Shown in pieces: positions 1-64,000 of a stretch of 64,000 nt of DNA. Below the pieces are notes generated by a model. It worked only from the letters and a program-made list of their open reading frames with translations. It searched no databases and had not been told where the DNA came from. Made by a program: the position numbers and the translations under genes. Numbering within the stretch: the stretch's first letter is position 1; each line of letters starts with the position of its first letter. The DNA comes from Acetobacterium woodii (lineage in GTDB: Bacteria > Bacillota > Clostridia > Eubacteriales > Eubacteriaceae), in the NCBI GenBank assembly GCA_016213825.1, contig JACQZP010000026.1, positions 310,001-374,000 on the forward strand, read 5' to 3'.

Positions 1-797
1 GCCAGCAGATGGCCGCCATGGAGCAGGAACTGGATTTTCCGCTGTTTGACCGCTCCGGATATCGGCCTATCTTGACGCTGGCAGGCAAAGCTTTTTATGA
101 AAGCAGCAAGGCCATTGTAGATTCTTATGAAAAGGCGGTTAAACAAGCCAAGGCACTAAAGCATGAAACGGCTGGCTCCCTTAGAATTGGTATTTCCGGT
201 CCGGTTGAAAAGCGCTTTCTGCCGGAGATCTTGAGTAAGTTTGTCGCCAGTTATCCCGAAGTGAATCTGGAACTGCTGGAGCTCAGTTTCAGAAAGCTGG
301 CTGAGAAAATAAGAGGTGGTGAGATTGACATCATGTTTGGGCTGGCCGATGAAATTGAAACGTATTCGCAAATTGAGATTACAACCTTGTTTACCAGTAC
401 CTTGTGCGTGATTGTGTCAACCAGCCATCCCTGGCATGATCGTTTTGAAATCTATGGCAACGAATTGAAATCTGAAAAACTGATCATTTTTTCAAAAATC
501 TATGGTCCCAAATATCATGACTCTTTTTTCAGGGGCTGTGAGCTGGACGGTTTTGAACCGAATGTTATCAAAGAGGTTGACAATTTTGATGAAATGATTT
601 TATTGGTCAGTGCCAATAAAGGGATTGCTATTATTTCTGAGGAAGTGTTGACCGAAGCCTTCGGCATTCACAAAATAAAACTGATCGAAACCCATCATCA
701 TTCCGAATTCTGCATGGCCCGAAATAAGAATGAGATTAATCCTTTGATTGATGAATTTATGCAATTGATTATCAAAAAAGACGTAAACCATAAGTAA
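1..797 (+). CDS. LysR-family transcriptional regulator (5' end outside window)
   Basis: The reading frame is open from the first bases of the window (codons in frame from base 3), so the true start lies upstream and the first part of the helix-turn-helix is missing. The visible protein begins inside the DNA-binding domain (QQMAAMEQEL, then LFDRSGYRPILTLAGKAF, the usual recognition helix and wing of LysR proteins). The LysR substrate-binding domain follows (AGSLRIGISGPVEKRFLPEIL and a GEIDIMFG segment). About 264 residues are visible; the family is usually near 300. It lies 100 bases upstream of, and codirectional with, an NmrA-like oxidoreductase that it may control. The effector is unknown. 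Confidence 0.9.
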   Translation, partial: QQMAAMEQELDFPLFDRSGYRPILTLAGKAFYESSKAIVDSYEKAVKQAKALKHETAGSLRIGISGPVEKRFLPEILSKFVASYPEVNLELLELSFRKLAEKIRGGEIDIMFGLADEIETYSQIEITTLFTSTLCVIVSTSHPWHDRFEIYGNELKSEKLIIFSKIYGPKYHDSFFRGCELDGFEPNVIKEVDNFDEMILLVSANKGIAIISEEVLTEAFGIHKIKLIETHHHSEFCMARNKNEINPLIDEFMQLIIKKDVNHK

Positions 798-896
798 ACC
801 TGATCATCATCTTTGCCTCTTTGAATTATCTTTTTGGACAGAGATTCGTTATACTTGTTTTAGTTAGATAAATAACAAACAAGGAGAAACGAATTA

Positions 897-1841
897 ATGG
901 GAAAAATAATAATGACCGGTGTAGACGGAAATTTTGGCGGTTATTCTGCGCGCAGTATTTTAAAAAAAGTGCCGAAAGACCAGCTGATCTTTACAACCCC
1001 GAACCAGGAAATGATTAAAAAATTTCAAGAGCAGGGTGTTGATACACGCTATGCCGATATCTTTAATAAAGAAACTTTATTAAAGGCTTTTGACGGCGGT
1101 GAGGTGCTGCTGCTCATCTCCATGCCTTTTGTTGGTGAACGAAGAGTAACCGCCCACAAAACAGCAATTGATGCCGCTGTCGAAGTCGGTGTAAAAAAAA
1201 TCGTGTATACTTCGATTGTCGGTGCCGGTGAAGAAGACTGCGACACCTATGAGGTTGCGGATCATAAAGTAACTGAAGCTTACTTGAAAAGCCTGGATAT
1301 AGACTATATTATTTTACGGGATTCACAGTATGCGGAAGCGATGGTGTCGGTGTTTGAACAAAGTGCCGCTGAAAATGGCGTAATGGCCAACAACATGGGC
1401 AATGGGCATATGGCTTTTATTTCACGGGATGATTGTGCCGAAGCCGCCGCCTGTGTGGCAGCAGGAGCCGGAGAAAACAATTCCATTTATGATATCAGCG
1501 GATCGGAAGCGATGACGATTAGCGAATTCTGTAAAATCGGCAGTGAAGTAACCGGCAAGCAAGTCAGTTATCAGGAATTGTCTGATGACGAGATGTATGC
1601 CTTTTTCGATTCCATTGGGGTGCCGAGAAATACCGAAGGGGAATGGGCCGAAGCGGCTAAAAACTTCCCATACTGTTCAGATGGGATGGTAACTTTTGGC
1701 CGGGCTCTGCGGCTGGAGCAGATGAACGCCTGTTCCAATCATTTTGAAATGCTCACTGGCAGAAAACCATTATCGGTACGAGAAGTTTTTGAGGATCTGG
1801 AAAATCACCGAATTGGTAGCCGAACCTCAACTGAAAATTAA
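897..1841 (+). CDS. NmrA-like NAD(P)-binding oxidoreductase (SDR superfamily)
   Basis: 314 residues. The N-terminal Rossmann fold carries the glycine motif GVDGNFGG (residues 8-15), as in atypical short-chain dehydrogenases of the NmrA/QorB (NAD(P)H:quinone oxidoreductase 2) group. The segment KIVYTSIVGAGEED and the C-terminal stretch around SNHFEMLTGRKP also fit this group. The classical Tyr-x3-Lys catalytic pair of ordinary SDRs is not evident. The start is set by an AAGGAG site about 10 bases upstream of the ATG. It is followed by a bidirectional terminator and probably forms a unit with the upstream LysR gene. A role in quinone or electrophile reduction is an inference from the family. 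Confidence 0.8.
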   Translation: MGKIIMTGVDGNFGGYSARSILKKVPKDQLIFTTPNQEMIKKFQEQGVDTRYADIFNKETLLKAFDGGEVLLLISMPFVGERRVTAHKTAIDAAVEVGVKKIVYTSIVGAGEEDCDTYEVADHKVTEAYLKSLDIDYIILRDSQYAEAMVSVFEQSAAENGVMANNMGNGHMAFISRDDCAEAAACVAAGAGENNSIYDISGSEAMTISEFCKIGSEVTGKQVSYQELSDDEMYAFFDSIGVPRNTEGEWAEAAKNFPYCSDGMVTFGRALRLEQMNACSNHFEMLTGRKPLSVREVFEDLENHRIGSRTSTEN

Positions 1842-1857
1842 CAAAGCAAGTAAAGAT

Positions 1858-1894
1858 AAAAACAGCATCACCAAATTTTGGAGATGCTGTTTTT
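1858..1894. terminator. Bidirectional terminator between convergent genes
   Basis: Arms AAAAACAGCATC (1858-1869) and GATGCTGTTTTT (1883-1894) are perfectly complementary, with a T-run on each strand. It sits between the convergent NmrA-like and PucR-type genes. Confidence 0.85.
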
Positions 1895-1927
1895 GTTTGT
1901 CTTTATAAAAGGAATACAAATGATTTC

Positions 1928-3451
1928 TTATTGCGGTGCATTTCGCAATAAAATACCGCAGGACAAAAACAATTGAAACATCATGTCGTCCTGGAGCATC
2001 TCATAATTTAGGCTCGTGAGTTTCTGGATGTTTTTTAAGCGGTAGACCACGGTATGACGATGGATCTTGAGAGAATCAGCGGCCGCGGTAATGTTTTTAC
2101 CGTTGGCTATATAGGCTCTGAGACATAAAAGCAACTCGTGGGTATAGGGATCCTGCTGATTCAAGCTTTTAAGCTGGGGGAAAACGAGCACATCGAGTTT
2201 GGTGTGGCGATCAAGAACCGTTAAAATATGATCGGCATAAATGTCATTAAAACTGATAATCTCAAAGGTATCATCATTGGCGTATTCATTGGCTATCTGA
2301 CACTGCAGATAGGCCAGATTAATTTCATAGATATCATTAAAAACCATACTCTTCGTGGCTTTGAATTCGCGTTTGGCTAAGAAATCCAGGATCTGCTCAT
2401 GGAATTGTTTTTTATTTTCAGGTTCGAGATTGTAATCACAAACAAGAATCAGTGACTCAAAAGAAAAAATCAGCTGATCTTTAAACAATCGGGAAAGCTG
2501 ATTAGAGTAACCCTGGGTGCTTAAATCCGAATCAATAATTTTTCCGGCTGGACTGAAGCACCATAAGGCATAAGGCTCCGCGATCTTTCGGTCTTTTAAA
2601 CCCATATGATGGGAGAGGATATGGGGATCGACGTATTTTTCTTTAATCAAACGGTAGAGATACCAGGGGGTTTCCAGATTTTTGCAAAATTCGTCATTCA
2701 CCTTTAGGGCATTTTCGATTATTTGCTGGGCCAGCCACAGGTTGGCATATTCTGACTTTGTCAGCGGACTGATCAGTTCGGTCATCGCCAGCGATCCAAA
2801 CAGCTGACCATTGACTAAAATTGGCGCAATCAGGCGTTTGATGTTCCCAAATGTATCCGGAGACTGATAATAAAAGGGCTGGTGCTGGGTTCTGAACTTT
2901 TCGCTGAGATTAATACTGTCAACCTCTTTTAAAGAATAGCCTTTTTCCAGAACGTGAGCCCAGATCGCATCCAATTTATCCAGATTCATGTCACTGGTGC
3001 GCATCAGCAGCCCCTGGGAATCGTCAAACAAGGCCGCCGGGTTTTTAAGATACCGGCAGGCTTCGTCCAGGATGGCCTGGAGCGTCTGGCCGCTAAAAAT
3101 CCCTTCGTTAATGTACTCCAGCCATCGTTGATAGCGGTCAAAAACCGCCTGAACCGCGTCAAACAGCTCACCGGCATCGGTTTGAGCGGCGATCATAATA
3201 ACCGACCAATGGGGATCGAGCAGGGCTTCGTCAATCGGACCGAGACAGATGAACGACAATGGTTTTGGTGATTCCAGATGAGCCAGTCGTTTTGCATCAG
3301 TGAGATAGAGCAATTCCTCACTCAGGTTGCGACCACTCTCAGGGCGATAAAAGCGGATTCCAGAGAGGTTCAATTGAATGGTTTTGCCTGAAATTAATGC
3401 AGAGTCCAGCCAGGTGAGCTGTTCAAATACAATATCAATGCTCAGTTTCAT
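1928..3451 (-). CDS. PucR/CdaR-type transcriptional regulator
   Basis: 507 residues. The C-terminal helix-turn-helix (residues about 453-475: NITAAADSLKIHRHTVVYRL) is the typical PucR/CdaR DNA-binding signature. The middle is compatible with the degenerate GGDEF-like CdaR domain, and the N-terminal half is a putative sensor region with no clear cofactor motif. The start is supported by an AGGAGAT site just upstream. It is divergent from the GcvT-like demethylase at 3608. Two other regulators of the same architecture and near-identical length are also divergent from methyltransferase genes (27657-29180 and 49806-51335), so it probably senses the demethylase substrate or product. That role is an inference. 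Confidence 0.85.
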   Translation of the reverse strand: MKLSIDIVFEQLTWLDSALISGKTIQLNLSGIRFYRPESGRNLSEELLYLTDAKRLAHLESPKPLSFICLGPIDEALLDPHWSVIMIAAQTDAGELFDAVQAVFDRYQRWLEYINEGIFSGQTLQAILDEACRYLKNPAALFDDSQGLLMRTSDMNLDKLDAIWAHVLEKGYSLKEVDSINLSEKFRTQHQPFYYQSPDTFGNIKRLIAPILVNGQLFGSLAMTELISPLTKSEYANLWLAQQIIENALKVNDEFCKNLETPWYLYRLIKEKYVDPHILSHHMGLKDRKIAEPYALWCFSPAGKIIDSDLSTQGYSNQLSRLFKDQLIFSFESLILVCDYNLEPENKKQFHEQILDFLAKREFKATKSMVFNDIYEINLAYLQCQIANEYANDDTFEIISFNDIYADHILTVLDRHTKLDVLVFPQLKSLNQQDPYTHELLLCLRAYIANGKNITAAADSLKIHRHTVVYRLKNIQKLTSLNYEMLQDDMMFQLFLSCGILLRNAPQ

Positions 3452-3471
3452 CAGGATCTCCTTTGGTTTTG

Positions 3472-3483
3472 TACAAATTTGTA
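3472..3483. promoter_or_regulatory. 12-bp palindrome, candidate operator
   Basis: TACAAATTTGTA is a perfect palindrome about 20 bases upstream of the PucR-type start, in the divergent promoter region shared with the GcvT-like gene. It could be an operator for that regulator; no binding evidence exists here. Confidence 0.35.
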
Positions 3484-3561
3484 TAACAATCGCGTTTATT
3501 TTTTTATTATATGGACAATGACTTTAAAGTGCAAGTTAAATATAATAAGGGAAAATAAATA

Positions 3562-3590
3562 TTGAGAAGGATTTCAATATGACTTCTCAA
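3562..3590 (+). other. Leader hairpin before the GcvT-like gene
   Basis: Arms TTGAGAAG (3562-3569) and CTTCTCAA (3583-3590) form an 8-bp stem just ahead of the AAAGGAG ribosome binding site. A TATAAT hexamer at 3541-3546 could be the -10 element. The hairpin may stabilise the mRNA or modulate translation. Confidence 0.35.
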
Positions 3591-3607
3591 TCAAAAGGAG
3601 AAATAAA

Positions 3608-4936
3608 ATGTTAAATTCAATTAATCAAGATGCGTTTACGCTGTTTAACCAGGGTGGAAATCTGATTCCTTATGAGTACACCGGGTATAAGAATGAAATT
3701 CTAGCATCAAAATCGACGGCCTGGTTTGGGACAACATTGAACAATTCCCCTATATACGATGTCAAAGGACCGGATGCGGCCAAATTCCTGACCTCCATCT
3801 GCATCAACAGCTTTTTAAAGATGAAACCAGGCAGCATCCGCCATGCCGTTCTCTGTAATGAACAAGGACTGATTCTGACAGATGGGGTAGTCATGATGAT
3901 TGCCGAAAATCACTTCCGAACCTACTGGCTTAACCCGGTGGTGGGATATTATGTATCGGTTACCGAGATGGATGTTGAAGGCGTTGATTTGTCGGGTAAA
4001 GAGTTCTTCTTCCAGCTGGCCGGACCAAAATCTCTGGAAATTTTGGAACAGGCTTCCCAAAGCGATCTCCACGATATTGCCTTTACCAAACACCGGATGG
4101 CAAAAATTGCAGGGGTCGATGTGCGCATTCTCAGACTGGGCATGGCCGGCACTCTAGGCTACGAAATTCATGGCGATGCGGAAAATTCAGAAGCTGTTTA
4201 TGACTGTATCTGGGAAATGGCCAAAACCTTTGATGCTAAAAAACTGGGACAGGTTGGTTATACCATGAACCATACCGAAGCCGGTTTCCCGAATATTAAT
4301 ATGCATTATCCATTGCCGTGGTTTGAAACGGAAGGCCTAAAAGAATATTTGGCCGCAAGACCAATGGAAGGCTTTTTCAATCTGAATAGAATCCTGGTTG
4401 GCAGCGTGGGCAATGATTTAACGACCCGTTTTGTCACCCCCTTTGATGTCGGCTGGGAATATCTGATTAAGTTTGATCATGACTTCCCGGGCAAGGCGGC
4501 ATTGGAAGAAATCGCCAAAAATCCGACCAGAACCATGGTGACCCTGGAATGGAATCCCGATGATCTGGGCGAAATCTTTGCTTCCCAGTTCAGAGGTCAG
4601 GACGTTGAACCCTTTGAAACCATGGACGACCGTCCCATGGATATGTATTACAACAGCGGTTTTTCCATGTATTACCACGCTGATAAAGTTTTAGCTGACG
4701 GCCATGAAATTGGTATTTCCAGCGGTCGTCTCAATAGTTATTTTTACCAGCGGATGATTTCGCTGGCCTTTATCAAGCCGGAATATGCCGTTGAAGGAAA
4801 AGAATTAACGGCTGTTTGGGGAACACCAGGAAAACCGCAAAAAGAAATCCGGGTAACGGTTGCCCGTTCGCCATATATGAATCTGGAAAACAATAAAGAG
4901 ATTGACGTGAACGAGATCCCCAGATATCAAAAATAG
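3608..4936 (+). CDS. GcvT/LigM-like THF-dependent demethylase (aminomethyltransferase family)
   Basis: 442 residues. The protein aligns by eye with the folate-binding GcvT superfamily, especially the longer LigM/DesA-like O-demethylases: an N-terminal segment with an aromatic-rich AWFGTTLNNSPIYDVKG stretch, an LTDGVVMMIAENHFR block, LRLGMAGTLGYEIHGDA, and a C-terminal barrel with ISSGRLNSYFYQRMISLAF. LigM and DesA move the methyl group of vanillate or syringate directly to THF without a corrinoid. Glycine-cleavage T proteins are shorter (about 365 residues), and no gcvH or gcvP lies nearby. It is divergent from a PucR-type regulator. A direct THF-dependent O- or N-demethylase is the likely role; the substrate is unknown. 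Confidence 0.75.
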   Translation: MLNSINQDAFTLFNQGGNLIPYEYTGYKNEILASKSTAWFGTTLNNSPIYDVKGPDAAKFLTSICINSFLKMKPGSIRHAVLCNEQGLILTDGVVMMIAENHFRTYWLNPVVGYYVSVTEMDVEGVDLSGKEFFFQLAGPKSLEILEQASQSDLHDIAFTKHRMAKIAGVDVRILRLGMAGTLGYEIHGDAENSEAVYDCIWEMAKTFDAKKLGQVGYTMNHTEAGFPNINMHYPLPWFETEGLKEYLAARPMEGFFNLNRILVGSVGNDLTTRFVTPFDVGWEYLIKFDHDFPGKAALEEIAKNPTRTMVTLEWNPDDLGEIFASQFRGQDVEPFETMDDRPMDMYYNSGFSMYYHADKVLADGHEIGISSGRLNSYFYQRMISLAFIKPEYAVEGKELTAVWGTPGKPQKEIRVTVARSPYMNLENNKEIDVNEIPRYQK

Positions 4937-4969
4937 GTTTTAAATAGGCAGATAAAACTAGCATAAAAG

Positions 4970-5019
4970 ACTGTATCTCAACCAAATCAGTATGATTAGG
5001 TCTGAGACGCAGTTTTTTT
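4970..5019 (+). terminator. Terminator after the GcvT-like gene
   Basis: An ACTGTATCTCA arm (4970-4980) pairs imperfectly with TGAGACGCAGT (5003-5013), one wobble and one mismatch, followed by seven Ts. Confidence 0.7.
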
Positions 5020-5284
5020 ATTTAGAGTATTTTATTCGGATTTGGAATGATGTGTTTTTGACAGCAGTAAGCTAAAATTAAGAAACACGATCGGCGAAAA
5101 GAAGTAGAAATACAAATCAGCAGAAATAAAGTTTTCCGATGCAAAAAATTATCAGCGGCAGAACCTCAGGTTTTTGCTGCAACAATATAATTGCCAAATA
5201 AGCCACATCATTATATCGACTTTTCTGAATTCATGTGCTATTGTAGGGGATAATGCGATGTGATTATTAAAAAGGAGTAAACAG
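5020..5284. other. Intergenic stretch before the diguanylate cyclase
   Basis: AT-rich non-coding sequence with no recognisable gene or RNA. An AAAAAGGAGTAA ribosome binding site lies at its right end, just before the ATG at 5285. Confidence 0.6.
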
Positions 5285-6426
5285 ATGGATCTATTGGTTT
5301 ATACCTTGCAGGCAAATATATATTCTTTGATCATTTTGAGTATTATTTTTATAAACTTTAGAAAACGGTCTGATCTGACAAATGCCAGCAACCGGTTTTT
5401 TTGATCATGTTGAAAGTCGTCATGGCAATCCTGATTCTGGACAGCATCGGGATCAGTCTCTATGGCCAGCCGGGGCAACCGGTGCATTTTTTGCTGATGC
5501 TATTGACCCTGATTTATTATCTTCTCAATCCGCTGCCCAGTCTATTCTGGATGGCTTATGTCCATTACACAATCCACCGCAGCGAAAAGCGGTTAAAGAA
5601 ACTCTTTACCATAGCGCTGATACCTGTTTATCTCAACAGTATTTTATCTGTCGCCAGTATTTTTACCGGATGGCTGTTCTATTTTGGTGATGATAATGTT
5701 TATCATCGGGGACCGCTGTTTGTATTGGTGCCGATCAGCTGTTTTTTTTATATTTTTCTACCATTAATGATGATCTTATGGAATCGCAATCGCATCCGCC
5801 AGCGGGATCTTCTGCCGCTGCTCTTTTTTGCGCTGCCGCCATTTCTGGCGGGGATTATTCAGACTTTGGTATACGGTTTGGCAATTACCTGGCCGGCGCT
5901 GACCATCTCCCTGTTAACAATTTATATTTTTATTCAGTCTCGGGTCATGAACACCGACCATCTGACCGGGCTTTACAACCGTCGGGAGTTTGATTACTAC
6001 CTGGAAGATTGGCTGAATTGGCATTCAAAAAAGAAAAAACTGGCTGGATTCATGCTCGATCTGGATCGCTTTAAGGAGATTAATGACAACTTTGGTCATA
6101 AAACCGGGGATCAGGCTTTGATCAAAATGAGTGAGATTTTGCGGAAAAGTTTCCGAAGTAATGATTTTATCGCCCGAATCGGCGGTGATGAATTTGTAGT
6201 GGTGCTGGAAGTGGACGATCAAAAGGAAATCGAGGGGCTTTTGGAGCGTTTGCAGGAAAATATGGCCGTCTTCAACAAGCAAACCAAGGAACCCTACCAA
6301 CTGAGTGTCAGCAGTGGTGCCGGTTTGTTTTCCCCTGAGGAGGAACAGAACCTCAGCGAGTTTTTCGGCGAACTGGATCGCCTGATGTATGCTGAAAAAG
6401 CAATGAAGAAGAACAACACCGTATAA
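5285..6426 (+). pseudogene. Membrane diguanylate cyclase (GGDEF), interrupted by a frameshift
   Basis: A well-placed ribosome binding site leads into an ATG at 5285. The first 39 codons encode a hydrophobic start of the kind seen in multi-TM GGDEF proteins (MDLLVYTLQANIYSLIILSI) and end at TGA 5402-5404 after a run of seven Ts (5396-5402). The remaining protein continues in the -1 frame from 5401. It has about six further membrane segments and a C-terminal GGDEF domain with an intact GGDEF motif (residues 261-265 of the downstream part) and an RSND (RxxD) inhibitory site just before it. Restoring one T joins the halves into a protein of about 380 residues that would make cyclic di-GMP. The break may be a real mutation, programmed slippage or a sequencing error. 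Confidence 0.75.
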
Positions 6427-6648
6427 GTCTGACACACTCATAATTGAAATGTCAGTACCGCAGCGTATTTATACCAAAATACCGAAAAGCGTTTTTTGTA
6501 GGTACGATGGACAAAAAGCTTGTCGGCAGTGCGCTGGATGTTTGGCCGTTTTGCAGATAGGTAAAGAGCGTGTTGCTATTGCATGAATAATTGACTACTA
6601 TGTAATCAGATAACTGAAATATTAACAAATGAAAGGAGCACTGCTGAA

Positions 6649-7152
6649 ATGATCAGAGAAATCAATATCACACTGCGCGGGTACGCGCCGACGGACATCC
6701 CGGCGATGATTGACATCTGGAATGAGGTTGTCGAGGAAGGCATTGCCTTTCCCCAAGAAAATGCTTTGACACGAGAAACTGGTGCTGCTTTTTTTGATAA
6801 GCAGACGCATTGCGGCATCGCACAAGCCAGTGAAACCGGAAAAATCATGGGATTATACATCCTCCACCCCAACAATGTGGGACGATGCGGGCATATCGGA
6901 AACGCCAGCTATGCCGTCAGTTCCCAAAGCAGAGGCTTGCACATTGGTGAAAAGCTGGTTCGGGACTCGCTGGTTCAAGCCAAACAGGCTGGCTTTTCGA
7001 TTATGCAGTTCAATGCGGTGGTGGCGACCAATACCTGGGCCAGGCATTTATATGAAAAGTTGGGCTTTATCCAGCTGGGGACAATACCAGGGGGATTTTG
7101 CATGAAAGATGGTCATTACGCAGACATCTGTCCGTATTATCGTCGGTTGTAG
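6649..7152 (+). CDS. GNAT-family N-acetyltransferase
   Basis: 167 residues with the GNAT fold signature. The acetyl-CoA pyrophosphate-binding loop is seen in SRGLHIGEKLV, and the C-terminal NTWARHLYEKLGF motif is typical of this superfamily. The AAAGGAG site upstream supports the ATG at 6649. It resembles the phosphinothricin/amino-acid acetyltransferase branch, but the substrate cannot be told from sequence. It appears to be a single-gene unit followed by a strong terminator. Confidence 0.85.
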   Translation: MIREINITLRGYAPTDIPAMIDIWNEVVEEGIAFPQENALTRETGAAFFDKQTHCGIAQASETGKIMGLYILHPNNVGRCGHIGNASYAVSSQSRGLHIGEKLVRDSLVQAKQAGFSIMQFNAVVATNTWARHLYEKLGFIQLGTIPGGFCMKDGHYADICPYYRRL

Positions 7153-7331
7153 CGTTGCCACGGAACGCGTGACGGTTTTAGTCGGCGAGAAAGAGGCCGA
7201 GACCTTGCGTAAAAATATTCTCTATGATAAGCAATAAAACAAACAAGCGCATAACGATGATGAGCGTTGGCATAACCTTGAAGATTTGTTGCTGATAAAA
7301 TTACTTTTAAAATAAAAAAGCAATGACTGTA

Positions 7332-7362
7332 AAGATCTGGATTTCAAACCAGATCTTTTTTT
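7332..7362 (+). terminator. Rho-independent terminator
   Basis: Perfect 9-bp stem AAGATCTGG (7332-7340) / CCAGATCTT (7349-7357) followed by a T-run to 7362. It lies about 180 bases past the acetyltransferase gene. Confidence 0.85.
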
Positions 7363-7598
7363 GTTGCCTGCAATGTCGGAATCGTCCGATTTTCGAATTA
7401 TTGATATCGGGATTTTACCATTGATCAAATAAGTTTAAACCAATCTCGGAAAATAAGCTGTAATTGTCGTAAAATGATACGATTTAGTCCATACCCTCAT
7501 CGATTTCATTCGTATATAATGCTGATATTACAATAAATGGAGGTGCTGATTTATTAAAACAATATGAATGAAAAAGAGAGGAACAGGAGGCGAAGGCT
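7363..7598 (+). other. Upstream region of methyltransferase locus A
   Basis: Non-coding, AT-rich sequence between the terminator and the first gene of locus A. It must hold the locus promoter, but no confident -35/-10 pair was identified. An AGGAGG site at 7585-7590 serves the TTG start at 7599. Confidence 0.5.
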
Positions 7599-8198
7599 TT
7601 GAAAATATTGATACTGGGTGGTTTTCTGGGATCTGGCAAAACATCGGTGCTGTTGCAGCTGGCCCAATATTTGGTGCAGCAATCCTCTGGTAGTTCGCAG
7701 ACCCGGGTGGCTATTATTGAAAACGAAATCGGACAGATTGGCATTGATGACAAGGTTTTGCGGGGAAACGGCTACGAGGTTCGGGAAATTTTCTCTGGAT
7801 GCGTCTGTTGCAGTCTCAATAGCGATCTGATTTCGGGAATCCAGGAAATCAAAAGCACGGTTGATCCGGACTGGCTGATCATCGAAGCAACCGGGGTGGC
7901 CTTTCCCGATAAGATCGCCGAATCACTGTTTACTAACCTGGGGTTAGCAGCCCGGGTGGTCACTATTGTTGATGCCAGTCGCTGGCAGCGGATTCGAATA
8001 CCGCTGGCAAATCTGATTGAAGGTCAATTAAACGACGCCGAGCTGATTCTGATCAACAAAACCGATCTGGTGGCTGATCTGGAATTGATGGCAGTTGAAG
8101 CTGATCTTCGGAACCTCAATTCAGATGCGGTGATTTATCAGATCAGCGGAATTAAACCCATGGATGAGGGTTTGCTTAAGGAGATCCAACATGGCTGA
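7599..8198 (+). CDS. Short G3E-family (CobW/HypB/UreG-type) GTPase
   Basis: 199 residues with a TTG start, set by an AGGAGG site 8 bases upstream. The P-loop GFLGSGKT lies at residues 8-15, the metal-binding CxCC motif of CobW-type GTPases at 68-71 (CVCC), and the guanine-specificity motif NKTD at 153-156. The C-terminal CobW domain of full-length members (300-400 residues) is absent. G3E GTPases insert or deliver metals or metallocofactors. This one heads a run of tightly packed genes leading into corrinoid methyltransferase genes, so delivery of zinc to the methyltransferase or handling of the corrinoid cofactor is a reasonable inference. Confidence 0.85.
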   Translation: MKILILGGFLGSGKTSVLLQLAQYLVQQSSGSSQTRVAIIENEIGQIGIDDKVLRGNGYEVREIFSGCVCCSLNSDLISGIQEIKSTVDPDWLIIEATGVAFPDKIAESLFTNLGLAARVVTIVDASRWQRIRIPLANLIEGQLNDAELILINKTDLVADLELMAVEADLRNLNSDAVIYQISGIKPMDEGLLKEIQHG

Positions 8199-8634
8199 AA
8201 ATCGGATTAAGATCAGAAAAAGCACTCAGCTGAGCAAACGAAAAGATTATCAGATTGAGACCACCCTTCATCAAGGCGCTGTGGCTATTGCCGGGGAGAC
8301 TGTCTTTACAGGTAAACCTTTTAACCCTTTGCAAACCATCATCCAGGAAGAATTTGCCGCGATCAGCAGATGGATTGTCGCTTCCGGTGGGATTGTCGGT
8401 CATCTCAAGAGTTTTCTTTCAGCCGCTGAGCAACAAGTGATGATCTCATCAACCGGGGAGCAGGTTACCTGCCGAACCTCGCCGTCAGCGCTGTTTAGCC
8501 AGGGCAAGCGCAGTGAAGGGATACAGATCAGCATTGCACTGATTGTTTTTAATATCCCGCAAATGGATTTGGAAGAACGGTTGATTGACATCTTTGATCG
8601 CTTGAATCAAGAAGAAAGTGAAGAATCACAATGA
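8191..8634 (+). CDS. Conserved protein of unknown function in methyltransferase locus A
   Basis: 147 residues from the ATG at 8191, preceded by TTAAGGAG. It overlaps the end of the GTPase gene by 8 bases, indicating translational coupling. The sequence is soluble, with a basic N-terminus and a middle segment GAVAIAGETVFTGKPFNPLQ; the C-terminal half has an acidic helical end. I do not recognise a family or catalytic motif. The overlap suggests it works with the GTPase, perhaps supplying a domain missing from that short protein. An in-frame start 27 bases upstream (8164) is less likely because it has no comparable ribosome binding site. Confidence 0.75.
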   Translation: MAENRIKIRKSTQLSKRKDYQIETTLHQGAVAIAGETVFTGKPFNPLQTIIQEEFAAISRWIVASGGIVGHLKSFLSAAEQQVMISSTGEQVTCRTSPSALFSQGKRSEGIQISIALIVFNIPQMDLEERLIDIFDRLNQEESEESQ

Positions 8635-8939
8635 CAGATAAACACCGATCCGAAAAGCGGATTTATACTGATGAAAATGGCAGCCGTTTTGAAATGGATA
8701 TTATGAAACATTTCACTCTTGGTGATAAACAATATGTATTGGCCAGGGAAGTGCGGAAACACCATCATCATGGTGAGAACTGCGATTGCCATGATCATCA
8801 TCATGAACACAGTTCGGCCGAACCCGCCAACGAAGATTTCTATGTTTTTGAATGGTGTGATGGTACTGACGGTCCAGACCTGTTGGTTGTCAGTGATGAA
8901 ACCCTTCAGGCATTGGAACCCCTTCTGGCTGGGATGTAA
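8631..8939 (+). CDS. DUF1292-like small protein with a His-rich metal-binding segment
   Basis: 102 residues, starting in an ATGA overlap with the preceding stop. The N- and C-terminal parts (RIYTDENGSRFEM and DFYVFEWCDGTDGPDLLVV) resemble DUF1292-type proteins. Residues 44-60 are almost all metal ligands: four consecutive His, then Cys-x-Cys, then HDHHHEH. That insert is unusual for the family and suggests zinc, nickel or cobalt binding. Because it is overlapped with a G3E GTPase unit and precedes methyltransferases of metal-dependent families, it may be the metal reservoir of a cofactor-insertion system. Confidence 0.75.
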   Translation: MTDKHRSEKRIYTDENGSRFEMDIMKHFTLGDKQYVLAREVRKHHHHGENCDCHDHHHEHSSAEPANEDFYVFEWCDGTDGPDLLVVSDETLQALEPLLAGM

Positions 8940-8977
8940 AATTAAAAAATAATGAAAAGAAATTAGGAGAATGAAAC

Positions 8978-9784
8978 ATGATCATCATTGGAGAAAAAAT
9001 AAACGGCGCCATTCCCGGGACTGCAAAAGCCATTGCCCAGCGGGATGCCGAGTTTATCCGGCACCTGGCCCAAATTCAGACTGCCGCCGGGGTTGACTAT
9101 ATTGATGTTTGCGCGTCGGTGGAGAACAACGTAGAGCTGGAGACCATGAAATGGCTCATTGATATTGTTCAGGAGGTAACAGAAACCCCCATTGCAGTGG
9201 ATAGCCCCAACGAACAGACATGTATTGCCGCGATGGCCTACTGCAATAAACCGGGACTTTTTAATTCGGTTTCTATGGAAGGGGATAAGGTTGATGTTGG
9301 CTTTGCAGCCATTGCCGACACTGACTGGGAATGTGTAGCGCTGCTGAACAGCGACAAGGGCATTCCTAAAACAGCCAAAGATCGTTTGGATGTTTTTGCC
9401 GATATTATGGCCAAAGCCAAAGAATACGGTATTGCCCCCTCCCGTTTACATATCGACCCATTAGTGGAAATGCTTTGCACCTCTGAAGAGGGGATCGTAA
9501 TGGTGACAGAAGTCATTCGGGAAATTAAAAATCAATACCCATCGATCCATGTCACTGGTGCTATCAGCAATATCTCATTTAATCTGCCGGCCCGAAAAAC
9601 GGTTAACATGGGTTTCACCGTGATGGCTATGATGGCCGGGCTGGACAGCGGGATTCTTGATCCGACTGACCGGGATTTGATGGGGATCATTTTTGCCACT
9701 GAGGCATTGATGGGGGAAGATGAATACTGTGTGGAATATATCCGGGCTTATCGTCAGGGGATTCACGGAGCGGTAAAAAAATAA
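8978..9784 (+). CDS. Methyl-THF:corrinoid methyltransferase (MT II), copy 1
   Basis: 268 residues of the pterin-binding TIM-barrel family that includes AcsE and MtvA. Residues Asp75 (VDSP), Asn96 (LFNS), Asp160 (HIDP) and Asn198 (ISNIS) match in position the pterin-contacting residues described for the Moorella AcsE methyltransferase. It would take the methyl group from the methylated corrinoid protein encoded next (9850) and pass it to THF. Length and lack of a second domain argue against dihydropteroate synthase or MetH. Copies 2 and 3 lie at 30408 and 45069. ATG start with TTAGGAG upstream. Confidence 0.88.
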   Translation: MIIIGEKINGAIPGTAKAIAQRDAEFIRHLAQIQTAAGVDYIDVCASVENNVELETMKWLIDIVQEVTETPIAVDSPNEQTCIAAMAYCNKPGLFNSVSMEGDKVDVGFAAIADTDWECVALLNSDKGIPKTAKDRLDVFADIMAKAKEYGIAPSRLHIDPLVEMLCTSEEGIVMVTEVIREIKNQYPSIHVTGAISNISFNLPARKTVNMGFTVMAMMAGLDSGILDPTDRDLMGIIFATEALMGEDEYCVEYIRAYRQGIHGAVKK

Positions 9785-9849
9785 CAATTTAGTGTAAAAG
9801 TGTTAATCACACATTTATATAAAATCGACTATAATAGGAGGAAGAAAAC

Positions 9850-10479
9850 ATGTCAAAAATTAATGAAGTCAAAGAATTGGTGGAAACAGGGAAGTCAAAG
9901 AAAGTCGGTGCCGCCGTCCAGGAAGCGATTGACGTAGGGAACAAGCCAGCGGATATCCTTCAGGCGATGGTAGATTCCATGAGCGTGGTTGGTGACAAAT
10001 TCTCTTCCGGAGAAATTTTTGTACCGGAAATGCTGATTGCGGCCAAGGCCATGTCCAAAGGGGTGGATGTACTAAGACCTTTAATGGCTGGTGACAACTC
10101 AGCTTCATTGGGAACCTGTGTCATCGGAACCGTGGCCGGGGATCTCCACGATATCGGCAAAAATCTGGTCTCGATGATGATTGAAAGTGCCGGGTTTACG
10201 ATGGTGGATCTGGGGGTGGATGTACCCGCTGAAAATTTCGTCAAAGCGGCCAAAGAAAATGACAATGTCACCTTAATCGCCTGTTCCGGACTGTTGACCA
10301 CCACCATGCCGGCGTTAAAAGAAGCGGTAGAAACCATCAAAGCCAGCGGATTGAGCGGCTGCAAAGTGATCGTCGGCGGGGCCCCGGTAACACCGGAATT
10401 TGCGGCCGAAATTGGGGCCGATGGCTATGCAGCCGATGCCGGGTCAGCGGCGGTTAAGGCCAAAGAACTGGTTAAGTAA
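9850..10479 (+). CDS. Corrinoid protein (CP) of methyltransferase locus A
   Basis: 209 residues. It has an N-terminal helical cap domain (residues about 1-85) followed by a B12-binding Rossmann domain with the DxHxxG signature: Asp98, His100 (lower axial cobalt ligand) and Gly103. The SGLLTTT and IVGGAPVT stretches of the MtaC/MtvC/MtmC family follow. It shuttles the methyl group between MT I (10548) and MT II (8978). A strong GGAGG site lies upstream. It is a close paralogue of the proteins at 31245 and 46111. Confidence 0.92.
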   Translation: MSKINEVKELVETGKSKKVGAAVQEAIDVGNKPADILQAMVDSMSVVGDKFSSGEIFVPEMLIAAKAMSKGVDVLRPLMAGDNSASLGTCVIGTVAGDLHDIGKNLVSMMIESAGFTMVDLGVDVPAENFVKAAKENDNVTLIACSGLLTTTMPALKEAVETIKASGLSGCKVIVGGAPVTPEFAAEIGADGYAADAGSAAVKAKELVK

Positions 10480-10547
10480 GGATTAATTGATCGAAGTTAA
10501 TTGATTAAAACTAAAAATAAAAACATAAATAAGCGGAGGATATAGAG

Positions 10548-11522
10548 ATGAATCAGAGAGAGAATTTTTTTGCCATGATCGAGGGGAAGAAGCCCGAGTT
10601 TATACCGAATTCAATGGAAGTTTATAAATCCTGTATTGCAGGAACCTGTATAACCGATTCGCCGTTAATGGGTGGTGTGGACTCTTTTGGTGTTAATTGG
10701 GTTGCAACGAAGGAAGGCGCGATGCCTGAACCGAATAAGTTCTTGTTTGATGAGATTGCTGACTGGAAGGAACATGTTCATTTTGCAGATCTCGATAGTC
10801 TTGGCATTGAAGCCGCAGCGGCAAAGGAAATGGAAGACTTTAATCAGAACAATCGGAACGAACTGGTTGTTAATGTTTTTAGTGCCTGTGGTTTATTTGA
10901 ACGAATGGCTGCTTTTATGGGTTTTGAGAATGCCCTCTGTTCGTTGGTGGAAGATCCGGATTCCTGTCGAGAATTCTTTGAAGCCTTGGCTGATTATCGG
11001 ATTGCCTGTCACAACCGCTTTATTGACGCTTATCAGCCGGATGTACTGACCTATTTTGATGATCTGGCTACAGCTAATGGTCTCTTCATGTCGCCAAAAG
11101 TTTACCGTGAGGTGATTAAACCGTCACATCAACGGATTGTTGAGGCAGTGACCTCCAGAGGTGTGATCTTTTCCCAACATACCTGTGGGAAATGCGAAGA
11201 AATTGTCGGTGACTATGTCGAAATGGGAGCTAGAATCTGGCATTCTGCTCAGAGTATGAACGATCTTGAAGGAATCCAGGAAAAATACAATGATCGTTTG
11301 ATTATTGAAGGCGGTTGGGACTCTTCTGGCCCGGCCAGCTATATTGGCGCTTCAACAGAAGATTTAATTGAAGAGGCAAAACGGTGCGCCAACGTTTATG
11401 GGCAAAAAGGCAATTTTATTTTAATGCCGACTTTATTAAATGAAAACGGCAATTCATTGTTTGTGGGCGATCCCCGTCTTGAGCCCATGTTAAAAGCTTT
11501 CAATGAAATAAATAAGCTTTAA
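10548..11522 (+). CDS. UroD-fold methyltransferase A (MT I-type)
   Basis: 324 residues of the uroporphyrinogen decarboxylase-like superfamily that includes MtaA, CmuA and the O-demethylase MT I proteins. The segment LTYFDDLATA (FDD at 170-172) replaces the HDD seen in copies B, C and D. A HTCGKC motif (His211, Cys213, Cys216) is a probable zinc site. Heme synthesis is unlikely because no other hem gene is near and an MT II-CP pair is immediately upstream. It shares these features with MT I E at 51470, and both are followed within 20 bases by a 68-69-residue membrane protein. The methyl donor is unknown. Confidence 0.82.
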   Translation: MNQRENFFAMIEGKKPEFIPNSMEVYKSCIAGTCITDSPLMGGVDSFGVNWVATKEGAMPEPNKFLFDEIADWKEHVHFADLDSLGIEAAAAKEMEDFNQNNRNELVVNVFSACGLFERMAAFMGFENALCSLVEDPDSCREFFEALADYRIACHNRFIDAYQPDVLTYFDDLATANGLFMSPKVYREVIKPSHQRIVEAVTSRGVIFSQHTCGKCEEIVGDYVEMGARIWHSAQSMNDLEGIQEKYNDRLIIEGGWDSSGPASYIGASTEDLIEEAKRCANVYGQKGNFILMPTLLNENGNSLFVGDPRLEPMLKAFNEINKL

Positions 11523-11539
11523 GAAAACGAGTTAAAGGC

Positions 11540-11746
11540 ATGAAAGCAGCAGTAATGACCGGATTAATCGGCGGAATTATGGGGCTATTGATTAGTTTTA
11601 TGCTCAACTACTTTTTAATACCCATGCCGGACTCTATTTTTGCCAATGCCTTTGGCAATGGCATCAGCGGACTAATGAGCGGTTTTATGGGCGGTTTTAT
11701 CGGTTTACTGATGTATTTAAAAAAAAACGTTGTCAAAGAAAAATAA
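11540..11746 (+). CDS. Small two-helix membrane protein paired with a UroD-type methyltransferase
   Basis: 68 residues starting 17 bases after the methyltransferase stop. Two predicted membrane helices (residues about 5-28 and 38-59) are rich in glycine. The second contains GNGISGLMSGFMGGFIGLL, nearly identical in the paralogue at 52496, and a basic tail follows. Over the first 59 positions about two thirds of residues are identical between the two copies. I do not recognise a named family. The repeated pairing with the same subclass of methyltransferase suggests a membrane anchor, a small channel subunit or a transport partner for the methylated substrate. Confidence 0.8.
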   Translation: MKAAVMTGLIGGIMGLLISFMLNYFLIPMPDSIFANAFGNGISGLMSGFMGGFIGLLMYLKKNVVKEK

Positions 11747-11891
11747 ATGCATCGCTAGAATGAAGCCAAGCTGGTAATACATACCACTGGCAACAAAGCA
11801 GTCGTCGTGGTGAGGGCTCGGCCCGTTTAATCATCACAGATCGCCTGACGGGATCCGCTTTAATTGAATCAAAGCACATTAAAAATAACTG

Positions 11892-11924
11892 ACAACACAG
11901 CGCTTTGCCCCGCTGTGTTGTTTT
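11892..11924 (+). terminator. Terminator at the end of locus A
   Basis: Perfect 11-bp stem ACAACACAGCG (11892-11902) / CGCTGTGTTGT (11911-11921) followed by a T-run. Confidence 0.8.
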
Positions 11925-12021
11925 CATCTTTGTAAGAAGGCGCATTTTTAATTTAATATTGTTTTTAGAAAAACCATGCTATACTGATAAAAAAATCAGA
12001 ATAAAGTTTTGCAGGTGAACC

Positions 12022-13329
12022 ATGGATAATCAACCAGCCAACCTCCAACCCAATCAAAAACGCATCAGCGATCTGGTGGACATCAAAACCCTCCAGGAAA
12101 TTCTCGACGCCTTTACCACCACCACCGGTCTGATGGCCAATATTGTGGATGTGGAGGGGGTCTCGATTTTCCCACGCAAGGGCATTAAAAAATGCTGTAA
12201 ATTCTGTCGGATTATTTACAGTCTGGAAGGCGGCAAGAACCGCTGTCAGGCCGCCTACAAACGGGCTGGCAAACAGGCGGCGCTGTTTGGCGAGCCCTAT
12301 ATTTTTCGCTGTCCCTCGGGGTTGATTGAGTGGGCGGCGCCGATTGTCTTAAACGGTGAACATGTCGGTACCATCATCTGCGGACAGGTGCTGATGTGGG
12401 AGCCGGAGGAGTTTTTCTGGATTGAATTACGAAAAATGAATCAGGCGATCACCGATGATTTTGAAGAATTGTTTGCAGCGGTGGGGGAGCTGGCCATTGT
12501 TACCGGCAACCAGGTCCAGGCCTCGGCCTATCTGCTGTATGTGGTGGCCAACTATATTATGAAAGCCGGCTGGGAAAATTTTGAGCAGTCCCGGGAGTTT
12601 GCCCGCCAGCGAACCCTTTATCATGCGGAAATTGAAAACCGGAAAAGTTTGGAAGAACAATTGGACAAAACTGAAATCCTGTCGCTGATTGATGAAGACG
12701 AAATCATCGTGCAGCTTCAGCAAAACCGCAAAAAAGCAAAACTATATCTGGAGGGTCTGATTTCCGGGCTGCGTTATGAAGCTCACCAGAATTTGCCGCA
12801 GATGCGGGCCAAAATGATCGAGCTGCTAGTGATGTTATCCCGGGTTGTTAACCGGTTGGGGCAGGCGGTGGCGCCGTTTCTGCAAATCAACGATCAGGCA
12901 TGGAGTCAGATTTATCAAACCGATTCCATCGAGAATATCGGTGTGCTGACTTCCAAGGCAGTGGATGCCTATCTGGAGCACCTTGAGGCATTAGCGATCA
13001 AACCAGAAAATCCCAACATTAAATTGATGATTGATTTTGTTGAAAGCAACTATCAGAAAAATCTGACGGTAGAAGAGATTTCTGATTCAGCTTGTCTCAG
13101 TCCCGGCTATGCCGGCCGGATTTTCAAAGACCAGCAGGGCATGTCGATCATGGATTATGTCCTGAAGGTACGGATCGAAAAATCCAAGAAACTGCTGCTC
13201 AATCCTCATTATCAGATTCAGACCATTGCCGAAAGCGTGGGTTATGGAGATGCCGGCTATTTTACTAAGGTGTTCCGTAAATTTGAAGGAATCACCCCTA
13301 CGCAATTTAGAAAAGTTCATAAACGATAA
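12022..13329 (+). CDS. PocR-domain AraC-family transcriptional regulator
   Basis: 435 residues. The N-terminal third (residues about 15-180) is a PocR sensory domain with a cysteine cluster (CCKFC, a later Cys in KNRCQ and another in FRCPSG) and the ILNGEHVGTIICGQVL-like core. A helical linker follows, then a C-terminal AraC DNA-binding domain with two helix-turn-helices (residues about 335-435, including VEEISDSACLSPGYAGRIFK). PocR domains sense small ligands, and some bind corrinoid- or diol-pathway compounds. An AGGTGA site supports the ATG at 12022, and a TATACT -10-like hexamer lies at 11980-11985. A corrinoid protein gene starts 10 bases downstream, so the two are almost certainly cotranscribed. 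Confidence 0.88.
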   Translation: MDNQPANLQPNQKRISDLVDIKTLQEILDAFTTTTGLMANIVDVEGVSIFPRKGIKKCCKFCRIIYSLEGGKNRCQAAYKRAGKQAALFGEPYIFRCPSGLIEWAAPIVLNGEHVGTIICGQVLMWEPEEFFWIELRKMNQAITDDFEELFAAVGELAIVTGNQVQASAYLLYVVANYIMKAGWENFEQSREFARQRTLYHAEIENRKSLEEQLDKTEILSLIDEDEIIVQLQQNRKKAKLYLEGLISGLRYEAHQNLPQMRAKMIELLVMLSRVVNRLGQAVAPFLQINDQAWSQIYQTDSIENIGVLTSKAVDAYLEHLEALAIKPENPNIKLMIDFVESNYQKNLTVEEISDSACLSPGYAGRIFKDQQGMSIMDYVLKVRIEKSKKLLLNPHYQIQTIAESVGYGDAGYFTKVFRKFEGITPTQFRKVHKR

Positions 13330-13339
13330 GGTGCACAAT

Positions 13340-13999
13340 ATGGAAAAAGTTTTAATCGAATTACAGCAAGCCATTGAAAACGGGGAAACCCAGATTGCCA
13401 TGAATAAAACCAAGGAAGCCCTGAATTATGGCATCCGCACCGATAAGATTATCCAGACCGCCGTCAACCCGGCCTTTAAAGATCTGGGCCAGAAGATGTT
13501 TGATGGGGAAATCTATGTCACCGATGTGCTGATGGCCTCCCGGGCGGCTCATGCGGCGATGTACGTGATGGAGCCGATTCTGTCCCGTTCAACCGGCACC
13601 TCAAAAGGCATCGTGGCTATCGGTACGGTGGCCGGGGATCTTCATGATATCGGTAAAAACCTCGTGATCATGATGCTTCAGGGCAGCGGTTACACAGTGA
13701 TTGATCTGGGCATTGATGTACCGGCGGAAACCTTTATCGAAGCAGTCCGGATGCACAAGCCCCATGTACTGGCGCTGTCATCCCTGCTCACCACCACTCT
13801 GCCGGAGCTGGACAGTATGATGGAGGCTCTGGTGGAACAGGGTCTGCGCACTCAGGTCAAAGTCATTGTCGGTGGTGCCCCAGTGACGGCTGAATATGCC
13901 GGCCGGATCAAAGCCGATGCCTATGCCAACGACTTGTTTGAAGCGACGGAAGCGGTGGGGGATCTGATGAAGAATCGGATTGGGAAGTATACCGTTTAA
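13340..13999 (+). CDS. Corrinoid protein cotranscribed with the PocR regulator
   Basis: 219 residues from the ATG at 13340, 10 bases after the regulator's stop; a longer reading frame from 13226 would run deep into the upstream gene and is rejected. It has the same two-domain layout as the other CPs: helical cap, then DLHDIGKN with Asp100, His102 and Gly105, then SSLLTTTLPEL and IVGGAPVT. It is more divergent than the three locus CPs and has no adjacent MT I or MT II. It may serve a methyltransferase encoded elsewhere, or have a sensory role with the PocR regulator. A terminator follows. Confidence 0.88.
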   Translation: MEKVLIELQQAIENGETQIAMNKTKEALNYGIRTDKIIQTAVNPAFKDLGQKMFDGEIYVTDVLMASRAAHAAMYVMEPILSRSTGTSKGIVAIGTVAGDLHDIGKNLVIMMLQGSGYTVIDLGIDVPAETFIEAVRMHKPHVLALSSLLTTTLPELDSMMEALVEQGLRTQVKVIVGGAPVTAEYAGRIKADAYANDLFEATEAVGDLMKNRIGKYTV

Positions 14000-14070
14000 G
14001 CTGCCTGTTTCCTAAGTTCTTTCGCCAGACGCTTTAGCTGGTGAAATCCTGCCAACAAAAAATTAGCGAG

Positions 14071-14101
14071 GCCAATCCCGGTGACAGAATTGGCTTTTTT
14101 T
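14071..14101 (+). terminator. Terminator after the orphan corrinoid protein
   Basis: Stem GCCAAT (14071-14076) / ATTGGC (14089-14094) with a seven-T tail. Confidence 0.7.
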
Positions 14102-14113
14102 ACGTTTATCGCC

Positions 14114-14530
14114 TTATTTTTTGACAGCGGTTCCATAAGCATTTGTAAATTGATCAACCCGGTTAAAGGTGAATTTGTTATACAGTGTTAATTGGTCGCC
14201 GTCAATTTGATAAGCAAACGAGTCTTTGTCTTCTAGTACCTGAGAAAACTGTTCGCCCTGATAATACTGGCCGTTCGTTAAGAAAAGATTGTTGCCGCTG
14301 GCCTGATAGTCATAGGTGCTTTTGGTCCAGGTGCCGTTACTGCATATTTCATGGATTACCTGATTGTCTGGGGTAAATTCATAATTTTCATAGCCCATCA
14401 AGCTGTCAGTCGCTTCCCACTTTCCCACCAGTGGATTGGCGGGCTCCTGGGAGGCTGCTGTTGTGGTACATCCGGACAAACCAATCAGCATCAACAGAAC
14501 CATTACATTGATAAAAAGTCTTTTTTTCAT
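14114..14530 (-). CDS. Putative lipoprotein
   Basis: 138 residues from the ATG at 14528-14530, chosen because an AGGTGA site lies 5-8 bases upstream; the longer frame adds 16 residues without support. The N-terminus is a lipoprotein signal (MKKR, hydrophobic core, then LIGLSGC lipobox with the lipid-bearing Cys at about residue 20). The mature part (GKWEATDSLMGYENYEFTPD and following) resembles small beta-rich surface lipoproteins with a lipocalin-like repeat of short strands. It is convergent with the corrinoid protein gene. Function unknown. Confidence 0.75.
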   Translation of the reverse strand: MKKRLFINVMVLLMLIGLSGCTTTAASQEPANPLVGKWEATDSLMGYENYEFTPDNQVIHEICSNGTWTKSTYDYQASGNNLFLTNGQYYQGEQFSQVLEDKDSFAYQIDGDQLTLYNKFTFNRVDQFTNAYGTAVKK

Positions 14531-14725
14531 AGTCACCTGCTTTCCTATTAATAGAATTAATCTGTAAATCAGTCTCAAATACCTGAAGCATCATTTATTT
14601 CGACTGCTAGCTGTTTTGACAAATCATCCAAATCATCAATAAAAGCGATTCTAGCATAAAGAACTTAAAAAAAATTGAACCATAGTCAGTCAGAGCCAAC
14701 CGAAGGCAATGATTTGTTGGCTAAC

Positions 14726-14785
14726 TTGACAAAAAATACATGCCGTGATATTATGTACCACGACATATAATATCGCGATATGTAT
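14726..14785 (+). promoter_or_regulatory. Promoter and probable MarR operator
   Basis: TTGACA (14726-14731), a 17-base spacer and TATTAT (14749-14754) form a near-consensus sigma-A promoter for the MarR gene. Overlapping and just downstream are dyads GATATTATGT / ACATATAATATC and a perfect ATATCGCGATAT palindrome, fitting autorepression by MarR. Confidence 0.7.
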
Positions 14786-14870
14786 TTTTATAATAAAAAG
14801 TTTAGAATCGCAACCACTGAATGTCGGCTGTTTTTAACAGTAGCCAATATTTTAAAATTTGAGGAGAAAT

Positions 14871-15305
14871 ATGAAGAATCAAAATCCCTGGTCGGAAATC
14901 ATCAATCTGTTAGAAAGTGCCGAATCAAAACTGGCCAAAGCCCGACTGAAAGCCTATGGTGTTCATGGATTAACTGGTCCCCAAATCAGCATTTTGTTAT
15001 TGCTTGATAAAAATGGGGCGATGAAAATCTGCAATATCGCGGATCATCTGGGTATGATCCACAGCAATGCTTCCAATATCTGTTCCCGCCTGGAAAAAGC
15101 TGAACTGATCGTGCGTAACCGCTCAAAAGATGATCAGCGGGTAGTGCATATCCAACTGACTGAAAAAGCTCAGAGTAAAATGGCGGATATCAAAACCAGC
15201 GTCGATAACTTTCATAAAATCATCGCCGAAAATGTTTCACAAAAGGATTTTGAAGATATCAATACCGGGCTCAGTAAGCTCAACAAAGTTTTAGCAATGC
15301 TTTAA
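14871..15305 (+). CDS. MarR-family transcriptional regulator
   Basis: 144 residues from the ATG at 14871, preceded by GAGGAGAA. The winged helix-turn-helix spans about residues 45-105: MKICNIADHLGMIHSNASNI for the recognition helix region and RNRSKDDQRVVHIQLT for the wing. It has its own promoter with an overlapping dyad. It stands 84 bases upstream of an EmrB/QacA-type exporter gene, the classic arrangement for a drug-responsive repressor and its pump. Confidence 0.9.
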   Translation: MKNQNPWSEIINLLESAESKLAKARLKAYGVHGLTGPQISILLLLDKNGAMKICNIADHLGMIHSNASNICSRLEKAELIVRNRSKDDQRVVHIQLTEKAQSKMADIKTSVDNFHKIIAENVSQKDFEDINTGLSKLNKVLAML

Positions 15306-15389
15306 AAAATTCCTGCAAAAAAACTACAGAAACTACAGACATGACATTTGCGGTAAATCACCCGATGCCAGCTGCAACCAAGGAGAAAA

Positions 15390-16843
15390 ATGAACGAAAA
15401 AACAAAAAACAAAGGCTTTGCAGTCATGCTGGCGATTATCCTTTCAGGAATGGTCGTCACCATGCTGAATCAATCCATTATTAATATTGCCCTGCCCCAG
15501 ATCATGAAACAATTCAATATCGATGCCGCCACGGCTCAGTGGCTGGCCACCGCCTACATGCTGGTGTGCGGGATTCTGGTTCCGATCAGTGCCTATCTGG
15601 TCCAGAAGTTCAGCTACAAACAGCTGTTTATCACCGCCATGGCTTTCTTTACAATTGGCTCCTATGTGTGCGCTGTTTCCCCGGGGTTTGAAGTGATGCT
15701 CATCGGCCGGATTCTACAATCTGTCGGCGGCGGCTTGTTAATGCCCCTGAGCATGAATATTTTTATGTCTGCCTTCCCGGTGGAAAAACGGGGCGCCGCC
15801 ATGGGTTTGCTCGGCGTCGGTTTGATCCTGGCCCCGGCCATGGGACCGACCATCAGCGGCTATGTAATTGAATTTTACAACTGGCACATTTTATTTTACG
15901 CCATGACCGCCGTCGGTTTGGCCGTCATGCTAGTGGCTTTCTTTTTCTTTAGCTTTAAAAATGAAAAAGGGGAAGCCCGGCTGGATACCTTTGGGGTGAT
16001 CACCTCCAGCATTGGTTTCGGCACCCTGCTTTACGGCGTCAATGAGATTTCCGGCAAAGGCTGGAATGATCCGGTGGTTCTGAGCTTCCTGGCCATTTCG
16101 CTGGTGTGCCTGACGGTCTTTGTCTTCCATGAACGAAAAAAAGAAAATCCGCTGTTGGAAATGAAGGTTTTCAAAGACTTTAATTTCACCTATACCATTA
16201 TTGTCAATATCATTTTACAGGTAGCCCTTTATGGCGGGATGATGCTGCTGCCGATTTATCTCCAGACGATTCGTGGCTTCAGTCCTTTAGAAGCGGGGCT
16301 GTTATTGCTGCCTGGTTCCCTGCTGATGGGTTTAATGGGGATCTTTACCGGCAAGCTCAGCGACCGGATTGGAATCAAACCCTTGGCGATCATTGGTCTG
16401 TCAATTCTCACCGTGGTCACCTTTATGCTGACCACCCTGACAATGGATACCCCTTATGTTGAAATTATGTTGTTGTATACCATGCGGGCTTTTGGGCTGT
16501 CCTTTATTTTAATGCCGATTACTTCGGCTGGGTTGGCTACCATTCCGCTGGAACTAATTCCCCATGCCAACGCCCTGTCAAGTACGCTGCGACAGGTGGC
16601 CGCGTCCATCGGTATCGCCGCGCTGGTGGTGGTAATGTCCAATCAGGCCAAAGATTATCTTCACGATCTGTGGGCCCGGCGGTCACCTCTGAATCGGCTA
16701 AGCTCGCCACTATTTACGGCATCAATCATGCTTTTTTCGTTTCGGCGATCATCAGTGCCATTGCCTTGTTTTTGTCCTTCTTCTTCAAACGACCGAAGTT
16801 GGAGCAAACAAGCTTCGAACAAGAAATCCTGGCATTTGAATAA
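15390..16843 (+). pseudogene. EmrB/QacA-type (DHA2, 14-TM) MFS exporter with a frameshift near the C-terminus
   Basis: The first 430 codons encode a typical 14-helix drug:proton antiporter of the DHA2 family, including the MLNQSIINIALPQI first helix and RILQSVGGGLLMPLSMNIFM motif C-like segment. After codon 430 (near 16680) the original frame goes into unrelated basic sequence, while the +2 frame from 16682 encodes the expected last helix (GINHAFFVSAIISAIALFLS) and tail, ending at TAA 16841-16843. One missing base in the GGGCCCGGCGG stretch explains this. If the deletion is real, the last membrane helix is lost. It is probably controlled by the adjacent MarR protein. Confidence 0.75.
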
Positions 16844-16875
16844 AACAATGTGTTTTCACTAAAAAAGGAGAAAAA

Positions 16876-17477
16876 ATGGGAAAATATCGCATTATCACGA
16901 TTGAACGGCAGTTCGCCAGCGGCGGCAAGCAAATCGCCAGCCAGCTGGCTGAAAAATTAGGCTTTGCCTTTTACAATGAAGAGATTCTTGCCATGGCCGC
17001 TAAAAAGCTGAACATCCAAACGGATTACATTGAGCATCTGGAAGAGACCGCCACCATCGGCGTGGTGGATGCCATGTCCCGAGCGATTCGATATACCGAT
17101 AAACAGCAGCTGTCCGAGAAATTATTCTGTGCTGAAAGTGACATTATTAATCAATTGGCATTGACTGAAAATGCCGTGATTGTGGGACGCTGTGCCACCC
17201 AAATTTTAGCCGATCGAAAAAATTGCCTGAGTGTCTTTATCCATGCCAATAACGAGGTGCGTATCAAAAGAGCGGTTGAAGAATACGGTATTCCCGAAAA
17301 CGAAGCCCTGGCAGTGCTGCGAAAAACCGACAAACGCCGATCTGAGTTCTATAACAGCCATGCCGAAAAAAATGGGCCAGTTTAGACACCTATAATCTGT
17401 GTCTGGACAGCGGTGTCCTGGGCATTGATAATTGCGTCGAAGCCATCGCGTCATTGGCGGTTTCGATCAATCGATAA
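16876..17477 (+). pseudogene. Cytidylate-kinase-like protein with a C-terminal frameshift
   Basis: The ATG at 16876 follows AAAAAAGGAG. The N-terminal 165 residues match the cytidylate-kinase-like family (P-loop region ITIERQFASGGKQIASQLAEKLGF, then VIVGRCATQIL). The frame stops early at 17385 after a run of seven As (17366-17372). Adding one A continues into WASLDTYNLCLDSGVLGIDN, the expected family end, to a stop at 17475-17477, giving 200 residues. The gene starts 32 bases after the exporter and probably shares its transcript. Substrate not known; many members are accessory nucleotide kinases of uncertain role. Confidence 0.7.
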
Positions 17478-17493
17478 TAACTTTGAAATGCTT

Positions 17494-17543
17494 GCCCCGG
17501 TGCTCTTATGGACGATTGTCAAGAAGGAGTCCGGGGCTTTTTT
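17494..17543 (+). terminator. Terminator after the exporter/kinase unit
   Basis: GCCCCGG (17494-17500) pairs with CCGGGGC (17531-17537), extended by CTC/GAG, followed by six Ts. Confidence 0.75.
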
Positions 17544-17730
17544 AATACGGCAACATCCGGTTTCATACCGGGTTATTTAATTGAGTAGGGCAGACGTAAT
17601 TTCAGGAACCAATCAGGTCAAACATTGTTAATAAGCCATAAATATGTTGCAATGTTGTTGTTTACTAGACTTTCATCTTGAATAAAATAACAATATTTAA
17701 GTACAGAATAAAGTCCTTAAGGAGGATGAC

Positions 17731-18167
17731 ATGAAAGAAATTGAAGTATCAATCAGAATAAATGCCACTAAAGAAAGTGTCTGGGCGACGCTTTGGGAAG
17801 ATGTAACATTTCGTGACTGGGCAAGTATTATTGATGAAGGCACATATCTGAAGGGAAATATGAAAGAAGAAATGAAATCCAGTTTATCTCGTCGGTAAAT
17901 GGTTATGGGGTGACAAGTCTGATTGAGAAACTTAATCCGAATACCTTTATTTTATTCAGACACAGTGCCGACACAAAAGAAAGTGGCCAGCAGGAACGCA
18001 AAAAAGAGTGGACGGGGGGAACCGAGAGTTATTCCCTGGCCGAAAAAAATGGCGTCACAACATTAATTGTTAAAACCGATGTTCCTCAGGAACTAGTAGA
18101 AATATTTAATGCTCGATTACCTAAAGCGCTGGAGCGGATAAAAATGCTGGCGGAGAAAATCAAATAA
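17731..18167 (+). pseudogene. SRPBCC (Bet v1-like) family protein with a frameshift
   Basis: A strong AAGGAGG site leads to the ATG at 17731. The first 45 codons (IRINATKESVWATLWEDVTF, then RDWASIIDEGTYLKG) match the start of polyketide-cyclase/AHSA1-like SRPBCC proteins. The frame then stops at about 17898. The rest of the domain (NGYGVTSLIEKLNPNTFILF onward) is in another frame and ends at 18167. Inserting one G near 17867 gives a continuous protein of about 145 residues, the usual length for this hydrophobic-ligand-binding fold. Function unknown. Confidence 0.7.
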
Positions 18168-18714
18168 GAAGACAATTGTATGTAACAGGAAAATGATCTG
18201 ATCTGGGCTTTCTGAAGTAGTTGACACATTACAAAATCAAAGATAAATATTTTGATTTATTTTTGGATAATCGTAATAAAAAACTAATCTTTGCTTATTT
18301 TTTATTGAGATGTCAGAAAAAAGCCGTAATATTTAGTGGGTTTATCAATAAATATTTTTAGCAAAACCGATAAATTTAACTAATTAATATGGTTGATTAT
18401 TAATTTACCGATTCGCAGATGATTGAGTGGAATATTTTGCATTGAAACAGAAAAATATTGACATAATAATCAAATAGTGATAGCCTAAAACAATAGTTGT
18501 ATACACAAGTGTAAAGAAGTAAATCTAAGGATAGGTGATTTTAAAACGAATCATAATTTTTAGTATTGCAATTGTAATGCTAGGATGATCAGTCTAGTAA
18601 AACGACATGTTCGTTTTGAATTTCCTGAAAAGTTATGGAAAGAAAGGAATGTATTGTAATCGTGTGCAATTATTTTAATAACAGATGCATTGGAAATTGA
18701 GAAAGGAAATGAAG
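18168..18714. other. 547-base AT-rich intergenic region upstream of a chemoreceptor
   Basis: No gene, tRNA or known riboswitch pattern was recognised. An AAATCAAA / TTTGATTT stem (18234-18241 / 18251-18258) followed by Ts may end the SRPBCC transcript. A TTGACA hexamer at 18458-18463 is a possible -35 element but has only a weak partner. No cyclic-di-GMP riboswitch core was found. Confidence 0.5.
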
Positions 18715-21093
18715 ATGGATTGTGAAAATCAACAAAATTATGAGTATACTCAAAAACATTTGAAATCTGGTTTAGCCGGTAAAATCTCTCTGTTAGTTAT
18801 TATCTTTTCAATTACAGGTATAGCGGTTTCAGGAATCGCTTCCTATTTGATGGCCAGAAATGTCATTATTAATCAAAACGGCACAGATTTGTCACAGACT
18901 TTAAGTACCCTGGGCTTAATGATCTGCGTCGTATCCCTTATTATCATCGGGATCAGTATTCCGATAGCGCTTGCTTTTGGCAAAACAATGACCAAGCCGA
19001 TCCTCAAACTCAATGCGGTCTTTCATCGGATGGCTCTTGGAGAAACAGATTTTGATTTGCATCTGTTAAAAGAATTCAAGGGAAGATCAGAAGATGAGCT
19101 GGGCCAGATGATGGCATCATTTATTGCTATGGTCGAGAATCGGAAACATCTGGCGATCGCCGCTGAAAGCCTCGCTAACGGAGATTTGAAGGTCGAAATA
19201 CTGCCCCAGTCTGAAAAAGATGTGCTGGCACACGCATTGATCCATATTGTTGAACAGCTGAATCTTTTATACTCAGAAATGGAAAAAACCGGCTCGGAAA
19301 TCGCTTATCATGGTAACTTTAATTTTAAAGGGGATCCAACAATTTTAGCTGGCTCCTATCAGGATTTTATTGAGGGCATCAATGAAGTTGTGTCTGGGCT
19401 TGTTCAACCACTTAGAACGGCAAGTGAATATATCAATTTGTTCGGAGACGGCAAAATACCAAAGAAAATTACTGAACCCTACAATGGCGATTTCAATGTC
19501 ATCAAAGACAGCATTAATGCCTGTATCGATGGGTTGGGGGCATTATCTGAAGGAAATACGGTCCTTTCTCATATTAGCATCAACGATTTTTCGCAAAAAA
19601 TCGAAGGGCAGTACACCGGAATTTTTGGTGAAATCTCCCAGTCTATCAATCAGGTGGTGGATCAGTTCAGGGGGATTATCATGGTAACGAATAACATCGC
19701 CCAGGGATACCTTAGCGATTTGGAAGACCTAAAGAAATTAGGCAAGCAAAGTGAAAATGATACCTTGATTCCAAGCCAGATTGAGATGATCGAAACCATC
19801 CTGTTGCTCATTCAGGAAACCCAGAATATGACCCAAAAAGCAACTCAGGGAGATTTACGTTATCGTGGTGATGTTACCCAGTTCAAAGGAGAATATGCCA
19901 AGGTCATTGTTGGATTCAATCAGACCCTGGATGCAGTGATTGCCCCCATCTCCGAAGCTTCACATGCTCTGACAGAGCTGTCAAAAGGCAATCTAAACGT
20001 TGAAATGGTAGGGGAATATTCAGGAGATCATGTCGAAATCAAAAAAGCATTGAACAAAACCGTCAAGTTTTTGAAACGCTATGTCGATGAAATAACTAAA
20101 ACTTTGAAGGAAATCCAGCAAGGAAATCTTAATCGGGAAATTACATCCTTTTATCAGGGTGATTTTTTTGAAATAAAAATGGCACTTAATGATATCACGA
20201 CCCATTTAAGTACTACTATGTCTGACATCAATGTGGCAGCAGAACAGGTGGAAGTGGGAGCCCAGCAGATTTCCAGTGGTGGTCAGATTCTATCTCAAGG
20301 TGCCGCCCAACAGGCCAGTGCCATTCAGGAACTCACTGCTTCGATTGAAGAAGTAGCAGAGGAAACCAAAAAGAATGCCGTTGATGCCAACCAGGCCAAT
20401 AACATTACCAGCAAGGTTCAGGAAGATGCTGAAATTGGCAATAGTCAGATGAAGAAAATGATCGCTGCCATGGGGGAAATTAATGTTTCTTCTCAAAATA
20501 TCTCAAAAATCATCAAAGTTATTGATGATATCGCCTTCCAGACCAATATCCTAGCTCTTAATGCTGCCGTTGAAGCAGCAAGAGCCGGTCAGCACGGAAA
20601 AGGTTTTGCTGTTGTGGCGGAAGAAGTTCGAACCCTGGCAGCAAGAAGTTCAGAAGCCGCAAAAGAAACGACCAACCTTATTGAAGGGTCCATCGAAAAG
20701 GTGTCTATCGGGACAACTATCGCTGATGATACTGCGGTAAGTCTCAATGAAATACTGCAGGAAATTGAGAAAGTCACCGGAATTGTGAAACACATTGCCC
20801 AAGCTTCCAATGAGCAGGCTTCAGAAATTGCCCAGATCACTCAGGGCATCGAACAGGTTTCCCAAGTGGTTCAGTCTAATTCGGCCACTGCTCAGGAAAG
20901 TGCCGCTTCCAGTGAAGAACTCACCGGTCAGGCCGAAATGCTCAAACAGATGGTGAGCTATTTTAGACTAAAGGATCAGGATCAGATCGGCCTGGGGATG
21001 GCGGATAAAAGCTCAGTCAGTGTCACTAAACAGCCGGTAAAGAAAGAACTTCCCCGAATTATTCTCGACCATTCCGAAATGGATAAATACTAA
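18715..21093 (+). CDS. Methyl-accepting chemotaxis protein with stacked HAMP-like modules
   Basis: 792 residues from the ATG at 18715, placed 8 bases after AAAGGA. Two membrane helices (about residues 25-48 and 60-87) are separated by only a dozen residues, so there is almost no extracellular sensor. Several HAMP-like modules follow, each with a GNL-type turn and GDF/GEYSGD segments. The C-terminal signalling hairpin is intact, including [20 protein letters not shown] and [20 protein letters not shown]. It signals to CheA/CheW; the ligand probably acts inside the cell or through a partner. It has no obvious operon partner. Confidence 0.9.
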
Positions 21094-21112
21094 AAAATAG
21101 TCACTTGAAAAA

Positions 21113-21217
21113 GCCCCGCGATGAAGCGTTTTATATGCAAAAATTCGGCATCTCATATTTTAGATAGTGATGAATGAAACTAAACGCTTTTGTACCAATA
21201 TTTGCAAGGGGCGTTTT
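21113..21217 (+). other. Structured region after the chemoreceptor, possible terminator
   Basis: GCCCC (21113-21117) and GGGGC (21208-21212, followed by GTTTTT) could form an outer stem around AAGCGTTT (21124-21131) / AAACGCTT (21182-21189). The long loop makes it an unusual terminator. Confidence 0.35.
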
Positions 21218-21291
21218 TAATAAGAGTAAAGAACTGATCTGCAATGAGGAATTAACTAATGCCAAGATTCCCAGTTATCAGAAATAAAAGA

Positions 21292-21334
21292 CACGCTTAA
21301 AATGGAAACTTGAAACCACTTTAAGCGTGCTTTT
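21292..21334. terminator. Bidirectional terminator
   Basis: Stem CACGCTTAAAATGG (21292-21305) / CCACTTTAAGCGTG (21316-21329) with one wobble and T-rich flanks on both strands. It separates the chemoreceptor from the convergent small gene. Confidence 0.75.
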
Positions 21335-21355
21335 CTTTTATAGAATAACTAAAGA

Positions 21356-21604
21356 TTAGCGGATTTGCGCAGCGTCGATTACCACGTAGCTGCCATCGGC
21401 CCATTGATCCAAAGCAATTTCGATTACCGGAGCCCCTTCCGTATCAATAAAGGCCTGGACGATTTCATCATCCATCTGGGATTCAACGGAAACTTCGGCA
21501 ACTCCGTTGAAGGAATATCCCTCGAATGCTTTGATGATATCCCGCCAGATATCCCGGGATCCATCAATTTTTTTCAGGTTTTTGATGACTTGTTCAATAT
21601 TCAT
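21356..21604 (-). CDS. Small conserved protein of unknown function
   Basis: 82 residues, acidic and soluble, with alternating strands and helices (IWRDIIKAFEGYSFNGVAEV and VIEIALDQWADGSYVVIDA). A strong GAGGAGG site precedes the ATG at 21602-21604, and a terminator follows, so it looks like a real monocistronic gene. An overlapping frame on the opposite strand (21365-21607) lacks a ribosome binding site and is treated as a shadow. No family recognised. Confidence 0.65.
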   Translation of the reverse strand: MNIEQVIKNLKKIDGSRDIWRDIIKAFEGYSFNGVAEVSVESQMDDEIVQAFIDTEGAPVIEIALDQWADGSYVVIDAAQIR

Positions 21605-21862
21605 TAGTAATTACCTCCTCAATATTATGTCGGTCATTAAATGAATACCCTCTCCGACACATTTTAAAAATATTTGATCAAGATATTTTAAAAAAGAACA
21701 TGATAGTTTATTGATAACCAGGTGAAAGCCAATATACAAAAAAACCTGGGTTGTTACGAGGTTGGTGTTATTCACTATTTTAATAAAGTGAGTTAGAATA
21801 GGTGACAATGTGGTAAAAACCAAAGATAAGACGAAAAAACACGAAGAAAGGATTGAGGCAAA

Positions 21863-23059
21863 ATGAACGAGGTATTTAATGAAGCAAAACTGGCCGGAAT
21901 CACCTTAAATAATCGAATCATCCGATCGGCAACCCACGAAGGAATGAGTGACGAAAACGGGCGACCGACTGAGACGTTCATCAAAAAATACGAACAGTTG
22001 GCAAAAGGTGGTGTCGGCGCGATTATCACAGGATACGTCGGTGTCATGGCCAATGGCAAGTCACCGGCATTCAATATGACAATGATTGATAGCAATGATA
22101 AAATTGCGGCCTTCGCAGAAATGGTAAAACGGGTACATGCGATGGAGACGCCTATCATTATGCAGATTGCCCATTGCGGTCGACAAACCCGCTCAAAAAT
22201 TACGGGGTATCCCACCGTGGCACCGTCACCCATACGGGATGGCCTATATAATGAAGATCGTCCTCATGAACTTACGGAAAGTGAGATTATGGACATCATC
22301 CGGCATTTTGTGGCAGCGGTCGAGCGGGGCAAAAAAGCGGGCTTTGATGGGGTTCAACTTCATTTGGCCCATGGTTATCTGCTTTCTTCCTTTCTTTCAC
22401 CACATATGAACAAACGAAAAGACCGATGGGGAGGAACCACGGAAAACCGTTTTCGGATCGTCAAGGAAATTTTGAACCAGTCGCGAAAACGGGTGGGCGA
22501 CTATCCAATGCTGGCAAAAATAAATGCCTTCGAAAAATCTGCCGATGGGATGCGCATTGACGAGGCAGTAAAAATTGCCAAAATGCTTGAGGAAAATGGC
22601 TGTGATGCTATTGAAGTATCATCCGGGATCATTGAAGACGGGTTCTGGTTCGCCCGCGGCGAGTTTCCCTTTGAAATCATTGCTGCTGAGAATTTTCGGT
22701 TGAAAGCGATTCCCCGGTTTTTGCACCCACTTGTCAGGACAGTGCTGAAAAAACAAATGGATAGCCCCCAACCCTACAGTCTTTATAATCTGGAAAGTGC
22801 GCAGCAGATAAAAAAACAGCTGGAGATCCCAGTCATTGCGGTTGGTGGCATTCACAAACTAGCCGAGATTAACGACATCATCGAAAATAATCGCTGCGAC
22901 TTTGTCTCAATGGCTAGACCTTTTATCATTGAACCTAATATTGTCAATAAATTCCGGGAAGGCAAACAATTAGAGTCGAAATGTATCAACTGCAATTTTT
23001 GTGTGATTGGTATTGATGCCCGACCGTTTAAGTGTTATTACGGAAAAATTGAAAAGTGA
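21863..23059 (+). CDS. Old yellow enzyme family NADH:flavin oxidoreductase
   Basis: 398 residues. The FMN-binding TIM barrel of the OYE family is clear: NRIIRSATHEGMS at the N-terminus, IMQIAHCGRQTRSK, the LHLAHGYLLSSFLSPHMNKR block with catalytic histidine region, and VIAVGGIHK with FVSMARPFI for phosphate binding. A C-terminal CINCNFC stretch suggests a partial Fe-S ligand set as in 2-enoate/2,4-dienoyl-CoA reductases, but the second NAD(P)-binding domain is absent. It would reduce an activated C=C bond. It stands alone with an AAAGGA site. Compare the two-domain paralogue at 25625. Confidence 0.88.
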   Translation: MNEVFNEAKLAGITLNNRIIRSATHEGMSDENGRPTETFIKKYEQLAKGGVGAIITGYVGVMANGKSPAFNMTMIDSNDKIAAFAEMVKRVHAMETPIIMQIAHCGRQTRSKITGYPTVAPSPIRDGLYNEDRPHELTESEIMDIIRHFVAAVERGKKAGFDGVQLHLAHGYLLSSFLSPHMNKRKDRWGGTTENRFRIVKEILNQSRKRVGDYPMLAKINAFEKSADGMRIDEAVKIAKMLEENGCDAIEVSSGIIEDGFWFARGEFPFEIIAAENFRLKAIPRFLHPLVRTVLKKQMDSPQPYSLYNLESAQQIKKQLEIPVIAVGGIHKLAEINDIIENNRCDFVSMARPFIIEPNIVNKFREGKQLESKCINCNFCVIGIDARPFKCYYGKIEK

Positions 23060-23293
23060 GCGGATTATGATAGTCATGGCTGATCTTTTCGGTGATGTTT
23101 TTTATTTTGCTGGTGCTAATCTGGCTAGGATTATGAGCAATTTGCCTGTCAGCCACTGGCGATCCGTAGCATCGTGGTGATTCCACAGGCAATGGTGGTA
23201 TTGGTCTATTGCCTGTATAAAAATACAAGATAAAATAGTATAATTGATTTATTTTTAAGAAAAGAATGTTTGTTAGAGGAAAAGGAGTTTTAA

Positions 23294-24454
23294 ATGGATA
23301 AGATCAAGGATTTAACGGTGGATGTTTATTTGAAAAAAATGGCGGTTTGTGACTTTCCCAGTCCGGCAGCCGGCAGTGCGGCGGCAACAGCGGCAGCGAT
23401 GGCAGCGGCATTGCTGGAAATGTCCTGTGACGGAAGCCTGAGAAAACATGGGGAAAACGCATTACTAAAAGAATCATTAGCAGTGGGGGAACGGCTTCGC
23501 GCCGCCTGCCTGGATCTCGCCGATGAGGATATTATTGCCTATGGCCGGGTGATTGCAGCAGCCAAAGACAAAAAAGCTGATCCCCAAGCTTATCAAGAAG
23601 CAATGAAAGGTGCGACCGAACCTTTTCTGGACATTCTTAGCCATTGCCATACGCTGCTGGTGCAGATCGAGAAAATCATCGGAAGCAGTTTTTCAAGGGT
23701 GTTGGGAGATCTGGCTGGCGGAGTTTATCTAGCTGAGGCAGCAGCAGCCGCTTCAAAATCTGGGGTGGAGGTTAACCTGGCGTTGGTCACCGATCCGGCC
23801 TTCAAGGAAAAACATCTTCCTGCCGCCAGAGCGCTTTATCAGACCTGTCTTGATCTCAAAGGCAATATTCTGGGACAGGTATTTCCCCAGACGACCGGGG
23901 AAAATCCAAGTCAGGAAGATAGCCAGAAAGTGTTGGCGTTCTGGTTCAAACCGGAGAACAAGCCTTTCTGGTTTCAAAAGAACGAAGCCTTCGACGAGGA
24001 AATCAGATCAGCGTTTTATGATCTCTGGCTTGACGGCTGCAATGGTCTGTTATCCGACTGGCGAGAAACCATGGATGGCCGGCTGGCGGAGATCATCCTG
24101 CTCGATCAGTTTTCCCGGAATTTAAACCGAGATGATCAAAAGGCGTTTTCCCAGGATCCTGTGGCACTGGTATTGGCTCAGGAAGCCTTCCGACAGCCGG
24201 AGTTTGCTAGCCTTTCCCAGGAACAGCAACGATTTGTGCTGATGCCCTTCATGCATTCGGAGTCAGCGTTGGTTCATCAAAAAGCCTTGCCTCTTTTTGA
24301 GCAGCTGGGCGATCCCTTGACCCTGGAATTTGAAATCATGCACAAGCAGATCATCGATCAATTTGGCCGTTATCCCCATCGCAACGCCCTGCTCAATCGA
24401 GTGTCCACCCCAGCAGAAATCGAATTCCTGAAACAACCCAACAGCAGTTTCTAG
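23294..24454 (+). CDS. Cyclodeaminase/cyclohydrolase (FTCD_C)-DUF924 fusion
   Basis: 386 residues. Residues about 1-195 are a formiminotransferase-cyclodeaminase C-terminal-like domain (SPAAGSAAATAAAMAAALLE, then VYLAEAAAAASKSGVEVNL); that family also includes the methenyl-THF cyclohydrolase FchA. After a linker near 200-208, residues about 210-386 are a DUF924 domain (VLAFWFKPENKPFWFQKNEA, LAEIILLDQFSRNLNR, QRFVLMPFMHSES). DUF924 proteins are normally stand-alone and about 180 residues long. The two parts are in one uninterrupted frame with an AAAGGAG site before the ATG. THF chemistry for the first domain is an inference; DUF924 function is unknown. Confidence 0.82.
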   Translation: MDKIKDLTVDVYLKKMAVCDFPSPAAGSAAATAAAMAAALLEMSCDGSLRKHGENALLKESLAVGERLRAACLDLADEDIIAYGRVIAAAKDKKADPQAYQEAMKGATEPFLDILSHCHTLLVQIEKIIGSSFSRVLGDLAGGVYLAEAAAAASKSGVEVNLALVTDPAFKEKHLPAARALYQTCLDLKGNILGQVFPQTTGENPSQEDSQKVLAFWFKPENKPFWFQKNEAFDEEIRSAFYDLWLDGCNGLLSDWRETMDGRLAEIILLDQFSRNLNRDDQKAFSQDPVALVLAQEAFRQPEFASLSQEQQRFVLMPFMHSESALVHQKALPLFEQLGDPLTLEFEIMHKQIIDQFGRYPHRNALLNRVSTPAEIEFLKQPNSSF

Positions 24455-24595
24455 CTTGAGGATCAAGCTGTTTCAGAAATATTGAGTTAAAAAAATCAGA
24501 ATATAAGAAGACTCGAAGTGAATGGAAGAAAGAAACTGTTTGTAATCAGATCGAGAAACGATAAGCACCTGGCAACAAGTAGTTGACTACCTTGC

Positions 24596-25411
24596 TTATT
24601 TCTTTATCGGAATCGTATACTCAATATAACGGCGCATTTTTCCATCGGCATGGACCCGGGTGAGGATTTTTCCGATGATATCACCTTCCGGCACAATGCC
24701 ATGGTCGCGGATGTAGGCCACCAGTGGGTCAAACTGCCGTAAGGTCAAATTGCCGTAGTCACCGAGATCCATTACCGTACATAAACATAAACTAGCCGGA
24801 CGAATCAGCACATCCTCGTTCATCGGCAGCTTTAACAGCGCGGCATCATCGCTTTCGACGCAAAGTCCCCAGGCATCCCGATCGATGCTGGGGTCGGCGA
24901 TGTCGGCAAAGGAGATGTGGTGGGAAAACTCAACAAAGGGGATTTGCTTGAGCCAGTTGGCAAATAAGGGTTTTTCATCGACCTGACCATAATGATCGCC
25001 ATCTTCACGTTTGACATAGGTAAAGTAATGATACTCAGGCGTATTAACGAACCAATAGCACCCGACATTATAGGGCAGGCTTGCCAATTTATCCTTGTAG
25101 GCAGAAATCTTGCGATCCAGCATCTGATAGTAGCGTAATTTTTCGTCGATGACCTGTTGTTTAAAACCGATCCGTTCCACAAAAAAGTCTAGCGTTTCAT
25201 TATGAAGCATTTGGGAAATATCTTTTAAGGAGATATCAAAGCTGCGGTAGCGCATGCATTCCATCAGAAAAAAGATATCCCAGGTTTCATAGGTGCGGTA
25301 GTCACTATTTTCCTGACGCTTTGGCGTAATAATCTGCTCTTTCTCATAATAGCGGATGGTCTCCACCGGCAGGCCTAAGAGTTTGGAGACTTCTCCAATG
25401 CGATATTCCAT
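24596..25411 (-). CDS. MerR-family transcriptional regulator with a large effector domain
   Basis: 271 residues. The N-terminal winged helix is a textbook MerR domain (YRIGEVSKLLGLPVETIRYY). A coiled dimerisation helix follows (residues about 75-125), then a C-terminal domain of about 140 residues resembling GyrI-like ligand-binding domains (HYFTYVKREDGDHYGQ). It would twist a promoter with a 19-base spacer on ligand binding. It lies downstream of, and on the same strand as, the OYE/FadH-like gene at 25625, whose promoter at 27588-27618 has exactly that architecture. Confidence 0.88.
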   Translation of the reverse strand: MEYRIGEVSKLLGLPVETIRYYEKEQIITPKRQENSDYRTYETWDIFFLMECMRYRSFDISLKDISQMLHNETLDFFVERIGFKQQVIDEKLRYYQMLDRKISAYKDKLASLPYNVGCYWFVNTPEYHYFTYVKREDGDHYGQVDEKPLFANWLKQIPFVEFSHHISFADIADPSIDRDAWGLCVESDDAALLKLPMNEDVLIRPASLCLCTVMDLGDYGNLTLRQFDPLVAYIRDHGIVPEGDIIGKILTRVHADGKMRRYIEYTIPIKK

Positions 25412-25550
25412 GATTTTCCTCCCTATAGTGGCTTCAGTTTTTTTTCATTGTATCACATGAGATAGTCAACTTCACAAAAATTTCAGCCAAATTTTCAGCT
25501 GTGCAGGAATTGCATTTATAAAACAGATAAATAAAAACGATAATAAAAAA

Positions 25551-25583
25551 AGGGTAGGGCTTTAAAAAAGCACCTATCCTTTT
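25551..25583 (-). terminator. Terminator of the OYE/FadH-like gene
   Basis: On the minus strand an AAAGGATAGG arm pairs imperfectly with CCCTACCCTTT across a short loop and is followed by a T-run. Confidence 0.6.
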
Positions 25584-25624
25584 GTTCGTGTTTGATTGTT
25601 CATTTGTATAAGCAGTAAAGAAGA

Positions 25625-27553
25625 TTATTTCAGCGACAAGCCCGCATTAAATCCGTCATTAATCGCTGCCATGGCATTGCCGGTTTTGACGGCCCCACCA
25701 ACGACAATGACGTTGCCGTGAACGGCTGATAATTCTTCCGCCAGCTTGTTGTTGGGTTGATAACCCAAAGCGATAACCACTGTGTCGGCGGGTAAGATCT
25801 GCTGGCCCTGGCTGTTTTCGAGGACAACGCCATCATCCAGAATCTCGACCACTTTGGTTTGGGTATATTGGTTGACCTCATATTCGCGGAGAATTTTCAT
25901 CAGATGGAACTTGTTGACGCCATCGAGATCGCTGCAGATCTTGGGCTGCATTTCGATGATGGTCACATCGCGTTGCTGCATCGCCAGATGCGCTGCGGTT
26001 TCAGAGCCGACCTCACCGCCGCCGGCCACAACAATCTGATCACCAGTGGCAACATTGCCCAGTAAGGCATCTTCAGCGGTGACAACAAGGGCTTTATCAA
26101 TCCCTTTGATGGCAGGCTTGCAGGGGGTTCCGCCAGTGGCCACGATAACGGTATCCGGTTTTTCAGCGGCGACGATCGCTTTCGTCAGTTCGCTGTTGAG
26201 ATGAATCGTCACCCCTAACTGATCCAGTTCATTGCTGATCCAGTTGGTATAAGTGGCCAGTTCACCCTTGCAGGGGGGATAAGCGGCAGATTTAAACTGA
26301 CCGCCTAAAAAGCAGCCTTTCTCATAAAGTGTGACATCGTGACCTTTGATGGCCGCCGTGCGAGCTGCTTCTAATCCGCCGGGTCCGCCGCCGGCAATCA
26401 GGACTTTTTTCGGTTCAGTGACTTTAGTATAATTCAATTGATATTCTTGTCCCAGCGACGGATTAACCAAACAGGTAATGGCTTCACCAACCAGTAATTT
26501 ACCGACACAGCCCTGCATACAACCGATGCAATAGCGGATTGCGGTTAAATCCCCTGACTTGGCCTTGTTGGGTAGCTCCGGATCGGCCAGGGAGCCCCGG
26601 CCCATTCCGATGAAATCAGCCTTGCCCATTTCCAGAATCCCATCGGCCATGCGGGGATCATTGATGCGGTTGACAGTAAAGACTGGGATATCCACGATCT
26701 GTTTGATTTCAGCGGCAAAATCCACAGTCCAGGCATGGGAAACGTACATCGGGGAAACAATCCCTTTATTATGATCACCATAGGCACCACTGGAAACATG
26801 CAGGGCATCAAAACCCCATTCGGCAAATAATTTAGCCAGTACCCGGGATTCGGAAATATCCCGGCCGCCCTGAACCACTTCATCAGCCGAAAAACGGATC
26901 ATCACCGGGAAATCGTCGCCGACCTTGCTGCGAATATTGGCATAGATTTCTTTAACAAACTGCAAGCGATTATCCAGACAGCCGCCGTATTTATCGGTGC
27001 GTTTGTTGACATAGGTGGACATGAATTCGGCAATTAAATAACCATGACCGGCATGCACTTCGATGCCATCAAAGCCGGCCTGTTTAGCCCGTAAGGCACA
27101 GTCGCCAAAATCTTCAACAATCTGTTCAATTTCTGGGATGGTCAGTTCCCGGGGCAGTTGCCGCAGCCAGGGACAGGGGATCGCCGATGGGGCCACCGGC
27201 TGAACGCCGCCATTGACGTAACTGCAGCTTTGGCGGCCGGCATGATAAATCTGGGCAAATATTTTTGAGTCATATTGATGAATGGTGTCGGTCAGCTTTT
27301 TGTGGCTGGCGATCTGATCATCATTCCACAGCCCGGCAATAAATTGATAACCCATGGCATGTTCACTGACGGCATAATCTTCGGTAATAATCAAGCCCCA
27401 GCCTCCCTTGGCTTTAGCTTCGTGATAAGCAATATAACGATCGGTGGCGGTGCCGTCTTCGTTGCAATAGTTGGCCACCATGGCGGTGACCGCCAGACGG
27501 TTAGGAATCTCACACTGGTTGATTTTTTTTGGCGTAAATAATTTAGTAAACAT
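25625..27553 (-). CDS. OYE/2,4-dienoyl-CoA reductase (FadH)-like NADH:flavin oxidoreductase
   Basis: 642 residues from the ATG at 27551-27553, which has a GAGG site 8 bases upstream; an upstream in-frame start adds 6 unsupported residues. Domain order is OYE-type FMN barrel (residues 1-335, with HAGHGYLIAEFMSTYVNKR), then a [4Fe-4S] site beginning at Cys342 (CIGCMQGC, with a fourth Cys 12 residues on), then FAD and NAD(P) domains (IAGGGPGGLEAARTAAIKG, VVAGGGEVGSETAAHLA). This matches 2-enoate and 2,4-dienoyl-CoA reductases. It would reduce an unsaturated acid or thioester using NADH. A MerR-type promoter lies directly upstream. Confidence 0.9.
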   Translation of the reverse strand: MFTKLFTPKKINQCEIPNRLAVTAMVANYCNEDGTATDRYIAYHEAKAKGGWGLIITEDYAVSEHAMGYQFIAGLWNDDQIASHKKLTDTIHQYDSKIFAQIYHAGRQSCSYVNGGVQPVAPSAIPCPWLRQLPRELTIPEIEQIVEDFGDCALRAKQAGFDGIEVHAGHGYLIAEFMSTYVNKRTDKYGGCLDNRLQFVKEIYANIRSKVGDDFPVMIRFSADEVVQGGRDISESRVLAKLFAEWGFDALHVSSGAYGDHNKGIVSPMYVSHAWTVDFAAEIKQIVDIPVFTVNRINDPRMADGILEMGKADFIGMGRGSLADPELPNKAKSGDLTAIRYCIGCMQGCVGKLLVGEAITCLVNPSLGQEYQLNYTKVTEPKKVLIAGGGPGGLEAARTAAIKGHDVTLYEKGCFLGGQFKSAAYPPCKGELATYTNWISNELDQLGVTIHLNSELTKAIVAAEKPDTVIVATGGTPCKPAIKGIDKALVVTAEDALLGNVATGDQIVVAGGGEVGSETAAHLAMQQRDVTIIEMQPKICSDLDGVNKFHLMKILREYEVNQYTQTKVVEILDDGVVLENSQGQQILPADTVVIALGYQPNNKLAEELSAVHGNVIVVGGAVKTGNAMAAINDGFNAGLSLK

Positions 27554-27587
27554 CTTGTACCTCGTTTTCATATTTGGATTTACTCAT

Positions 27588-27618
27588 AGGATAAACCCTC
27601 TAGTCACTTCAAGGTCAA
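27588..27618 (-). promoter_or_regulatory. MerR-type promoter (19-base spacer) of the OYE/FadH-like gene
   Basis: Read on the minus strand: TTGACC (27618-27613), a 19-base spacer, TATCCT (27593-27588). The spacer region holds the imperfect dyad CCnTnnAGTnACTnnAnGG. An over-long spacer with a central dyad is the hallmark of MerR-activated promoters, and a MerR gene is the next gene downstream. Confidence 0.75.
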
Positions 27619-27626
27619 GCTGTTAA

Positions 27627-27652
27627 TTAAAAAACTATCAAAGTTTTTTTGT
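27627..27652 (-). terminator. Terminator of the PucR-type gene
   Basis: On the minus strand AAAAAACT, a short TTGAT loop and AGTTTTTT form a hairpin with a T-tail directly after the regulator's stop codon. Confidence 0.65.
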
Positions 27653-27656
27653 TTGC

Positions 27657-29180
27657 TTATTCTGCTGATAAGGAAGCGTGGTTGAGATATTCAAGAATAT
27701 TCAGTGTCAGCAAAATCCGTTCCCGTTCGTAAACATCATCCAGATTAAAAGAAAAAAGCTGATTAATCTTATCAAGCCGATAGCTTAAGGTATTGCGATG
27801 GATATGCAGCACAGCCGCCGTAGGCAGGCTGTGCCGTTCATGTTTTAAATAGAATTCCAGGGTTTCCATAAATTTGGCATCGTGTTCAGCATCATAAGCC
27901 TGGAGGATCAGCACACCCGGGTGACACATAGCAGCCAGATCTTTTTTATTGTCAAAACCGAGAAATGGGTGATAGCGCATGACATCCTGGTAGCAATACA
28001 TCGTGGTCGGCAAAGTCAGCTGCTGCCCCAGGGTGATAGCAGTGGTAGCCTGAATATAGAGACGATGAAGATTGGCAAACCCCGGGATTTCATCACTGAT
28101 GCCGATGGTTCCGTTGATACTGTTGCTTAAACTTCTTAGTTTATTAATCAGAGTGGTTTGTTGGCGCTGAAGTTTAGGGAAAACAGCAACAATGGCATTC
28201 TTATAATTAACCGGTTTACAACCGTTAATGTGTTCCAGTTGCCGTGAGATTTGTTCATTTCGCAGTTCATCATGTACGTATGGATTGATTTTGACGACGG
28301 TATAGCCATCGTTAAAATCCAGCTTCAGGGCACTGACCTGATTTTTAATGTGAGCCAACTGCATCGGTTTTCCTTCCAGCATGTCGATGATAAAATGTTC
28401 GTAATAACGGCCTCGGGTGGTTTGAAAATGTGGGTCAGAGCGGATCGCATCAAGGACATAGGGGCCCGCCAGATTAGTCAGCTCCACATCCCCCGGGGTG
28501 ATTTTTTTGAGCATCCCAACCACAAAAAAATGTCCCTGAAGTTTCCCTTTATGGCGCATATTATAATTGATAAATGGCGTATAGAAAAATTTTGAAATAA
28601 TCAGATCAGCACAGAGACCGGATTCCATGGATTGCAGTTCGTTACTTTCGATGAGGTTCATTACGATGTTGTAAGGCAAGTAACCATCACTCAGAAGCCG
28701 TCGCCAGTTGGCGCTCATTTCCGGCATGGTTTCCGGCCCGTGGATGCCCAGCACCTTAAAACTCGAATCAACCAGATAAACCGGATTGCCGCAAATTTTC
28801 GAAACAAGTTCAACCACCTGCTGCAGGCCTTTTTTCTGAAGGATGGCTTGGGTCAGCTTTTCAAACTGGGCGCGAATCTCGTAAAAAAGCTGTGAAATGC
28901 GATTAAACAGTTCAAACAGAGAATAATCACCATCAATCACGAGTGCATCACAGGGAAAAGTACCGGAACCGTTGAGCAGACACAGTCCGCTACCGGATTC
29001 GCAGGTCAAACCATCAATTGGTCGACCTTCGCCGATATATAAAATGCCGTTTTTTAAGCTCGTCAGTTCCGATGAGAGCAGCCGCACATCCTCAAAAACG
29101 GAGTGATGCGGGGCCTGCAGAATGGCCTCATCGGCACAAAAATTTAGTTTCTCCAAGATAATTTGCAACGAAATTTTCAT
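27657..29180 (-). CDS. PucR/CdaR-type transcriptional regulator, second copy
   Basis: 507 residues from the ATG at 29178-29180, which follows AAAGGAGCAGCAG; a start 21 bases upstream is less well placed. The C-terminal helix-turn-helix (AAVLHIHRNTLSYRLDKINQ) is the PucR signature, the central part looks like a CdaR degenerate GGDEF domain, and the N-terminal sensor region resembles the first copy at 1928. It is divergent from the MT I-MT II-CP operon starting at 29394, which it probably controls. A CACTA/TAGTG dyad at 29322-29334 in the shared promoter region is a candidate binding site. Confidence 0.85.
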   Translation of the reverse strand: MKISLQIILEKLNFCADEAILQAPHHSVFEDVRLLSSELTSLKNGILYIGEGRPIDGLTCESGSGLCLLNGSGTFPCDALVIDGDYSLFELFNRISQLFYEIRAQFEKLTQAILQKKGLQQVVELVSKICGNPVYLVDSSFKVLGIHGPETMPEMSANWRRLLSDGYLPYNIVMNLIESNELQSMESGLCADLIISKFFYTPFINYNMRHKGKLQGHFFVVGMLKKITPGDVELTNLAGPYVLDAIRSDPHFQTTRGRYYEHFIIDMLEGKPMQLAHIKNQVSALKLDFNDGYTVVKINPYVHDELRNEQISRQLEHINGCKPVNYKNAIVAVFPKLQRQQTTLINKLRSLSNSINGTIGISDEIPGFANLHRLYIQATTAITLGQQLTLPTTMYCYQDVMRYHPFLGFDNKKDLAAMCHPGVLILQAYDAEHDAKFMETLEFYLKHERHSLPTAAVLHIHRNTLSYRLDKINQLFSFNLDDVYERERILLTLNILEYLNHASLSAE

Positions 29181-29393
29181 CTGCTGCTCCTTTTTTCGCA
29201 TTTTTATTCATTGTGCCAACCGCACAGTTTTTTTTGTTTTTTCTCTGTCCAGCTGTCCGATGTATTATTTTGTAAAACGAAAGATAATACTAATAACAAC
29301 GATTACAAAAGATGGATGTGCCACTAGTATAGTGCATTAACGGTTCTTATGTCAAATTGTTGGTTTGAAAAAAGAAGTAAAAGGAGAAAACAA

Positions 29394-30404
29394 ATGACTG
29401 AACGCGAAAATATGGAGTTGATTTTTCAACACAAACAACCAGACTGGATCCCCCATCTGGGCAATGACACCTATGGTATTCGTGACTATATCGTTGAACG
29501 ACCGATTATGACCACCGGCCATGATGCCTGGGGCTGCCATTGGATCAGCTGTCCAACAACGTTAAATATTACTCATCCGGACACCAGCGATATCAAATTT
29601 GAGGATCTTGACGAGTGGCGGGAAAAAATTAATATCCCCGATCTGGACGAGGTCGATTTTATCCCGATGATCGAAGAAGCCAAGGTCTTTACCGATCGGG
29701 AACAAAAAATGACCCAATACGTCTCCTTAAATGGTATTTTTGAGCGAACTCATATTTTGATGGGATTTGAAAATGCTTTGTGTGCCTGTATGGAAGAACC
29801 AGAGGAATTCGGAGAAATGCTCGAAGCCATTACCGAACATAAAATTCGTCTCTTTAAAAAAGTATTTGAAATCGCCCAGCCGGACATCCTGGTTTATCAC
29901 GATGATATGGCAACTCAGGCGTCGCAATTTTTACCCACTGATTTTTATAAAGAATACCTATTCCCCCGATATAAACGCATTGTTGAAGCAGCCCGGGAAA
30001 TCGGTTACAAGTATGTAATGCAGCACAGCTGCGGTCGGATTGAAAAAATTATTCCTGATTGGCTAGAATGTGGTTTTGACGGCTGGGACAGTGTTATGCC
30101 CTGTAACGATCTCGTCCAGGTTAAGAACGAATTCGGCGATAAAATCGCCTTTATGCCAGGTCTGGATACCCAGGGAGTCCTCGGCAAAGCCGGTTCCAGT
30201 CGTCAGGAAATTGAAGAAATGGTCATTCGCTGGATGAATATGCTGGCCAGTGACGGTACTGGCCTGATCATTGATGCCACCGTTGCCTACAGCTTAAATC
30301 CCGCCAATGAAGCCGTCTGTCTGGAATTCATCAAAAAACATGGGAAACCGTTTATGGATGCAAAAAAAGCCGGCATTGAGTATGTTCCCGAGCTGGAGGT
30401 TTAA
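29394..30404 (+). CDS. UroD-fold methyltransferase B (MT I)
   Basis: 336 residues from the ATG at 29394, set by AAAGGAG; the longer frame from 29349 lacks support. TIM-barrel fold of the uroporphyrinogen decarboxylase superfamily with VYHDDMATQ (His169, Asp170, Asp171) and QHSCGR (His211, Cys213), the conserved active-site and metal segments of corrinoid-dependent methyltransferases. It is followed 3 bases later by MT II and then CP, forming the three-gene demethylase core known from O-demethylase systems (MtvB/OdmB type). The substrate is unknown. Confidence 0.87.
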   Translation: MTERENMELIFQHKQPDWIPHLGNDTYGIRDYIVERPIMTTGHDAWGCHWISCPTTLNITHPDTSDIKFEDLDEWREKINIPDLDEVDFIPMIEEAKVFTDREQKMTQYVSLNGIFERTHILMGFENALCACMEEPEEFGEMLEAITEHKIRLFKKVFEIAQPDILVYHDDMATQASQFLPTDFYKEYLFPRYKRIVEAAREIGYKYVMQHSCGRIEKIIPDWLECGFDGWDSVMPCNDLVQVKNEFGDKIAFMPGLDTQGVLGKAGSSRQEIEEMVIRWMNMLASDGTGLIIDATVAYSLNPANEAVCLEFIKKHGKPFMDAKKAGIEYVPELEV

Positions 30405-30407
30405 ACA

Positions 30408-31205
30408 TTGATCATTATTGGAGAAAAAATTAACGGTGCTATTCCTTCAACCGGAAAGGCCATTGCGAAAAAAGATGTAGAATTTATCCGAAACCTGGCC
30501 ATCAAACAGGCGGAAGCCGGAGCAGATTTCATCGATGTTTGCGCTTCAGTGGATGATGACATCGAACTGGAAACTATGAAATGGCTCATAGACATTGTTC
30601 AGGAAGCTACCGATGTGCCCATCGCTGTTGATAGTCCCAGCGTATATACCTGTATTGAATCGATGAAGTTCTGTAAGAAACCGGGGTTATTTAATTCGGT
30701 GTCTTTGGAAGGTGACAAAGCGGATGTGGCTTTTAAAGTGTTGGCGGATACCAAATGGGAATGCGTGGCTTTGTTAAATAGTGATAAGGGGATTCCCAAA
30801 ACGGCCAAAGACCGCTTAGATGTCTTTACTGATTTAATGGCAAAATGCCAGGAATATAAGATCGACCCATCCCGGATGCATATTGATCCCTTGATTGAAA
30901 TGCTCTGTACCTCAGAAGACGGTATTACCATGGTTACTGAAGTAATCCGGGAAATCAAAAAACAATACCCGTCTATTCACGTCACTGGAGCGGTCAGCAA
31001 TATTTCCTTCAACCTGCCAGCCCGGCGGATTGCCAATCAGGCCTTTGCTGTTTTGGCCATGAGCGCGGGGATGGACAGCTTCATCCTCGATCCGCTGAAC
31101 AAGGATATGATGGGGATGCTCTTTGCCACCGAAGCGATGATGGGCGAAGACGAATACTGCATGGAATACATCGGTGCCTTCCGGGAAGGCATTTTTGTGA
31201 AATAA
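30408..31205 (+). CDS. Methyl-THF:corrinoid methyltransferase (MT II), copy 2
   Basis: 265 residues with a TTG start, supported by GGAGG 10 bases upstream that overlaps the end of MT I. It has the same pterin-site residues as copy 1 (Asp75, Asn96, Asp160, Asn198) and is very close to copy 3 at 45069, differing by scattered substitutions only, so those two are recent paralogues. It passes the methyl group from the CP at 31245 to THF. Tight coupling to MT I and the weak TTG start may set a lower expression level than the neighbouring subunits. Confidence 0.9.
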   Translation: MIIIGEKINGAIPSTGKAIAKKDVEFIRNLAIKQAEAGADFIDVCASVDDDIELETMKWLIDIVQEATDVPIAVDSPSVYTCIESMKFCKKPGLFNSVSLEGDKADVAFKVLADTKWECVALLNSDKGIPKTAKDRLDVFTDLMAKCQEYKIDPSRMHIDPLIEMLCTSEDGITMVTEVIREIKKQYPSIHVTGAVSNISFNLPARRIANQAFAVLAMSAGMDSFILDPLNKDMMGMLFATEAMMGEDEYCMEYIGAFREGIFVK

Positions 31206-31244
31206 TCAGAACACACAATAAGAAAAAACTAAGGAGAACATAAC

Positions 31245-31874
31245 ATGTCAAAAATTGAAGAAGTAAAAGTTTTAGTGGAAACCGGTAAATCAAAAAAAGT
31301 TGCAGCAGCTGTTCAGGAAGCCCTGGATAACGGTGCTAAAGCCAGTGAAATTCTCGAAGCGATGATTGCATCCATGGGTGTGGTAGGGGAAAAGTTTTCA
31401 GCTGGTGAAATTTTTGTGCCGGAAATGTTGATCGCTGCCAAATCCATGGCCAAAGGCGTGGACGTTTTAAGGCCGTTGTTGGCTGGTGACAACTCGGCAT
31501 CATTGGGAACCTGTATCATCGGGACCGTAGCAGGAGACCTTCACGATATCGGTAAAAATTTAGTAACCATGATGATTGAAAGCGCTGGTTTCACTATGGT
31601 GGATCTGGGTGTGGATGTGCCGGCCGAACGATTTGTGGAAGCCATCGAAGAAAACGAAAATGTCACTTTGGTTGCTTGTTCAGCACTGCTGACCACTACG
31701 ATGCCAGCGCTGAAAGAAGCGGTTGCGACTATCAAAGCCAGCGGTTTAACCGGCTTTAAAGTGATTGTCGGCGGAGCTCCGGTGACCGCTGAATTTGCCC
31801 AGGAAATTGGAGCAGACGGATTTGCGCCAGATGCTGGCAGTGCTGCTGTAAAAGCGAAAGAGCTGGTCGCTTAA
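31245..31874 (+). CDS. Corrinoid protein (CP) of locus B
   Basis: 209 residues. Helical cap domain, then the cobalamin-binding domain with DLHDIGKN (Asp98, His100 as cobalt ligand, Gly103), SALLTTTMPAL and IVGGAPVTAEF. It is very similar to the CPs at 9850 and 46111. It accepts the methyl group from MT I (29394) and donates it to MT II (30408). An AAGGAG site is present. A very stable hairpin follows before the transporter gene. Confidence 0.92.
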   Translation: MSKIEEVKVLVETGKSKKVAAAVQEALDNGAKASEILEAMIASMGVVGEKFSAGEIFVPEMLIAAKSMAKGVDVLRPLLAGDNSASLGTCIIGTVAGDLHDIGKNLVTMMIESAGFTMVDLGVDVPAERFVEAIEENENVTLVACSALLTTTMPALKEAVATIKASGLTGFKVIVGGAPVTAEFAQEIGADGFAPDAGSAAVKAKELVA

Positions 31875-31952
31875 TTTTTATGGACCCCTATCTCTTTTTG
31901 ATTCTTAAGGTGCTAGTTACTTTTAGCTGGTCTTGATATTCAGAAAGAAAAC

Positions 31953-31993
31953 CCCAGACGGTACTCGAAGACTTTCTTCGAGTACCGTCTGGG
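31953..31993. repeat. 19-bp perfect inverted repeat between CP and transporter
   Basis: Arms 31953-31971 (begins CCCAGACGGTACTCG) and 31975-31993 are perfectly complementary with a 3-base loop. No strong T-tract follows, so it may be a leaky terminator or an RNA-stability element that separates high CP from lower transporter expression. Confidence 0.8.
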
Positions 31994-32067
31994 AATTTTG
32001 AAAAATTCAACATTTTTGGGCTAAGAAAACGTTTAAAATAAAAAATGAAATTTGGAGGATCATAGCA

Positions 32068-33453
32068 ATGATCAGAATGAATAATAAAATTAAGAATTTC
32101 TTTGGCGTCGGGGATATGTTCTTCTCACTGATGGTCACAATGGAACTGGCCTTTATGATGGTGTTTCTCACAGACGTTCTGAAACTCAATGTCGCCATGG
32201 CCGGAACGATTGTATCGATTACCAGTATGGGCGATTTGATTACAGCTTTTATTGCTGGCGGCATCGTTGATAAGTCCAATTTTAAATGGGGAAAATATCG
32301 TTCCTGGCTCTTGTTTGGACCGGCCATTGCGACCATTTTCTTTGTTCTAGAATTCACTCAGTTTGGCACCGAAATGACAACGGCAGTTATTTTTACGATT
32401 TGTTATTTAATCTCACATACCCTCTGGAATATTTTCTATACCGCCAATCGTGCTCTAGCCGGAGCCGTTACCGATGACCCCACCGAACGCGCCCACATCT
32501 CAGGAAGAATTGCTGCCTGGATGAATGCTGGCCGGATCATTGGCTCCAAACTGATCATCGTCATGATCATGTTTTTTGCTGCCACTTTCGGGGGCGGAGG
32601 CCAACTGATTGGTTACACAATAACAGCCGCAATTTTGGGTGTTTTGATGTGCATTGGTTACTTGATTCACTATAAAATAACCGATGGCTACGATCTGCCC
32701 CAGGAAACTGCTAAAAAAACAATTGCTATGCAGAAAGTCACCGTTATTGACATGTTTAAAGGTGTAGGCAAGAATCCGCCGCTGATCTTGGTACTGATTT
32801 GTGATTTTATGCGTCTGAGTGGTTATTACCTAATGTTGGCACTGGTAGCTTATTACTGTAAAATTGTACTGAAAGATCCAGTTGCCGTCGGCAACATGCT
32901 GCTGTTTATCAACATTGGCTGTCTGCTGGGATCACTGTTATCCAGAACCTTTGTTGCTAAATTAGGGACGAAGCTAACAAGTATTTTGGGCATGGCAGGA
33001 GCGGCTGCTTTTATGATTGTGGCAATGATGGTATCACCCAATGCAATGGCCGTAATGGTCTGTCTAGCTTTAAGTCAATTCTGCTATGGCGTTTCCTTTG
33101 GTCTGACAACAAGTCTTTATGCTAATTCAGCCACTTTTGCGGAGTACTCGACCGAAAAAAACACCACTGGTTTTATTATGGGTTTATTGAGTTTTTCCAT
33201 TAAAATGTCACTTTTTATCCGTGGTTTGATTATCACCTTTGTGCTCGGCTTTATCGGTTATAGTGCCCAAATGGAGGTGACATCACAAATTATCGGCAAT
33301 ATGTCTACGGCCTTCTTCGTGATCCCAGCTGTGTTGCTCGCTCTTGCTATCATTCCGCTGTTACTGATGAAAATGAAAGATAGCGATGTCATCGATATGC
33401 GTAAAGAAATTGAAGCACGTAAAAATGCAAAAGTAAAACCCGAAACGAATTGA
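32068..33453 (+). CDS. GPH-family (glycoside-pentoside-hexuronide:cation) symporter, locus B
   Basis: 461 residues with about 12 predicted membrane helices. The N-terminus IKNFFGVGDMFFSLMVTMEL and the loop GGIVDKSNFKWGKYRSWLLF are the hallmark segments of the GPH/MelB branch of MFS symporters. It follows the MT I-MT II-CP operon on the same strand, and a second GPH gene of identical length follows the MT II-CP pair at 46840. In this setting it is a likely importer of the methylated substrate. A GGAGG site lies upstream of the ATG. Confidence 0.85.
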   Translation: MIRMNNKIKNFFGVGDMFFSLMVTMELAFMMVFLTDVLKLNVAMAGTIVSITSMGDLITAFIAGGIVDKSNFKWGKYRSWLLFGPAIATIFFVLEFTQFGTEMTTAVIFTICYLISHTLWNIFYTANRALAGAVTDDPTERAHISGRIAAWMNAGRIIGSKLIIVMIMFFAATFGGGGQLIGYTITAAILGVLMCIGYLIHYKITDGYDLPQETAKKTIAMQKVTVIDMFKGVGKNPPLILVLICDFMRLSGYYLMLALVAYYCKIVLKDPVAVGNMLLFINIGCLLGSLLSRTFVAKLGTKLTSILGMAGAAAFMIVAMMVSPNAMAVMVCLALSQFCYGVSFGLTTSLYANSATFAEYSTEKNTTGFIMGLLSFSIKMSLFIRGLIITFVLGFIGYSAQMEVTSQIIGNMSTAFFVIPAVLLALAIIPLLLMKMKDSDVIDMRKEIEARKNAKVKPETN

Positions 33454-33470
33454 TCATTTTCTGAAGCAAT

Positions 33471-33520
33471 CCTGCTCTGTTTTGTGCAATATTTTTTTAT
33501 TGTATCAAAACAGAGACAGG
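33471..33520. repeat. Long hairpin between transporter and chemoreceptor
   Basis: CCTGCTCTGTTTTG (33471-33484) pairs with CAAAACAGAGACAGG (33506-33520), one bulged base, with an inner CAATA/TATTG stem. It may end transcription before the chemoreceptor gene or act as an mRNA processing site. Confidence 0.7.
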
Positions 33521-33551
33521 AAAATGAAATTTTGCGGATCAAGGAGGCAAG

Positions 33552-35765
33552 ATGAAAACGACAAGAATGCCTTATTCAAGATTGTTTTTAAGACAAGGTG
33601 TACCGTTATTTATGATGATTTTAAGTATGGGGAGCTTCATTCTTTGGTCAGTTAATTTAATCAGAGAGGGAGAGATACTTAATCAGTTCGATAACAGGAT
33701 GATTTTTGCTTTTGGTATTGCATTCACTGCAGCAACTATTTTAAATTGGATTATATTTAAAAACAACGACAGGCTAAAAGCGCGTTTGGAGAATCGGTTG
33801 CAAGTGATTGAAAATCAAAATGATGAGCAAAATCGGATTATTCAATTGATTGCGGATGGAAATTTTTCATTTACAATTCAAGCCATTTCGGAAACGGACC
33901 AGCTTAGTAGTAACTTAGTTAGAATTCAGAATTCTTTAAATTTACTTGAATCACAAAATGATGGAGCATTGAGTAATTGTGCAGCATTGCTTTCGGGTGG
34001 ATTCTATAAAATTTTTAATAATCATCAAGTGGCAGTAAAAAAAGAAACGGATCAGAAAGAATTCTATGGTGCCATACTGGATGCCCTTCCATACTCACTA
34101 TTGGTTTCAGACAGCGATTTTAAATACAAATATGTCAATAAAAATATGGCCAATTATTTACTTGCCAAAGGAATCATTACCGATCGGGAATTGGCAATCG
34201 GGATGGATTGTAGCGTATCGGGATCCAACATGTGTGGAAATGAAAACTGTGCTCGACGACTTTTGGTTGAAAAAGGCATAAATACAACAAACTTTAAAGC
34301 GCGAGGGAAATATTACAAAGAGGATATTGTTTTTTTGAAAGATAAAAATGGAGAAAACACCACCGATGTGCTGGAATTAACACTGGATCAAACCCCGGTG
34401 ATGAGTGTATCCGCTTATAATCAAAAAGAAGTTGAGCGGCTTTTACACAATCTGGTCTGCCTTGCAAATGGTAATTTGGATTTTGATTTAGATGTTGAAG
34501 AGCCCAATGAATTTACCCAGGATGCCTTTCAGCAATTTGATTCAATCAGAGGAAATATGATAAAGGTGAAAGCGTCAATCAGCAGTCTGATTGAAAATAG
34601 CACTTGGATCATTAAAGAAATTATTGGTGGGAACCTGAGCGCCAGGTCAGATGAAACTGAATTTAATGGTTCGTGGAAAACCTTGATTAGTGGGATGAAT
34701 ACGATCCTGGAAAAAATTAAACAGCCATTGGACGAAGTGGTCGCTGTCATGTCTGGGATTTCTAACGGAAATCTTCACATTGAGGTAAAAGGGGAATACC
34801 ATGGTGAATTTAATCAATTAAAAGTATCAGTCAATCAGACAAAAGAATATCTCAGATGGATTACAAACCGGATAAAAGAAATAACCGGCGAAATCAGTCA
34901 AGGCAATCTGGATTTGGATTCAATTGATCGATTCGAGGGTGATTTTTCTGATATTTCAGATGCGCTGAATAGTATTGTATTAACACTCAACGAATTGCTA
35001 AGTGAAATTAATGATTCCGCTGAACAGGTTTCCTCAGGAGCTGATCAGGTATCAAGTGGCAGTCAATCTCTAGCTCAAGGTTCCACTGAGCAGGCCAGCA
35101 CTATTGAGGAATTGACAGCTTCGATTGCAGAAATAGCCCTTCAGACAAAAAACAATGCCAGAAATGCAAATGAAGCTCAAAGTTTGTCAAAAAATGCCAA
35201 ACTTGGTGCTGAAGACGGAAACAAGCAAATGAGTGCGATGCAGTATTCAATGAAAGAAATTAACCAGTCATCAATGGATATTTCAAAAATTATTAAAGTG
35301 ATTGATGATATTGCGTTCCAGACAAATATTCTGGCTTTAAATGCAGCGGTTGAGGCCGCTAGAGCCGGCCAGCATGGCAAAGGATTTGCCGTCGTCGCTG
35401 AAGAAGTGCGGACTTTGGCAGCCCGAAGCGCTGATGCTGCCAAAGAGACAACTATTTTAATTGGAGGTTCAATTGATAAGGTGAAGAGGGGAACAGAGAT
35501 TGCGGACGAAACGGCAACTGCTCTTTTATCAATGGTCGATGGGATTGGTAAGGTAACCGATCTGGTTGGAAATATTGCGATCGCCTCCAATGAACAAGCG
35601 TCAGAAATAGCCCAGATCAATCAAGGTATTGAACAGGTAGCCCAGGTTGTCCATCAGAATTCAGCTACAGCAGAAGAAAGCGCGGCTGCTAGTGAAGAAC
35701 TCTCAGGACAGGCGGAACTTCTGAAAAATAAGCTGCGGCAGTTTAGGTTAAGGGATAATGTGTGA
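33552..35765 (+). CDS. Methyl-accepting chemotaxis protein with a Cys-rich PAS-like domain
   Basis: 737 residues. Two N-terminal membrane helices (about 13-33 and 48-70) are joined by a short loop, so sensing is probably cytoplasmic. A PAS-like region (about 170-290) contains a cysteine cluster CSVSGSNMCGNENC, seen in PAS domains of anaerobe sensor proteins and possibly a metal, heme or redox site. HAMP-like modules follow, and the signalling domain is intact ([20 protein letters not shown]). An AAGGAGG site precedes the ATG. Its position after the locus B transporter suggests chemotaxis linked to the methylated substrate or redox state. The stop codon lies inside a perfect palindrome. Confidence 0.9.
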   Translation: MKTTRMPYSRLFLRQGVPLFMMILSMGSFILWSVNLIREGEILNQFDNRMIFAFGIAFTAATILNWIIFKNNDRLKARLENRLQVIENQNDEQNRIIQLIADGNFSFTIQAISETDQLSSNLVRIQNSLNLLESQNDGALSNCAALLSGGFYKIFNNHQVAVKKETDQKEFYGAILDALPYSLLVSDSDFKYKYVNKNMANYLLAKGIITDRELAIGMDCSVSGSNMCGNENCARRLLVEKGINTTNFKARGKYYKEDIVFLKDKNGENTTDVLELTLDQTPVMSVSAYNQKEVERLLHNLVCLANGNLDFDLDVEEPNEFTQDAFQQFDSIRGNMIKVKASISSLIENSTWIIKEIIGGNLSARSDETEFNGSWKTLISGMNTILEKIKQPLDEVVAVMSGISNGNLHIEVKGEYHGEFNQLKVSVNQTKEYLRWITNRIKEITGEISQGNLDLDSIDRFEGDFSDISDALNSIVLTLNELLSEINDSAEQVSSGADQVSSGSQSLAQGSTEQASTIEELTASIAEIALQTKNNARNANEAQSLSKNAKLGAEDGNKQMSAMQYSMKEINQSSMDISKIIKVIDDIAFQTNILALNAAVEAARAGQHGKGFAVVAEEVRTLAARSADAAKETTILIGGSIDKVKRGTEIADETATALLSMVDGIGKVTDLVGNIAIASNEQASEIAQINQGIEQVAQVVHQNSATAEESAAASEELSGQAELLKNKLRQFRLRDNV

Positions 35766-35782
35766 CACATTATCCCTTAACC
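35746..35782. repeat. 18-bp perfect palindrome spanning the chemoreceptor stop codon
   Basis: GGTTAAGGGATAATGTGT (35746-35763) and ACACATTATCCCTTAACC (35765-35782) are perfect complements around a single base. The TGA stop is 35763-35765, at the very tip of the predicted hairpin. No T-run follows. Confidence 0.85.
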
Positions 35783-35937
35783 CGAGCGAACCTTCAGTCC
35801 AGTTTTACACATCAAAACCAGAAAACTGGCAGAAATCACAGCAATGATCGGAAAAATGTCTACTATCATTAAAGATTAATAATGTAAATAAAAGCGTTAT
35901 TATTCGTTTTTTTTTACCTATATATGTAAATATAAAC

Positions 35938-35953
35938 ATGTTTGTTAAAACAT
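35938..35953. promoter_or_regulatory. Candidate operator upstream of the CoA-transferase operon
   Basis: ATGTTTGTTAAAACAT is an inverted repeat (6-bp arms, 4-base centre) 25 bases before the CoA-transferase start, in an AT-rich leader. Either TetR protein encoded downstream could bind it; this is speculative. Confidence 0.35.
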
Positions 35954-35977
35954 AAAATTATAAAGGAGGAAAATATA

Positions 35978-37555
35978 ATGGTGAAATTTATCACAGCAAA
36001 AGAAGCAGCTAAATTAATACCTGACAGTGCAACCGTTGGGGTAGCTGGCATGGGTTTGTCAGGCTGGCCGGAAGAAATTGCGGTGGCCATTGCAGAACAT
36101 TATAAAGAAACAGGAAAACCATCTAAGCTCACGATGAAACAAGGCAGTGCAATGGGCGATTGGAAGGAGCGGGGGATGACCAGACTGGGAATTGAAGGTT
36201 TGGTGGCAAAGTGGTCGGCTGCCCATATCGGTTCAGCCTTTGCCATGAATGATCTGGTCAGAGCAGGAAAAATGGCCTGTCACTGTCTGCCACAGGGAGT
36301 GATTGTCAATCTCTGGCGGGAAATCGCTGCTCATCGGCCAGGATTGATCACTAAAGTTGGACTAGAGACCTTTGTGGATCCCCGGCTGGAAGGTGGGAAA
36401 ATGAACGAGGCCACCACCGAGGAACTGGTGGAAGTGATCAGCCTTAATGGCGAAGAATTTCTGTTTTATAAAGCCTTTCCATTGGACGTGGCACTGTTAC
36501 GAGGAACCACTGCCGATGAAAATGGCAATATCACCTTTGATCATGAGGGTCCCATCAATGAAGGATTGGCGGTTGCTCAGGCGGCTAAAAACAGCGGCGG
36601 AATTGTGATCGTCCAGGTAGAATATATGGCGCAAAAAAACTCATTACATCCGAAGAACGTTAAAATACCAGGAGCTCTGGTAGATTATGTGGTTGTGGCA
36701 ACTGATCAGAATGCCTGCTGGCAGACCGAAGGGGTTTATTATGAACCGGCTTTTGCGGGTAACTTGAGAAAACCCCTTAGTGCCATACCAGCCTTACCAT
36801 TGAGCGAGCGGAAAGTTATCGCCCGGCGGGCAGCCATGGAACTTAAAAAAGATTCACTGGTGAATCTGGGAATCGGGATTCCTTCGGATGTGGCTAGCGT
36901 TGTTACTGAAGCGGGATTCATGGAGGAAATTACCCTGACAACTGAAGCCGGCGCTTTTGGTGGGATGCCCGCCAGTCTGCCAAATTTTGGCAGCTCCTAC
37001 AATGCCGAGGCGGTGATTGACCACGGCTCGATGTTTGATCTCTATACTGGTGGCGGATTGGATCTGGCCATTCTGGGAATGGCCCAGGCGGATGAAAAAG
37101 GGAACATTAACGTCAGTAAGTTTAAAATTCCAGGACAGGCAGACCGCCTGACAGGACCAGGAGGATTTATTGATATCTCCCAAAGCACCCGTCAGATTAT
37201 TTTTGCCGGAACCTTTAATGCCAAATGCAAAATGAAAGTGGCAAACGGTCAATTAGAGATCATTAGTGAAGGGACTGGAAAAAAGTTTGTCAAAGCCGTG
37301 GACCAAATTACCTTCAGCGGAAAATTTGCGGCCCAAAGTGGTCAAAGCATCACCTATGTAACAGAGCGTTGTGTGTTTAAGTTGCTTAACGGAAAAATCA
37401 CCATTACCGAAATTGCACCGGGGATCGATCTGGAAAAGGACATCCTGGAACAGATGGATTTCAAACCGGAGGTCGCAGTGGATCTCAAAGCCATGGATGC
37501 AGAGCTGTTTATGGAAAAATGGACTGGTCTGGATGCTATCTTTAAACAGAAATAG
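35978..37555 (+). CDS. Acyl-CoA:carboxylate CoA-transferase (CarA/propionate CoA-transferase-like)
   Basis: 525 residues from the ATG at 35978, 8 bases after AAAGGAGG; a frame from 35942 has no such site. It contains both halves of a family I CoA-transferase in one chain: an N-terminal alpha part (ATVGVAGMGLSGWPEEIAVA) and a C-terminal beta part with the catalytic glutamate Glu323 in TTEAGAFGG. It would move CoA from a donor such as acetyl-CoA or a product thioester to an incoming carboxylic acid. In A. woodii CarA plays this role in caffeate respiration. It starts an operon with the ACAD and Etf genes. Confidence 0.88.
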   Translation: MVKFITAKEAAKLIPDSATVGVAGMGLSGWPEEIAVAIAEHYKETGKPSKLTMKQGSAMGDWKERGMTRLGIEGLVAKWSAAHIGSAFAMNDLVRAGKMACHCLPQGVIVNLWREIAAHRPGLITKVGLETFVDPRLEGGKMNEATTEELVEVISLNGEEFLFYKAFPLDVALLRGTTADENGNITFDHEGPINEGLAVAQAAKNSGGIVIVQVEYMAQKNSLHPKNVKIPGALVDYVVVATDQNACWQTEGVYYEPAFAGNLRKPLSAIPALPLSERKVIARRAAMELKKDSLVNLGIGIPSDVASVVTEAGFMEEITLTTEAGAFGGMPASLPNFGSSYNAEAVIDHGSMFDLYTGGGLDLAILGMAQADEKGNINVSKFKIPGQADRLTGPGGFIDISQSTRQIIFAGTFNAKCKMKVANGQLEIISEGTGKKFVKAVDQITFSGKFAAQSGQSITYVTERCVFKLLNGKITITEIAPGIDLEKDILEQMDFKPEVAVDLKAMDAELFMEKWTGLDAIFKQK

Positions 37556-37590
37556 TACAAATTCAAATTACGATAATATGGAGGAGCAAC

Positions 37591-38730
37591 ATGTTTTTTA
37601 ATGAAACCCATGAAATGATCAGAAAACTGGCCCGGGATTTTGCCCAGAAGGAACTGACCAATGAAATCCTGGATACTGTGGAAGAAACCGGTATTTTTCC
37701 CAATGAAATTCAAGAAAAAATGGCAAAGGCCGGATTCTTTGGCATCAAAATTCCTAAAGCGCTGGGTGGTGCCGGCGGGGATCATCGGGCTTATGTGGCA
37801 GTGATGGAAGAAGTCGCCCGGGTCAGCGGGGTGGCCAGCCTTTATGTATCGTCGCCTAATTCACTGTGCGGAGGACCAATATTGCTGTCCGGGAATGATC
37901 AACAGATTGAAAAATATCTCAAACCCATTGTCACCGGAACGAAAAAACTGGCCTTTGCTCTCACCGAACCGGGCGCTGGTTCTGATGCCGGTGGAATGAC
38001 CACAACAGCAGTGGATATGGGCGATTATTACTGCCTGAATGGCCGAAAAACATTTATCACCATGGCGCCCTTGTGCGACTATGCGGTGGTTTATGCCAAA
38101 ACTGATATGAACCGGGGCACCAAAGGCATCTCGGCATTCATCGTCGACTTGAAAGCCGCGGGTGTTTCCCTGGGTAAAGCTGAACATAAGATGGGACTGA
38201 TCGGTTGTGCCACCAGCGATATCATTCTGGAAGATGTTAAAGTACCCAAGGAAGATCTCCTCGGTGAACTGAATCGAGGCTTCATCAATGCTATGAAAAC
38301 TCTGGATGTGGGCAGATTAGGAGTCGCCGCTCAATCCATCGGTGTCGCCCAGGGTGCCTTGGATGAGGCCATTAAATATGCCAAGGAGCGGAAACAGTTT
38401 GGTCGGCGTATTGCCGATTTCCAGGCCATCGGCTTTATGATCGCCGACATGGCCACCAAGCTGGAGGCAGCCAAACTGCTGGTCTATCAGGCGGCAGAAA
38501 AAATGGATAATAAACAGAATGCCACCAAGGAAGCATCTATGGCTAAATTCTTCGCCTCGGAAATCTGCAATGAAATTTGTGGCAAAGCAGTTCAGATTCA
38601 CGGTGGCTATGGCTTTATCAAAGAATACAAGGTAGAGCGGATGTACCGGGACTGCCGGGTCTTTACAATCTATGAAGGAACATCCCAGGTTCAGCAGATG
38701 GTTATTTCCGGTTTACTACTGAAAAAATAA
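37591..38730 (+). CDS. Acyl-CoA dehydrogenase/reductase (caffeyl-CoA reductase CarC-like)
   Basis: 379 residues, full ACAD fold. The FAD-binding signatures AFALTEPGAGSDAGGM and GYGFIKEYKVERMYRDCRV are present, and the catalytic base is Glu362 in YEGTSQVQQM. By memory the sequence resembles CarC of A. woodii over much of its length (MIRKLARDFA near the N-terminus, VGRLGVAAQSIGVAQG). With the EtfB and EtfA encoded next it would reduce an enoyl- or phenylacrylyl-CoA, such as caffeyl-CoA, with NADH and at the same time reduce ferredoxin (bifurcation). The exact acyl substrate is not proven. Confidence 0.85.
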   Translation: MFFNETHEMIRKLARDFAQKELTNEILDTVEETGIFPNEIQEKMAKAGFFGIKIPKALGGAGGDHRAYVAVMEEVARVSGVASLYVSSPNSLCGGPILLSGNDQQIEKYLKPIVTGTKKLAFALTEPGAGSDAGGMTTTAVDMGDYYCLNGRKTFITMAPLCDYAVVYAKTDMNRGTKGISAFIVDLKAAGVSLGKAEHKMGLIGCATSDIILEDVKVPKEDLLGELNRGFINAMKTLDVGRLGVAAQSIGVAQGALDEAIKYAKERKQFGRRIADFQAIGFMIADMATKLEAAKLLVYQAAEKMDNKQNATKEASMAKFFASEICNEICGKAVQIHGGYGFIKEYKVERMYRDCRVFTIYEGTSQVQQMVISGLLLKK

Positions 38731-38801
38731 ACTAAAAGATGCTAAAAAATCAAGAATTGAAAGAGACATATAGGTTGTGTTTCGAAAGGAGACGATAGCA
38801 A

Positions 38802-39590
38802 ATGAGAATTGTCGTGTGTGCAAAACAAGTGCCGGATACCAACGAGGTACGCATTGATCCCATTAAAGGAACCTTGATCAGAGATGGGGTACCCAGTATT
38901 CTAAACCCGGATGATGCCAACGCTCTGGAAGAGGCACTGAAAATAAAGGACGAAAATCCAGGATCGGAAGTGATTGTCATCACCATGGGTCCGCCTCAAG
39001 CAGTTGAAATGTTAAGAGAATGCATGGCCATGGGAGCCGACGAAGGTATTCTGCTCAGTGATCGCGCGTTTGGAGGGGCCGATACCTGTGCCACTTCCAC
39101 TACGATTGCCGCCGGGATTAAAAAAATTAAAAATGTCGATCTGATCATCGCCGGTCGCCAGGCCATCGATGGGGATACTGCTCAGGTGGGCCCCCAGGTT
39201 GCCCAGCGCCTGAAATTGCCAGTGGTGACCTATGTTCAAGATGTTAAAATTGAGGATCGAAAAGCGATCGTCAAACGGCAAATGGAAGATGGTTATGAAG
39301 TGATTGAAGTGCAGTTGCCTTGTTTATTAACATGTGTCAAAGAATTAAACGAACCACGGTATATGACCGTCGGCGGGATTATTGATGCCTATCAAAAAGA
39401 AATTAGTCAGTGGAATCATCAAGATCTCAAACTGGATCCCCGTGCTTGCGGACTTAATGCATCGCCAACTCAGGTGCTCCGTTCGTTTACCCCGCCGCCC
39501 AAAGGCAAAGGGGAGATGATTACAGGAACCAATGTTAATGAAATCGCTGAAAAGCTGGTGGGTAAATTTAAAGAAAGACATATCATATAG
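38802..39590 (+). CDS. etfB: Electron transfer flavoprotein beta subunit (CarD-like)
   Basis: 262 residues of the EtfB family: [15 protein letters not shown] at the N-terminus, the [15 protein letters not shown] stretch that contacts AMP or FAD, and the C-terminal recognition segment ending in FKERHII. In bifurcating Etf complexes EtfB holds the flavin that takes hydride from NADH. A GAAAGGAG site lies upstream, and the gene is followed 14 bases later by ferredoxin-fused EtfA. Confidence 0.93.
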
Positions 39591-39604
39591 GAAGGAACGG
39601 AAAT

Positions 39605-40792
39605 ATGGCAGTAAGAGTAATTATAGAAAAATGTATCGGCTGTGGGAAGTGTCTTAAAAACTGTCCCTTCGATGCCATTACCATGGAAAACAAGATTGCA
39701 GTAATCGGAGATGCCTGCACCAGTTGTGGCAGCTGCCTCGATAGCTGCCCAAAGGATGCCATTGAACAGGAAGCCACAAATCAGGAAGCGAAGGATCTGA
39801 GTATGTATCAGGGAGTCTGGGTTTTTGCTGAACAGCGAGAGGGCAAAATCATGCCAGTTGTCGTTGAGTTGCTGGGTGAAGGAAAAAAACTGGCGGCAGA
39901 AATTGGCACCGAGTTGTGCGCAGTGGTTTGTGGCAGTCAAAATGAAAACCTCGCCGCTGAACTGTTTGCCTATGGGGCCGAAAAAGTTTATCTGGCTGAT
40001 GCACCGGAACTGGAAAAATATACCACTGATGCATACACCAAGGTGATCAATGCGGCGATTATTCAGTACAAACCCGAAATTATCCTGTTCGGTGCTACCC
40101 ATATCGGTCGGGATCTGGCCCCCTGCCTAGCAGTTAAAGCCAATACCGGACTGACCGCCGACTGCACCAAACTGGAAATTGATCCGGACGATCATAAAAT
40201 CATGCAGACCCGGCCAGCCTTTGGAGGGAATCTAATGGCTACCATTGTCTGCCCCAACAACCGTCCACAAATGTCAACTGTTCGTCCCGGGGTAATGGAT
40301 AAAGCCGAGTATCAACCGAACCGAAAAGGTGAGGTCATCCGACTGGCTTGCTCATTTGAAGCCGGCGAGATTCGTACCAAAGTCCTGGAGGTGGTCAAGA
40401 CCATGGCGGAAACCATTTCTCTGACCGATGCCGAAATCATCGTATCTGGCGGGATGGGTCTGGGCAAACAGGAAGGGTTTGATTTATTAAAACAATTGGC
40501 CGATAAATTGGGTGGCAATGTTGGTGCATCTCGAGCCTGCGTTGATGCTGGTTGGATCGATCATTGTTGTCAGGTTGGTCAGACGGGTACCACCGTTAAA
40601 CCAAAAATCTACTTTGCTTGTGGTATTTCCGGAGCAATCCAGCACATCGCTGGCATGCAGGATTCCGATCTGATCATTGCCATCAATAAGAATGAAAATG
40701 CACCGATTTTTGAAGTGGCAGATTTTGGAATTGTCGGGGATCTGTATCAGGTTATTCCGGCAGTGATGGAAGCATTGGACAAAATCGGATAA
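39605..40792 (+). CDS. etfA: Electron transfer flavoprotein alpha subunit with N-terminal 2[4Fe-4S] ferredoxin domain (CarE-like)
   Basis: 395 residues. Residues 1-60 are a bacterial ferredoxin domain with two CxxCxxCx3C sets: Cys10, 13, 16, 20 and Cys38, 41, 44, 48. The remainder is EtfA with the C-terminal FAD-binding region ([20 protein letters not shown] and [20 protein letters not shown]). Ferredoxin-fused EtfA is known from the caffeyl-CoA reductase CarCDE of Acetobacterium and from lactate dehydrogenase-Etf complexes. It would carry electrons toward ferredoxin. Last gene of the operon; a strong terminator follows. Confidence 0.94.
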
Positions 40793-40930
40793 AAATCATT
40801 AAAGCAAGGATGGGTAGCATGTCCCATTCATCTAGAGACCTATAGTTGAAATGAAACGTTGGTTTATGCAGTCGGAAAGATAAAAACGTAATTGTTGATT
40901 AATTCAACTTTCCATATGAAATATGATAAA

Positions 40931-40959
40931 AGCTGAGCGACCGAAGCTCAGCTTTTTTT
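40931..40959. terminator. Terminator of the CoA-transferase/Etf operon
   Basis: Perfect 8-bp stem AGCTGAGC (40931-40938) / GCTCAGCT (40946-40953) and a seven-T tail, between convergent genes. Confidence 0.85.
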
Positions 40960-40992
40960 AATTAAACAGTATTTGAAATGATTATAAAAAAC

Positions 40993-41649
40993 TTAAACCA
41001 GCAAACGTATCTGGGAGTGATCATGCTTATGTTCAAATTCCAGGGCGTTAAACAAGTAAGATTTTGTAATTGTTTCATCCATCTGCAGCAATCGCCCACG
41101 ATAGAGGTGCATGGTTGTGATGACATCATAAATCGTTTTTCTGCCGGGATTTTCGATGAATCTGAGGATGAGTTCACGACGAAGGCCCAATTCAGCAAAT
41201 CTAATATTATCAATTTCATCCTGATCAATTTCTTTGCCAAGATCTTTAAAAAATTGGTGATAGACGTGGTTGAAGTTTTTGCCCATATAGGCAGTGCTTG
41301 AGAGCTGGTTAAAAATTTCCTGCTGAAAACGGATGGTATTTTCATCGACAAAAATACCCGAATAGTAGATATATGCTGCCATAGTGTTCTTTTCGATGCT
41401 ATTAATCTCATAGCTGATCTTTGATTCAATAAAGGAATATGATTTCATGTATAACTCGGAATAGATTTCAGTCAAAAGAGAATCTTTTGATTTAAAGTAA
41501 TAATTAAAATTTTTGTGATTAACATTAGCCAGCTCACAGATTTCTTTTGCTGAAGTCTTTTTAAAACCGTTTTGATGAAATAATATTTTGGCGGCATTAA
41601 TCATGCTTATTTTTGTCTGCAGACCTTTGCTTAATTTTTGAGGTATCAT
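40993..41649 (-). CDS. TetR-family transcriptional regulator, first copy
   Basis: 218 residues from the ATG at 41647-41649, placed after GGAGAATAAG; upstream in-frame starts lack spacing. N-terminal TetR helix-turn-helix (INAAKILFHQNGFKKTSAKE, then ELANVNHKNFNYYFKSKDSL); the C-terminal ligand domain is all-helical. It is related in layout and in its last motif to the second TetR at 43199 (both end in LIRLLV- or IRLLI-like tails). It is divergent from MT I C (42024), which it probably represses through dyads at 41898-41969. Confidence 0.87.
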   Translation of the reverse strand: MIPQKLSKGLQTKISMINAAKILFHQNGFKKTSAKEICELANVNHKNFNYYFKSKDSLLTEIYSELYMKSYSFIESKISYEINSIEKNTMAAYIYYSGIFVDENTIRFQQEIFNQLSSTAYMGKNFNHVYHQFFKDLGKEIDQDEIDNIRFAELGLRRELILRFIENPGRKTIYDVITTMHLYRGRLLQMDETITKSYLFNALEFEHKHDHSQIRLLV

Positions 41650-41897
41650 CTTATTCTCCATCATTTGTATTGATATTAGTATAACACAGAGTGAACAGAT
41701 ATAAAATAAGTAAGACAACTATTAGCAAATCTTAATGTTGAAAAGATTGCGGATACGGAAAAATTTTTAATTACCCATATGAAATCATTTAAATAAGAAA
41801 AATAGCGAGGGTTTTTTCATGAAAATAAGAATAATTATGAAAAAACTTTTTTTATTACTTGATTTTTTTAAATAAGATGGTATCATATAAATTAATT

Positions 41898-41969
41898 ATA
41901 AGATATTTTATATATAATCTTATTTTATGATGAAAAATGTAGATAATTTAGCTTTTGATATAAGATATC
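41898..41969 (+). promoter_or_regulatory. Dyads in the divergent promoter region of TetR and MT I C
   Basis: The AT-rich 374-base gap holds ATAAGAT (41898-41904) / ATCTTAT (41917-41923) and a second compact dyad GATATAAGATATC (41957-41969). Their position before MT I C fits operators for the adjacent TetR protein. Nothing else was recognised in this gap. Confidence 0.5.
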
Positions 41970-42023
41970 ATAATAAAAATCTGACTATCTAAATTTTGAG
42001 TGTTTCAAGAAAAGGAGTTTCCA

Positions 42024-43133
42024 ATGAGAGAAAAATTTGATCAAAAAGAATTTGAAGTAATCGGAGAGTATCCAGATTATCCCACACATGTTATGGCACT
42101 GGTACCAAAAGCGCCCATTCAGAAAAAATATAACAGACCAATTTCAGCACGAGAGAACTGGAAATTGATATTTAATGGGAAAAAGCCTTATTGGATCCCC
42201 CAGGCAGGGTTCTTCAATTGCGAGGTACAGGTATTTCGACCGCGAATGCATCCAGACAATGTTGCGACACGACTTGTTTTTGATGCGGAAGAATTACCGC
42301 TATATCAGAGCAATTTAGCAAAAGGCTGGTTTGACCTTGATTGGGAATGGGTTGATATTGCCGGTGGCGCTTCAGTTCATCCGGGGAATCCGGCGGTGAA
42401 GGATATCAATAACTGGGAGGAACAGGTGCCATTCCCTAATTTGGATGATCTGGATTGGGAAAACTGTATTGCGAAGAATCAAGAGTATGTCAAATCAGAC
42501 AAGATGGTGCAGGTTGGATTGCTTTCTGGTTTCTGGGAAAGATTGATGTCTCTGATGGACGTTGATCATGCGGCTATCGCCCTGGTCGACGAGGATCAGC
42601 AAGAAGGAGTGCATCGGCTGTTTGGCAGATTAGCAGATTTGTACGTGGACTATGTTGACCGGCTCCATAAACACTTTGCAATTGATGGCTTTTTGATCCA
42701 CGATGATTGGGGAACTCAAAATAATCCCTTTTTCTCGCTGGCAACATGTCAGGAAATGATTGTCCCATATTTAAAACGGGTGGTAGATGCCTGCCATGAA
42801 CGGAACATTGCTTTTGAACTTCATAGCTGCGGCCGGGTTGAACCATTGGTGCCGGCATTGATTGAAGCCGGAGTTGATTTATGGTGCGGACAGACGATGA
42901 ACGATTATCATCGAATGGCAACAGCCTATCAGGATTCAAATTTGGTCTTTGGAGTTCAGTTATTACCAGAACCGGCCGGAACGACAGATGAAGAAATCCG
43001 TAAGATGGCAAAAGAGTTTGTTGAGAAATATCGAGATTGTAAGATTGCTCTGGTCAATAAAGGTGCCAGTCTGTCGTTTTTCACTGCCGTATATGAATAT
43101 AGCCGAAAATCATATGAACAGGCAGAAGATTAA
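42024..43133 (+). CDS. UroD-fold methyltransferase C (MT I) with an N-terminal extension
   Basis: 369 residues from the ATG at 42024, set by AAAGGAG; a start at 42000 is less well placed. The UroD-fold core begins with ARENWKLIFNGKKPYWIP at residue 42, so about 40 extra residues precede the usual start. Active-site segments are IHDDWGTQ (His226, Asp227, Asp228) and LHSCGR (His267, Cys269). It has its own divergent TetR regulator but no own MT II or CP; the pair at 45069/46111 is the nearest partner. In related O-demethylases the N-terminal region helps set substrate choice, so the extension may matter. Substrate unknown. Confidence 0.85.
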   Translation: MREKFDQKEFEVIGEYPDYPTHVMALVPKAPIQKKYNRPISARENWKLIFNGKKPYWIPQAGFFNCEVQVFRPRMHPDNVATRLVFDAEELPLYQSNLAKGWFDLDWEWVDIAGGASVHPGNPAVKDINNWEEQVPFPNLDDLDWENCIAKNQEYVKSDKMVQVGLLSGFWERLMSLMDVDHAAIALVDEDQQEGVHRLFGRLADLYVDYVDRLHKHFAIDGFLIHDDWGTQNNPFFSLATCQEMIVPYLKRVVDACHERNIAFELHSCGRVEPLVPALIEAGVDLWCGQTMNDYHRMATAYQDSNLVFGVQLLPEPAGTTDEEIRKMAKEFVEKYRDCKIALVNKGASLSFFTAVYEYSRKSYEQAED

Positions 43134-43198
43134 TAAAAACAATCGAAATTTAACAATTCAAGGTAGTAATCAAAGCACTTCCTAAGTTGCGGTTTTAG

Positions 43199-43843
43199 CT
43201 AGATCAATAATCGGATCCCAGAGCCGTCGTGGTCATTAAAAAAAGCCAGTGCTTCCTGAATATACTGCTGGGTCGTTTCTTCGGGAATTCGCATCAGACG
43301 GCCGGTCAAGGTTTGGATGGTGGTATACAATTCAGGTACTGTTTGTGATTGCGGGGCGTTGATATAACGCAGGCCAAATTCTTTGCGCAAACAGGAATCA
43401 GCAAAAACTGCAGTATCAAAGTCCTCTTTCGACATGCGGTTCGGTAAATCTCGAAAATAGGGGTTATACAATTTCAAGATGATTTCTTCATAAATATATT
43501 CAGAGTGGAGCATTTCCGCATGAAAGGCCCGGGTTTTTGGATCACTATAGATGGCATGATAGTGATAAACCTGTTTATGAAAATTAAGTTGAATACCATT
43601 CATTTGATTATGATGGCTTTTGGTACGAACAAAGGACATAAGCCTGACAATGAATTCTGAATAGATTCGTTCAGCAATGTCTTTTTTTTTCTTAAAATAA
43701 TAGGTCAATGTTCCCAGCTGGATGCCAGTCTCAGCGCAGATATCCCGCATGGAGGTTTTAGAATATCCATTGTTGTAAAATAATGTTTTGGCAGTTTGAA
43801 GAATGATGCGCTCAGTCTGTAGGCCTTTTTTATATTTTTTCAT
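43199..43843 (-). CDS. TetR-family transcriptional regulator, second copy
   Basis: 214 residues. N-terminal helix-turn-helix: LQTAKTLFYNNGYSKTSMRD and ETGIQLGTLTYYFKKKKDIA. A GAGGAAC site precedes the ATG at 43841-43843, and an extended -10 (TGCTATAAT on the minus strand, near 43882-43887) probably drives it. It lies between MT I C and MT I D and is divergent from MT I D, whose promoter is flanked by two copies of a GTAC-ended dyad. It is likely the repressor of that promoter. The ligand is probably the methyl donor or a derivative. Confidence 0.88.
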   Translation of the reverse strand: MKKYKKGLQTERIILQTAKTLFYNNGYSKTSMRDICAETGIQLGTLTYYFKKKKDIAERIYSEFIVRLMSFVRTKSHHNQMNGIQLNFHKQVYHYHAIYSDPKTRAFHAEMLHSEYIYEEIILKLYNPYFRDLPNRMSKEDFDTAVFADSCLRKEFGLRYINAPQSQTVPELYTTIQTLTGRLMRIPEETTQQYIQEALAFFNDHDGSGIRLLI

Positions 43844-43924
43844 GAGTTCCTCTTGTCCATTCCTTTAAAATCTTGAATTTTATTATAGCATAGCAGGATG
43901 GAGACAAGCACTAAAAATAAAATA

Positions 43925-44002
43925 GTACAAAAAATAAAATGTACGAAAATATTTGCATCTGCTTGATGAGTGTGCTAATATAGTACAAAATAAGTAATGT
44001 AC
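43925..44002 (+). promoter_or_regulatory. Promoter of MT I D flanked by two TetR-type operators
   Basis: TTGCAT (43953-43958), 17-base spacer, TAATAT (43976-43981) form a good promoter. Two related 20-base elements that begin and end with GTAC lie at 43925-43944 and 43983-44002, each within a TAGTAC...AATGTACGAAA context. Their starts are 58 bases apart, on either side of the promoter, which suits repression by looping or by two bound dimers. Confidence 0.75.
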
Positions 44003-44050
44003 GAAAGTTTATTCGTAGCTATTGGAAATTATGATAAAAAGGAGAAAGCA

Positions 44051-45034
44051 ATGTTAACAAAACGACAGAATTTATTGGAAACGATTAAAGGGGGCGAACC
44101 AGACCGGTTTGTGAACCAGTATGAATTTCTGGAACTGATCAGAGAAGCACCGAAAGAACCGTTTATGACTCAAAAAGGGAGTGAAATTAAAAATGGGTGG
44201 GGCATAACAATCCGGTGGCCGGAGGGACAAATCGGTTCATTTCCGGTTCATGATGATAACCATAAGGTGTTAAAAGACATCACTGAATGGCGAAAATATG
44301 TGAGGGCGCCTGCAGTAAATTATCCGGCAGAACGTTGGACAGAAGCGATTGCCCATGCCAATGCTGTTGATCGCGATGAAAAATATGTGACCGCTTTCGT
44401 GACGCCTGGTATTTTCGAACTGACCCATTATCTCATGGGAATGGAAGATGCGTTAATGAGTTATTATGAAGAGCCGGAAGCTATGCATGAACTGATCGAC
44501 TACCTCACTGAGTATGAATTACAGTACGCTAAGCAGATTATTGAAAACCTTCATCCAGATGCACTGTTTCATCACGATGACTGGGGCAGTCAGATTTCTT
44601 CATTTATGTCGCCAGAAACATTTGAAGAATTCATTTTGCCAGCTTATAAAAAAATCTATGGTTTTTACAAAGAAAACGGCGTCGAAATAATTGTCCATCA
44701 CAGCGACAGTTATGGAGCCAACCTGGTTCCTTATATGATTGATATGGGGATTGATATTTGGCAGGGAGTCATGAATACCAACAATATTCCGGAGCTGATT
44801 AAAGAATATGGCGGAAAAATTTCCTTTATGGGAGGGATCCATAGCGGTGAGGTTGATTTTCCTGAATGGACACCTGAAATAGTGATGGAACATGTTGAAA
44901 AAGCCTGTAACGAATGTGGAAAAAGCTACTTTATTCCCAATTTAAGTCAGGGTGGTCCCATCAGTTCCTTTCCTGGTGTATACGAAGCTGCATCCGAAGC
45001 TATTGACATGATGAGCAAAAAACTATTTAAGTAA
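44051..45034 (+). CDS. UroD-fold methyltransferase D (MT I, O-demethylase-like)
   Basis: 327 residues from the ATG at 44051, after AAAAGGAG; the frame from 43997 lacks a site. UroD-like TIM barrel with FHHDDWGSQ (His174-His175-Asp176) and VHHSDSYGANLVP (216-228). Here the HSCG of copies B and C is HSDS, with no cysteine, a pattern I associate with aromatic O-demethylase MT I proteins that use a different zinc ligand set. It is followed by MT II (45069) and CP (46111), completing the three-component system. Likely substrate: a methoxylated aromatic; not proven. Confidence 0.87.
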   Translation: MLTKRQNLLETIKGGEPDRFVNQYEFLELIREAPKEPFMTQKGSEIKNGWGITIRWPEGQIGSFPVHDDNHKVLKDITEWRKYVRAPAVNYPAERWTEAIAHANAVDRDEKYVTAFVTPGIFELTHYLMGMEDALMSYYEEPEAMHELIDYLTEYELQYAKQIIENLHPDALFHHDDWGSQISSFMSPETFEEFILPAYKKIYGFYKENGVEIIVHHSDSYGANLVPYMIDMGIDIWQGVMNTNNIPELIKEYGGKISFMGGIHSGEVDFPEWTPEIVMEHVEKACNECGKSYFIPNLSQGGPISSFPGVYEAASEAIDMMSKKLFK

Positions 45035-45068
45035 ATGATAGATAAAGCTAATTTAGGAGGTAATAAGA

Positions 45069-45866
45069 TTGATTATTATTGGAGAAAAAATTAACGGCGC
45101 GATTTCCTCAACCGCCAAAGCCATTGCGGACAAGGATGCCGAATTTATCAAAAACCTGGCGATTAAACAGGCTGAAGCCGGCGCGGATTTCATTGATGTC
45201 TGTGCATCTGTGGATGACGACATTGAACTGGAAACCATGAAATGGCTGATTGACATTGTTCAGGAAGCGGTGGATACGCCGATAGCGGTGGACAGCCCCA
45301 ATGTATACACCTGCATTGAGTCCATGAAATACTGCAACAAACCAGGACTTTTCAACTCCGTGTCGTTAGAAGGCGACAAGGTTGACGTGGCTTTTAAAGC
45401 CATCGCCGGCAGCAAATGGGAATGTGTGGCACTGTTGAACAGCGATAAGGGCATTCCTAAAACCGCCAAAGATCGGCTGGACGTCTTTGCCGATCTGATG
45501 GTAAAAGTGAAAGAATACAATATCGACCCATCCCGGATGCATATTGATCCCCTAATCGAAATGCTTTGTACTTCGGAAGATGGCATCACTATGGTCACTG
45601 AAGTCATTCGTGGCATTAAAGCCCAATACCCCACCATCCATGTCACCGGTGCGGTCAGTAACATTTCCTTCAACCTGCCGGCCCGTCGGATTGCCAACCA
45701 GGCCTTTGCCGTCCTGGCCATGAGCGCCGGTATGGACAGCTTCATCCTCGATCCCCTGAATAAGGATATGATGGGCATGTTGTTTGCCACCGAAGCGATG
45801 ATGGGCGAAGACGAATATTGTATGGAATACATCAGTGCTTTCCGTGAAGGTATTTTCGTAAAATAA
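45069..45866 (+). CDS. Methyl-THF:corrinoid methyltransferase (MT II), copy 3
   Basis: 265 residues with a TTG start after AGGAGG. The pterin-site residues are conserved as in the other copies (Asp75, Asn96, Asp160, Asn198). It is nearly the same protein as copy 2 at 30408, including the C-terminal GMLFATEAMMGEDEYCMEYI, so the MT II-CP pair has been duplicated. It probably serves both MT I C and MT I D. A palindromic element separates it from its CP. Confidence 0.9.
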   Translation: MIIIGEKINGAISSTAKAIADKDAEFIKNLAIKQAEAGADFIDVCASVDDDIELETMKWLIDIVQEAVDTPIAVDSPNVYTCIESMKYCNKPGLFNSVSLEGDKVDVAFKAIAGSKWECVALLNSDKGIPKTAKDRLDVFADLMVKVKEYNIDPSRMHIDPLIEMLCTSEDGITMVTEVIRGIKAQYPTIHVTGAVSNISFNLPARRIANQAFAVLAMSAGMDSFILDPLNKDMMGMLFATEAMMGEDEYCMEYISAFREGIFVK

Positions 45867-45886
45867 ACTGCCGTTAGCTTCGCTGC

Positions 45887-45973
45887 CGGTTTATGCCAAA
45901 CAATTTCTCCACTGTACGTCGTACAGGCTACCGCCTGTTCGCCTACTCGTTACGAAATAGTTTGCATAAACCG
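45887..45973. repeat. Folded palindromic repeat element between MT II and CP
   Basis: Outer arms CGGTTTATGC (45887-45896) and GCATAAACCG (45964-45973) are perfect complements. Inside are CTGTACGTCGTACAG and ACAGG-CTACCG-CCTGT stems. The higher GC content and the absence of such an element at the other two MT II-CP junctions suggest an inserted REP- or MITE-like sequence, or an mRNA-processing element. Confidence 0.65.
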
Positions 45974-46110
45974 ACATCAAAGCAATTCTTGTTCGATTTC
46001 TATAATCGATTAATACGTTACAACAAAACCCGGGGCTCAGACAGGCTGCGCGTGACTGAAATAAAAGAAAGCACATTAAATATATATCAAAAATCAAAGG
46101 AGAAAAAAAC

Positions 46111-46740
46111 ATGTCAAAAATTGAAGAAGTAAAAGTTCTAGTCGAAACTGGTAAATCAAAAAAAGTAGCTGCCGCGGTTCAGGAAGCACTGGATGCCGGC
46201 GATAAAGCTCAGGATATTCTGGATGCGATGATCGCATCAATGGGTGTGGTTGGCGATAAATTCTCATCCGGCGAAATCTTTGTTCCGGAAATGCTGATTG
46301 CCGCCAAAGCCATGTCAAAAGGTGTCGAAGTTTTAAAACCAGTGATGGCTGGCGACGGTTCCAGCTCACTGGGAACCTGTATCATGGGCACCATAGCCGG
46401 TGATCTCCACGATATCGGTAAAAACCTGGTGGTGATGATGCTGGAAAGCGCCGGCTTTGATATGGTCGATTTAGGTGTTGACGTCCCCGCAGAACGCTTT
46501 GTAGAAGCCGCTAAAGAAAACAACAATGTCGTCCTGGTGGCCTGTTCCGGTCTGTTGACCACTACCATGCCAGCCTTAAAAGAAGCCGTTCAAACTGTTA
46601 AAGCAGCACTGCCAGACATGAAAGTCATTGTCGGTGGCGCACCGGTTACTCAGGAATACGCCGACGAAATCGGTGCTGACGGTTATGCTCCAGACGCCGG
46701 CAGCTCGGCCTCAAAAGCCAAAGTAATCATCGGCGCTTAA
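46111..46740 (+). CDS. Corrinoid protein (CP) of locus D
   Basis: 209 residues. Cap domain, then AGDLHDIGKN with Asp98, His100 and Gly103, SGLLTTTMPAL and IVGGAPVTQEY. The N-terminus is almost identical to the CP at 31245. An AAAGGAG site lies upstream. It carries the methyl group from MT I C or D to MT II copy 3. Its spacing from MT II (244 bases) is unusually wide because of the palindromic element. Confidence 0.92.
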   Translation: MSKIEEVKVLVETGKSKKVAAAVQEALDAGDKAQDILDAMIASMGVVGDKFSSGEIFVPEMLIAAKAMSKGVEVLKPVMAGDGSSSLGTCIMGTIAGDLHDIGKNLVVMMLESAGFDMVDLGVDVPAERFVEAAKENNNVVLVACSGLLTTTMPALKEAVQTVKAALPDMKVIVGGAPVTQEYADEIGADGYAPDAGSSASKAKVIIGA

Positions 46741-46763
46741 CTCAGATCAATAGGTCATTGAGT

Positions 46764-46801
46764 AAATAATCAAAAAAGAACTTTTGTTGAGTTCATTATT
46801 T
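46764..46801 (+). terminator. Possible terminator between CP and transporter
   Basis: AAATAAT (46764-46770) pairs with ATTATTT (46795-46801), with an inner AACT/AGTT stem, followed by a short T-run. AT-only outer stem, so weak. Confidence 0.5.
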
Positions 46802-46839
46802 TTGTAATGTCCTCAAAATAAAAATACAAGGAGAAGAAA

Positions 46840-48225
46840 ATGAAAAAACCTTTAAGTAAAGCGTTAAAGCGATTTTATGGTATCGGAGATTTTGGATTTA
46901 CCCTGATGGCGAATGTCGAACTGTATTATATGGCATATTTCTTAACGAATATCGCTAAATTTGACTTAGCCACGACTGCTCTTATTATGACATTTACGAG
47001 TATGGTCGATGTAATATTATCGCCATTCTACGGTGGCATAATCGATGGCATGAAACCAATGAAGTGGGGTCGCTACCGATCATGGCTGTTATTGATGCCG
47101 CCAATTGTAACTCTGTTCTATACGCTGGAATTTACAACAATTGGCTCAGGAATGGTGCCGATAGTCATTATTATTGGAGCCTACCTGGTAGCACATATAT
47201 TCTGGAATTTTTCCTATGTTGCAAATGTAGCTCTGATCCCAACCATTTCCAGTACACCGGAAGACCGAGCTCAGTTATCTGCTACCCGTGGTGCCTATAA
47301 CAATGCCGGTAAACTTGCTTTCTCAGCAGTTGGTCTGGCGACGGTTTTATATATTGGCACCGCCATTGGCAATCCAGTTCTAGGATTTACCCTGGTTGCA
47401 TTGGCTATGGCACTGGTATATTGGGTCACTTATTTTGCCCACTTTAAAATGACAGATGGTTATGAAGAAACCCATCAAGAAGCCAGTCAAAACACCAAAA
47501 AGAAAGAAAAAACATCCATTAAACAAATGACAAAATCACTGGTACAGAACCCTCATTTATTGGTTCTGTTGCTTGCCGATCTAACACGATGGATCGTAAA
47601 CTTTGTTATGGCAGGCTCAGCTGCTTATTTCTTCACTTATGTTACAAATAATGTGGCGATGTTCTCAATCTATCTGCTAGTCGCCAATGGGATGGCACTG
47701 ATTGGATCATATCTGAGTAAATACGCCGCCAGCAAATTTACAACGCGAACAGCTGGTATTTTCGGATTTTATGCATTGGGAGTATTCCTGTTAGTCAGTC
47801 AGTTTTTTGTGAATGATATCATGGTTGTACTGGTCTTCCTTTCCTGTGCGCAGTTCTTCTTAGGTTTTATCTATGCTTTAATTTCAGCCATGTACAGTGA
47901 TGCTGTTATCTACAGTGAGTGGAAAACAGGTTCAAAAGCTTCGGGCTGGATTATGGGATTAATGAATCTGCCATTAAAAATTGCTAATTTAATCAAAGGT
48001 GCGATTATTCCTGCGGTTCTGGCAGCGGTTGGCTTTGTGGCAAAAATGGATCCGGCGACCGCGACTCCTGAATTGAAAGCCGGGATTGTGCAATTGTTTG
48101 TGATTATTCCAGGGATTGGTATCCTGATTGGAGCAGTGCTGCTGACTGTTGGCTATCGCTTGACCCGGGATAAAATTACAACTTATCAAAATCAAATTGA
48201 TGAAAGACAGGCGATTGCTGAATAA
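46840..48225 (+). CDS. GPH-family symporter, locus D
   Basis: 461 residues, about 12 membrane helices. LKRFYGIGDFGFTLMANVEL and GGIIDGMKPMKWGRYRSWLL are the GPH/MelB signature segments, matching the locus B transporter in length and gene position (directly after an MT II-CP pair). An AAGGAGAAG site precedes the ATG. It probably imports a methylated substrate of MT I C or D using a cation gradient. Cargo is not predictable from sequence; classical GPH members carry sugars and glycosides. Confidence 0.85.
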   Translation: MKKPLSKALKRFYGIGDFGFTLMANVELYYMAYFLTNIAKFDLATTALIMTFTSMVDVILSPFYGGIIDGMKPMKWGRYRSWLLLMPPIVTLFYTLEFTTIGSGMVPIVIIIGAYLVAHIFWNFSYVANVALIPTISSTPEDRAQLSATRGAYNNAGKLAFSAVGLATVLYIGTAIGNPVLGFTLVALAMALVYWVTYFAHFKMTDGYEETHQEASQNTKKKEKTSIKQMTKSLVQNPHLLVLLLADLTRWIVNFVMAGSAAYFFTYVTNNVAMFSIYLLVANGMALIGSYLSKYAASKFTTRTAGIFGFYALGVFLLVSQFFVNDIMVVLVFLSCAQFFLGFIYALISAMYSDAVIYSEWKTGSKASGWIMGLMNLPLKIANLIKGAIIPAVLAAVGFVAKMDPATATPELKAGIVQLFVIIPGIGILIGAVLLTVGYRLTRDKITTYQNQIDERQAIAE

Positions 48226-48260
48226 TAATTGAAGTTGATTGAATTCAAATAATTGCTTAA

Positions 48261-48304
48261 CAATAAGAAGCCTTTTTCAAATAAATTTGATAGGCTTCTT
48301 ATTG
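48261..48304. terminator. Hairpin between two transporter genes
   Basis: Perfect 12-bp arms CAATAAGAAGCC (48261-48272) and GGCTTCTTATTG (48293-48304). Only a short AT-rich tail follows, so it may be a partial terminator. Confidence 0.65.
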
Positions 48305-48384
48305 ATTTAAGGTGTTATTGCCGAGATTATTTAAATAAACATAGAAGTTTTATGGAAATACAAAATTTAGAAGGAGACGTTTCA

Positions 48385-49731
48385 ATGAAGAATTTTAGTA
48401 TATCCGAAGTAATGGATTCCCTGGGTGTTAACACGTTTACCTGGAAAATATTTTTCCTGCTGGGTCTGGCGATGGTGTTTGACGGCTATGATTATATGAT
48501 TGTATCGTACACGATGCCTCAGATCGCAGCGGAATGGGGATTGAGCGCCGTCGCCAAAGGCAGTTTATCATCCTGGAGTTTAATTGGCTTGATCCTGGGC
48601 GGGGCACTGGCCGGGATTATCTCAGATAAAATCGGCCGCCGAAAAACCCTGATGTTTGCGATTGGGATGTATTCGCTGATGAATATTCCGATTTATTTTT
48701 CCAGCAGCTTCGAAATGTTTGCGCTGTTTCGGGTGTTGGCAGGGATTGGTTTGGGTGCCTGTATTCCGGTAGTCACGACAACTTACTCGGAATCGACCCC
48801 AACCAACAAACGGGCGATTTTTATTACCTTTGGGATGGCCTGGATGATTGTTGGTTGGGTGCTGGCGGGTCTCGTGGCTACCGCTGTTGTGCCAGTCTTT
48901 GGCTGGCGCCTGTGTTACTTGATTGGTGGGATTCCGTTGGTCTATGCGATTTTCCTGTACTTTAAAATGCCAGAATCAGCCTACTGGCTGGCCAACAAGG
49001 GCTACCGGGAAAAAGCGGTCAAAGCTCTGCAAAATATCGAACGGATCGCCACCGGTAAAATGACTGATTGGGATCCGGCCGCTTTAATCGTTCCGCCGAA
49101 ACCGAAACAGGCCGGTCCCCGAGCGCTGTTCTCTAAACCATATATTCGCATTACTGCGGCAATTTGGATTATGTATTTCTGCGGCTGTTTTATTGTCTAT
49201 GGTATTAATGCCTGGCTGCCGTCGTTGATGCTGGAAAAAGGGTTAACCCTGACATCAGCTTACGGACTGGCCATCGCCCAGAATGCAGCGGCGATAATCG
49301 CCAATTGTTCAACCGGCTTTGTGGCTGAAGCCGTCGGCCGGAAAAAGAATCTGATCTTATCCTTTGGGGTGGCGGCCATTTCGGTAGTCATCATGGCCAC
49401 TGTCGGCGGCGGTTTTGGGGCGATTCTGGCGGCCTGTATTTTCCTGGGCTTTGCAGTAAACTACTCAATCACTGCCATCCAGCCGCTGATGGCCGAAGCT
49501 TATCCTACTGAGTTCCGAAATACCGGAGTATCCTGGTGTCATGCCTTTGGTCGGATTGGCGGCGCCAGCGCCCCGATTATTGCCGGCATCATTATTGGCA
49601 TGGGGCAAGGCTATGCGGTGTCTTTTATGTTTTATGTGATTCCGGCCGTGATCGGTTTATCAGCAGCAGCGTTTTTGGTTAAAACAGAAACCAAGGGAAA
49701 ATCCCTGGATGAGTTGGCGGAAGTAATTTGA
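48385..49731 (+). CDS. MFS transporter of the aromatic acid:H+ symporter type
   Basis: 448 residues from the ATG at 48385, which follows AAGGAGACG; a frame from 48253 would run through the upstream hairpin. Twelve helices. DGYDYMIVSYTMPQI in helix 1 (the D-G-Y-D signature of aromatic acid symporters), the DKIGRRKTL loop and PESAYWLANKGY are typical of the AAHS/sugar-porter-like branch that imports benzoate, 4-hydroxybenzoate or related acids. In this locus it is a likely importer of methoxylated aromatic acids. It is followed by a bidirectional terminator shared with the convergent PucR gene. Confidence 0.85.
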   Translation: MKNFSISEVMDSLGVNTFTWKIFFLLGLAMVFDGYDYMIVSYTMPQIAAEWGLSAVAKGSLSSWSLIGLILGGALAGIISDKIGRRKTLMFAIGMYSLMNIPIYFSSSFEMFALFRVLAGIGLGACIPVVTTTYSESTPTNKRAIFITFGMAWMIVGWVLAGLVATAVVPVFGWRLCYLIGGIPLVYAIFLYFKMPESAYWLANKGYREKAVKALQNIERIATGKMTDWDPAALIVPPKPKQAGPRALFSKPYIRITAAIWIMYFCGCFIVYGINAWLPSLMLEKGLTLTSAYGLAIAQNAAAIIANCSTGFVAEAVGRKKNLILSFGVAAISVVIMATVGGGFGAILAACIFLGFAVNYSITAIQPLMAEAYPTEFRNTGVSWCHAFGRIGGASAPIIAGIIIGMGQGYAVSFMFYVIPAVIGLSAAAFLVKTETKGKSLDELAEVI

Positions 49732-49754
49732 TAGCAATTAGATAAGAAAATGAC

Positions 49755-49786
49755 AAAAAGCTGAGCAGCCAAACGCTCAGCTTTTT
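49755..49786. terminator. Bidirectional terminator
   Basis: Perfect 12-bp stem AAAAAGCTGAGC (49755-49766) / GCTCAGCTTTTT (49775-49786), T-rich on both strands, between convergent genes. Confidence 0.88.
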
Positions 49787-49805
49787 AAATTTCATCAGGC
49801 CAGTT

Positions 49806-51335
49806 TTAATTTAACCCAAAATCGATTAATTTAAAGGTCAGACTGATATGAAAAAGATCATCGTCATTTTTTAAATCGGTTTCGCCGATTTCTTTGATCC
49901 GCTCTAGCCGATAAACAATCGTAGCCCGATGAATAAACAGGTCTTTGGCGGTTTGCACCGCATTCATGTTGTTCCGCATGTAGGATTGGAGAGTTTTGAC
50001 ATAATCGGTCTGATTCTTCACATCATAACGCTGCAGCCGCAAGATAATCGGGGAATAAAGAGATGGAGCTGGCAACTCGGCAGTCATTGTATTAAAAATA
50101 TAGGGCATCACCGCATCGCAAAACTTATGGGTCCATTTTTGGGGCTGATAGTGGGTGCCCATCTCCAGGGCAATTTCCGCTTCACGAAAACATATCTTCA
50201 GATGACTTAAGCCGTCGGCATAATGACTGTAGCCGATGCGGAAATTACCGTCTTTAATCAAGCGATTGATCCGTCTAAAGTAACTGTCCCGGGATTCCTG
50301 AATATGGGAGATATTGAACAAAACAAAAATACTCTGATTGTTGGAAAAGGCAAAGCTCTCTTTAAAATCCTGCATGATCACATTGCAAAAATAAGTGGTG
50401 GTTGCGTTATAAATATCCTGGCTGCTGGGCTTGATATGGGCAGCACAATAGATATGATCGGGACGCCAGTCCAAATGGTTCAGTTCGGCGGTCAGGTTGG
50501 TTTGGCTAAAGCTATTCCCGAGGATAATTGATTGCAACAGCGCTGCCAGCTGCGAGTTTTTATCCTGATGAAAGGCCGCTAAATAGCTGGAATCACGCAG
50601 TAGATGCTGGGACAGGTGCTCCAACAGGGCGGCATCACTTTCGCCAAAGGGATGATCTGTTTCTGAGATAATCAAGCGAAAGACAAAGGCATGATTCAGA
50701 AAAATATTTTTGCATAGCGTTTGAAAGGGCAACAGTTGGGCTGGATAAAGAAAAACGTCCCGCTCGTTCTTTATTTCATTATATTTGGGGTCGTTTTTAA
50801 ATAAGTTGACCTGCTCGACCGAGATTCGGCCAGCTTCGCCCAATTGCAGTTGCTCCTGATCCATCAGCGCATCCAGACCGGTATGGGCAATCATATAATA
50901 ATCAGCATTCATAATCGACAATCCGTTTTCAAAGATCGGATAAGAAAGCTCCAATAAGTGTTGTAGGGAGCGTTTATCACGGATCGATTGCTGGAAGCTG
51001 AGATCCCAGGTTTCATAAATCGTAAAAATCTGATGAATAGTATTGCTTAATTCAAAAATATCGGCGGTATCGTCGATAATCAGCAGTTCTAGCGCATCAT
51101 TGATGTAACGATCCGGGGGATTGCCAATGCAGATCAGGGCTGAACCGGCTTGGCAGCTGGCGTTTGGATTGAGTCTATCGGCGGAAGCTATATATAATGT
51201 GTCGGAACACAGCTCAGTTTCCCCGGCATAAAAAACCGGCCGATCCAGATGCGGCAAAGAACTCGATACATGAGTCTTGTTATCTTTTACAGCATGTCGC
51301 AGTTTTACTTGAATAAGAGCGATGGATAATTTCAT
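49806..51335 (-). CDS. PucR/CdaR-type transcriptional regulator, third copy
   Basis: 509 residues from the ATG at 51333-51335 (GAGGTA upstream; a start 51 bases earlier lacks a site). C-terminal helix-turn-helix AKDLFIHRATIVYRLERIKE is of PucR type; the central CdaR-like and N-terminal sensor regions follow the pattern of the copies at 1928 and 27657. It is divergent from MT I E (51470), 135 bases away. A dyad TATACA-TAG-TGTATA at 51351-51365 sits just upstream of its start. Likely controls MT I E and possibly the aromatic acid transporter. Confidence 0.85.
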   Translation of the reverse strand: MKLSIALIQVKLRHAVKDNKTHVSSSLPHLDRPVFYAGETELCSDTLYIASADRLNPNASCQAGSALICIGNPPDRYINDALELLIIDDTADIFELSNTIHQIFTIYETWDLSFQQSIRDKRSLQHLLELSYPIFENGLSIMNADYYMIAHTGLDALMDQEQLQLGEAGRISVEQVNLFKNDPKYNEIKNERDVFLYPAQLLPFQTLCKNIFLNHAFVFRLIISETDHPFGESDAALLEHLSQHLLRDSSYLAAFHQDKNSQLAALLQSIILGNSFSQTNLTAELNHLDWRPDHIYCAAHIKPSSQDIYNATTTYFCNVIMQDFKESFAFSNNQSIFVLFNISHIQESRDSYFRRINRLIKDGNFRIGYSHYADGLSHLKICFREAEIALEMGTHYQPQKWTHKFCDAVMPYIFNTMTAELPAPSLYSPIILRLQRYDVKNQTDYVKTLQSYMRNNMNAVQTAKDLFIHRATIVYRLERIKEIGETDLKNDDDLFHISLTFKLIDFGLN

Positions 51336-51350
51336 ATGATTGTACCTCTT

Positions 51351-51365
51351 TATACATAGTGTATA
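51351..51365. promoter_or_regulatory. Candidate operator between the third PucR gene and MT I E
   Basis: TATACATAGTGTATA is a perfect 6-bp inverted repeat with a 3-base centre, 15 bases upstream of the regulator's start codon. Binding by the adjacent PucR protein is plausible. Confidence 0.4.
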
Positions 51366-51469
51366 GATGTCAATCACAAAAGTCAATCAGCTTGTATAAT
51401 TTACGTTTTCGTAAAAATAACTTAAAATTAAATTATTAAATGATTAATAAAACGAGGAGGAAGAATAAG

Positions 51470-52483
51470 ATGGGATTAACACCGAAAGAGAATTATCTGA
51501 ACGCAATCAATCATCAGGCAATTGAATGGACCCCGGTCCACATTGTCGACTGTGGCGTTTTGGGTTTTGGCGCCCTGCCGGGACCCTGGTTTGAAAAAGG
51601 CCCTCTGGGTGGCGGTTACGATGGCTTTGGCATTCGCTGGATCACTCCAGCTTCCGGCGGCGGCGCCCCGATACCGGCCCCCAATGAACACATTATGGAT
51701 GCCGATACCATCGTTGACTGGAAAAAAATAGTCAAATTTCCAGATCTGGAAGCTGTTGACTGGCAGGCCATGGTGGCGACTGAACTGGCAATGATGCCGG
51801 TTGACAGAAATATCCAAGCAGTTGAATTTGGCTGTGGCAATGGTGTATTTGAACGGCTGGCCGCCTTGATGGGTTTTGAAGAAGCCCTGATTGCCTTGGC
51901 TGAAGAACCGGAGGCCTGTAATGAATTAATGACAGCCATTACCGACTATAAAATTGAGTTTGCCAAAAAAGTCAAACAATATTACAACCCGGATCTGTTT
52001 ACCAATTACGATGACATTGCCACCGAAAGAGGGCTGTTTATGTCCCCGGCATCCTATCGTAAACTGATCAAACCACATCACAAACGGCTTAACGATGCCG
52101 TCAAAGAACTGGGTATGATCCCTGTCCAGCACACCTGCGGTTATTGCGAACCGCTCATCGAAGACATCATCGAAACAGGTGCGGCGGTGTGGACCTCGGT
52201 GCAACCTACCAATGATATTGCCGGGATGCAAAAAAAATACGGCGATAAAATCGTTTTGATGGGTGGTTTTGATACTAACGGCGCTGCCGGATTAGCAGAT
52301 GCAACCATGGAGACACGACTGGCCGAAGTGCATCGCTGCTTTGATGAATATGGCCAGCAGCCCGGCTTTATTTTCTTTGGCTTTGTTCTGGTAAACAGCC
52401 TGGATCCGGCTGAGGTTGGCGCCCAGTTGGGACCGATTCTGCAGGAAGCAGCTCGCTACAGTCATCAATTGGCAGCGAAATAG
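51470..52483 (+). CDS. UroD-fold methyltransferase E (MT I-type)
   Basis: 337 residues from the ATG at 51470, after GAGGAGGAA. UroD-like barrel with TNYDDIATE (Tyr180-Asp-Asp182) and QHTCGYC (His221, Cys223, Cys226), the same variants as methyltransferase A at 10548 and unlike B, C and D. The second cysteine two residues after HTCG suggests a different zinc site. It has no adjacent MT II or CP, and is followed 12 bases later by the small two-helix membrane protein. It may use one of the CPs encoded elsewhere in the window. Methyl donor unknown. Confidence 0.83.
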   Translation: MGLTPKENYLNAINHQAIEWTPVHIVDCGVLGFGALPGPWFEKGPLGGGYDGFGIRWITPASGGGAPIPAPNEHIMDADTIVDWKKIVKFPDLEAVDWQAMVATELAMMPVDRNIQAVEFGCGNGVFERLAALMGFEEALIALAEEPEACNELMTAITDYKIEFAKKVKQYYNPDLFTNYDDIATERGLFMSPASYRKLIKPHHKRLNDAVKELGMIPVQHTCGYCEPLIEDIIETGAAVWTSVQPTNDIAGMQKKYGDKIVLMGGFDTNGAAGLADATMETRLAEVHRCFDEYGQQPGFIFFGFVLVNSLDPAEVGAQLGPILQEAARYSHQLAAK

Positions 52484-52495
52484 GAGCTGCTGATA

Positions 52496-52705
52496 ATGAA
52501 AAGTGCAATTACAGCAGGTTTGTTCGGTGGGATTATTGGCTTTAGCATCAGCTTTGCCATAAATTATTTTCTGATCGCCATCCCGGAAACCAGCCTTGCC
52601 AATGCTATGGGAAATGGTATCAGCGGCTTGTTAAGTGGTTTTATGGGCGGGTTCATCGGTTTGCTGATTTATATCAGACAATCCACTGAATTTAAACAGA
52701 AATAA
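52496..52705 (+). CDS. Small two-helix membrane protein, second copy
   Basis: 69 residues, starting 12 bases after MT I E, with a TAGGAGC site formed at that gene's stop codon. Two glycine-rich helices; the second contains GNGISGLLSGFMGGFIGLLI, and a charged tail follows. It is a clear paralogue of the protein at 11540, which also follows a methyltransferase of the YDD/FDD-HTCGxC subclass. The strong conservation of the second helix compared with the free tail indicates a constrained role for that helix. No known family recognised. Confidence 0.8.
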   Translation: MKSAITAGLFGGIIGFSISFAINYFLIAIPETSLANAMGNGISGLLSGFMGGFIGLLIYIRQSTEFKQK

Positions 52706-52854
52706 ACAAAACGAGAAAACTTTTCGTTCTGAAATCGGGTGATAATTCATAATCCCTTAAAATACTAGTGGTTCTATTATGTTTTCTTTCAGAATTAATG
52801 GGTAAAATAATATTAAACGTATTTAAGTTTAATAAAGATTCTAGGAGGATCAGG

Positions 52855-53409
52855 ATGACAAAAATCGGCATAATATTAGGAAGCACCCGACCGGGACGAA
52901 ATGGCGAAGCAGTGGCAAAATGGGTTAATGAACTGGCACAGAAACGTAGTGATGCGAACTATGAGTTAATCGATGTGGCAGATTATCATTTGCCTCTTTA
53001 CGACGAACCGTTTCCGGCAATGATGCAGAAGTATACCAAAGAACATACAAAGATATGGTCCCAGAAAATAAAGCAATTTGATGGATTTATATTTGTTACC
53101 GCCGAGTACAACCATAGTATTCCCGGGGCCTTAAAAAATGCCATCGACTTTTTGAATGTTGAGTGGCAGAATAAAGCTGCCGGATTTGTGAGTTACGGCA
53201 GCGCCGGGGGAACCCGGGCGGTTGAACATCTCAGACATGTCGCCGGTGAACTCCATATGGCCGATGTACGGGCCCAAGTGATGCTTTCGCTCTTCACTGA
53301 TTTTGAAAATAACATCTTTAAGCCAAACCCACGTCACGAAGGGACACTAAACGATGTTTTTGATCAAGTGATTGCTTGGAGTAATGCGTTAAAAACATTG
53401 CGAGATTAG
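52855..53409 (+). CDS. NADPH-dependent FMN reductase-like flavoprotein
   Basis: 184 residues from the ATG at 52855, preceded by AGGAGGATC. Flavodoxin-like fold with IGIILGSTRPGRNGEAVAKW (the FMN phosphate-binding loop) and FVTAEYNHSIPGALKNAIDF, the signature of the SsuE/azoreductase (YhdA) group. It would reduce free FMN or quinones with NAD(P)H. Apparently a single-gene unit followed by a hairpin. Confidence 0.88.
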   Translation: MTKIGIILGSTRPGRNGEAVAKWVNELAQKRSDANYELIDVADYHLPLYDEPFPAMMQKYTKEHTKIWSQKIKQFDGFIFVTAEYNHSIPGALKNAIDFLNVEWQNKAAGFVSYGSAGGTRAVEHLRHVAGELHMADVRAQVMLSLFTDFENNIFKPNPRHEGTLNDVFDQVIAWSNALKTLRD

Positions 53410-53474
53410 TTAACCATCATTAAAGAAACGAAACTATTAGTTTAATCAGTTTAGTGGATCTAAAGTAAAATGAT

Positions 53475-53520
53475 ACAAAACCAGAAGCAGAGGACATTAG
53501 TCCGATGTTTCTGGTTTTGT
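53475..53520 (+). terminator. Hairpin after the FMN reductase gene
   Basis: Perfect 12-bp arms ACAAAACCAGAA (53475-53486) and TTCTGGTTTTGT (53509-53520); the T-rich right arm may serve as the release tract. Confidence 0.6.
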
Positions 53521-53899
53521 AATTGCTGCCGTTACCCCCCAGACTGACATGAATGAGCGGAAGCCCTGGCCCTGAAGCAGGAATTGTGGAAACCTTTATT
53601 CTGCTGGCGATCAGCGGGATTCTGGTTTGCCAAATAGATAATATGATAAAATATTTAAAACGACTAAATAGCGATAATTTGGTCGTTTTTTATTTTCAAC
53701 AAATAGATAAGTAAACAGTTTACAAATGGTCTCTTTTATGATGAAATATTTATTAGAAATAATCAATAATGATATTTTACAAGTGAAATTGAGACACCGA
53801 TTGTATTTGTTTCCCAATTAACGGGGAAGTTCAAAACGGAAGACAAGATCCAAAGCACTTTGGTGATTGTCTAACCGGATAAAATTTGGAGGATTGGTG
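53521..53899 (+). other. Intergenic region with a second terminator
   Basis: A second hairpin AAAACGAC / GTCGTTTT followed by Ts lies at 53657-53693. A 53-codon open frame at 53553-53714 with one hydrophobic segment overlaps that hairpin and has no ribosome binding site, so it is not called as a gene. Nothing else recognised. Confidence 0.5.
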
Positions 53900-54619
53900 A
53901 TGAAACCGCATTTCAGGTGGATGATAAGTTTACTGTTACTGGCAGCATTAGCGGTGATTGTGACTGGCGTGATAATGGCAGAAGAACTCCTATGGGGCTT
54001 AGGGCTGGCTTTTTTATTATTTTTGATTATCCTGATCCCGGCTATTAGATTGCGGGTAAAACGACTGGGACGTTATGATGAGTCAAAGGTTTTAGGAAGC
54101 TGGGCCTATTCTCCTGAGGAGGCCCAGCAGGTTGCCCAGGATATTTTAGCCTGGCAAAGAAAGCGGAACCGTTGGTTAGTGCCTTTTACGGCTGGGTGTC
54201 TCGCGATTATTGGCGGTATTTTTGCAGCGGTGCTTTACGAGCAGTTCCCGGAGGTACCACTTTGGCGATGGTTATTACTGCTGTTGCCAGTGGGACTGCC
54301 TTGGATCGCTCGGGGCTTGTATCGTTGGTATTTGAAAAGGATGATCCTGAAAGTTCCCTGTGAAACCCGAATTGGTTGGAACTTTTTGCTTTGGGGCAAT
54401 GTGCGGCCTGTTTTTAATGAACGCGAAACACTCAAGGTGATGGATGCCGATTTTCACGAAGAAAATGGCCGTTTCTATCTGAGCGTGCTATACCGAAGCA
54501 CTGGGCGCATGCGCTATGGTGGCAAAGTCGAGTTCCGGGATCGGGTGCCGTTGTTGGTGCCGGATGGCTGCGAAGTTAAAGCCCGGGCGTTGGTAAAGCT
54601 TATTCGGAATGGAAAGTAG
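53900..54619 (+). CDS. Membrane protein of unknown function
   Basis: 239 residues from the ATG at 53900, preceded by GGAGG 9 bases upstream. Four predicted helices: about residues 8-27, 32-50, 93-113 and 120-138. The C-terminal 90 residues are a soluble beta-rich part (GRFYLSVLYRSTGRMRYGGK). A basic loop lies between helices 2 and 3. I do not recognise a family. It may be a PH-like or YcxB-like membrane protein, but the evidence is weak. Confidence 0.65.
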   Translation: MKPHFRWMISLLLLAALAVIVTGVIMAEELLWGLGLAFLLFLIILIPAIRLRVKRLGRYDESKVLGSWAYSPEEAQQVAQDILAWQRKRNRWLVPFTAGCLAIIGGIFAAVLYEQFPEVPLWRWLLLLLPVGLPWIARGLYRWYLKRMILKVPCETRIGWNFLLWGNVRPVFNERETLKVMDADFHEENGRFYLSVLYRSTGRMRYGGKVEFRDRVPLLVPDGCEVKARALVKLIRNGK

Positions 54620-54631
54620 GGCAGTTTAAAA

Positions 54632-54809
54632 ATGACAAACGAAGCAAACCAATTGAAGTATCCCGTTACCTGACATAAACGGGGAATGGCGGTTGGATGA
54701 AACAATGACCGGTTTTCCAATGGAGCGGCTTTATGAGGAAATTCGTAGCCGATACCAATTCCCTGGCCGGATCGCGATGCCGGAAATGATATCGTCAACG
54801 CTCAAATAA
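54632..54809 (+). pseudogene. Possible small gene broken by a one-base insertion
   Basis: Reading from the ATG at 54632 gives MTNEANQLKYPVT and then a stop. Removing one T near 54671 continues smoothly into DINGEWRLDETMTGFPMERL and on to a stop at 54807-54809, about 58 residues. The amino-acid composition looks like real protein, but the ribosome binding site is weak and no family is recognised. Confidence 0.3.
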
Positions 54810-54845
54810 AGGAACTTCTAAAATCTGAAAATCGAGGTTTTTTAA

Positions 54846-55646
54846 ATGAAGATTGAAAAATTTGTGGATTTGATTATGACATACGTGAAAAACTATCAAG
54901 CACTGAAACAGACCGCCTCTGACTGGCGGGAGCCAGTGATCGGCGTAGCTGCTGCCGATGATCCGTTGTTTCCTCTGCTGAAAGAGATCATTGGTCCCAA
55001 CCACGCCCTGCCTGGCGAGCTGGTGCCCGGTGCCAAATCTGTGCTGGTATTTTTTCTGCCGTTCTCTGAAAGTGTTGTGGCGAGCAACATTACCGACGAA
55101 GAAAGCTCACAAGAATGGGATTATGCCTGTATCGAAACCAATCAGCTGATCAATGATTTAAGCCGGTTTTTACACGATGCCATTGTGAAAATGGGCTATC
55201 ACGCCTCGCTGCTGCCATCAACCTACAATTACGATGGCGAAAAACTGATCAGCGACTGGTCTCATCGCAGCGTCGCCTATATTGCCGGGATTGGAAAATT
55301 CGGCATCCACAACATGCTGATTACCGAGCAGGGCTGTTGCGGACGGCTGGGCAGCGTCATCACCGATCTGGAACTGACGCCGACACTGCGAAACGATGAT
55401 GAGTATTGTCTTTTCAAGACCAACGGGTCATGCCAAAAGTGTCTAAAAAAATGTGTTAATCAGGCCTTTGATTTGGCAGATGGGAAGGTAACCTTTGACC
55501 GTTATCGCTGCAATGAACAGATCTATGATAAAATCGTGCCCGAATATCCCATTGGCATCGGCGATGCCTGCGGCAAATGCATGTCCGGGGTGCCCTGCTC
55601 GTTGGGGATTCCGGCTAGCGCTAAAAAATTAAAAACTAAAAAATGA
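54846..55646 (+). CDS. QueG-like 4Fe-4S protein, first of three
   Basis: 266 residues. The N-terminal half (PGAKSVLVFFLPFSESVVAS, then a YIAGIGKFGIHNMLITEQGC segment) resembles epoxyqueuosine reductase and related corrinoid/Fe-S enzymes. The C-terminal part holds a ferredoxin-like cysteine set: CQKCLKKC, a lone Cys in YRCNEQ, and CGKCMSGVPC. It is shorter than true QueG (about 350-380 residues) and lacks the HEAT-like C-terminal region. It is 33 bases upstream of a DUF1848 gene and likely cotranscribed. Function is unknown; a redox role is inferred. Confidence 0.8.
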   Translation: MKIEKFVDLIMTYVKNYQALKQTASDWREPVIGVAAADDPLFPLLKEIIGPNHALPGELVPGAKSVLVFFLPFSESVVASNITDEESSQEWDYACIETNQLINDLSRFLHDAIVKMGYHASLLPSTYNYDGEKLISDWSHRSVAYIAGIGKFGIHNMLITEQGCCGRLGSVITDLELTPTLRNDDEYCLFKTNGSCQKCLKKCVNQAFDLADGKVTFDRYRCNEQIYDKIVPEYPIGIGDACGKCMSGVPCSLGIPASAKKLKTKK

Positions 55647-55679
55647 AAACGAAATTAACCGCTTGAGAAAGGAACCCTG

Positions 55680-56612
55680 ATGATTTTAAATACCGGAAAC
55701 CGCACTGATATTCCAGCATATTACAGCGAATGGTTTTACAATCGCATTCGGGCCGGCTTTGTTCTGGTTCGTAATCCCTACTATCCGCAGCAGGTCATCC
55801 GCTATCGTTTATCGCCGGAGGTCGTGGATTGTCTGGCTTTCTGCACCAAAAACCCCGCCCCGATGCTGGACCGCTTGCCGGAAATCAGTGCCTTTAAACA
55901 ATTCTGGTTTGTCACCATCACCCCTTATGGCCGTGACATTGAACCTCATGTGCCGGACCAGGCGCAGGTCATCGAGGTCTTCAAGCGGCTGTCCGACATA
56001 GTGGGTATCCAGGCGGTGGGCTGGCGCTATGACCCGATTTTTATTTCGGAAAAGTATTCTCTGGATTACCATCTGGATAGTTTTTCGCAAATGGCGGCTA
56101 GTCTTAGGGGATATACAGACCATGCTGTCATCAGCTTTATTGATCTTTACCAAAAGACTCGGCGCAATTTCAGGGGCGTCCAAGCGGTGGCAAGTGCTGA
56201 ACGAACTGCGATCGGCCAGGTCTTTGCCGCCATTGCTAGACAAAACGGGATGACTTTGCGTACCTGTATGGAGGGATCCGATCTGGAAAAATTTGGGGTG
56301 GACTGCTCCGGCTGTATGACTCAGCCAGTGATCGAACGGGCCATTGGCATGAATTTGAAAATTCCCAAAAACCATCATACCAGCCGAGAAGGCTGCGACT
56401 GCCTGTTGGGCAGCGACATTGGCGTTTACAATAGCTGCGGTCACGGTTGCCATTACTGCTATGCCAATCATGATATGGAAACCGTCAGGCACAATATGGC
56501 TAACCACGATTCCAAGTCCCCTTTTTTAATCGGCAACGCTATGGTCGGGGATATCACCAAAGAAGCTAAACAGGTGTTATATCTGGATGAACAACTGTCG
56601 TTTTTTCGATAA
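55680..56612 (+). CDS. DUF1848 family protein
   Basis: 310 residues. RTDIPAYYSEWFYNRIRAGF at the N-terminus and the FCTKNPAPMLDRL motif are characteristic of DUF1848. The C-terminal CGHGCHYCYA cluster (C-x3-C-x2-C spacing) resembles the iron-sulfur site of radical-SAM enzymes, though DUF1848 proteins are not characterised as such. Further cysteines in DCSGCM and EGCDCLLGSD may bind a second cluster. It has an AAAGGAAC site and follows a QueG-like gene, suggesting a shared redox task. Biological role unknown. Confidence 0.85.
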   Translation: MILNTGNRTDIPAYYSEWFYNRIRAGFVLVRNPYYPQQVIRYRLSPEVVDCLAFCTKNPAPMLDRLPEISAFKQFWFVTITPYGRDIEPHVPDQAQVIEVFKRLSDIVGIQAVGWRYDPIFISEKYSLDYHLDSFSQMAASLRGYTDHAVISFIDLYQKTRRNFRGVQAVASAERTAIGQVFAAIARQNGMTLRTCMEGSDLEKFGVDCSGCMTQPVIERAIGMNLKIPKNHHTSREGCDCLLGSDIGVYNSCGHGCHYCYANHDMETVRHNMANHDSKSPFLIGNAMVGDITKEAKQVLYLDEQLSFFR

Positions 56613-56724
56613 AATGGTAAAGATAGCAAGGATTCGAATTAGCCAGCCGTGATAAATCTGGACTGGAAAATCGTTTAGAGTAATCCGTTAAACGGTTCAC
56701 ATAAGCAGACCGTTCTCTTCTCAG

Positions 56725-57309
56725 CTATTCAAAAAACAGCGCAATGGCACAATAAACCAGCAACAGCGCCAAAATGGTATTGATTAATCGGGCTTGGGTT
56801 GAGAAAAGCCGTTGGAACAAGGTACCGAAAACCGACCAGCACAGGGTAAAACAAAAACCGATTAGAGCTAATAGCAGGGCAAAAGCAAAAAGCATACCGG
56901 GTTGGCTGCTGAAAGCGGGGAGGATATACACCTCCATTGAGATCAAGCAGTAAAGATAAACTTTGGGATTAACAAATTGCAGCATCAAGCCGTTGAGAAA
57001 GCCGCTGTGGATAGGTCTCGCTTCAATCGGGGAGGAACTTTTAAAAGTTTTCCAGGCCAGATAAAGCATATAAGCTGCACCGATTAGGATCATCGGTGCT
57101 TTAATCATTGGAATCACAGCTGAAAGGGTCGCAAAAAAATAGGTGCAGATCAGCATTACCACTGAAAAGCCTGCGAAGACACCAAGATTAAAAGGGAGTG
57201 CTCGCTTGAATCCATATTGCCTGGCAATTGACATTGACATGATATTGTTGGGTCCGGGTGTGATGGCGGTAATCATCGCATAGGTTAAAAAATTGAACAA
57301 ACTGAACAT
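56725..57309 (-). CDS. LysE-family amino acid/metabolite exporter
   Basis: 194 residues from the ATG at 57307-57309, 8 bases after GGAGG; the upstream in-frame ATG lies inside that site. About six helices with the LysE/RhtB signature ITPGPNNIMSMSIARQYG near the N-terminus and FVNPKVYLYCLISMEVYI in the middle. It exports amino acids or related small solutes. It is divergent from an XRE-cupin regulator, with a perfect 20-bp inverted repeat between them. Confidence 0.9.
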   Translation of the reverse strand: MFSLFNFLTYAMITAITPGPNNIMSMSIARQYGFKRALPFNLGVFAGFSVVMLICTYFFATLSAVIPMIKAPMILIGAAYMLYLAWKTFKSSSPIEARPIHSGFLNGLMLQFVNPKVYLYCLISMEVYILPAFSSQPGMLFAFALLLALIGFCFTLCWSVFGTLFQRLFSTQARLINTILALLLVYCAIALFFE

Positions 57310-57339
57310 GGGGTTGACCTCCAATAGTGGATATAATAT

Positions 57340-57384
57340 ACTAATAGTACGATATATAATAATGTTATATATCGTACTATTAGT
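57340..57384. promoter_or_regulatory. 20-bp perfect inverted repeat, operator of the LysE/XRE pair
   Basis: ACTAATAGTACGATATATAA (57340-57359) and TTATATATCGTACTATTAGT (57365-57384) are exact complements around a 5-base centre, between the divergent genes. The AT-rich core overlaps likely -10 elements for both directions. A dimeric or tetrameric XRE protein is the probable ligand. Confidence 0.75.
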
Positions 57385-57428
57385 TTAATATATTGTCAAT
57401 ACATCAAGTGATTAATAGGAGGTTTATT

Positions 57429-57980
57429 TTGGATATCAATTTAATTGTGGGAAAAAACATCAAAAATATTCGCGAATCAAAGAAATTAACTCTGGATGCC
57501 GCCGCCAAAGCGACCGGTGTTTCCCGTAGCATGCTGGCGCAGATCGAAAAAGGCGATGTCAATCCGACGATTTCGGTGTTATGGAAAATTGCCAAGGGCT
57601 ATAAAACCTCGTTTTCCTCTTTGCTCAATCTGCAATCTGAAGAAACGATGATGATCACCAGTCAATCCATTAATCCACTGGTTGAAGATGACGGAAAATA
57701 TATTAATTACCCGGTTTTTCCTTTTGAAGAAAAAAAGCTGTTTGAAACCTATCGGATCGAGATTGCCAAAGGGGGGAAGATGAGCTCCCAGCCCCATATT
57801 CTGGGAACCGAAGAATATGTCACCGTCTTTGAAGGCGACGTCGAAATTTTAATCAATGAACAACAATATTGCTTAAAAAAAGGCGATTCGATCCGATTTA
57901 AAGCTGACGTGCCTCATGCTTATCAGAATATTGGTGCGGATACGGCTTATCTGAGTATGCTGATTTACTACGCAGAATAA
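57429..57980 (+). CDS. XRE-family regulator with C-terminal cupin domain
   Basis: 183 residues with a TTG start at 57429, 6 bases after AGGAGG; an earlier in-frame TTG at 57393 has no site. N-terminal helix-turn-helix (KNIKNIRESKKLTLDAAAKA, then RSMLAQIEKGDVNPTISVLW) and a C-terminal cupin barrel (residues about 105-180: EYVTVFEGDVEILINEQQYC, then DSIRFKADVPHAYQN). This architecture is common for regulators of amino-acid exporters and catabolic genes. It likely controls itself and the LysE gene. Confidence 0.92.
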   Translation: MDINLIVGKNIKNIRESKKLTLDAAAKATGVSRSMLAQIEKGDVNPTISVLWKIAKGYKTSFSSLLNLQSEETMMITSQSINPLVEDDGKYINYPVFPFEEKKLFETYRIEIAKGGKMSSQPHILGTEEYVTVFEGDVEILINEQQYCLKKGDSIRFKADVPHAYQNIGADTAYLSMLIYYAE

Positions 57981-58277
57981 TCAAGAAAGATAAAAGAGGT
58001 GTCAGCTGAAATACTATGCCGTCGCCGAACTCTTTATCTAAAAAAGGATAACCGCATTGTTTGATCGTAACCGGAGGAAAGAATGACAGCGATGAATCAT
58101 TGATAAACTGGTGACTTAAAAAGATTATGAAATTGTCGGAATCTCAATGGTTACAAAAAAGTGCCTACTTTTCAAAACCCGACAGCCGCTCTATAATGAA
58201 TTAACAAACCTGTCAACTTTTAGAAACCCAGTATGGAGAATCCGGTTGCAGAAGATAATAGTTTAGGAGCAGCGACA
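57981..58277 (+). other. Intergenic stretch with a short remnant
   Basis: About 300 bases with no intact gene. Near 58003-58040 an ORF-like scrap reading KYYAVAELFI and then a stop may be the decayed start of a small-protein gene (it resembles DUF1330 N-termini, weakly). An AGGAGC site at the right end serves the ATG at 58278. Confidence 0.35.
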
Positions 58278-59030
58278 ATGAAAGCAGCAAACCAATTAAC
58301 CAAAGAACTTAAAGCATTTGCCCAAAAACAGGAGATCGATATCTTTGGTATCTCAGGAGTTGAGATCATCAATGCCCACGCCAGAAAGGGTAGACGACCA
58401 ATGGATTTGTATCCCAGTGCTAAATCCGTATTAATTTTTGGCTGCGGCATGGCCGATCCTTTTTCCCGGGGTTGGGTTTATAATGGCAAAGGTGGGGCAT
58501 ATTTTTCGCTGACCTCCAGCGAGCTAGAGAATCGCAAATGGAAATTGATGGCTTTTCTCAGAAAAGCAGGGTACCAGAGTTTTGGCGGCGAGATGCACGG
58601 TGGTGGGATGTTGGAAAGCGGACTTCGGATGGCCAACATTGCTGAAAGTATCGGAATGGGTTACATCGGCAAGAGCAATCTGTTGATTACCGATAAATAC
58701 GGCCCTCGTCAGAATCTCCATTTTTTAGCTACTGATGCCCCGCTGCTGCCCGACACCGGAAAGGTCGAAAATCAATGTGGTAACTGCCGGGTCTGTCAGA
58801 CGTTCTGCACCAGCGGCGCAATTATGGGGGATGGTTATTTTCATGCCCGTCAGTGTGAAGCAGTGATCAATTGTAGCCCCAACAAAATGCATCACACCCG
58901 CTATGTCAATACTGATTGCGACATGTGTCTGCGGATGTGTCCCAAAGGAAAGCTCCAGTGGGAAAAGGAAGAACGCCAGGGAACCTGGTTTGAGAAGCTC
59001 GAAAAAGTTAACAAAGGTGAAGACAAGTGA
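58278..59030 (+). CDS. QueG-like 4Fe-4S protein, second of three
   Basis: 250 residues from the ATG at 58278 (TTTAGGAGC upstream; a frame from 58233 lacks support). N-terminal part YPSAKSVLIFGCGMADPF and GYIGKSNLLITDKYGPRQNL resemble the catalytic half of epoxyqueuosine reductase-type proteins. The C-terminal ferredoxin section has CGNCRVCQTFC, two isolated cysteines, and CDMCLRMCPKG, enough for two [4Fe-4S] clusters. It overlaps the next gene by 4 bases. Shorter than QueG; function inferred only as redox or corrinoid-related. Confidence 0.8.
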   Translation: MKAANQLTKELKAFAQKQEIDIFGISGVEIINAHARKGRRPMDLYPSAKSVLIFGCGMADPFSRGWVYNGKGGAYFSLTSSELENRKWKLMAFLRKAGYQSFGGEMHGGGMLESGLRMANIAESIGMGYIGKSNLLITDKYGPRQNLHFLATDAPLLPDTGKVENQCGNCRVCQTFCTSGAIMGDGYFHARQCEAVINCSPNKMHHTRYVNTDCDMCLRMCPKGKLQWEKEERQGTWFEKLEKVNKGEDK

Positions 59031-59794
59031 AAGCACAATGGAATACAAACCGCCGCAAAGAAGCCCTGAAGATCCCGGAAAAATACCAGGAAAAGTCACC
59101 GCAGATGCAAAACCGGCGGGAGCTCACTTTCTTGCTCCAGGAAGCGGCCTTTGCCGAAAAAATGGCCCTGTACCATGTTATTGATCTGGAATGCCTGGGT
59201 GAATTAAAAAAGGAGCCGTTTCTAAAAGATCTGCCGAAGGCCCGATCAGTGATTTTTCTGGGTATCCCGATTTTTGAACCGCTGCTGTTAATGGAGCAGA
59301 CGGTTTACGGGTCACGCGGCGAAAAAAAGACCACCATGGCCGAATCCCAGGTGGAGAATGATTTACGGTCTTTCAGCGACAAGCTGGAAACAATGGGATA
59401 TGATACGGCAATAAGCCTGCCCTCGATTCTGCCGAATCCGGAATTTGCCGAACTGCTGACGCTGACAAAGGCTGGCTTTAAGGGAAAAAACCAGCGCTTT
59501 ATTATCGAGCACTTCGGCTGCCGCATCTGCGCCAGCTATCTGGTCAGCAATGCTCCGTTGATGGGCGGTGATTACCGCTACCCGGATTATGATGTCGATC
59601 AATGTAGTGACTGTCAGATCTGTATCGATGCCTGTCCGGCCGGAGCTTTGACCCAATCAGGATATGATCAGAAGTGTTGCTTTGATTATCGGGACGACGC
59701 AAACAATCAGAAACGCGTCGCCGCTCACAGCATTGTGAAGTGCAACCGCTGCATGGCCTTTTGTCCCATCGGTATAAAAACGATCTGGGAATAG
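59027..59794 (+). CDS. QueG-like 4Fe-4S protein, third of three
   Basis: 255 residues with a GTG start in a GTGA overlap with the preceding gene, indicating translational coupling. The N-terminal half has PKARSVIFLGIPIFEP and a middle helical region; the C-terminal part has CSDCQICIDACPAG, then KCCFDYR and KCNRCMAFCPIG, forming two [4Fe-4S] sites. It is a distant paralogue of 58278, so the two may form a heterodimer. Function unknown. Confidence 0.78.
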   Translation: MKAQWNTNRRKEALKIPEKYQEKSPQMQNRRELTFLLQEAAFAEKMALYHVIDLECLGELKKEPFLKDLPKARSVIFLGIPIFEPLLLMEQTVYGSRGEKKTTMAESQVENDLRSFSDKLETMGYDTAISLPSILPNPEFAELLTLTKAGFKGKNQRFIIEHFGCRICASYLVSNAPLMGGDYRYPDYDVDQCSDCQICIDACPAGALTQSGYDQKCCFDYRDDANNQKRVAAHSIVKCNRCMAFCPIGIKTIWE

Positions 59795-59833
59795 AAAAAA
59801 GAAAATGATCACAGAAATTTAAGAGGATTAGAA

Positions 59834-60673
59834 ATGAACAATTTAGAACAGCGCATTAATGCGGCCAGAGCCACAATAGCAAACAGTGAAGCCATTTTAA
59901 TTGGCGGTGGCGCCGGACTTTCAGCAGCGGCCGGTTTGGATTATGGCGGGAAACGCTTTACCGATAACTTTGCGGATTTTATCGAGAAATATGGGATCAC
60001 GGATATGTATTCCGGGTCATTTTATCCTTTTGAAACCGAGGCGGAATCTTGGGCGCATTGGGCCAGACATATAAATGTCAATCGCTATGCTATGCCGGCA
60101 ACACCGCTGTATCGGGAAATCTATGAATTGGTCAGGAAAAAGGACTATTTTGTGCTTTCTACCAATGTGGAAAGTCAGTTTGTCAAGGCCGGATTTCCGG
60201 ATGAAAAGGTCTTTGAAGTCCAGGGTGATTACGCCTTTATTCAGTGTGCCAAAGCCTGCCACGATACCTTATACGATAACGCCGAAATGATTAAAGAGAT
60301 GCTGGCAGCGACGGCTGATTGTAAAATTCCCGTTGCGATGGTACCCAAATGTCCGGTTTGTGGCGGTAGCATGGATGTGAATCTCCGCCATAATCAGTAT
60401 TTTGTCCAGGATGCAGCCTGGTATGCCGCTGAGAATCGATACAAAAAATTTTTAGAAACCAGTCAGGGGAAAAAGTTGGCGCTGCTGGAATTCGGGGTTG
60501 GTTTCAATACCCCTGGCATCATCCGCTATCCCTTTGAAAATATGACCTATGCGAATCAGCAGGCAACCCTGATCCGCTTTAATCGGGACTATCCTCTGGG
60601 GCCGACTGAAAATGCCGGGCGAACCATTTCCTTTGATGAAGCCATTGATTCGGTGGTAAAGGCGTTGCTTTAA
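59834..60673 (+). CDS. Sirtuin-like protein of the class M (ADP-ribosyltransferase-like) type
   Basis: 279 residues. The NAD-binding start ILIGGGAGLSAAAGLD is Sir2-like, and four zinc cysteines (Cys138, Cys142, Cys173, Cys176) are in place. The usual QNxD...HG catalytic pair is changed: TNVES (Asn111) and VQGD (Gln130), so the catalytic histidine is glutamine. In class M sirtuins the histidine is likewise replaced by glutamine, with an asparagine 19 residues before it, and those proteins ADP-ribosylate a lipoylated carrier. No macrodomain, GcvH-like or lipoate ligase gene is adjacent. Deacetylase activity is unlikely. Confidence 0.82.
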   Translation: MNNLEQRINAARATIANSEAILIGGGAGLSAAAGLDYGGKRFTDNFADFIEKYGITDMYSGSFYPFETEAESWAHWARHINVNRYAMPATPLYREIYELVRKKDYFVLSTNVESQFVKAGFPDEKVFEVQGDYAFIQCAKACHDTLYDNAEMIKEMLAATADCKIPVAMVPKCPVCGGSMDVNLRHNQYFVQDAAWYAAENRYKKFLETSQGKKLALLEFGVGFNTPGIIRYPFENMTYANQQATLIRFNRDYPLGPTENAGRTISFDEAIDSVVKALL

Positions 60674-60752
60674 ACGACAGTCAGTAAAAGAATTGCGGCG
60701 ATTCAAAGATTCTGACAAAATCATCCTGACAAACCAAATACAATAAATAATG

Positions 60753-60785
60753 AGGCCTTCGTGGGATTTGTTCCCATGAAGGCCT
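60753..60785. repeat. 14-bp inverted repeat between convergent genes
   Basis: AGGCCTTCGTGGGA (60753-60766) pairs with TCCCATGAAGGCCT (60772-60785), one wobble. No T-run, but placed between the sirtuin and the convergent EFR1 gene; probably a terminator-like structure. Confidence 0.6.
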
Positions 60786-60833
60786 TAGCTATGTTCCGAT
60801 AGAGTTTACACCTACAATACAGCAAGTAGCTTA

Positions 60834-61598
60834 TCAACTCTCCTGTATATTCGGATGCCGATATTGGCCATGTTTTTTGGTGTTCTGGCCATACTGAATT
60901 GAAAACTTGGGGCAGCGGTGAAGACAGCCCAGACACATCACACATTGCTCTTTGATCCAAACCGGTTTGCCATTCTGCATTGCGATGGCGTCCACCGGAC
61001 ACTGCTTGGCACAGAGACCGCAACCCACACAGCTATCTTCCACATGAAAATGGTTGGTGGTTCTTTGTTTGTCATAAGATCTGTAATACCGTCGGGCCAG
61101 AAATCCCGGGGTTTTATGCTTCATCATGTCTCCGTGTGCTTTGTGTTTGATCTGATCAATTACAGCATCGATTAGTAAATCGGCCTTGTCATTGATTTTT
61201 TTCATTTTGGCCTGATCAGTTAAATCAAAGATCGGGGTCCAGGTGTCTGGCATTTTGATGCTGTAACGGGCATCCAGGGGAAAGCCTTTTGCGGCCATCA
61301 CATCATTGACCATAGCCCCGGTGTTCCCACAGGTGGTGCCATGAGTGGCGACAAAATAGGTATAGGGCTTTTGCTCGGTAATCAGTTCAAGACTGGCTAG
61401 AAAATCCCGGACCAGGGTTGGCAGTCCAATAAAATAAGTCGGAGCGACAATGCCGATGGCTTCATCCGGTTTGATTTGAAACCGGGGCAAGTCGTTTTTT
61501 AAACCATCGGTCATCGAAAAGATTTCGTCATTTGTGGCAGTGGCAATCCGGGTGGCTACATGCTGACAATTTCCGGTTGCTGAAAAATAAAATATCAT
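60834..61598 (-). CDS. EFR1-type flavodoxin-ferredoxin fusion
   Basis: 254 residues. N-terminal flavodoxin domain (residues 1-150: IFYFSATGNCQHVATRIATA with the phosphate-binding loop, then VAPTYFIGLPTLVRDFLASL). C-terminal two-cluster ferredoxin domain with CVGCGLCAKQCPVDAI and CVMCLGCLHRC. Such EFR1 family proteins carry electrons between flavin and Fe-S partners. It could supply low-potential electrons for corrinoid activation or for the nearby QueG-like proteins, which is speculative. An AAAGGAGC site lies upstream of the ATG at 61596-61598. Confidence 0.9.
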   Translation of the reverse strand: MIFYFSATGNCQHVATRIATATNDEIFSMTDGLKNDLPRFQIKPDEAIGIVAPTYFIGLPTLVRDFLASLELITEQKPYTYFVATHGTTCGNTGAMVNDVMAAKGFPLDARYSIKMPDTWTPIFDLTDQAKMKKINDKADLLIDAVIDQIKHKAHGDMMKHKTPGFLARRYYRSYDKQRTTNHFHVEDSCVGCGLCAKQCPVDAIAMQNGKPVWIKEQCVMCLGCLHRCPKFSIQYGQNTKKHGQYRHPNIQES

Positions 61599-61732
61599 CG
61601 GGGCTCCTTTTAAATAGGGTATTGGTGGTAGTTTTTTGTATTATAAGCATTCTCAAAAAGAGTTTCAATCATTAGAATTGACGATTTTGTTTTAAATTGG
61701 GTAAATACTTAGTGATTGTCTATCTTTAATTA

Positions 61733-62083
61733 TTAATTAGCAGCCTCGGCCAATTCGTCGGAGGCATCTTCGGCCATATAATCTTTGCCCCATTCGCACA
61801 TCGAATCCAGAATCGGATAAAGGCTTCGTCCGAAACTGGTTAGGGCGTATTCGGTTTTGGGCGGTACCACTGGATAGACGGTGCGGGTCACCAACCCATC
61901 CCGCTCCAGCTCCCGCAGCTGCTGGGTGAGCATTTTCGGGGTGGCATGTTGGACGATTTTCTGCAGTTCGTTGAAGCGTAAAGTCTGATCTACCAGGTGC
62001 CAGAGAATTTTAGTTTTATATTTTCCGCCAATCAAGCTGATGGTGGCATCGATGGGGCAGCAGAAATGTTTTTTTTCGGTCAT
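61733..62083 (-). CDS. HxlR-family transcriptional regulator, first copy
   Basis: 116 residues. Winged helix with CPIDATISLIGGKYKTKILW and the recognition region KIVQHATPKMLTQQLRELER, then RTVYPVVPPKTEYALTSFG, all typical of HxlR. Two cysteines at the N-terminus (CC in HFCCPID) could sense redox state or electrophiles, as in HxlR members such as HypR. An AAAAGGAG site precedes the ATG. It is divergent from the flavin reductase gene at 62242. Confidence 0.92.
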   Translation of the reverse strand: MTEKKHFCCPIDATISLIGGKYKTKILWHLVDQTLRFNELQKIVQHATPKMLTQQLRELERDGLVTRTVYPVVPPKTEYALTSFGRSLYPILDSMCEWGKDYMAEDASDELAEAAN

Positions 62084-62110
62084 TTGGTACTCCTTTTATT
62101 TTTTATGGAT

Positions 62111-62136
62111 ACTTACTATCCTTTTGGGTAGTAAGT
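62111..62136. promoter_or_regulatory. Probable HxlR operator
   Basis: ACTTACTA (62111-62118) and TAGTAAGT (62129-62136) are perfect 8-bp arms around a 10-base centre, between the divergent HxlR and flavin reductase genes. Confidence 0.6.
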
Positions 62137-62241
62137 GACTAATAAGTGCATACTTGTAATTTTGAAAATCACTGATAAAATGATAGCATGGATTGAAAAG
62201 AGAAGCAAGGAGATAGAAAAACAACAGATAAGGAGTAATAA

Positions 62242-62751
62242 ATGAGCGCATTTAAAACAATTAAGGCAGTAAACTTTGATGTCAGTCCGTTTCGATTGAT
62301 CGGACATGACTGGATGCTGATTACTGCCGAAAAGGATGGGAAAATCAATAGTATGACGGCATCCTGGGGTGGCCTGGGTGTCATTTGGAACAAAAACGTG
62401 GCCTATATTGTGATTCGCAAGAGCCGGTTTACCAAGGAATTTGTGGATGGCTCGGAGCATTTTTCATTGACATTTTTTGACCGAAAAGAACACCAGAAAA
62501 TGCTTAACTATATGGGTACCGTATCCGGCCGGGATGAAGATAAGATAAAAGTGAGTGAACTGACTGTTGCTCATCAGGATGGGATTCCTTATTTTGAGGA
62601 AGCCAAGACCGTGATGTTGTGCCGAAAAATGTGCCGACAACCGATCGATCCGGAAAACTTTATTGATGGATCCATTGATGATCAGTGGTATGCCGACAAG
62701 GATTATCACGATCTTTATATTGGTGAAATTGTTGATATCCTGCAAAAGTAG
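62242..62751 (+). CDS. Flavin reductase-like (FMN-binding split-barrel) protein
   Basis: 169 residues of the flavin reductase-like (DIM6/NTAB) fold: DWMLITAEKDGKINSMTASW forms the FMN-binding strand-loop, VWNKNVAYIVIRKSRFTKEF follows, and HFSLTFFDRKEHQKMLNYMG completes the barrel. It binds FMN and may reduce it or use it as a cofactor. The divergent HxlR regulator and the downstream nitroreductase suggest a small redox-stress unit. Good TAAGGAG site upstream of the ATG. Confidence 0.88.
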   Translation: MSAFKTIKAVNFDVSPFRLIGHDWMLITAEKDGKINSMTASWGGLGVIWNKNVAYIVIRKSRFTKEFVDGSEHFSLTFFDRKEHQKMLNYMGTVSGRDEDKIKVSELTVAHQDGIPYFEEAKTVMLCRKMCRQPIDPENFIDGSIDDQWYADKDYHDLYIGEIVDILQK

Positions 62752-62800
62752 TATTGTTGAAAGTAGTGAAAAATAATCAAAAAATAATTGGAGGAAAAAA

Positions 62801-63292
62801 ATGAGCGTTGTATTTAATCGAACCAGTGTCAGAAAGTATGAAAACAAAGAAGTGGAAGCGGAAAAAATTGAGCTGTTATTAAAAGCGGCCATGGCTGCGC
62901 CGTCAGCTGCCAATCAACAACCCTGGGAATTTTATGTGGTTAAAAGCAAAGAAACCCTGGCTGCCCTAGCTGACTGCAGCCCCTATGGCGGATGCATCAA
63001 AGATGCCGCCCTGGCAATTGTGCCAGTTTATCGAAAAGAAATGATGATGCCGGAATTTGCCGACATCGATATGGCTGCTGCCACCCAGAATATTCTGCTG
63101 GAAGTGACCGAATTGGGACTGGGTGCCGTCTGGATCGGCATTGCGCCACTGGCAGATCGAATGGAAAATGTTCGTAAAGTTCTGAATGTTCCGGATCATC
63201 TCCAGCCCTATGCCATCATTCCGATTGGCTACCCAGTAGCGGATGCAAAACAGCAAGACCGCTTTGATGCAACCCGAGTTCATTTCGAATAA
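62801..63292 (+). CDS. Nitroreductase-family protein
   Basis: 163 residues. RTSVRKYENKEVEAEKIELL at the N-terminus, AAPSAANQQPWEFYVV and ELGLGAVWIGIAPLADRMEN are the classical nitroreductase (FMN-dependent NAD(P)H oxidoreductase) blocks. The short length fits the single-domain group. It starts 49 bases after the flavin reductase with a TTGGAGG site and is likely cotranscribed. Substrates could include quinones or nitro compounds; the family does not define one. Confidence 0.92.
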   Translation: MSVVFNRTSVRKYENKEVEAEKIELLLKAAMAAPSAANQQPWEFYVVKSKETLAALADCSPYGGCIKDAALAIVPVYRKEMMMPEFADIDMAAATQNILLEVTELGLGAVWIGIAPLADRMENVRKVLNVPDHLQPYAIIPIGYPVADAKQQDRFDATRVHFE

Positions 63293-63324
63293 ACTATAAA
63301 ATTTTAAGTGAACAGATGATATGC

Positions 63325-63372
63325 AAAACCTGTTTTCAACCGATATCGATGGCTGAAAACAGGTTTTTTATT
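63325..63372. terminator. Bidirectional terminator
   Basis: AAAACCTGTTTTCA (63325-63338) / TGAAAACAGGTTTT (63354-63367), a perfect 14-bp stem with a T-tail, between the nitroreductase and the convergent second HxlR gene. Confidence 0.88.
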
Positions 63373-63383
63373 TGAAAAAACAT

Positions 63384-63704
63384 TCATAGGTAGCGTTCCT
63401 TATACTGGGTTCCCCAGGCAGTCATCGAATCAAGAATAGGTGCCAGACTATAGCCAGTTTCGGTGAGGGTATATTCAACCCGTGGGGGAACTTCCGGATA
63501 GACTTTTCGGGTAATCAGGTCGCAGCTTTCCATGGCTCGCAAATGGCTGGTCAGAACCTTCTGGGAAATGCCGCTGACCGATTTCTTCAATTCGCCAAAA
63601 CGCTTGGTGCCGGACATCAAATCCCTTATAATCAGAACCTTCCACTTGTCGCCGATAAGCTGCAACGTCATTTCTACTGGACAATCGGGTATTTCTTTGG
63701 CCAT
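63384..63704 (-). CDS. HxlR-family transcriptional regulator, second copy
   Basis: 106 residues from the ATG at 63702-63704 (AAAGGGGAAAAAT upstream; the longer frame adds 18 unsupported residues). Winged helix with CPVEMTLQLIGDKWKVLIIR and RFGELKKSVSGISQKVLTSH, then RKVYPEVPPRVEYTLTETGY. A conserved cysteine near residue 8 is available for redox sensing. It is convergent with the nitroreductase and similar in layout to the HxlR at 61733, so it may sense a related signal. Confidence 0.9.
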   Translation of the reverse strand: MAKEIPDCPVEMTLQLIGDKWKVLIIRDLMSGTKRFGELKKSVSGISQKVLTSHLRAMESCDLITRKVYPEVPPRVEYTLTETGYSLAPILDSMTAWGTQYKERYL

Positions 63705-63958
63705 ATTTTTCCCCTTTACATATATATCGCTGTCTTTAAAACAGCTTAGCATTATCAATTTTATACAGTTATTATAATAAAATCCTTAAAAACAATCAAG
63801 AAAAATCGCATCGTCAAGCGACGGGAAATGGCTTAAAATAAAAATAGTATCCATTATATACTAAACAACATTTTTGTGCTTACTTTACCTTGAGATACTT
63901 TCGGATTATACTAAAGCAACAAGAAAAACACAATACTGTTATGAAAAAGGACAAAAAA

Positions 63959-64000
63959 ATGAAAGATAACATGAATAATAGATTGAATCAAAGTGAAGCA
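63959..64000 (+). CDS. Start of a gene running past the window end
   Basis: An AAGGA site at 63947-63951 precedes the ATG at 63959; an earlier in-frame ATG at 63941 has no site. Only 14 codons are visible (MKDNMNNRLNQSEA). No family can be assigned from so few residues. Confidence 0.45.
   Translation, partial: MKDNMNNRLNQSEA

What the first reader, a model, noticed from the sequence alone, without database searches (positions are those of the whole stretch)
10548..11746. A UroD-type methyltransferase subclass paired with a 68-residue two-helix membrane protein (locus A copy)
Methyltransferase A carries FDD and HTCGKC in place of the HDD and HSCG of other copies, and a 68-residue protein starts 17 bases after it. 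The same pair, with the same variant motifs, recurs 40 kb away (51470-52705). The small protein is about two thirds identical between copies, mostly in a helix containing GNGISGL and SGFMGGFIGLL. This looks like an undescribed membrane-linked corrinoid methyltransferase module.
Basis: partly seen in the sequence, partly recalled or inferred. Interest (0 to 1): 0.75.

Follow-up and report, generated by a model that had tools for sequence, protein, structure and literature searches.

The report
Portable membrane protein beside aromatic-modifying enzymes
A tiny unnamed two-helix membrane protein follows a methyltransferase gene twice in this probable acetogen, but its relatives elsewhere follow other enzymes, some of which act on plant phenolics, so it looks like a movable helper rather than a fixed part of the methyltransferase.

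Summary
Both pairs exist, 17 and 12 bases apart, and the small protein is a real gene under purifying selection. But copy B carries YDD/HTCGYC, not FDD/HTCGKC, and the methyltransferases are only 37% identical against 61% for the small proteins. The enzymes are UroD-type corrinoid methyltransferases, a known kind.

HTCGxC does not predict the pairing: 11 of 30 such genes in the genus carry the small gene (9 of 12 in clade A, 2 of 7 in clade B, 0 of 11 others). In the genus 13 of 20 small genes follow a UroD-type gene; the rest follow corrinoid proteins, a LigM-like O-demethylase or a chemotaxis gene, or are undetermined. Outside the genus, 0 of 7 places directly follow a corrinoid methyltransferase; they include a GH1 glucosidase beside a GH106 rhamnosidase, and a chalcone isomerase.

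It passes no Pfam, NCBIfam or PHROG threshold used. My reading: an unnamed, sparse, horizontally moving two-helix membrane protein, an optional accessory of operons that remodel aromatic, often plant-derived, compounds, perhaps easing their membrane passage. The mechanism is inferred. One forward test failed: 0 of 4 other chalcone isomerase loci carry it.

The parts
10548..11522 (+). MT A: UroD-type corrinoid methyltransferase (MTI kind), clade A, YFDD / QHTCGKCE
   Evidence: PF01208 E 9e-17; below the cut-off of every NCBIfam model listed, nearest MtaA/CmuA models; model nearest to M. mazei methylcobalamin:CoM methyltransferase 4ay8/4ay7 and UroD
11540..11746 (+). Small two-helix membrane protein A, 68 aa, 17 bases after MT A
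   Evidence: purifying selection; helices 2-24, 31-67; no K/R in loop
51470..52483 (+). MT B: UroD-type corrinoid methyltransferase, clade B, NYDD / QHTCGYCE (ORF open from 51440)
   Evidence: PF01208 E 1e-16; 37% identical to MT A; separate clade in the tree
52496..52705 (+). Small two-helix membrane protein B, 69 aa, 12 bases after MT B
8978..9784 (+). Methyltetrahydrofolate:corrinoid methyltransferase (MTII kind), locus A
   Evidence: NF005719, 332 bits over cut-off 259
9850..10479 (+). Corrinoid protein of locus A
   Evidence: PF02310, PF02607; nearest MtgC model, below its cut-off
12022..13329 (+). PocR-domain AraC-type regulator next to locus A
   Evidence: PF10114 E 5e-47, HTH_18
13307..13999 (+). 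Second corrinoid protein near locus A (start chosen by me; ORF open from 13226)
   Evidence: PF02310, PF02607
11891..11922 (+). Terminator-like hairpin after small gene A, consistent with the small gene ending the operon
   Evidence: 12-pair stem; but the count in the region, 8, is no more than the shuffled mean of 7.6, sd 3.4
49806..51386 (-). PucR-type regulator, divergent from MT B
   Evidence: PF13556 E 1e-16
52870..53409 (+). NADPH-dependent FMN reductase family protein after small gene B (start chosen by me; ORF open from 52768)
   Evidence: PF03358 E 4e-42

Best explanation
Shown: MT A and MT B are UroD-type proteins; MT A's operon holds corrinoid-pathway genes. The small protein is a conserved protein with two hydrophobic helices. 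It belongs to an unnamed, sparsely spread family that recurs downstream of unrelated enzymes, in three bacterial phyla, and that also occurs as decayed relics. Inferred from positive-inside charges: both ends lie in the cytoplasm, and the loop (P-x-P-E-T-x-x-A-N) lies outside. Inferred from invariant or nearly invariant small residues (G8, G11, G15, S19; G44, S47, G48): the helices pack tightly and may form an oligomer. Inferred from neighbours: it is not a methyltransferase subunit but a portable, optional accessory of operons that remodel aromatic, often plant-derived, compounds by demethylation, deglycosylation or flavonoid ring chemistry. Most likely mechanism: it eases passage of the hydrophobic substrate or product across the membrane, alone or with the operon's transporter. 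My rough odds: a real portable family, 0.9; the aromatic or phenolic theme, 0.5; permeation as the mechanism, 0.25.
For: Genus: 20 matches in 12 of 67 genomes of the order, all in one genus. The gene upstream on the same strand is an HTCGxCE UroD in 11, another UroD-type gene in 2, a corrinoid protein in 3, a LigM-like protein in 2, a chemotaxis-type protein in 1 and undetermined in 1. The LigM-like protein matches vanillate/3-O-methylgallate O-demethylase 5x1i/5tl4 at E 1.6e-36, an O-demethylase of another fold. Caulobacter hibisci: the small gene starts 4 bases after a GH1 glucosidase and is followed by a GH106 alpha-L-rhamnosidase, E 7e-302. Acetoanaerobium noterae: it starts 27 bases after a chalcone isomerase (4d06, E 1e-95); the locus also has an FMN_red protein whose relatives lie beside 3 of 4 other chalcone isomerase genes and within 1.5 kb of the fourth. 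The pairing arose at least twice or was often lost: MT clades A and B are separate, and in clade B only the L071/L083 subclade has it. Small protein B groups with L034 (after an MT B) and with L032 (beside a chemotaxis gene). No K/R in the loop in 15 of 15.
Against: A forward test failed: of 4 further chalcone isomerase loci (in 4 of 336 genomes), 0 of 4 carry the small gene within about 1.5 kb (best profile match there E 0.02, 7.6 bits, taken as chance). The Caulobacter GH1 has relatives in 34 plasmid records, but the Caulobacter small protein has no match among plasmids at E 0.01. So it is optional at best. Several contexts do not fit the theme: two Streptomyces anthocyanicus plasmids (unknown proteins next door), a chemotaxis-type gene (L032) and a relic beside an azoreductase-like ORF (L050; both names by inspection). 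The GH1-side relic in G398 is only 19 residues, E 1.7e-4. The theme was seen after the fact, on few independent contexts. The LigM-like gene is 161 bases away and the second UroD type 194 bases away. No tested fact speaks for permeation. The substrate of MT A and MT B is unknown; a UroD-superfamily methyltransferase of A. dehalogenans takes chloromethane and not methoxylated aromatics (PMC13222342, abstract).
Confidence: 0.35

Rival explanations
1. Membrane tether: the small protein anchors the methyltransferase or corrinoid protein at the membrane, perhaps near a transporter, and was recruited for this in this genus.
For: Within the genus 13 of 20 copies follow a UroD-type gene, 3 more follow a corrinoid protein, and 9 of 12 clade A methyltransferases have it.
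Against: Elsewhere it follows a GH1 glucosidase and a chalcone isomerase. 19 of 30 HTCGxCE genes do without it. It has no domain beyond a short variable tail after helix 2. Partner enzymes differ far more (37%) than the small proteins (61%).
Confidence: 0.15
2. Small-protein regulator of a multi-helix transporter: it binds and tunes a permease that brings the operon's substrate in.
For: MFS-type transporters lie near locus B (46840-48225 PF13347; 48253-49731 PF07690) and next to the LigM-like gene in L030 (PF07690). Small bacterial membrane proteins of this size often do this (recalled).
Against: No transporter gene lies directly beside it in the Caulobacter stretch read (6500-9500 of L025) or the Acetoanaerobium locus, where a 215-aa hydrophobic ORF of unknown kind starts 3.4 kb downstream. 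At locus A the nearest transporter-like ORF, by inspection, starts at 15390, 3.6 kb away.
Confidence: 0.22
3. Hitch-hiker without a functional tie to the upstream gene: a small, easily mobilised membrane gene (for example a stress or toxin-like peptide) that survives where it lands behind expressed catabolic genes.
For: Very sparse spread (5 of 391 genomes in the class sample, 3 of them in the genus; 2 of 398 in the phylum sample, 1 of them the window's own), truncated or decayed copies in G037, G317, G398 and G636, and a copy with no telling neighbour on Streptomyces plasmids.
Against: Strong purifying selection and spacing of 4 to 31 bases after the upstream stop at several loci; 9 of 12 clade A methyltransferases keep it.
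Confidence: 0.2

Closest known systems
UroD-superfamily corrinoid methyltransferases (MTI: CdmB, MtvB, OdmB, VdmB, MtoB; also MtaA/CmuA)
   Same: UROD domain and fold, DD and HxCG residues, and at locus A a corrinoid protein and a methyltetrahydrofolate methyltransferase; model nearest to M. mazei 4ay8/4ay7. The CdmB paper (PMC13222342; abstract, sections 6, 8, 9, 29 and passages read) reports 26 putative methyltransferase systems in A. dehalogenans and MTI clades of unknown substrate.
   Different: Below the cut-off of every NCBIfam model listed; no characterised MTI was placed among the 36 rows of my tree; substrate unknown.
LigM (tetrahydrofolate-dependent aromatic O-demethylase, GcvT fold)
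   Same: A LigM-like gene precedes the small gene in L029 and L030; aryl O-demethylation is also the reaction of several UroD-superfamily MTIs (PMC13222342, section 9)
   Different: Another fold (GcvT, not UroD); linked here only by a small gene of the same family downstream
Pfam DUF4257 (PF14074)
   Same: Weak match of helix 1 only, 20.3 bits at best
   Different: Below the cut-off of 27 bits; covers 26 of 81 positions; no PF14074 match in G000
Flavonoid-degradation loci (chalcone isomerase, FMN_red protein, phloretin-hydrolase-like protein)
   Same: The Acetoanaerobium copy sits in such a locus, right after the isomerase
   Different: The other 4 chalcone isomerase loci examined lack it

Membership tests
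UroD-type corrinoid methyltransferase (MTI) | URO-D domain and fold | tested here: met
   PF01208 for both; Foldseek of the MT A model to 4ay8 and UroD structures, best E 8e-11
UroD-type corrinoid methyltransferase (MTI) | Operon partners: corrinoid protein and methyl-H4F methyltransferase | tested here: met
   8978-9784 and 9850-10479 at locus A. At locus B similar-looking genes lie at 45069-46740 (by inspection), not adjacent to MT B
UroD-type corrinoid methyltransferase (MTI) | Methyl transfer from a defined donor to Co(I) | not testable with these tools
   Needs purified proteins
Named MtaA/CmuA/MtbA subfamilies (NCBIfam) | Score over the curated cut-off | tested here: not met
   42.7 bits at best against cut-offs of 235 and more for MT A; 57.2 against 244 for MT B
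Fixed 'HTCG methyltransferase + small protein' module | HTCGxC enzymes carry the small gene | tested here: not met
   11 of 30 in the genus
Fixed 'HTCG methyltransferase + small protein' module | Small protein occurs only with such enzymes | tested here: not met
   11 of 20 in the genus; 0 of 7 places outside it
DUF4257 (PF14074) | Score over cut-off along the whole domain | tested here: not met
   17.2, 20.3 and 16 bits against 27, helix 1 only; no match listed for the other 4 of 7 small proteins scanned
Any PHROG or NCBIfam family | Significant match of the small protein | tested here: not met
   best E 0.0083 over 4 proteins in PHROGs; best E 0.019 over 2 proteins in NCBIfam
Accessory of aromatic/phenolic operons (proposed here) | Other loci of the same pathway carry it | tested here: not met
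   0 of 4 further chalcone isomerase loci
Accessory of aromatic/phenolic operons (proposed here) | Neighbours over a wide homologue census are enriched in such enzymes | tested here: inconclusive
   Suggestive contexts, few and seen after the fact; no census across phyla was possible

The most novel reading that the evidence does not exclude
The small protein is the founding example of a new kind of minimal, two-helix oligomeric permeation protein for plant phenolics (methoxylated aromatics, flavonoids and their glycosides), passed between bacterial phyla as a single tiny gene that plugs in behind whichever phenolic-processing enzyme is present.
Probability: 0.13. Interest if true: 0.78.

Novelty: new variant of a known kind. 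Interest (0 to 1): 0.45.

Why it matters
How anaerobes take up or get rid of hydrophobic plant phenolics is poorly known (recalled), and small membrane proteins are easily missed by annotation. A tiny, unnamed membrane gene that recurs behind a UroD-type methyltransferase, a LigM-like O-demethylase, a chalcone isomerase and a glucosidase is a concrete, cheaply testable handle on that question. The enzymes alone would be ordinary additional members of a known superfamily.

Tried and rejected
HTCG motif as the marker of the pairing: rejected, 11 of 30. The same DNA pattern over 382 genomes of the class gave 12 sites: 6 in the genus and 6 in other genera (the reversed control pattern gave 4). Of those 6, 5 lie in no ORF that reads HTCGxCE and 1 in a 116-aa ORF with weak similarity to MT B, so they look like chance and add nothing; the small-protein profile matched none of those 6 genomes. 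DUF4257 relationship: rejected. FtsX, Tim17, DUF2798, BioY and other weak Pfam matches: below cut-off, differing from relative to relative. Solved-structure relatives of the small protein: best E 0.048, an anion exchanger, treated as chance. Solved-structure relatives of MT A or MT B by single sequence: none at E 0.001; by profile A5, only 4ay7 at E 4e-4. Phage origin: no match in the phage records; none of 79 pattern hits in viral contigs was a relative. RNA family in the window: none at the gathering threshold. Matches dropped before counting: G000 L003 and L004 (E about 0.5 and 0.7); G927 (E 7e-4, in a 389-aa frame); G962 and G947 (E 1.5e-4 and 8e-4, in 577- and 485-aa frames). These were judged chance matches to parts of larger proteins and not followed up. 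A fold search of the small protein was not run, as a two-helix model tells little.

Not resolved: the tree of the small proteins (19 rows) is mostly unresolved, 2 of 16 inner branches starred. Whether MT A/B are aryl O-demethylases could not be tested. The single genome-contig scan used two narrow peptide patterns and gave 3 loci, 2 of them from one genus member, so the family's spread is under-counted.

Full report
What is there. At 10548-11522 an ORF of 324 aa with YFDDLATANG and QHTCGKCE is followed after 17 bases by a 68-aa ORF, 11540-11746. At 51470-52483 (open from 51440) an ORF with NYDDIATERG and QHTCGYCE is followed after 12 bases by a 69-aa ORF, 52496-52705. The small proteins are 61% identical, the methyltransferases 37%. 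The DD pair and H-x-C-G are invariant in all five UroD-type sequences of alignment A5, including the HSCG copies, so the motif difference is slight.

The enzyme. Both are URO-D family proteins, far below the cut-offs of the named MtaA/CmuA/MtbA models. A model of MT A (mean pLDDT 72.5, pTM 0.79, 5 sequences) is nearest to the M. mazei methylcobalamin:CoM methyltransferase and to UroD. With the neighbouring methyltetrahydrofolate:corrinoid methyltransferase and corrinoid protein at locus A, this is the known MTI-CP-MTII type of system. The chloromethane paper (PMC13222342; outline with abstract, found passages, sections 6, 8, 9 and 29 seen) says A. dehalogenans has 26 putative methyltransferase systems and colours some UroD-superfamily MTI clades as of unknown substrate. 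MT A and MT B therefore look like further members of a known kind. The window's substrate is not known.

The small protein is real. Among the pairs printed, dN/dS is 0.06 to 0.30 where dS can be estimated, with synonymous sites otherwise saturated. Fifteen aligned sequences keep G8, G11, G15, S19, P30, G44, L45, S47 and F49 invariant, two hydrophobic stretches, no K or R in the connecting loop, and K/R at both ends. This suggests both ends inside and a tightly packed helical hairpin. AlphaFold2 gives helices 2-24 and 31-67 (mean pLDDT 72.8, only 4 sequences).

How often does an HTCGxC methyltransferase carry it? A DNA pattern for HTCGxCE finds 30 sites in 13 of 19 genomes of the genus; the reversed control pattern finds none. 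All 30 lie in ORFs of 225 to 388 aa (one cut by a contig end), which group in one tree, and 11 of 30 have the small gene downstream: 9 of 12 in clade A (QHTCGKCE), 2 of 7 in clade B (QHTCGYCE), 0 of 3 with PIQHTCGLCE and 0 of 8 with PFIHTCG(K/C)CE. In the window's own genome it is 2 of 5. The tree puts clades A and B apart, and in clade B only one pair of sister sequences has the small gene, so the pairing arose at least twice, or was lost often. Over 382 genomes of the class the same pattern gave 6 sites outside the genus, which look like chance.

Where else is the small protein? In the order it matches 12 of 67 genomes, all one genus, 20 matches. I take the genus to be Acetobacterium: G037 has the length I recall for A. 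woodii, and G025 has two contig lengths of MAG HGW-Firmicutes-4; this is inference. The gene upstream on the same strand is an HTCGxCE UroD in 11, another UroD-type gene in 2 (L020/L033, with HCCGKC and a small gene lacking helix 1; L012/L026, 194 bases away), a corrinoid protein in 3 (L027, L028, L031; by resemblance), a GcvT-domain protein in 2 (L029, L030), a chemotaxis-type protein in 1 (L032, by inspection) and unknown in 1 (L021, cut by the contig end; its downstream gene order resembles locus B). The GcvT-domain protein of L029 matches the aryl O-demethylase LigM at E 1.6e-36 and ends 161 bases before the small gene; that of L030 was recognised by its like sequence and place, not searched.

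Outside the genus I found 7 places. Caulobacter hibisci: 4 bases after a GH1 glucosidase, and before a GH106 alpha-L-rhamnosidase. Acetoanaerobium noterae: 27 bases after a chalcone isomerase that matches 4d06 at E 1e-95, in a stretch that also has a beta-keto acid cleavage enzyme, an FMN_red protein and a protein just under the DAPG-hydrolase cut-off (PF18089, 22.1 bits against 22.7) that is 77% identical to the neighbour of another chalcone isomerase (L101). Two Streptomyces anthocyanicus plasmids, with the same protein accession: no telling neighbour. Relics: G398, 19 residues after a GH1 that is 51% identical to the Caulobacter one; G317, a C-terminal half after a flavoprotein-like ORF (by inspection), with a UroD gene nearby on the opposite strand; G636, with stops, beside an azoreductase-like ORF (by inspection). 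None of the 7 directly follows a corrinoid methyltransferase.

Reading. Two O-demethylase families of different fold (if MT A and B are O-demethylases, which is untested), a chalcone isomerase, and glucosidase/rhamnosidase genes suggest a common theme: aromatic, often plant-derived compounds. The family is sparse (5 of 391 genomes of the class sample, 3 of them in the genus; 2 of 398 of the phylum sample, one of them the window's own), decays, and is found in three phyla. I propose an optional accessory membrane protein, most likely easing passage of hydrophobic substrates or products, alone or through a transporter. The mechanism is inference.

Results against it. If it were a regular part of flavonoid loci, other chalcone isomerase genes should carry it; 4 of 336 genomes had one and 0 of 4 had the small gene within about 1.5 kb. 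The Caulobacter GH1 has relatives in 34 plasmid records, yet the Caulobacter small protein matches no plasmid at E 0.01. The Streptomyces, chemotaxis and azoreductase contexts do not fit. Contexts are few and were read after the fact.

Novelty. The small protein reaches no cut-off in Pfam (7 family members scanned, 2 and 5; best 20.3 bits against 27), none in NCBIfam (2 scanned), nothing below E 0.001 in PHROGs (4 scanned), and nothing convincing among solved structures. Six paper searches on corrinoid, O-demethylase, LigM, flavonoid and small-membrane-protein terms listed no paper whose title or shown start of abstract describes it; beyond these listings I saw only PMC13222342 as said above and passages of PMC8361940 and PMC11170127. 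This does not prove that it is absent from print.

Noticed in passing
window 3608-4936 (+): A GcvT-domain protein (PF01571), 46% identical to the LigM-like protein of L029; a possible second O-demethylase type in the window, without the small gene directly after it (next long ORF is a GGDEF protein).
   Followed up: partly
L053 677-5907: Acetoanaerobium noterae locus with chalcone isomerase, FMN_red protein, BKACE and a phloretin-hydrolase-like protein just under its Pfam cut-off: a probable flavonoid-degradation locus, with no annotated feature in the stretch of the record used.
   Followed up: partly
L099 677-1451: In G354 two hydrophobic ORFs (89 and 170 aa) lie just upstream of a chalcone isomerase; no match to the small-protein profile.
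   Followed up: no
L047 242-1557 and L025 6677-8210: GH1 glucosidases 51% identical between a genome of the window's class and Caulobacter, both followed by the small gene (a 19-residue relic in the former): possible cross-phylum transfer of the pair.
   Followed up: partly
window 46840-48225 and 48253-49731 (+): Two MFS-type transporters (PF13347 and PF07690) between corrinoid-type genes and locus B; candidates for the substrate's transporter.
   Followed up: no
L051 6318-12189 (-): On a Streptomyces anthocyanicus plasmid the small gene stands next to a very large hypothetical protein gene (record 370333-379476); the second plasmid has a large neighbour under a different protein accession, while the small protein's accession is the same in both.
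   Followed up: no
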